DNA of 20,461 bases from a virus. The position numbers and the translations under genes are program-made. Numbering within the stretch: position 1 is the first letter of the stretch; each line of letters starts with the position of its first letter. Positions 1 through 20,461 of this stretch are shown here, in pieces. The notes below the pieces were generated by a model. That model was given only the letters and a program-made list of their open reading frames with translations, was not told the origin of the DNA and did no database searches. The DNA is taken from IMG/VR virus record IMGVR_UViG_3300036985_000412, positions 1 to 20,461 of that record; one strand, written 5' to 3'.

Positions 1-3000
1 GCAAATCTAGAAATAAATGTATCTCCACCAAATATAATTTCTGGTTCTGCTGCTAAATTTAACATTCTTTGAAACCCTGTATCAATAGTTTCATAAGAAT
101 ATATTTGACCCCATTGTCCAATAAAAGTATTCTTTAAAGAAGCATAATAAGATACAACACTTATTGGCTGTTCTTTAGAAGGTACATTACAAGCTCCACT
201 ACTAGAAATAGTAAATCTAGATTTATCAATAATGTCTCCTCCTCCTAAAGTAACAAGATTAGGTGTATCTTTTGGAAAAGGCAATCCATCATATTTTTCT
301 GTTGTTTTAATAAAAACAGAAGATTCTCTATTCCAGTTATTAATTGGAGTATTATTAGTATCTCCAACAGTTTGTACTGCAGGAATAAGATATTGTTTAA
401 GATCAACTTCTCTTTGTTTAATACCTAAATCATTATCTATACTAGCACTATAATCATAATTAGCTATAGAGTTAAATGAATATGCAAAATTTCTTCTAGT
501 AATACCATTAATATAAATAGTTAAATAAGATTGATATGCAGTAAACATTGCAGCAGCATTAAAATCACCATAATCTGCTATTCTTTTAGAACTATCTAAT
601 GCAATTTTTTGAGCATTTTTTGTAAGTAATTTATACTTAGCATTATTTCTCACTTCAACAAAATGGGCTTTACCAGCACCAAACATTACATTTTCAAGTT
701 TTAATACATTACCTAAAAATGGTTGACCAAAAGATGTTTCTGGAGAATTAAATATTTGTCTACGTTTTTCTACAGCACCAATAACAGGTAAAGATTCTAT
801 TACTTTACAGTTTAATGATGACCTTCTTCCACCCTGTTTAATAGGTAAAATTACATTTTGTGGTTGTACAGTAGCAGGTTGTAATTGATCAAATCTCCAC
901 CCAAAAGGTCCAGTGGTAGCACATTGACAAGGAAGTATATCACTTGGAGTACAATCTTCAGAAATGTTTGTTACACCTACATTAACTACTGCATATGAAA
1001 AATCTGAAAAATCACAACCAGGACAACATCCCCTTCCATCTAAATAAAAACTATCAGGGTTAAGCGCAGTATTATCTGTTGTAAAAGGAGTAAACCAAGA
1101 TGCTTCAAATCCTGTAGCTCCCCCTTCACCTGTAATATAAAATACATCATAATTACCAGGGCCTATTGTAGCTTTACCTTCACCTGTAGTTTGTGGTCTT
1201 GATATTGAACAAATTTCAATTGTTTCTCCTACAGGAGGAAGATCATCATAAGTTATTTTATTTGTATTAGGATCTGAATACTGATATTTTCCTGGTGTAA
1301 TAGTTGTTATTAACCAAGGATCAGCTTGTCCTGCCCAAGCATTATTAGTAGTGTTTATAAAAGGGTCTGCATTAAGATCATTATAAGGATAATTTGGATA
1401 ATAATAATCTGTTTCTTCTTTTGTATATTTACCTACATTTCTTAATATACCTTTAGCTACAATAGATCTGTTTGTACTTCTATCTCCTCTAAGTATTTTA
1501 TACCCAACAATATTATCTTTCTGTTCTTTAGTAAGATTAGAATTTTGTATAAATGCTGTTATTGAACCATGATCAATTTTAACTCCCAAAGGAAATACAG
1601 CATCTCTTTGCATCACCATATTATCAGCACCTGTAAACATAGCTGATTCAAAATGTGGAGAAACTAGTACATCAGGAAATTTATGGTGTCTAATTTTTTG
1701 TCCTGCAAGTTCTCCCCACAATTCTAAATTACAAGGATACTCTTGGTCTGATTCCCAATAAGCAAATTCTCCATATTCATAAGGAGTAGCATTACCTATT
1801 TTTGGACCTGTAGCAACTCCAATTACAGAAGCTGTATTATATATTTTCCAATATGCACTATAACCTGTTCCAAAAGAATCTGTAAAATCAGGAGTTCCTA
1901 TAAAATCAGCATTATCTGTAGTTACATCTGGGTATTGTTCATTAATACCTATAACTCTACCTGGAATATGAAAACCATCTGTTTGTTTTCCATTCTTTAA
2001 AAGAAATGCAATTTCAAATGCATACACTTCGTCTCTAAGATATCCTCTTAGGTTTGTAGCATTTAATTCATCTGCATAGTTTTCTGTTGCAGGTATTTTA
2101 TATGTTTCCCATTGTAGGGATATTTGAGAAGCTATAGATTGATAATTAATTCTATCTATAGATGTAAGTTGATCCCATACAAGAACATCTTGTACAGCTG
2201 TTACATCTTGTGCTATTTCATAATAAGGATATTTTTCAAAAATATCTTCAATAGCTAATTGTATTTGTGTAACATTTTGACCAGAATAAGTTATTTTTTC
2301 TGTTGCTTGTTCAATATAATATGTACCTATTAATTCAGGGGTAGTAATATTATTAATTGTTTTTATTACAGCTAAATTATAATATTGAAACTGCCCTGTT
2401 AAATCAAGATTACTAATAGAAACAATAACTGATTTACCAACTTCATAATTATAATTAGGAGTGGTTATTTGTACATCTGCAATAGGTGTTGGATTTGTAA
2501 CAGAATAATATGATGTAAAAGGATTTCCTGCAGCATCACTATATTGAATAGCAAATTGATATGTTCCAGCTTTTAATGCTCCCCCAGATACAACATCAAC
2601 TATATCTAATTGAGGAATAGTAAAATTAGGTTGCAATAATATTTGATTACAATCTAGTTCTTGTGTATATTGAGGATCACATAAGTCAGATCCAACTTTT
2701 AATGTATATGGAAGATTTTCAATATCTAAATATCTTCTAGAATTAAATCCATCAGTCCAATATATTTCTGTTGTACAATTAGAAATCTTATGTACAACTT
2801 TTTGTATTGGATGGTTTATATCAAAGTTTAAACAAGAAGCATTAATTAACTTCTGATAAACACAATCATTATTATCCATAAATCCAATTTCACTACTTTG
2901 TGTAAGAGGATTGGATAAAAAGAATATGTGTTTACTTTTTTCTATAATAGCATGTTTACCAATTAATTGATAGCCTGAAGGAAACTGTAAACAAAATTCA

Positions 3001-3209
3001 TTCCCTGGTTCATTTTGATAGTTAACAGAAGATGAATCAAAGTTTTCTACAGCAGCATTTAAAGCATATGTTAATTGGCCTTTAGTAACTTGATTAACAC
3101 TATTATCTAGGTTTAATCCAGTTGAGGCAACATTATATTCATTATTAATGTTAGATTTATCATCTCCACCAAGAATGTCTTTAATTTTTTTTAATTTATC
3201 GTCAGCCAT
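1..3209 (-). CDS. very large crAss-like tail protein (muzzle-type candidate), 3' end outside window
   Basis: An open frame runs without a stop from the ATG at 3209 to the window edge, giving the first 1069 residues of a larger protein. It starts MADDKLKKIKDILGGDD, a charged helix, and continues as mixed beta-rich sequence with no signal peptide or membrane segment. A Cys-rich patch lies near residues 728-732 (GCCPGC), followed by CQC. It directly follows two ring-like tail proteins and an HU-like protein. In crAss-like phages of known structure, the very large protein next to the ring genes is the muzzle that closes the tail. Size, position and style fit that role, but the identification is inference; it could be another large tail-tip protein. 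The start is 7 bases downstream of the preceding stop, and the leader holds the AT-rich AATTAATTAAATT. Confidence 0.6.
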   Translation of the reverse strand, partial: MADDKLKKIKDILGGDDKSNINNEYNVASTGLNLDNSVNQVTKGQLTYALNAAVENFDSSSVNYQNEPGNEFCLQFPSGYQLIGKHAIIEKSKHIFFLSNPLTQSSEIGFMDNNDCVYQKLINASCLNFDINHPIQKVVHKISNCTTEIYWTDGFNSRRYLDIENLPYTLKVGSDLCDPQYTQELDCNQILLQPNFTIPQLDIVDVVSGGALKAGTYQFAIQYSDAAGNPFTSYYSVTNPTPIADVQITTPNYNYEVGKSVIVSISNLDLTGQFQYYNLAVIKTINNITTPELIGTYYIEQATEKITYSGQNVTQIQLAIEDIFEKYPYYEIAQDVTAVQDVLVWDQLTSIDRINYQSIASQISLQWETYKIPATENYADELNATNLRGYLRDEVYAFEIAFLLKNGKQTDGFHIPGRVIGINEQYPDVTTDNADFIGTPDFTDSFGTGYSAYWKIYNTASVIGVATGPKIGNATPYEYGEFAYWESDQEYPCNLELWGELAGQKIRHHKFPDVLVSPHFESAMFTGADNMVMQRDAVFPLGVKIDHGSITAFIQNSNLTKEQKDNIVGYKILRGDRSTNRSIVAKGILRNVGKYTKEETDYYYPNYPYNDLNADPFINTTNNAWAGQADPWLITTITPGKYQYSDPNTNKITYDDLPPVGETIEICSISRPQTTGEGKATIGPGNYDVFYITGEGGATGFEASWFTPFTTDNTALNPDSFYLDGRGCCPGCDFSDFSYAVVNVGVTNISEDCTPSDILPCQCATTGPFGWRFDQLQPATVQPQNVILPIKQGGRRSSLNCKVIESLPVIGAVEKRRQIFNSPETSFGQPFLGNVLKLENVMFGAGKAHFVEVRNNAKYKLLTKNAQKIALDSSKRIADYGDFNAAAMFTAYQSYLTIYINGITRRNFAYSFNSIANYDYSASIDNDLGIKQREVDLKQYLIPAVQTVGDTNNTPINNWNRESSVFIKTTEKYDGLPFPKDTPNLVTLGGGDIIDKSRFTISSSGACNVPSKEQPISVVSYYASLKNTFIGQWGQIYSYETIDTGFQRMLNLAAEPEIIFGGDTFISRF

Positions 3210-3216
3210 AATTTAA

Positions 3217-4155
3217 TTAATTGTTACGTCTTCTACCATATCTGTTAGTACGATTAGGAAGTTCATACATATTAAACCTGTTAAGATCATTTTTAATCCT
3301 TCTTTGTTTTTCCCAAGGAGTTTGTTTCTTAATTTCAATATCAGCCATTATAAATGCTTCTTCAGAAAGTTGTTTATAATATAAAAGTTTTTGCTGTAAT
3401 TGATTAAAAGTTTCATCATTAGTCTGATTAGTCAGCATTTCAAAAACTTTATATTTAATGAATGCTTCTACATATTCTCTAATACGATAGTTATCTGGAA
3501 TCAATTGATTAGATAATTCATCATATTCAGTACCATAGAACATTAAATGTACAAGTCCGTTTCTAAAATTAGTAACAAACTTATTATCTCTAATATCAAA
3601 TGAATCTAAAGAAGAAGCATTAGGAGTGAAGTTTTCTGTATAAGATAATTCACAATTCTGTCTTGCAGAAATATTACCTGGTTGCAACAAGAATTCTTTT
3701 TTATAAGAACGAGAAATCTCATTGTTTGTTTTATACACTGCTTGAGACAACACAGGCATACATGTACCTTGACACAAAGGATCTGGGCACCCTGTATTAT
3801 TACATGGTGTACCTCCAATAGTTAAAGGTGCAATTTGTATTGTTGTTGATGTAGCAGCTTGTGAATAAAAAGAATTAGCATCTTGATATGGTCTCAAAGG
3901 AATCTCTGAACACATCCAAGCTTCTCTAACAGCATAAAAGTTATCTGGAAGTCTTGCTTGGAAATCTTGTACTAATAAAGGAGCTTCAATAATTTGATAA
4001 GTTGTTCTTCCTAACTTTTTAAGACACTTATCTAAATATGTAGGAAACAAAAGATCATCCACTGCACCAGTGTCAAAGTAAGATTTTAATTCTTCTTTAA
4101 CAGTGGAATAGACAGGTTCTGGGCTAATAAAATTGTATTTGTAGTAGTAACTCAT
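3217..4155 (-). CDS. ring-type tail connector protein, 312 aa
   Basis: The protein begins MSYYYKYNFISPEPVY and has no signal peptide or membrane segment. A compact Cys group, C118, C123, C128 and C132, lies in a Gly/Pro-rich loop. The C-terminal third is helical and basic, ending RTNRYGRRRNN. The N-terminal part, with its YFDTGAVDDLLFPTYLDKCL segment, looks like the helical start of podoviral gp4/gp11-type tail adaptors, which stack as rings below the portal. It sits between an HU-like protein and the large tail protein, 10 bases after the previous stop. The leader AATAAATAAAATAAA in front of the ATG replaces a Shine-Dalgarno sequence. The ring role is inferred from context and general resemblance; it could be another tail-stabilising protein. 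Confidence 0.55.
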   Translation of the reverse strand: MSYYYKYNFISPEPVYSTVKEELKSYFDTGAVDDLLFPTYLDKCLKKLGRTTYQIIEAPLLVQDFQARLPDNFYAVREAWMCSEIPLRPYQDANSFYSQAATSTTIQIAPLTIGGTPCNNTGCPDPLCQGTCMPVLSQAVYKTNNEISRSYKKEFLLQPGNISARQNCELSYTENFTPNASSLDSFDIRDNKFVTNFRNGLVHLMFYGTEYDELSNQLIPDNYRIREYVEAFIKYKVFEMLTNQTNDETFNQLQQKLLYYKQLSEEAFIMADIEIKKQTPWEKQRRIKNDLNRFNMYELPNRTNRYGRRRNN

Positions 4156-4165
4156 TTTATTTTAT

Positions 4166-4645
4166 TTATTTAACATTATACTCTTTGTATATATGTTGAT
4201 ATTTATCATCTGTTTTTAAATAATGAGAAAGGAGTCTTGATGTTAATCTACAAGGTTTAAAATACCAAAGATCAGAATGTTTAAATCTTGCTGTGGTTTT
4301 AAACCAATGCCAGCCAAAGAAATATCCTTCTGTATGATAGTTAAAGTTATATATCACTTTACCTTTCTCTTTAGTTTTTTGCCAATCTATAGGAAGGTTA
4401 ATAAACTCTTTCCCATTAGCGTGTAACAATCTTTTTCTTTTCTTTTTATTAATTGAAAACTCTCCAAATCCAAAAGGTAATTTAATCTTATCTCCTGTTT
4501 CTAAAATGTGTTCTTTAAAAGACTCATTGAAAGAATATATGATGTTTCTCCACTCATCAAATGTTAATTTTATACTAGAATACTCTTTGCAAAATTTAAG
4601 ATAGTTATCTTTACTTGCACTCCTCCATTCTATCTTTGTTCTCAT
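4166..4645 (-). CDS. HU/IHF-like DNA-binding protein in the tail module, 159 aa
   Basis: Residues 28-72 follow the HU/IHF plan: a helical stretch, then ETGDKIKLPFGFGEFSINKK, which corresponds to the family's GD.V.LPGFGtF.v segment, then a run of basic residues (about K67-R72). The NLPIDWQKTKEKGK segment near residues 83-96 recalls the end of the HU fold. The C-terminal 60 residues are aromatic and basic and have no counterpart in HU. HU and IHF bend double-stranded DNA as dimers. Crassviral genomes are known to carry IHF-like genes inside the structural block, which fits this position between two ring-type genes. The ATG overlaps the stop of the preceding gene by one base (TAATG), indicating coupled translation. 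Whether it acts in packaging, in the virion or in regulation cannot be read from the sequence. Confidence 0.6.
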   Translation of the reverse strand: MRTKIEWRSASKDNYLKFCKEYSSIKLTFDEWRNIIYSFNESFKEHILETGDKIKLPFGFGEFSINKKKRKRLLHANGKEFINLPIDWQKTKEKGKVIYNFNYHTEGYFFGWHWFKTTARFKHSDLWYFKPCRLTSRLLSHYLKTDDKYQHIYKEYNVK

Positions 4646-5373
4646 TAGTTAGTAGGTTTTGTATTAGGTGCCTGACCATCTATTCCATCTTCAGTCATAT
4701 CTGTTTTAATTTGGAAATATGTAGTTAGAAGTTTTTGAGAAGTTAGTTGTAACACTTGTTGTTCTAAATACCCTGGACAAGCAAACTCTTTATCTAATGG
4801 ATTTTTGCAGAATTCTTCATCAGTCACTTGTGCATTACCACAGCTACAATCAGAATACATTACATCATTAGGAATATCTTCTTCAAAAAAAGCAACCAGT
4901 CTAAGACTTTGTAAAAAAGGGTTATTTACATATAGATAACCATTAGTTATCCAAAAATAGTTTTCTTTCTTAATTACAGGAAGTCTTAATAGATTGACAT
5001 ATCTATTTACAGTTATTTCTTTTAATTTCTTTCCAGATCCACTTAAAGCATTAATAGAATATACTCCTTGTATTGTATATTGATAGTTTCCTTCAGAAAT
5101 TCTAGGAATTTTAAATCTACTTCTAGCAACAGTACATTCATCTACATAATCACAACATTCAGAAATAGGTACTTGTACCAAATCTAAACAAGGAATTGTT
5201 GTAAATAATGTATCAGTGGACCAAAGTTTTCTAAGGTTTGTTTCTCTTTTTATAAGTAGAAGAGCATTATTTCTTATTTCAGAAGCAATAGCACGATCTG
5301 TTATCAACGAATCTGTTGATAATAGTTTATGTGCTGATCTTACATCTGATACTAATTTTCTTAATGTTGACAT
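4645..5373 (-). CDS. crAss-like ring / tail connector protein, 242 aa
   Basis: The N-terminus (MSTLRKLVSDVRSAHKLLST) is helical and is followed by DRAIASEIRNNALLLIKRET. The segment CCDYVDECTVARSRFKIPRI near residues 73-92 and the YSINALSGSGKKLKEITVNR stretch match my recollection of a conserved crAss-like tail protein, one of the rings of the portal-tail connector. The C-terminal part holds the Cys residues DCSCGNAQ, FCKN and FACPGY, then a Thr/Gly-rich tail. It starts 5 bases after the phosphoesterase stop and overlaps the next ATG by one base, so it belongs to one translationally coupled run. Membership of the crAss-like tail connector family is fairly secure; assignment to a numbered ring is not possible here. 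Confidence 0.68.
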   Translation of the reverse strand: MSTLRKLVSDVRSAHKLLSTDSLITDRAIASEIRNNALLLIKRETNLRKLWSTDTLFTTIPCLDLVQVPISECCDYVDECTVARSRFKIPRISEGNYQYTIQGVYSINALSGSGKKLKEITVNRYVNLLRLPVIKKENYFWITNGYLYVNNPFLQSLRLVAFFEEDIPNDVMYSDCSCGNAQVTDEEFCKNPLDKEFACPGYLEQQVLQLTSQKLLTTYFQIKTDMTEDGIDGQAPNTKPTN

Positions 5374-5378
5374 GTTGT

Positions 5379-6608
5379 TTATATTCTATGTTCAAACTCT
5401 GCCACTTTACCATGATATCTATCATATACTAAAGCAAGAGCAGCACGTACACTATGTACATAATTATTATCTAGGTGCCATCTATCAGTTCCTGAAAGAC
5501 TAGGCATTTGTTGTATTCTAACTCCTTTAGTTTCTTTTGCCATATAGTGATGTTTATCTCCTGTATGGATTTCTCTGTATTTACTATTACCAAACCATGC
5601 TCCATATTCTGGATGAGTGGCAAACAATAAAGGAAGATCTTCTAACTTGCAATTTCCATGGTGCCATCCAATGAATGTATTGCCTAACACCTTTGCTTTA
5701 ACTACACTATGATTTCTAATAAACTCTACATCATAATGTTCTTTAAAAAACACTTCTAATGCATGTGCTAAATAAAATGATTTAGTTCGATCATGATTAC
5801 CTTGCACTAAAATTACACATACATCATTAGCATTTGCTCTTAACATGTTAATTGTATCAACAAGAATAGAAAATCCTAATTCATATTCAGAACTATAATC
5901 CATAATAACATCTTGTGGAGTTCCTTGTGTAGTTTGATTTTGATAATTATCTGTATGAAAGAAATCATTAGATATTGGCAAAACCACTGTATTAATATTG
6001 TAAACACTTCTAACTTTATGTACCAAAGATTGTGCTACATTAAAAAACTTTAAAGCTCTTTGGTGAGGATCATTTTCTCCATCTACATATCTTTTAGCTA
6101 AATGGAAATCTGAAAGAGAAAGTTCTATATCAACATGTTCTTTAGAAAGATCAACATCTTCTTTATTTACTTCTAGTTGATTTGGAGTGTAGTTGTTTAA
6201 GAATTCTGTAAAGTCTTCTAAGGAGTAATCTTGTGGTTGTTTTCTTTTAGAAAAGACTGAGGAAGTGAATTTACCGTTTGGTAAGATTTTAGACCAGTAA
6301 TTAGTTATAATGTATTTGTCTAAGTTTATTTTATGTAGAGAAGCAAGTTCAAGATCATCTTTGGGTTCAAAGTCTGAGACAACTATACTTTCAATGGTGC
6401 CTTTTTCATTATTTACTTTTCTTGTACTTTCTTTATGTACAAGTTTTTTAAATCTGTGTGGATTATTTTTGTTTCTAATCTCTCTAAGGAGGCTATTTAA
6501 CTCATTTTCAGTAATCCCTAGTCTTTTAATGTAATATGCTTTTGATTTTTTAAAGCGTAAAAGTTTTTCTAGTTGTTCTATTAAATCTTGATTTTCAAAC
6601 ATATACAT
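5379..6608 (-). CDS. calcineurin-like metallophosphoesterase, 409 aa
   Basis: The metallophosphoesterase motifs appear in order: SDFH (D167, H169), a degenerate GD motif as SND (N214, D215) with D220, GNHD at 270-273, GWHHG at 314-318, and HTGDKHH at 348-354 in place of the usual GHxH. These residues would hold two metal ions and cleave a phosphoester or phosphodiester bond. Residues 1-50 are helical and charged with a helix-turn-helix feel (KAYYIKRLGITENELNSLL); residues 60-160 form an extra N-terminal region. No signal peptide is present. It is the first gene of the last operon, after a terminator, and precedes ring genes by 5 bases. A nuclease or DNA-repair-type role is possible, but the substrate is unknown. 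An alternative start is Met3. Confidence 0.85.
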   Translation of the reverse strand: MYMFENQDLIEQLEKLLRFKKSKAYYIKRLGITENELNSLLREIRNKNNPHRFKKLVHKESTRKVNNEKGTIESIVVSDFEPKDDLELASLHKINLDKYIITNYWSKILPNGKFTSSVFSKRKQPQDYSLEDFTEFLNNYTPNQLEVNKEDVDLSKEHVDIELSLSDFHLAKRYVDGENDPHQRALKFFNVAQSLVHKVRSVYNINTVVLPISNDFFHTDNYQNQTTQGTPQDVIMDYSSEYELGFSILVDTINMLRANANDVCVILVQGNHDRTKSFYLAHALEVFFKEHYDVEFIRNHSVVKAKVLGNTFIGWHHGNCKLEDLPLLFATHPEYGAWFGNSKYREIHTGDKHHYMAKETKGVRIQQMPSLSGTDRWHLDNNYVHSVRAALALVYDRYHGKVAEFEHRI

Positions 6609-6701
6609 TAGTTTTATTAAAATATCGTAAAGATAAATGTATTTTTATTATTATGCAAGTAATTTTAACGATGTAGGTTATTATTTATAACTAAAATAGT
6701 T

Positions 6702-6740
6702 AAAAACAAAAACTCCCAGACATACTAATATGTCTAGGAG
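6702..6740 (-). terminator. rho-independent terminator after the Thr-linker protein
   Basis: On the minus strand the arms CTCCTAGACATA and TATGTCTGGGAG form a 12-bp stem (one U-G pair) closed by the tetraloop TTAG, followed by TTTTTGTTTTT. It lies about 40 bases downstream of the stop at 6781 and separates the fibre block from the phosphoesterase operon. On the plus strand the U-G pair becomes a C-A mismatch, so the hairpin is complete only in the minus-strand transcript. The roughly 90 bases between it and the ATG at 6608 are AT-rich; I do not see a convincing Bacteroidota -33/-7 promoter there. Confidence 0.8.
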
Positions 6741-6776
6741 AAAGATCTTGTAAAACCAACAAAACAAGACTTTTTT
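6741..6776 (+). terminator. possible plus-strand terminator hairpin
   Basis: On the plus strand AAAGATCTTGT and ACAAGACTTT pair with one bulged A around a 12-base A-rich loop, and six T residues follow at 6771-6776. No plus-strand gene was found, so it would act on antisense transcription, or it may simply add to the minus-strand terminator beside it. The stem is weak. Confidence 0.3.
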
Positions 6777-6780
6777 AATA

Positions 6781-7323
6781 TTATGGACAGACTATTGGTA
6801 CTGTAGGCCCTATTTCACCTACATTATCAACACGTGCTGAATAATAATTAGGATAAGCTGTTAATTTAATATGATAATATTGTCCAGTTCCAACTATAGT
6901 TGTTACACCTGAAGGATCATCATATACAATATCTCCTGGTGATAATATTCCAAAGTTTGAAGTACCTATCCAACAAATAGAATCTAATGCTTCTCCACAA
7001 CCATTAACTGAATTACTTGTACTAGAAATTGAAGCTGGTTCTATTACTAAAGGACCTATAGTTGTAGTAGTGGTGGTAGTAGAAGATGTTGTAGTGGTTG
7101 TTGTACCTACAGGTATATTTGTATAATTTGTACAATAAACACCATTAGATTTAACTCTAATTGTATTTGTATAATCTGGTACTAAAGAAGAAGCATATCC
7201 TGCTTCTAATGCTGCTTTAGATACACCAGATTCAAAAGCTGCTAAGTATCCATCAAGATCTGAATAAAGATCAAAAGGACCTGAGTCTGCTCCTGCTGTT
7301 GTTAATGTTATTAAAACTGTCAT
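6781..7323 (-). CDS. fibre-associated protein with Thr-rich linker, 180 aa
   Basis: There are two small domains joined by a Thr tract. Residues 1-72 start MTVLITLTTAGADSGPFDLY and contain FESGVSKAALEAGYASSLVP and TIRVKSNGVYCTNYTNIPV, a compact domain I associate with repeated adhesion modules in Bacteroidota phage proteins. Residues 74-88 are almost only Thr and Ser. Residues 90-180 form a second beta-rich domain with C109, C117 and C179. There is no signal peptide. It starts 6 bases after the stop of the big fibre and is the last gene before a terminator, so it is probably a fibre-tip or decoration protein made with the fibres. The role is inferred from position and the linker; the family is not firmly recognised. 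Confidence 0.6.
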   Translation of the reverse strand: MTVLITLTTAGADSGPFDLYSDLDGYLAAFESGVSKAALEAGYASSLVPDYTNTIRVKSNGVYCTNYTNIPVGTTTTTTSSTTTTTTTIGPLVIEPASISSTSNSVNGCGEALDSICWIGTSNFGILSPGDIVYDDPSGVTTIVGTGQYYHIKLTAYPNYYSARVDNVGEIGPTVPIVCP

Positions 7324-7329
7324 ATTGGT

Positions 7330-9585
7330 TTATATTATACTAGTTATTAATCCGTTTGTTACTGTAATTGTTTTTCCATCTTGAGAAGTAAATGATCCTG
7401 TTGCACCAGTTGTATCACTAGAAGTAATGTTTGCCCAATTGGCTTCTCCATTACTAGTTATAGATTTAAGAAATTTTCCTACAGCTTGTGTGCCATCTTG
7501 TAATTGTATAGCATAAGTTCCTGCTGCACCTCCACCAGCTAAACCACGTAAACCTATATTTTTACCAGTAGTAGGGGTAGTACAACCACCATATACACCA
7601 TAATTAACATTAGTATTATTAACTGCAACCCCATATACACCAACATTTTCACCTATTGATCCAGTACCAGAAGAAGTACTATTAATACCAAAAGCAGTAT
7701 TTGATCCTGAAGATATTTTATTTGTATCAATGTAAAGTCCATTTAATGTATTAGCTGCCACAGCTAATCTAAATGCTGAATCTGGAGCTGTGTTTATACC
7801 TACAGATGTATTATTATCTCTTATTAATCCTGTGGTTAATGTGTTTCCATCTGGATGCCATCTTGCAACATAGTTATTTGTACCTGAACCAGAAATAGGT
7901 GTTACCCAATTAGTGTCTCCATCTGCAGTTACACATGTTAAAACTTTTCCTACACCTTCTGTACCATCTTTTAACTTTGCTGCATATTTTAAACCTGTTC
8001 CTCCAGCTTGAGCATAAATTCCTATATTAGTAGTTGCATTAGAAGATTGAAAAAATCCTGCATAATTAAGACTTCCCCCACTAGTAGTGCCTGCGACTCC
8101 TATATTTATAGTCGCACCACTAGCACTTCCAGTAATTGCGGTATTTGCTGAAGCACCAATTCCACTTGATTCTACAATAAAAACATTGTTAAGTCCTGTC
8201 GTTTTTGTTTGTACTATTTTTTGAGTATTAGAATAAATATTATCAACTATATAGAATTTACTAATAGGGTCTGGTGCAGCTCCAATTGACAGTTGATCCC
8301 CAATATTTTGTATAATTGAATCTCCTAGTGTACTGCCATCAGGAGTCCACTTAGATATATAATTAGTGGTACCAGATCCAGAAAGTCCACTAGAAGAAGG
8401 TGTTACCCAATTTGCTTTTCCATCTGATGTCTGACATGTTAAAACTCTACCAATTCCTTCTGTACCATCTTGTAATTGTAAGGCATAATCAGTTCCACCA
8501 CTTGCATATATTTGTGCTCCTATATTAATAGTAGCTCCAGTAGCAGTTGCAGTTAATCCAGTATTTCTAATAGCAGTACCTAGTGCACCAAATTCTCCTC
8601 CGTAATTAACTGTACCTCCAGAGCCTGAACCAGATACACCACAACTAATATTTGAAAATGAAGATAATCCTGTAGAAATTCCATTTAAAGCATACCCTCC
8701 GTTGGAGTTTAGTACCCTTAATCCTGACTCTAATCCACTACTTATTAATACTTTTGTTACTGGTGACAAAGTAGTGTTTACACTTATTGAAGTACCATCA
8801 TCTTGTATTTGACTATTGCCAAGTGTATTTCCATTAGGAGTCCATTTAGATACATAATTAGTAGTACCTGAACCTCCAACTACACCTGTTACATCTGTTG
8901 CTGTAATATTTGCCCAATTAGCATGCCCATCATTGGTTATAGATTTTAAAAACTTACCTACACCTTGAGAACCATCATATAATTGTACAGCATAACTATT
9001 ACCTAAATTAGTATCATAAGCTTCAAATTTTCCTCCTATAGTTATAGCAGTACCAGCGTCATCATTAATCCCAGAACCAATACCATTAATACCAATATTA
9101 ATATTATTATCTTTTCCAGAACCAACACCTTGTATACCAATATTTGTATCTGTAGATCCAAAAGTTAAATTTCTTATACCAATATTATTATCATTAGAAG
9201 TTCTTGCAAGAACTGTATACTGTGCATAACTATGTGAAGTTGTTTGTATTGTTAATAATGCATTAGAGTTTGGCGCAGAATTAATGGCTGTACTAACACC
9301 ATTATCTCTTATTAGTCCTGTGCCTAATGTATTTCCATCTGGAGTCCACCTTGCTACGTAATTATTAATACCAGATCCAGAAATATTCCCTGCTGTACAT
9401 ATTTTTTCTTCTATTTTTTGTAATGCTACTGTAAGAGAATCACAGAGCTCTATACCTGAACAAACTAATGCTGGTCCATTATAAGATACATCTAAAGAAG
9501 AAATCTTATCACAACCACATTGATTTGTTCCAGATTGACTGCTACATCCACATGCAGAGTTTGGTGTTTGTAAGAATGGCCACAT
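7330..9585 (-). CDS. repetitive tail fibre protein, 751 aa
   Basis: The N-terminal 66 residues are Cys-rich (C12, C14, C23, C25, C42, C48, C63) and look like an attachment domain. Four modules of about 165 residues follow. Each opens with NYV(A/S)(R/K)W(T/H)P(D/N)G (W80 in the first) and closes with an LxDGTxxxGKxLxxxTxDGxxxW segment. The module interiors are Gly/Asn/Ile-rich, as in phage fibres and collagen-like or beta-helical shafts. The protein ends TSQDGKTITVTNGLITSII, an ending I associate with Flavobacteriia and phage surface proteins. No intramolecular chaperone or enzymatic domain is visible. It lies between a collar-type fibre and the Thr-linker protein, in one run with spacers of 6-10 bases. 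It most likely forms a trimeric fibre involved in host binding. Confidence 0.8.
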   Translation of the reverse strand: MWPFLQTPNSACGCSSQSGTNQCGCDKISSLDVSYNGPALVCSGIELCDSLTVALQKIEEKICTAGNISGSGINNYVARWTPDGNTLGTGLIRDNGVSTAINSAPNSNALLTIQTTSHSYAQYTVLARTSNDNNIGIRNLTFGSTDTNIGIQGVGSGKDNNINIGINGIGSGINDDAGTAITIGGKFEAYDTNLGNSYAVQLYDGSQGVGKFLKSITNDGHANWANITATDVTGVVGGSGTTNYVSKWTPNGNTLGNSQIQDDGTSISVNTTLSPVTKVLISSGLESGLRVLNSNGGYALNGISTGLSSFSNISCGVSGSGSGGTVNYGGEFGALGTAIRNTGLTATATGATINIGAQIYASGGTDYALQLQDGTEGIGRVLTCQTSDGKANWVTPSSSGLSGSGTTNYISKWTPDGSTLGDSIIQNIGDQLSIGAAPDPISKFYIVDNIYSNTQKIVQTKTTGLNNVFIVESSGIGASANTAITGSASGATINIGVAGTTSGGSLNYAGFFQSSNATTNIGIYAQAGGTGLKYAAKLKDGTEGVGKVLTCVTADGDTNWVTPISGSGTNNYVARWHPDGNTLTTGLIRDNNTSVGINTAPDSAFRLAVAANTLNGLYIDTNKISSGSNTAFGINSTSSGTGSIGENVGVYGVAVNNTNVNYGVYGGCTTPTTGKNIGLRGLAGGGAAGTYAIQLQDGTQAVGKFLKSITSNGEANWANITSSDTTGATGSFTSQDGKTITVTNGLITSII
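7847..9340 (-). repeat. four-copy, roughly 500-bp module repeat inside the fibre gene
   Basis: The module-opening sequence encoding W(T/H)P(D/N)G recurs at about 9335, 8831, 8336 and 7847, giving spacings of 504, 495 and 489 bases. The copies are diverged in DNA but keep the opening and closing peptide motifs, which points to old internal duplication followed by divergence of the module interiors. Confidence 0.8.
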
Positions 9586-9595
9586 AATTTATTTT

Positions 9596-10762
9596 TTAAA
9601 AAGGTCTATATTGAATATAATAACAAGGTAATGAAGGTTGATAGTTATTATGGCTGTCTCCAGAACCAAAAACTCCTATTGAACCTGTATGTGTATGTAC
9701 ACCATTAGTACTTGTTTTACCAGCATTAATTGGACCTGCAGAAGTAGTTAATTCATAATCAAATGCATCTGCATCAGCATTTAGTGCTCTAGATGTAAGA
9801 CCAAGATCGTTTCTTCCTACAACAGTACCATTATAAAGACTATTATCATTGGTAGTTGTATTAGATTCTGCAACTACAGTGTAATGAAAATGATCTCCTG
9901 CAGAGTTTATAGTAAGACTGTGTGAATGTGAAGGTATTTGAGCAGTATTTAATGCTATAGTGTTAACACCTTGAGCAACATTAACTACATATGTAGGATT
10001 ACCTACAGTGGAAGGATTTGTTCTTGTAGGCATAGGTTCTCCACCCATAGTTCCATCAGATACACCAACTCCTACAACTCCTCTTTTATCTGGAGTTCCA
10101 TTTCGACCATTACATAAATAAATTTTATCCCAATCTAATGTTCCTGCACCTGTAATATCAAAGTATGTTAAAGGACCATAATATTCAACTACAGCAAAAG
10201 GAACCATTTTATTACTAACTAATCCTGATGTAGGATTATTTGCTAAATATGCTGCAATATAACTATCAATATTATCTGCTGTAACATATGTAGTAAGACT
10301 ATTAATAACTCCTGTAAGAGATGTATTAACTTCACATAGTTTAGTAATAGTAGCTTGTAGTATATCATGAGTTCCAGAGTCACTTACAACTCCTTCTAAA
10401 CAATCTACATCATATGCATCTTCTAGTGCAGCAATAGTTGCATTAGTAGCATTTATTTGTACTTGAAGATCACATACCGCTTTAATCATTGCTGCAAGTA
10501 ATTCATTCAATGAAAGCCCATCACATCCTGCACACTCAGCTAAATATTTGCTGATTACATTACAGATAGTAGATTGATCTATAATTGGATAAATTCCAGA
10601 TCCATCTAATGCGTTTACTAAGTATGTAGTGATTGCTAATTCTACAGAAGAAAGAGTATCACCATTGTTAATACCTAATTCAGGAATAGCAAGTCCTGTA
10701 TATTTTATGCACTGATCTGATACAGTTTCAGTACAACCATTAAAGCAATTATTACAGCTCAT
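9596..10762 (-). CDS. short tail fibre with phage tail collar domain, 388 aa
   Basis: The N-terminus is Cys-rich (C3, C6, C10, C18, then C66, C76, C79, C96). It is followed by a helical, probably coiled-coil stretch near residues 85-115. From about residue 185 it shows the tail-collar pattern: DWDKIYLCNGRNGTPDKRG, Gly-rich turns, and the ending NNYQPSLPCYYIQYRPF, equivalent to the family's N.QPx..xxYIxR close. Three HxH motifs (HSH near 278, HFH near 290, HTH near 355) lie in the C-terminal part. In T4, HxH motifs of gp12 and gp37 coordinate metal in the trimeric receptor-binding tip. Its ATG overlaps the preceding stop (TAATG). Role: receptor-binding short fibre. The combination of collar tip and Cys-rich base also looks familiar from crAss-like phages. 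Confidence 0.85.
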   Translation of the reverse strand: MSCNNCFNGCTETVSDQCIKYTGLAIPELGINNGDTLSSVELAITTYLVNALDGSGIYPIIDQSTICNVISKYLAECAGCDGLSLNELLAAMIKAVCDLQVQINATNATIAALEDAYDVDCLEGVVSDSGTHDILQATITKLCEVNTSLTGVINSLTTYVTADNIDSYIAAYLANNPTSGLVSNKMVPFAVVEYYGPLTYFDITGAGTLDWDKIYLCNGRNGTPDKRGVVGVGVSDGTMGGEPMPTRTNPSTVGNPTYVVNVAQGVNTIALNTAQIPSHSHSLTINSAGDHFHYTVVAESNTTTNDNSLYNGTVVGRNDLGLTSRALNADADAFDYELTTSAGPINAGKTSTNGVHTHTGSIGVFGSGDSHNNYQPSLPCYYIQYRPF

Positions 10763-11028
10763 TATTTTTTTATTAAAAGTTTAACTTTACTTGCAATTTT
10801 ATTTATAGGATATTGTATATCATAATCAGGATTTACCTGTTTATACATCAATATTCTTTTATAGTTTAAAAGACTGTTATATACCCATGGATAAAATGGT
10901 CTATTAACCATTAATGTCATTGTGTTATATAATGACATAGACATAGTTGTAAGTTTACAATCTATTTCTGCTATAAGGTTAGATATGTTTTCACACTCTA
11001 CACAGTTTGTTAATCTAGGAGAAAGCAT
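10762..11028 (-). CDS. conserved small protein, 88 aa (alternative start gives 107 aa)
   Basis: I chose the ATG at 11028, which gives MLSPRLTNCVECENISNLIA with a CxxC pair (C9, C12), a helical middle, and a basic end KIASKVKLLIKK. The longer frame from 11085 would add 19 residues lying almost wholly inside the upstream Cys-rich gene in another frame, so the shorter form is more likely; it still overlaps that gene by 14 bases. The stop overlaps the ATG of the collar fibre. No family is recognised. Its place between the Cys-rich miniprotein and the fibre suggests an assembly factor or minor virion part, but that is inference. Confidence 0.6.
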   Translation of the reverse strand: MLSPRLTNCVECENISNLIAEIDCKLTTMSMSLYNTMTLMVNRPFYPWVYNSLLNYKRILMYKQVNPDYDIQYPINKIASKVKLLIKK

Positions 11029-11140
11029 ATTTACAGAAGGATTTGAATTTTTTTGATATATTATAACAAGTTGCACATAGCCCATTAGTTAATTGACACC
11101 CACAACCAAAGTTACCTCCACAATTTCTACATGTTGCCAT
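11015..11140 (-). CDS. Cys-rich zinc-ribbon-like miniprotein, 41 aa
   Basis: The ATG at 11140 opens a 41-codon frame ended by TAG. It reads MATCRNCGGNFGCGCQLTNG and continues LCATCYN, with Cys at 4, 7, 13, 15, 22, 25 and 36. Two CxxC pairs with a CGC between them are the layout of a zinc ribbon or small metal-binding knuckle. The density of Cys and Gly in so short a frame is hard to explain by chance. It starts 2 bases after the stop of the 187-residue protein and overlaps the next gene by 14 bases, which supports a translated, coupled gene. There are no basic DNA-binding features beyond the KKFKSFCK end. The function is unknown. Confidence 0.6.
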   Translation of the reverse strand: MATCRNCGGNFGCGCQLTNGLCATCYNISKKFKSFCKYAFS

Positions 11141-11142
11141 TT

Positions 11143-11706
11143 TTAATAAAAGTTAGTTATATAATTGTTACCTGTACATCCACAATCAGCATTGATAAAA
11201 TTGTCTAACATTCTATCTGCTTGTTGATATAATTTGTTTGCTTCCACTGTTGCACAGTTATTGGCTGCTGCAATAGATCCTTGGATAAAGAAATAGATAG
11301 AGTTTAATTCAACATTTGATTGTTGTTTAATTGCTCTATCACATTCCATCATGTCTAATTTCATAAATGCATTGTCAAACTTCTCTTGAAGTTTATCTAC
11401 ACGCATGAAAGATTTTTCTACATAATTGTCAAGTGCAGGTGCTATTGAATATTTAAAATAATAAACACCATCAGGAAGAGGTTGCTCAACACCAGATGAT
11501 GTAATTCCCAATGTATCTGACTTAAATATATTTAAATCATTGACAGTGAAAGGAATAAATACTTTTCCAAATCCAGGAACTGTTATCTCAATTGTAGGGG
11601 ATGTAACAACTGGAGGATCATTAGGATAGGTAGAAGCATCTGCAATCGCAAGAGTTAAAGTATTATATGTAGGAATTACTAGAATATCTAATTTTAATGT
11701 TGGCAT
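11143..11706 (-). CDS. conserved crAss-like structural-region protein, 187 aa
   Basis: The N-terminal half is beta-rich (PTIEITVPGFGKVFIPF, then PLPDGVYYFKYSIAP). The second half is helical: EKSFMRVDKLQEKFDNAFMK and a second helix with YFFIQGSIAAANN. It ends with a C175-G-C177 pair and GNNYITNFY. I recall close relatives in crAss-like genomes without an assigned function. It opens a new transcription segment directly behind a strong terminator whose T-rich tail reaches to about 7 bases from the ATG, and it is followed at once by the Cys-rich miniprotein. A virion or fibre-assembly role is likely from context; the half-beta, half-helix layout would suit a protein that binds a neighbour through its helices. 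Confidence 0.65.
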   Translation of the reverse strand: MPTLKLDILVIPTYNTLTLAIADASTYPNDPPVVTSPTIEITVPGFGKVFIPFTVNDLNIFKSDTLGITSSGVEQPLPDGVYYFKYSIAPALDNYVEKSFMRVDKLQEKFDNAFMKLDMMECDRAIKQQSNVELNSIYFFIQGSIAAANNCATVEANKLYQQADRMLDNFINADCGCTGNNYITNFY

Positions 11707-11712
11707 ATTTTT

Positions 11713-11762
11713 ATAAATAAAAATACCAGAGGACTTGAGAACATCCTCTCACCCTCTGGTAT
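11713..11762 (-). terminator. strong rho-independent terminator after the 388-residue virion protein
   Basis: On the minus strand the arms ATACCAGAGG and CCTCTGGTAT form a perfect 10-bp stem. An inner TGAGA/TCTCA stem closes around GGATGT, and TTTTATTTAT follows. It begins 28 bases after the stop at 11791 and ends just before the next ATG (11706). The longest uninterrupted stem I found in the window lies here, as expected after a highly expressed gene. Confidence 0.85.
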
Positions 11763-11790
11763 AGGTTTAATAATATTTACTACTTTATTC

Positions 11791-12957
11791 TTATGGAATA
11801 AGAGTGGTAGTAGTACTAGTAGAAGGCCATACTGTAGTAGTAGTTGAAGTTGTAGTGATACAAGCATTGTTATCAACAACATCACCTAAAGCATCTTCAA
11901 GAGCAGCTTGAACAGCAGCAGAGATTCCACTTACATCAGCATTTGGTGTAGCAATAATCACTGTAGCATCTTCATGGATATAATCACCCCAAGCGTAAGC
12001 AGCTTTATCATACTCGTTAAATTTAACGTAGTAAGTATCATAAGTAACACCAGCAGATACATAAGTCTCAAAGTTCTCATTGTATCCATTCATTCTGTAA
12101 AGGTGTTTCAAATAACCTGCTTGGTAGCTATAGAAATTTTTCTCTAATTGTTGCATTTCTGTAGACTGTCCTGAAGCATAAGAAGAACGTTGAACAATAG
12201 TAGCATTAGCTACAATGTTACAAGTATCAGCAACAATAAAGTCAGCAGTAGTAGCTGGACCAGAGTAAACAAATGTACGGAACCACATTCTGTCATATTC
12301 ATGAGGGAAAGCAGCAACATCACAAGGTTGTCCGTAAGCAGTTAAAGGTTTTGCAGTGATAACCAATTGAGCTAAAGCATCATTTCCAACTCTTTGGAAG
12401 TCATAGAAATTGTTAAAGCTAATGTTATCTGGGTTGATACCAGGTGCTTGCAATTTTAATTTTACGATGAAAGCATCAATTAATGCAGGAACATCTACAG
12501 TTGTACATGGATCACCTCCACAATCACAACATGGTGCTTGTACAGTTACTGAACGTGTGAAACCATTGAAGTACAATGTATCAATATAAGAAGAGTGCGC
12601 TCTAAGTGTTAATGTAACAACATCTCCACATTTCACATTCCATCCATCTACATTAGTAACTTGTACTGCAGGAGTAGAACATCCTGAAACTTTGTACCAT
12701 TCAGTTACATTGTGTTTGTAACCAGAGTTTAATGCTCCAGAGATCTTGTCAGAACGCTTAGATCCCTGTAAATATGTATTTGCTCTACCTTGAGCTACAT
12801 AGAAATAAGGAGCTGTGCTAGGAGTAGCTGTTGCTACATAGTTGTTATCAAAAATTCCAACTATTCCTGCTGTCAAGTCTTGCGTAGAGCTACCAGTTGG
12901 CAAAGTAGTTTGAGCCACTGGCACTACGAAAAACGTAGTTAATGAAAAATCAGCCAT
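11791..12957 (-). CDS. probable abundant virion protein with Thr-rich C-terminus, 388 aa
   Basis: The protein begins MADFSLTTFFVVPVAQTTLP and is beta-rich, with LTLRAHSSYIDTLYFNGFTR and a Cys cluster C143, C144, C146 and C151 (APCCDCGGDPC). A helical segment spans about 265-290, and the last 20 residues are mostly Thr and Ser with a WP in the middle. Codon choice is less AT-extreme than in its neighbours and resembles the capsid gene. With the strong terminator just behind it, this suggests high expression. It follows the ring protein by 28 bases with a pure A/T leader (AATAAATAAATAAA). I believe it is a structural protein, either an auxiliary capsid or head-decoration protein or a tail-tube component; the sequence alone does not decide. 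The Thr tail resembles surface-exposed linkers. Confidence 0.6.
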   Translation of the reverse strand: MADFSLTTFFVVPVAQTTLPTGSSTQDLTAGIVGIFDNNYVATATPSTAPYFYVAQGRANTYLQGSKRSDKISGALNSGYKHNVTEWYKVSGCSTPAVQVTNVDGWNVKCGDVVTLTLRAHSSYIDTLYFNGFTRSVTVQAPCCDCGGDPCTTVDVPALIDAFIVKLKLQAPGINPDNISFNNFYDFQRVGNDALAQLVITAKPLTAYGQPCDVAAFPHEYDRMWFRTFVYSGPATTADFIVADTCNIVANATIVQRSSYASGQSTEMQQLEKNFYSYQAGYLKHLYRMNGYNENFETYVSAGVTYDTYYVKFNEYDKAAYAWGDYIHEDATVIIATPNADVSGISAAVQAALEDALGDVVDNNACITTTSTTTTVWPSTSTTTTLIP

Positions 12958-12985
12958 TTTATTTATTTATTTATTAATTAATTAT

Positions 12986-13717
12986 TTATTCGTTTGTTTG
13001 TATTCTATATTGTGCAGTTTGCATTGCAGACATATTCTCTGTGTACATTGATAAATTTTCCACTGTAAGATCTAGAAGTTCATCTTCTAAATAAGTTTCT
13101 AATTCACAATCTTGGTCTATTGAGTTTGTTCCATCAAATTTGACATATCCTTGTTTATCAATATAAACTGGGTATCTCATATAAGAAATGTATATCTCTT
13201 TTGGAGTGAATGTTCCATCTGTAAATATACTAATTTCATCTGAACTTAAAAAATTAAATGTCTCCTGGTATTCAAAACTTGGTTTATAATGTACATTGTT
13301 TAGAACAAATTGAAGATCGCCATGTTTGGCAAGATCTCTGTTAATCCAAATTTGTCTATTCTTGCATCTTCCTTTATCAGCTAATACATAACTATCCACA
13401 TAAAACATATATTTAGGTGTAAGTGTATGAATTTTAGCTGCCCATTGGTTTAATTCAGGATTCTTTAATGTTAAAGGGAGCATGCCTTCATTATAAGCTA
13501 CTACAAGACTTTGAAGATCTTCATAACGTTTTTTAAATGCATCAAACCCTAGACCACTGACAATACTAATACCATCTACTTTTTGCTTTATCAACTTAAT
13601 TTGAGCCTCGTTGAGGGCTAAAATTTTATCCTCTAATTGAATTTGTTGATGCTCATTAGTTGATAGCTTATTCAATCTTTGATCAATCTTGTATAATAAA
13701 CTATCTACTGGTATCAT
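12986..13717 (-). CDS. gp4-like ring / portal-tail adaptor protein, 243 aa
   Basis: Residues 8-48 form an amphipathic, probably coiled-coil helix. The middle is mixed. Residues 160-190 carry SIFTDGTFTPKEIYISYMRY and PVYID, the beta-hairpin pattern with Y(I/M)R.P seen in P22 gp4 / T7 gp11-type tail adaptors. The C-terminal helix ELLDLTVENLSMYTENMSAM matches the closing helix of that group. Such proteins form a 12-fold ring under the portal. It starts inside the stop of the 59-residue gene (ATGA overlap), so the two are translated together. In crAss-like phages a ring protein at this distance behind the capsid gene is expected. The adaptor role is fairly sure; the exact ring number is not. Confidence 0.65.
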   Translation of the reverse strand: MIPVDSLLYKIDQRLNKLSTNEHQQIQLEDKILALNEAQIKLIKQKVDGISIVSGLGFDAFKKRYEDLQSLVVAYNEGMLPLTLKNPELNQWAAKIHTLTPKYMFYVDSYVLADKGRCKNRQIWINRDLAKHGDLQFVLNNVHYKPSFEYQETFNFLSSDEISIFTDGTFTPKEIYISYMRYPVYIDKQGYVKFDGTNSIDQDCELETYLEDELLDLTVENLSMYTENMSAMQTAQYRIQTNE

Positions 13718-13893
13718 ATCTTTTTATTTTCTAAAATATTTAACTCTTTTATAAAAGAAGTTGACCACTCTATGTGTCCATTTACAATCCCTACTTGCTT
13801 TTCAGTTATTGATTTTTCAATAAACTCTTTAGTATGCGGAAATTTTTCAATTTTCTTAGCAAGCCAGTCATCTAAAAGTTCTTGTTGGCTCAT
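13714..13893 (-). CDS. small conserved-context protein, 59 aa
   Basis: A 59-codon frame begins MSQQELLDDWLAKKIEKFPH and ends ILENKKI with TGA. It is charged and helical with no Cys, signal or membrane segment. Its ATG shares a base with the stop of the 322-residue gene (TAATG) and its TGA overlaps the ATG of the ring protein (ATGA). A coding frame fitted exactly between two neighbours with overlaps on both sides is strong evidence for a real gene. Function unknown; a chaperone or small head-completion factor is possible. Confidence 0.7.
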   Translation of the reverse strand: MSQQELLDDWLAKKIEKFPHTKEFIEKSITEKQVGIVNGHIEWSTSFIKELNILENKKI

Positions 13894-14861
13894 TATACAG
13901 CAGCTAATTTTTTAGTTTTTAACTTTTGTTCTAAAGTTATTAAATCGTCTTGGTGATCATCATCAGCAAGGTATTTAACAAGTTCTTCTTCATCATTAGC
14001 CACTTCAAATTCTCCTTCATAGACTTTACCACTTGGTTTAATTCTATATACAGAATGTGCAATAGCTTGTTTAACTAAATCTTTAATATGGAGTAAATTT
14101 TCTCTCATGTCTGCAAACCTGTTAAATACTTCAACTGGATTTAAGCCTGAATATTTACCATTCTTAAATTCTGTTTGTTTTAACATGTTATCTACTTGAT
14201 TATAAACAACTTCTTCTTTTGTTTCTTCTGTTACTGGAAGACCTAAAAGTCTTGCAACTTTTCTTTTCTTCTCAGGAGTCATAGAATCAAACTTAACAAT
14301 TGCTTTGTTAATTAGTTGTTTTTTCTTAAAGATAACAGCATTTTCGATTTCATCATCCACTACATAGAATTGTACATCAGCAGCAAATTCTCCTCTTTCC
14401 CAAGCTTGGTAGCTTGTAGCAATAGTTGGATGAACTCTCAACCAAGCAAATGCTAGTTCTTGAAAAGGAATGCTTAAATCAAAGTAGTTATCACCATCTA
14501 AAAGTTTAACTGGTTGAACGTGTGATACATCATCTGTAGAAGTTGATAATCCATAGTTCCAAAAAGCTGAACGTGGACCAAGATCCATATCTCCAAGATC
14601 TTCCTCAAGTTTTTTTCTCAAGTTAGTAACTCTTTCAATTTCAAGTTCTCTTTCAGTAGGATCTGAAATTCTTCTAATATAAGCTGCAGTGTGATCAAGT
14701 CCTGTTCTGTATTTACCATCTAGCTCTTTATAAGGATATTTAAAAACTCCTGTTCCAGGGATTCTTGTCATACCTTGTTGAGCAAGGTTACTTTGCATGG
14801 TTTGTAACTGCGTGCTGTTATACTCTTTCTTGATAGTAGAGATTTTTCCTATTTTACCCAT
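13893..14861 (-). CDS. conserved head-region protein downstream of the capsid gene, 322 aa
   Basis: The N-terminus is basic (MGKIGKISTIKKEYNSTQLQ). The middle contains TERELEIERVTNLRKKLEED, then SIPFQELAFAWLRVHPTIAT. Residues from about 170 are helical and charged, with FDSMTPEKKRKVARLLGLPV. The end is acidic then basic (YLADDDHQDDLITLEQKLKT). There are no membrane segments and no catalytic motif I can name. It is the first gene after the structured gap behind the capsid gene and leads the overlapping trio with the 59-residue and ring proteins, so a head-completion, internal or connector role is plausible. The start has no Shine-Dalgarno sequence and follows TTTTTTAATTAAACTACAT. I do not recognise a named family. 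Confidence 0.65.
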   Translation of the reverse strand: MGKIGKISTIKKEYNSTQLQTMQSNLAQQGMTRIPGTGVFKYPYKELDGKYRTGLDHTAAYIRRISDPTERELEIERVTNLRKKLEEDLGDMDLGPRSAFWNYGLSTSTDDVSHVQPVKLLDGDNYFDLSIPFQELAFAWLRVHPTIATSYQAWERGEFAADVQFYVVDDEIENAVIFKKKQLINKAIVKFDSMTPEKKRKVARLLGLPVTEETKEEVVYNQVDNMLKQTEFKNGKYSGLNPVEVFNRFADMRENLLHIKDLVKQAIAHSVYRIKPSGKVYEGEFEVANDEEELVKYLADDDHQDDLITLEQKLKTKKLAAV

Positions 14862-15103
14862 ATGTAGTTTAATTAAAAAATTGGTTTAGCTGAGTGTTCC
14901 AATTGAATGGATATGCGACCAGGGACACCCCAATCCATCACTCATGTTTATTTTTTTAAAGTGCAGCACTAAGGCAAATGCTTAGTTGGGCACTGTTTGA
15001 GAATCATCCCCTCTAGGAGGGAGAGGAGTCGAGGGGATTTTTCTCGAAGAAAAGACTCTAGGGCAGTTCTTGTGGTATGCCGCTAGAGTACTATTATCTT
15101 TTA
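14862..15103 (-). other. structured, GC-enriched intergenic region behind the capsid gene
   Basis: This 242-base gap has no convincing gene and is visibly richer in G and C than its surroundings. On the minus-strand transcript it can form at least four hairpins: 15055-15089; 15006-15038 (arms ATCCCCTC/GAGGGGAT with a pyrimidine loop containing CCTCC); 14960-14994 (AGTGC/GCACT outside, ACTAAG/CTTAGT inside); and 14880-14934 (ATTGG/CCAAT outside, an inner GTGTCC/GGAACAC stem, then six T residues). It may be a compound terminator or attenuator, an mRNA 3'-stabilising element for the capsid transcript, or a small RNA. Two tiny frames (21 and 19 codons, near 14938 and 14945) exist but use codons unlike the phage genes. 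Confidence 0.55.
15047..15089 (-). terminator. hairpin with U-rich tail directly after the capsid gene
   Basis: On the minus strand ACTCTAG and GGCA pair with TGCC and CTAGAGT, with one bulged base and a 12-base loop. The stem starts about 14 bases after the capsid stop and is followed by CTTTTCTTC. It fits a partial or full terminator that would lower expression of the genes downstream of the capsid gene. Confidence 0.5.
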
Positions 15104-16657
15104 TTAGAATTGTGGGATTTCCTCGATCAACACAGTTCTTGACAAATCTTCAATAAATACATCACATCTGTCTTTCATCCAGATTTCGTATCCTGGGAAT
15201 TTGTTAGCAGAAGACATACCTTGAGATTTAGCAAAACCTAAGTGGTGTCTTGTACCATCAATATAACCCCAAGTCATAGAAGGAGCACCTTTCATACGTA
15301 CTTCTCTAATGTTGTTTACCATTGAACCATCACCCATTGGAGAAACATCAAACACCATAAATACTGGAGTAGATTTTTTGTTTTGTCCAAATTCTAGGTT
15401 AGATTGTGGTAAATCTAATTCTTTCAAGTGAATAAGTTCAACACGACCAGTTTCACGAGTTACCATTGCATCAAATGCAAAGTTGTAAGTGATGTGTTGT
15501 CCTTCACCTTGCATGTATCTGTTTCCAGAATCAGCCATGAAAGTAAGACCTGAGTTCAATGCATCATTTTTCAAAGCTTGTTGGAATACATCGAATCCAG
15601 CTTCATTAGTGTACATTTTAACTCTACGATCTTTAACATCCACTCTTCTGTAGAAAAGATCTCCAAATACAGAACGAATCAAGTTTGCAGAAAACTCACC
15701 TCTGTTGTATTGTACTAAGTTACCATTGTTACGCATTCTGTGGTAAACACCTGCAGATGTACGTTTAACTTCTTGTTTAGAACCGTTAGTTTTAACTGTA
15801 CCTGGTTTAGCCCAGATCATACGTTTAACTTTCAATTCCAACATAGATTTACGCATCCAGAATTCGATGAATGGTTCCCATTTAACATCATTACGAGTTA
15901 AAGGTAATTGATTTCTTCTTTGTGGAGCATAAACTAAGATGTCTAAAGGATTACCTTTAGTATCCACCATCATTTTATCATCAGCCCATTCTGTGATTTT
16001 GTGCTCATAACCATATGCAGAACCTAAAGATTCGAACATTGTGATTTGCTCACCCAATCTTGGAAGACCTAATAAATCTTGATCAAATTCACCAATTGCA
16101 GCATCAACTAATTCTAATTCAATACCAACTTGTAAGAATGTAGAAGAAACGAAGTCTACTGTAGGATTGTCAGACAATAATGTAAATGAATACAAGAAAC
16201 CTGCATTCCAAGGCATTGGATCTTTGATCACGTAGAAACGTGGACCATATTGACGAGAACCTACAGATACAATTGCATTTTTAGAAAATTCATTAGTATC
16301 TAAAACTAATTGAAATTCTTGACCATCAATACCTGGTTTAGTTAAATCAAGTGTAGAGTTAGGAATGTCAATAATTTTTGGAAATTTGTAAGGAACTTGT
16401 ATTTGCCATTTCCAAGCATCACTATTATTATCGATGTAATAAGGTGTGCTTTTGTTAATCATGTCTAAGAAGTCATTGCTGTACAAAGAACTTTGCGTGT
16501 AAAGACTGATGATTTTTTTATCATAGTCAGCAGGCTCAGTGCTGTGGAATGATTCTAAGTGATTTGAATCAGTAAGTTTTCCTACTGCACGTTTGTCCAT
16601 AGACGCAACACGAGCATAGGTAAAACCTGTTAATCCTGGGATTGTTTGAATTGCCAT
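15104..16657 (-). CDS. major capsid protein, crAss-like (HK97 fold expected), 517 aa
   Basis: The middle and C-terminal parts carry segments I recognise from crAss-like capsid proteins: KRMIWAKPGTVKTNGSKQEV, NLVQYNRGEFSANLIRSVFG, RVKMYTNEAGFDVFQQALK, ETGRVELIHLKELDLPQSNL and QNKKSTPVFMVFDVSP. The protein lines the head in many copies as pentamers and hexamers of HK97-type subunits. Codon choice is less AT-extreme than in most neighbours (for instance more CGT and AAC), as expected for the most abundant virion protein. It follows the scaffold-like gene by 35 bases of pure A/T-rich leader with no Shine-Dalgarno sequence, and is closed by the structured region behind it. No N-terminal propeptide is obvious. 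This is the most secure identification in the window. Confidence 0.9.
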   Translation of the reverse strand: MAIQTIPGLTGFTYARVASMDKRAVGKLTDSNHLESFHSTEPADYDKKIISLYTQSSLYSNDFLDMINKSTPYYIDNNSDAWKWQIQVPYKFPKIIDIPNSTLDLTKPGIDGQEFQLVLDTNEFSKNAIVSVGSRQYGPRFYVIKDPMPWNAGFLYSFTLLSDNPTVDFVSSTFLQVGIELELVDAAIGEFDQDLLGLPRLGEQITMFESLGSAYGYEHKITEWADDKMMVDTKGNPLDILVYAPQRRNQLPLTRNDVKWEPFIEFWMRKSMLELKVKRMIWAKPGTVKTNGSKQEVKRTSAGVYHRMRNNGNLVQYNRGEFSANLIRSVFGDLFYRRVDVKDRRVKMYTNEAGFDVFQQALKNDALNSGLTFMADSGNRYMQGEGQHITYNFAFDAMVTRETGRVELIHLKELDLPQSNLEFGQNKKSTPVFMVFDVSPMGDGSMVNNIREVRMKGAPSMTWGYIDGTRHHLGFAKSQGMSSANKFPGYEIWMKDRCDVFIEDLSRTVLIEEIPQF

Positions 16658-16692
16658 TATTAATTATTTTTTTTGTTGTTATTAATTATATT

Positions 16693-17943
16693 CTAAATGA
16701 ACCATTTATTTGCATTGGAAGGGGTTGTTGTACCACCTGTCTTAGATTTTGTAACTTGTCTTGCCACTTCACCAAACAATTCATTAGATTTTTTTGTAAT
16801 CCCTGTTTTTTGAATAGTAGATAGTGTAGGATCTTTTTCTAACATCTTTAGAAGCAAAGCAACTTTAACTTTGGTTGCATGATTCTCTGGACGTTTAAGA
16901 TCTAAAATAACTTTATCAAAATCTGTCAAAGTTTCTCCTGTTGGAGTTTTCCATTTATCTACTAATAAGAAATCTTGAACCTCTCCAGCAATTTTAGGAT
17001 TTAATGGAATACCATCAAATTCTTTTGCTTTCAATTTATCTCCTAAAATAGATTGTACATTACTTATGTACTGATTTCTAACTGTAGCTTTTTGTTGTAA
17101 TTCTTTTTCTGCTGTGGCTTCTAATTGATTAAGCTTTTGAGCTTCTTTCTTTACAAGCACTTTATGATGTTTAGCTGCTACGTTTTCAAGATCTCCGTAA
17201 TTCTTTAATCTTTCAATTTCTGTTTCAACATCGTCTGCATCAAATCCTTGATCTATCAAACCTTGTTTAACAACTTTCTCTTGATTACTTTCATTAGAAA
17301 GATCTAGTTCAGCGAAACTAACTGCTGTATTATATACACTATAATAATCTTTAGGATTTACTCCTTTTACAAATATGGCATCAAATGCATTTTGATAATC
17401 TTCACCAAACTGTGCAATGAAGTTTTCCACCATTTCAGTTGCTCCTTTTTTCTTTTCAGTATTAAATCTTTCAAGAAATTCTTCAGGAGTGGAAATAGCT
17501 ACATCTTCTTCATCATCTCCTTTAGAGAATACACCTAAATTAAATAGGTCATTAGCTAAAGCTGAGAATTGAGTTCCTGCTGATGCTTCTTCATCTTCTT
17601 CAGAAGAATCTTTCGCTGCAGGCTTTGGTGCAATAGGAGTTTCAACAGAATCATCATCTTCATCTTCAGTGTTATCACCTAAGAAGTTTGAAAGAGCTGT
17701 TTGACCTTCTTGTTCTGGAGTAGCATTTTCTGGAAGAGGTGTTACTTCTTTTCCTCTAGGTTTTGCTGGTGCTGGTGCTGGATCTTCAACTTCACTAACA
17801 ATTTTCTGAATATCTTCAGGATTTGCTGTTGATGTTTCTGGTCCCATTAAATCATTAAGAAGTTCTGCGCTTCCTGCACCCATATCCATAGTATCTTGGA
17901 TACTAAAGTTTCCCATTGATGGACTATCTAAGTTATCAGACAT
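16693..17943 (-). CDS. scaffold-like acidic protein between portal and capsid genes, 416 aa
   Basis: The first 150 residues are low-complexity and very acidic, with a Pro/Ala stretch (DPAPAPAKP) near 54-62, EDEDDD near 93-98 and SSEEDEEAS near 113-121. Residues 150-230 are helical; 235-295 form a likely coiled coil (VLVKKEAQKLNQLEATAEKE). The C-terminal part is basic, ending SKTGGTTTPSNANKWFI. An acidic, helical protein with a basic C-terminus encoded just before the capsid gene is the usual make-up of a scaffolding protein, which templates the procapsid and binds capsid subunits through its basic end. No protease motif is seen. The role is inferred from composition and position. Confidence 0.65.
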   Translation of the reverse strand: MSDNLDSPSMGNFSIQDTMDMGAGSAELLNDLMGPETSTANPEDIQKIVSEVEDPAPAPAKPRGKEVTPLPENATPEQEGQTALSNFLGDNTEDEDDDSVETPIAPKPAAKDSSEEDEEASAGTQFSALANDLFNLGVFSKGDDEEDVAISTPEEFLERFNTEKKKGATEMVENFIAQFGEDYQNAFDAIFVKGVNPKDYYSVYNTAVSFAELDLSNESNQEKVVKQGLIDQGFDADDVETEIERLKNYGDLENVAAKHHKVLVKKEAQKLNQLEATAEKELQQKATVRNQYISNVQSILGDKLKAKEFDGIPLNPKIAGEVQDFLLVDKWKTPTGETLTDFDKVILDLKRPENHATKVKVALLLKMLEKDPTLSTIQKTGITKKSNELFGEVARQVTKSKTGGTTTPSNANKWFI

Positions 17944-18009
17944 ATATGTAGTTGTTTAATTATTGGTTTATATTACGTAAAACTAATGCAACTTTATTTA
18001 ATATCAAAG

Positions 18010-18037
18010 CAATATCAGGGCGTGAGCCCTAATATTG
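18010..18037 (-). other. strand-specific 12-bp hairpin between portal and scaffold-like genes
   Basis: On the minus strand the arms CAATATTAGGGC and GCCCTGATATTG pair over all 12 positions, with one U-G pair, around the loop TCAC. No T run follows (CTTTGATATTAAAT comes next), so it is not a standard terminator. It lies in a 144-base gap downstream of the portal stop and could be a processing or stability element. A smaller stem (CTTTCATT/AATGAGAG) lies closer to the portal stop. Confidence 0.6.
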
Positions 18038-18087
18038 TTGATAATATAGCATTAATATATTTTTCTCTCATTCAGAATGAAAGTTTT

Positions 18088-20461
18088 TTAACTTTTTTTG
18101 TTATTTCTACCCTTAGCATTTTCTTTTGCCACTGCAAGATCGTTTGCCATATTCTCTCTAGCCACTGCAATTTTTTCTTTTTCTACAGACATCTTATCAT
18201 TAGCTTGTTTATTCTTAGATTGAATATCAGCCATTTTTATTTCGTAGTCTTTAGCAGCTTTGTTTTGATCATTAGTTAACTTGCTCATTTCCAATACATC
18301 AGGAATAGCATTTTGATCAACATCCTCTGAAGGTACGTTACCAAAACCTGTTGCTTTTATAATAGCAATCTTTTCATTAGACAATCTGTCTAATTCATTT
18401 TGATAATCATCATGAGCTTGTTTCTCTTGTTGAAGCTGTTTAGCATTCTCCATTTGAGCTTGAGCAATTTGTCCTTGTTGTTCAATTTGCTGTTGAGCTT
18501 GTTGTTGTTGAGCCTGTTGTTGAGCTTCTTGTTTATCTCTAAGATCTTTGAATGTTTTCTTCATAGCTCTCATAGACTTAGTGCTGTACAATTCAATAAC
18601 ATCATAAAGTGTGCCACCGTTTTGAATAATAGCTTGAGAAAGCTGTCTAAGTTCATTAAACATTTGTGTATCTTCAGGTCTGTTAGTTAAGAATACTTTA
18701 AGATCTCTAAATTTAAGATCTGTACCATTCACTTGTACAAATGCAGATTCTCCTTCATTAGTAATATAAGAAAGAGTGCTTTGAGGTTTTTTACTTTCTA
18801 CAAATAGTGCAGCATCTATAATACTTTGATACAGCTGTCCAAGCACGTACTCGTGAGCCACAAATAAAGGCTCTGTTTGAGAGTAACTCTGCTGCATCGC
18901 AGTATTAGTACCTGTAGCACTTTCTGAGGCAGAAACATCTCCCATTCTTTGTCTAGACATACCTATAAGCTCCCAGCACTCATTCTTAATTTGCATAGCT
19001 AGATTATATCTAGACTGTATCTCTTGTGTACGAGTAAGATCTATTTCTCTGTGTTGATTAAATGAACTTGGAGACTTTAGATTTTCTGGAGAGTCATCAA
19101 TAAATACCACTCCTCTGTTACGTGCTTCCATTTCCCAGATATCAAGAGCATCTTGTGCATCTCCATCTTTAGGAACTGGTACGTGTCTAATAGATGTTAA
19201 ATAAACTTTACCCACCTCTTTTTCAAGAAGTTTATATAATTGGTTCATACAAACATTATATATAACCTGGAAAGGTTTCATAAGATCTACAAGACTCTTA
19301 GCTTCTGTATTTTTAACTTCATGAACTGTTCCTATAATAGGACAATAATTTAATAAGTTAAATGGTTTGATATGATAGATATCTGGTCCAATTTTAGTTC
19401 CTTGGTACCATTGGTTAATCCATCCCCATTCTAATGATTGTTGTGTAGGAATAGCTCCTGATTTATATGTTTCATCAACAAGCATTGATTGCTCATTATC
19501 CATTTCATCTAAATAAATAAGCTTTCCAATTTTCTTTTTAGAAATCCAATACGCTCTAACAACAACATACTTATAACCAAAAGAAGAAACGTTAGATGTA
19601 AGACCTAAGAAATCTTTTAGTCCATCATTGTTTTCTTTCATTTCTGATTCCACCATCATTCTTGTCTGAAGAACTAATGGGTCAAATGTATCATATTGTA
19701 CAGAGTCAATACCATCTGCAGCATTAGGGTTTCCTAAGTTAGATTCTCTAACATTAATCAATCCATAATCCTGTAGAGAAGATCTTAAATGATCAATCTC
19801 TTCTTTAGTAAGATCTGGAATAGATTCAATAATTTCAGAAAGTTCCATAACTGTCACAGTACCAGCAGCATACGCTCCTTGTGCTCTTCCTGTAGGATCT
19901 GATATATACTTACGATCTGGTGTAGATAAGAACCAAGTGTTCTTTGGGTTAGCCACTTCGATGTTAAATCCTAGTTTTGAATTGTCTTCATATATATGAT
20001 AAAACTCTCTAGCAGAGATTAACATATCTCTAAAAGCATCTTCACCTTTTTCTTTAATATTAAACTCAGCTTTTTGACAAGTTAGAATATGGTTAGCCCA
20101 TTTTTCTGCAACAGAAGTGTAGCTATCTAATTGATCCTTAACCTCTTCCATTGTCATTTGATCTAATTCTTCTTCTTCAATCTCAGCACCTTCCATTCTA
20201 GCTTTAGCAAGAATTTGTTCTTTAGCATTATTAATGATGAATTTTTGAAGTGTCTCTGTTTTAAATTGTAACTCTTCTGCTTTAGAATCATCATCAAAAG
20301 CTTTCACTCTAAATGTATCTGGTCTTTTAGAAAGTTCTCCTACAAGTTCATTAATAGGAGTGGTGATAATAGAATAATGTTTTACATATGCAGGCAATTC
20401 TAAGTCTGATTGCAGCATATCTGTAAAGCTTTTCACCTGTGGTTCTTGGTAAAAATCCTCC
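18088..20461 (-). CDS. portal protein, crAss-like, 5' end outside window
   Basis: The frame is open from the window edge. A GTG at 20436 could be read as a start, but the codons before it (encoding EDFYQEPQ) run on in frame, so the gene very probably begins upstream and at least 790 codons are present. The N-terminal part has YSIITTPINELVGELSKRPD, the pattern I associate with the N-terminal region of crAss-like portals. A long mixed middle follows, with a large helical segment near LMKPFQVIYNVCMNQLYKLL. The C-terminal 150 residues are Gln- and Lys-rich coiled coil (a Gln tract around 18415-18530), ending KGRNNKKS. Portals form the 12-fold ring at one vertex through which DNA is packaged and released. 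The following scaffold-like and capsid genes fit this role. Confidence 0.82.
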   Translation of the reverse strand, partial: EDFYQEPQVKSFTDMLQSDLELPAYVKHYSIITTPINELVGELSKRPDTFRVKAFDDDSKAEELQFKTETLQKFIINNAKEQILAKARMEGAEIEEEELDQMTMEEVKDQLDSYTSVAEKWANHILTCQKAEFNIKEKGEDAFRDMLISAREFYHIYEDNSKLGFNIEVANPKNTWFLSTPDRKYISDPTGRAQGAYAAGTVTVMELSEIIESIPDLTKEEIDHLRSSLQDYGLINVRESNLGNPNAADGIDSVQYDTFDPLVLQTRMMVESEMKENNDGLKDFLGLTSNVSSFGYKYVVVRAYWISKKKIGKLIYLDEMDNEQSMLVDETYKSGAIPTQQSLEWGWINQWYQGTKIGPDIYHIKPFNLLNYCPIIGTVHEVKNTEAKSLVDLMKPFQVIYNVCMNQLYKLLEKEVGKVYLTSIRHVPVPKDGDAQDALDIWEMEARNRGVVFIDDSPENLKSPSSFNQHREIDLTRTQEIQSRYNLAMQIKNECWELIGMSRQRMGDVSASESATGTNTAMQQSYSQTEPLFVAHEYVLGQLYQSIIDAALFVESKKPQSTLSYITNEGESAFVQVNGTDLKFRDLKVFLTNRPEDTQMFNELRQLSQAIIQNGGTLYDVIELYSTKSMRAMKKTFKDLRDKQEAQQQAQQQQAQQQIEQQGQIAQAQMENAKQLQQEKQAHDDYQNELDRLSNEKIAIIKATGFGNVPSEDVDQNAIPDVLEMSKLTNDQNKAAKDYEIKMADIQSKNKQANDKMSVEKEKIAVARENMANDLAVAKENAKGRNNKKS

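Follow-up and report, generated by a model that had tools for sequence, protein, structure and literature searches.

Which virion proteins of this virus are rich in cysteine, and does their cysteine lock the particle by disulfide bonds, bind metal, or have no shared role? The question was raised by a window of 20,461 nucleotides, the whole stretch of DNA analysed (IMG/VR virus record IMGVR_UViG_3300036985_000412; Table 1). Judged from its sequence, the window is the virion gene block of a crAss-type virus, related to crAssphage of the human gut virus group. Pfam families identify the capsid and muzzle proteins and both ring 1 and ring 2, and the gene order matches that of phi-crAss001 and is found again in Lbo-JY46. 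Several ring proteins are present, ring proteins 1 (R1) and 2 (R2) by Pfam and a third by profile comparison. Giant RNA-polymerase-type cargo genes follow the muzzle gene beyond the window, in the relative G002, where a giant ORF matches crAss001 gp47 (E 4.5e-24) and gp50 (E 2e-12); a PHROG search of the cargo ORFs of G002 returned little. Seven family profiles searched against PDB sequences gave no significant match and weak hints only, and coronavirus spike rows among the matches were dismissed as chance. The sole match among GTDB genomes was one 13.4-kb contig of a Tissierellales MAG, which does not suffice for naming a host.

Table 1. Features of the window, with the basis of each assignment.
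Feature	Position	Strand	Basis
First 1069 residues of the muzzle protein, gene continues beyond the window	3..3209	-	Pfam crAss_MUZ PF25731, 99.7 bits (cut-off 27)
R1, 312 aa	3217..4155	-	Pfam CrAss_Ring_1 PF24228, 40.3 bits (cut-off 27)
HU/IHF-like protein, encoded between the R1 and R2 genes; 2 Cys, no group	4166..4645	-	phrog_12177
R2, 242 aa	4645..5373	-	Pfam CrAss_Ring_2 PF25702, 60 bits (cut-off 27)
Tail fibre, 751 aa	7330..9585	-	N-terminal Cys concentration
Collar fibre, 388 aa, with phage tail-fibre C-terminal part	9596..10762	-	phrog_8763, phrog_8469
Tail hub B (THB) candidate, 88 aa, with CxxC	10762..11028	-	Place in gene order
Mini-protein between the two hub genes, 41 aa	11015..11140	-	CxxC-x5-CxC-x6-CxxC
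Tail hub A (THA) candidate, 187 aa	11143..11706	-	Profile matches to THA-position proteins of Lbo-JY46, phi17:2 and csAssE-Sib
Auxiliary capsid protein (AUX) candidate, 388 aa	11791..12957	-	AF2 model against phi-crAss001 capsid chain
Third ring protein (R3/R4 type), 243 aa	12986..13717	-	Profile match to ring proteins of Lbo-JY46 and csAssE-Sib
gp33-type protein, 322 aa, 0 Cys	13893..14861	-	Gene order, Cys count
Major capsid protein, 1 Cys	15104..16657	-	Pfam Crass_capsid PF23898, 98.6 bits (cut-off 27); phrog_11589
Scaffold-like protein, 0 Cys	16693..17943	-	Gene order, Cys count
Portal protein, 5' end open	18088..20460	-	Pfam P22_portal, 48.6 bits; phrog_6547

The preliminary description had listed nine proteins, most of them on the tail side, as carrying CxC, CxxC or CC groups. 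Such groups are present in eight of them (the muzzle fragment, the 242-aa ring protein, the 751-aa fibre, the 388-aa collar fibre, and the 41-, 88-, 187- and 388-aa virion proteins), but the 312-aa ring protein has none. In line with that description, the portal, scaffold-like and capsid proteins are without groups (4 Cys in 790 residues, 0 in 416 and 1 in 517, respectively), and so is the 322-aa protein. Cysteine content is a stronger signal than cysteine clustering. The listed proteins hold 77 Cys in 3466 residues versus 5 in 2045 for the portal, scaffold-like, capsid and 322-aa proteins together (odds ratio 9.3, p = 8e-11), and still 61 in 3037 when the 41-aa and capsid-type 388-aa proteins are left out (p = 3e-9); the binomial tests used here treat residues as independent. 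When each protein's own Cys number was held fixed, close Cys pairs exceeded shuffling in only two of the nine proteins, the muzzle (p = 0.033) and the 388-aa virion protein (p = 0.016). This would fit a purely compositional explanation, in which surface proteins simply have average cysteine levels and helical interior proteins low ones, with no shared role.

Conservation among relatives was assessed in 39 to 108 distinct relatives per protein, the fibre being treated separately. These came from 80 + 80 loci, the best 80 of at least 598 and the best 80 of 344 relatives, and the families exclude ORFs truncated at a locus end, ORFs of odd length and duplicate rows. Since the kept loci are the closest ones, the figures hold for near relatives; comparison with named phages served as the distant test. 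Permutation gave p < 0.05 for the collar, 187-, 41-, 107/88- and 388-aa proteins. The result was not significant for the two rings (about 0.15) and the muzzle (0.2), in which the other columns are conserved too. The latter agrees with the compositional explanation, whereas the near-invariance of cysteines in the collar, hub, 41-aa and AUX proteins argues against it. Individual cysteines are thus near invariant across most of the listed proteins; the clusters of the muzzle are the exception. Ten lone cysteines among the 16 of the muzzle fragment are invariant in 39 of 39 relatives, while the six of its CCxxC/CxC stretch (C728-C763) are kept in 0 to 49% of them, and the idea of the cluster as the unit was therefore rejected for this protein.

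Disulfides have been described in a related tail. The available text of the 2023 cryo-EM study of phi-crAss001 (PMC10172136) reports them between hub proteins, between hub and R1/R2, and between R1 and R2; within that text 'zinc' has no occurrence and 'metal' has one. Hence, a disulfide-locked tail is already known in kind. By profile and gene order, the counterparts of the bonded proteins are the 187-, 242- and 312-aa proteins of the window, with the hub identity less certain. Conserved cysteines are present in these ring 1/ring 2/hub interface proteins, both among the relatives and in the alignment with named phages. R2 has C62, C73, C74 and C80 (about 5134-5190) and C176, C178 and C189 (about 4807-4848), of which C62, C73, C80, C178 and C189 are kept in 89 of 89 relatives. 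When R2 was aligned across seven phages (the window and six named ones), the columns of Cys62 and Cys189 held Cys in all seven and that of Cys176 in six; the Cys73 column held it in four, and the remaining three carry Cys three columns on.

The seven cysteines of R1 (positions 44, 82, 118, 123, 128, 132 and 168) include a Cys-rich insertion, C118/C123/C128/C132 (about 3760-3804), plus C168, and C123, C128, C132 and C168 are kept in 72 of 72 relatives. Its profile matched gp43 weakly in the PDB profile search (E 0.6). The R1 of crAss001 has only two cysteines and lacks the insertion, so that part of the window's network differs from the solved one. In contrast to R1 and R2, the third ring protein, with a weak full-length match to gp34 (E 0.19), has no Cys group. 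The HU/IHF-like protein shows a weak Pfam Bac_DNA_binding match, below cut-off, and takes the position of crAss001 gp42.

The THA candidate is predicted to be a beta-sandwich with three helices (AF2 pLDDT 87). Four cysteines are kept in 78 of 78 relatives, and its C-terminus carries CGC (about 11176-11184); a C-terminal CxC is shared by the window, csAssE-Sib, DAC15 and crAss001, with CC instead in cr128_1. The profile match to crAss001 THA was weak (7.7% probability), Pfam crAss_THA did not match, and the fold search returned FN3/Ig-like domains, with no crass hub protein among the matches listed. The hub identity is therefore drawn from gene order and profiles. The THB candidate keeps three cysteines in 89-95% of 64 relatives and had no sequence match to crAss001 THB in profile comparison or Pfam.

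The fibres extend this pattern. Within the first 80 residues of the 751-aa fibre (about 9397-9552) lie 7 of its 11 cysteines (p = 3.5e-5). Among 69 distinct relatives, six of these seven are kept in 77-99% and C25 in 7%, while non-Cys residues average 24% conservation. Likewise, the first 80 residues hold all eight cysteines of an 814-aa Lbo-JY46 protein and all seven of phi17:2 gp047; the fibres of crAss001 have no N-terminal Cys group. The Cys-rich N-terminus of the 751-aa fibre is likely its docking end. The collar fibre carries CxxCxxxC at its N-terminus (about 10709-10756), and its Cys columns are 90% kept versus 39% elsewhere (n = 108, p = 5e-5).

The preliminary description had suggested shared metal binding or disulfide locking of the tail and fibre assembly. 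Paired gain and loss of cysteines favours disulfides over metal, and also speaks against a purely compositional origin. Paired gain and loss is much more frequent for Cys columns than for columns of other residues, a signal that comes from few columns. With at least four changes on the tree and phi of at least 0.9, paired change was found in 2 of 58 Cys column pairs versus 7 of 110437 other same-residue pairs (p = 1e-5); with at least two changes, the counts were 7 of 224 versus 61 of 239697 (p = 5e-13), or 3 of 34 Cys pairs with the muzzle left out (p = 1e-7), the top pairs having been looked at first. In the AUX candidate, columns 75 and 80 changed jointly in six of seven independent comparisons and never in opposite directions (p = 0.031). 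Across proteins, co-occurrence of variable cysteines at the same locus (436 pairs) gave no clean partner pairs; the top positive rows rest on 3 loci versus 26, and hence we claim no intermolecular partner. Disulfide locking is thus well supported by the phi-crAss001 precedent, and the paired changes favour it over metal. By analogy with phi-crAss001, the conserved cysteines of the tail and docking proteins most likely lock the tail by disulfide bonds.

A single shared metal-binding scheme is not supported. Alternatively, the main role of the clusters might be structural metal binding (zinc or perhaps iron-sulfur), by which small domains and docking ends would fold inside the reducing cytoplasm and oxidation after lysis would not be needed. 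The CxxC/CxC spacing in the 41-aa protein and in the collar and fibre N-termini is consistent with such sites, as are a zinc-finger signature noted by the depositor in a ring protein of the csAssE-Sib record and the zinc-ribbon-like N-terminus of a 666-aa protein of G002. The 41-aa protein fits best, with six cysteines invariant in 63 of 63 relatives and its other residues at 42%. It had no Pfam match and no convincing PDB match; low E-values of its profile against designed PPR proteins were discarded as repeated 9-residue matches. However, cysteines change in pairs rather than in fours, the invariant cysteines of the muzzle are lone and widely spaced, and no Pfam zinc family matched in the 10 window proteins scanned. 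Moreover, the homologous crAss001 parts are described with disulfides, not metals, in the available text of PMC10172136. We consider metal sites unlikely as the main role, although a few small clusters, that of the 41-aa protein above all, may bind zinc instead. In lambda gpL, the cysteines of a tail protein do bind metal. This iron-sulfur tail tip, as cited in the available text of PMC11945409, differs in that its metal cluster sits in one tip protein, and no gpL homologue was found in the window.

The cysteine-rich set includes the AUX candidate, which carries CCxC-x4-C (about 12505-12531). Its AF2 model (pLDDT 62, moderate) was matched best by chain 7qof_a (333 residues) from the phi-crAss001 capsid, with Z 11.8 and rmsd 6.1 over 264 residues; the unrelated rows that came next had Z about 8.3. 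This match was obtained by a second look with VIA-align; Foldseek alone found no relative of the model, and the protein had no sequence match to crAss001 gp36. The model makes capsid decoration its most likely role. Because it resembles an auxiliary capsid protein, the proposed split of tail against head is not clean, even though the contrast in cysteine content is real.

Beyond the window, the cargo of seven crAss phages holds 49 Cys in 45271 residues, compared with 351 in 25114 for replication-side proteins of six. This is a 13-fold depletion, far above that of any other residue. Two full-length relatives have 4 in 7890 and 3 in 7487. Annotation and gene order were used to identify the cargo genes (three of five genes for cr128_1, which is without a control set, three for crAss002 and two for jaberico; phi14:2 g070, annotated as a tail protein, was counted among cargo), and the control CDS were hand-picked from annotation tables, with some short ones left out. 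His and Trp are also lower in crAss cargo (ratios 0.42 and 0.60), so general composition may account for part of the low cysteine content inside the particle. As an account of the whole pattern, however, the compositional explanation is already disfavoured by cargo depletion, conservation and paired changes, and we find it hardly credible. Ejected proteins elsewhere are similarly poor in cysteine: 0 in 3500 residues of the N4 vRNAP, 0 in 794 of N4 gp51 and gp52, 1 in 2261 of T7 gp14-16 and 0 in 1309 of P22 gp7/16/20. No mention of Cys-free ejected proteins was found in the literature searched, which is not proof of being unpublished; the word stem 'cystein' is absent from PMC8954989, PMC12633501 and PMC10136315.

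Our preferred reading, which we hold to be probable, is a disulfide lock on the outer and tail parts of this environmental crAss-type virus, with the cargo kept nearly Cys-free. The conserved cysteines would lie mainly in R1, R2, the adjoining hubs, the fibre docking ends, the muzzle and AUX, parts predicted to ring, cap and dress the particle outside. Most would be disulfide partners tying these parts together, as in phi-crAss001. The parts would assemble while their thiols are still free, in the reducing cytoplasm of the host, and the bonds would close when lysis brings the particle into oxidising surroundings. Cargo threaded through the tail would need mobility and, as the depletion in relatives suggests, would be kept near Cys-free, plausibly because crosslinking to itself or to the conduit is thus avoided.

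Alternatively, the disulfides might serve as a redox trigger: fibres or muzzle would stay locked at first, and thiol exchange at the host surface would then loosen them so that ejection can proceed. According to the available text of PMC10811340, sheath disulfides of Agrobacterium phage Milano must be reduced for contraction, and in the window cysteines concentrate at docking and muzzle positions. The evidence here does not separate such a trigger from a lock. We know of no contraction step in crass tails, which counts against the trigger, and we regard it as quite improbable.

The disulfide lock resembles known systems to different degrees. In phi-crAss001, homologues of the capsid, muzzle and both ring 1 and ring 2 proteins lie in the same order, and R2 Cys positions and the THA C-terminal CxC are shared (compared by position, not bond by bond); it likewise has a Cys-poor cargo, and the available text of PMC10172136 reports disulfides at the ring/hub interface. 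Unlike phi-crAss001, the window virus has the Cys-rich insertion in R1, a capsid decoration protein rich in Cys, fibre N-terminal Cys groups and the six-Cys 41-aa protein. Milano likewise has disulfide-crosslinked tail parts, including sheath and baseplate, and Cys-richer structural proteins (2.1%), but it is a contractile myophage with unrelated tail parts and bonds partly broken for contraction (PMC10811340, available text). Phage T1 has inter-ring disulfides along its tail; however, these belong to a siphophage tube protein, are of one type, and are linked by the authors to flexibility (PMC11945409, available text).

A broader proposal is that conduit, collar and dressing are Cys-rich and disulfide-locked while threaded cargo is purged of cysteine, and that this purge is general to protein-ejecting short-tailed phages; we see the chances of this as even. 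If true, the purge would give a simple sequence signature for injected phage proteins, with which they could be spotted in genomes that lack annotation; how giant proteins unfold and refold during ejection would also become testable. Should the disulfide lock prove correct, the known disulfide scheme has been carried over to the capsid dressing and the docking ends of the fibres in an abundant environmental crAss-type lineage, and this would help to account for the stability of its particles outside the host.

The main genes of the window all lie on the minus strand. Pfam matches above the curated cut-offs identified Crass_capsid, the ring proteins R1 (312 aa) and R2 (242 aa), a P22-type portal and the muzzle, of which the window covers the first 1069 residues. 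The genes run in the order portal, scaffold-like, capsid, 322-aa protein, ring, auxiliary capsid candidate (AUX, 388 aa), hub A candidate (187 aa), small hub genes, fibres, R2, HU/IHF-like, R1 and muzzle. This order was also found in phi-crAss001, except that its fibre genes are placed elsewhere, and in the Leptolyngbya phage Lbo-JY46 (L082, PP438436), an unclassified cyanobacterial phage with a crAss-type structural block. Profile comparison with Lbo-JY46, csAssE-Sib and phi17:2 supports R1, R2, ring 3/4 and hub A. The phage collection contained no near DNA match to the window; many close relatives are present in IMG/VR. Among GTDB genomes the sole match was a 13.4-kb contig (L191, JACIXZ010000023.1) in a Tissierellales MAG, possibly misbinned, with 88% capsid identity. 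In the best 80 of at least 598 loci, a sample biased by keeping the best matches, the capsid is 95–99% identical, while the scaffold (63% in the median), the portal (80%) and the collar (44%) of these loci diverge strongly. The exonuclease-type gene within the tail operon is far more divergent among relatives (26–76%) than the genes adjoining it. The overlap of the 41-aa gene, a mini-protein gene between the hub genes, with the 88-aa hub B candidate suggests translational coupling.

Coordinates of features in the window and in two full-length relatives of the window virus (G001, G002)
Sequence	Position	Feature	Observation
Window	5379-6608	DNA repair exonuclease-type gene (phrog_704)	inside tail operon
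Window	6781-7323	180-aa protein	long, linker-like Thr/Ser runs
Window	11015-11028	41-aa/88-aa genes	out-of-frame overlap of ~14 bases
Window	11791-12957	AUX candidate	long, linker-like Thr/Ser runs at C-terminus
G001	22323-23597	424-aa hub-B-like fusion	18 Cys
G001	24747-26954	735-aa fibre-type protein	46 Cys (6.3%)
G001	46395-59381	giant ORF (L172/L173)	4328 aa
G002	7788 to about 20260	giant ORF (L177/L178)	4157 aa
G002	26215-28215	666-aa protein after muzzle	all 4 Cys in zinc-ribbon-like N-terminus

The preliminary description had set nine Cys-grouped proteins of the tail side against a head free of such groups, and this observation was mostly right. Groups of the type CxC, CxxC or CC occur in eight of the nine; the exception is R1, whose clustered Cys lie 4 or 5 positions apart. 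As described, the portal, scaffold and capsid have none, nor has the 322-aa protein. With the number of Cys held fixed, close spacing exceeded that of shuffled sequences in two of the nine proteins. The solid signal of the contrast is Cys content, with 77 Cys in 3466 residues of the listed proteins versus 5 in 2045 of the portal, scaffold, capsid and 322-aa protein.

A clean division between tail and head is not supported. In structure, the AUX model (pLDDT 62, pTM 0.58) was best matched by a chain of 333 residues from the icosahedral capsid of phi-crAss001 (264 residues aligned, Z 11.8; next unrelated entries Z ~8.3). Since gp36, the auxiliary capsid protein of crAss001, is also 333 residues long, this Cys-rich protein is probably of the capsid type and dresses the head. 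According to passages of Bayfield et al. (PMC10172136), gp57, the portal-vertex capsid protein of phi-crAss001, is a disulfide-bonded dimer. A better division is that of outer shell and conduit versus interior.

For each protein, conservation was assessed in between 39 and 108 relatives, drawn from the best 80 of at least 598 loci and the best 80 of 344 loci. The Cys were near invariant in R2, hub A, the 41-aa and 88-aa proteins, collar fibre and AUX, with single exceptions that include R2 C199 and collar C77. In the muzzle, ten lone Cys are constant while the clusters vary. Cys were more conserved than the rest of the protein in collar, hub A, 88-aa, 41-aa and AUX; among near relatives the excess was not significant for R1, R2 and muzzle. 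Across seven phages, R2 columns 62 and 189 hold Cys in all seven and column 176 in six, and all seven have Cys at column 73 or three columns on. The C-terminal CxC of hub A is kept in four of the seven, crAss001 among them.

Both disulfide bonds and metal binding could be served by such Cys. Variable Cys columns are gained and lost as pairs: both, neither or one of the two Cys occurred in 60, 12 and 0 relatives for AUX 110/144, 49, 22 and 1 for AUX 75/80, 18, 91 and 0 for collar 166/172, and 28, 12 and 0 for muzzle 629/647. On the tree, AUX 75 and 80 changed 8 and 7 times, together in six of seven independent comparisons and never in opposite directions (p 0.031). Collar 166/172 changed five times each, together in 4/4 (p 0.125), and AUX 110/144 twice each, jointly; R1 44/82 showed no paired change, and the comparison was uninformative for AUX 93/366 and collar 80/380. 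As a control, the same count was made over all residues in seven families. At phi ≥0.9 with at least four changes, 2 of 58 Cys pairs qualified versus 7 of 110437 other pairs; with at least two changes, 7 of 224 versus 61 of 239697. Paired change points to disulfides; at a metal site with four ligands, Cys would be expected to vary four at a time. The 41-aa protein stands outside this argument, since its six Cys are all invariant and offer no paired change to read. Disulfides are the likely role of most conserved Cys in the window. The core of this reading is already known in crassviruses: passages of the phi-crAss001 study describe disulfides at the R1/R2/hub interface (PMC10172136), and disulfides are also reported in phage Milano (PMC10811340, consulted in part). 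Similar bonds would form in the window virus too, possibly closing after lysis.

Cys were also concentrated at the N-termini of some fibres. Among 30 proteins tested over their first 80 residues, the window fibre has 7 of its 11 Cys in this region (p 3.5e-5) and the collar 7 of 12 (p 4.7e-3). The window fibre resembles in this respect the 814-aa protein (8/8) and 669-aa fibre (8/12) of Lbo-JY46, and gp047 (7/7) and gp048 (4/5) of phi17:2. The crAss001 fibres showed no such concentration, and neither did the fibre of csAssE-Sib or five further proteins of phi17:2. The crAss001 fibre gp22 docks via residues 1–26 (Bayfield et al., PMC10172136, in part). By analogy, a covalent anchor of the fibre would be expected at the Cys-rich N-terminus, and the fibres of the window virus may be attached in this way.

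Conversely, Cys are scarce in the cargo, i.e., the proteins stored in the virion and ejected into the host, which passages of Bayfield et al. (PMC10172136) describe as kept in capsid and tail, partly unfolded for ejection. Cargo of seven crAss phages contains 49 Cys in 45271 residues, versus 351 in 25114 in replication-side proteins of six of them. This is a 13-fold depletion, with His (ratio 0.42) and Trp (0.60) the next-lowest residues; with His depleted too, what is avoided may include metal ligands in addition to thiols. In the two full-length relatives of the window virus, cargo has 4 Cys in 7890 and 3 in 7487 residues, other proteins 1.4–1.5% and hub proteins 3.8–4.4%. The giant ORF of G002 matches both gp47 and gp50 of crAss001 and thereby resembles a fusion of the two. 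The proteins that N4, T7 and P22 eject have 1 Cys in 7864 residues; T7 gp6.7, injected according to its record, has 1 in 88 and T7 gp14 1 in 196. Our literature searches found no discussion of Cys scarcity in ejected phage proteins. Possibly, the cargo has been purged of Cys to avoid crosslinks.

The observed elements of this mechanism are the homology with tail proteins of crass phages, the conservation of Cys, their gain and loss in pairs, and the scarcity of Cys in cargo. Two aspects seem worth following: the extension of Cys to the docking ends of fibres and to the dressing of the capsid, and the reciprocal purge of Cys from the ejected proteins.
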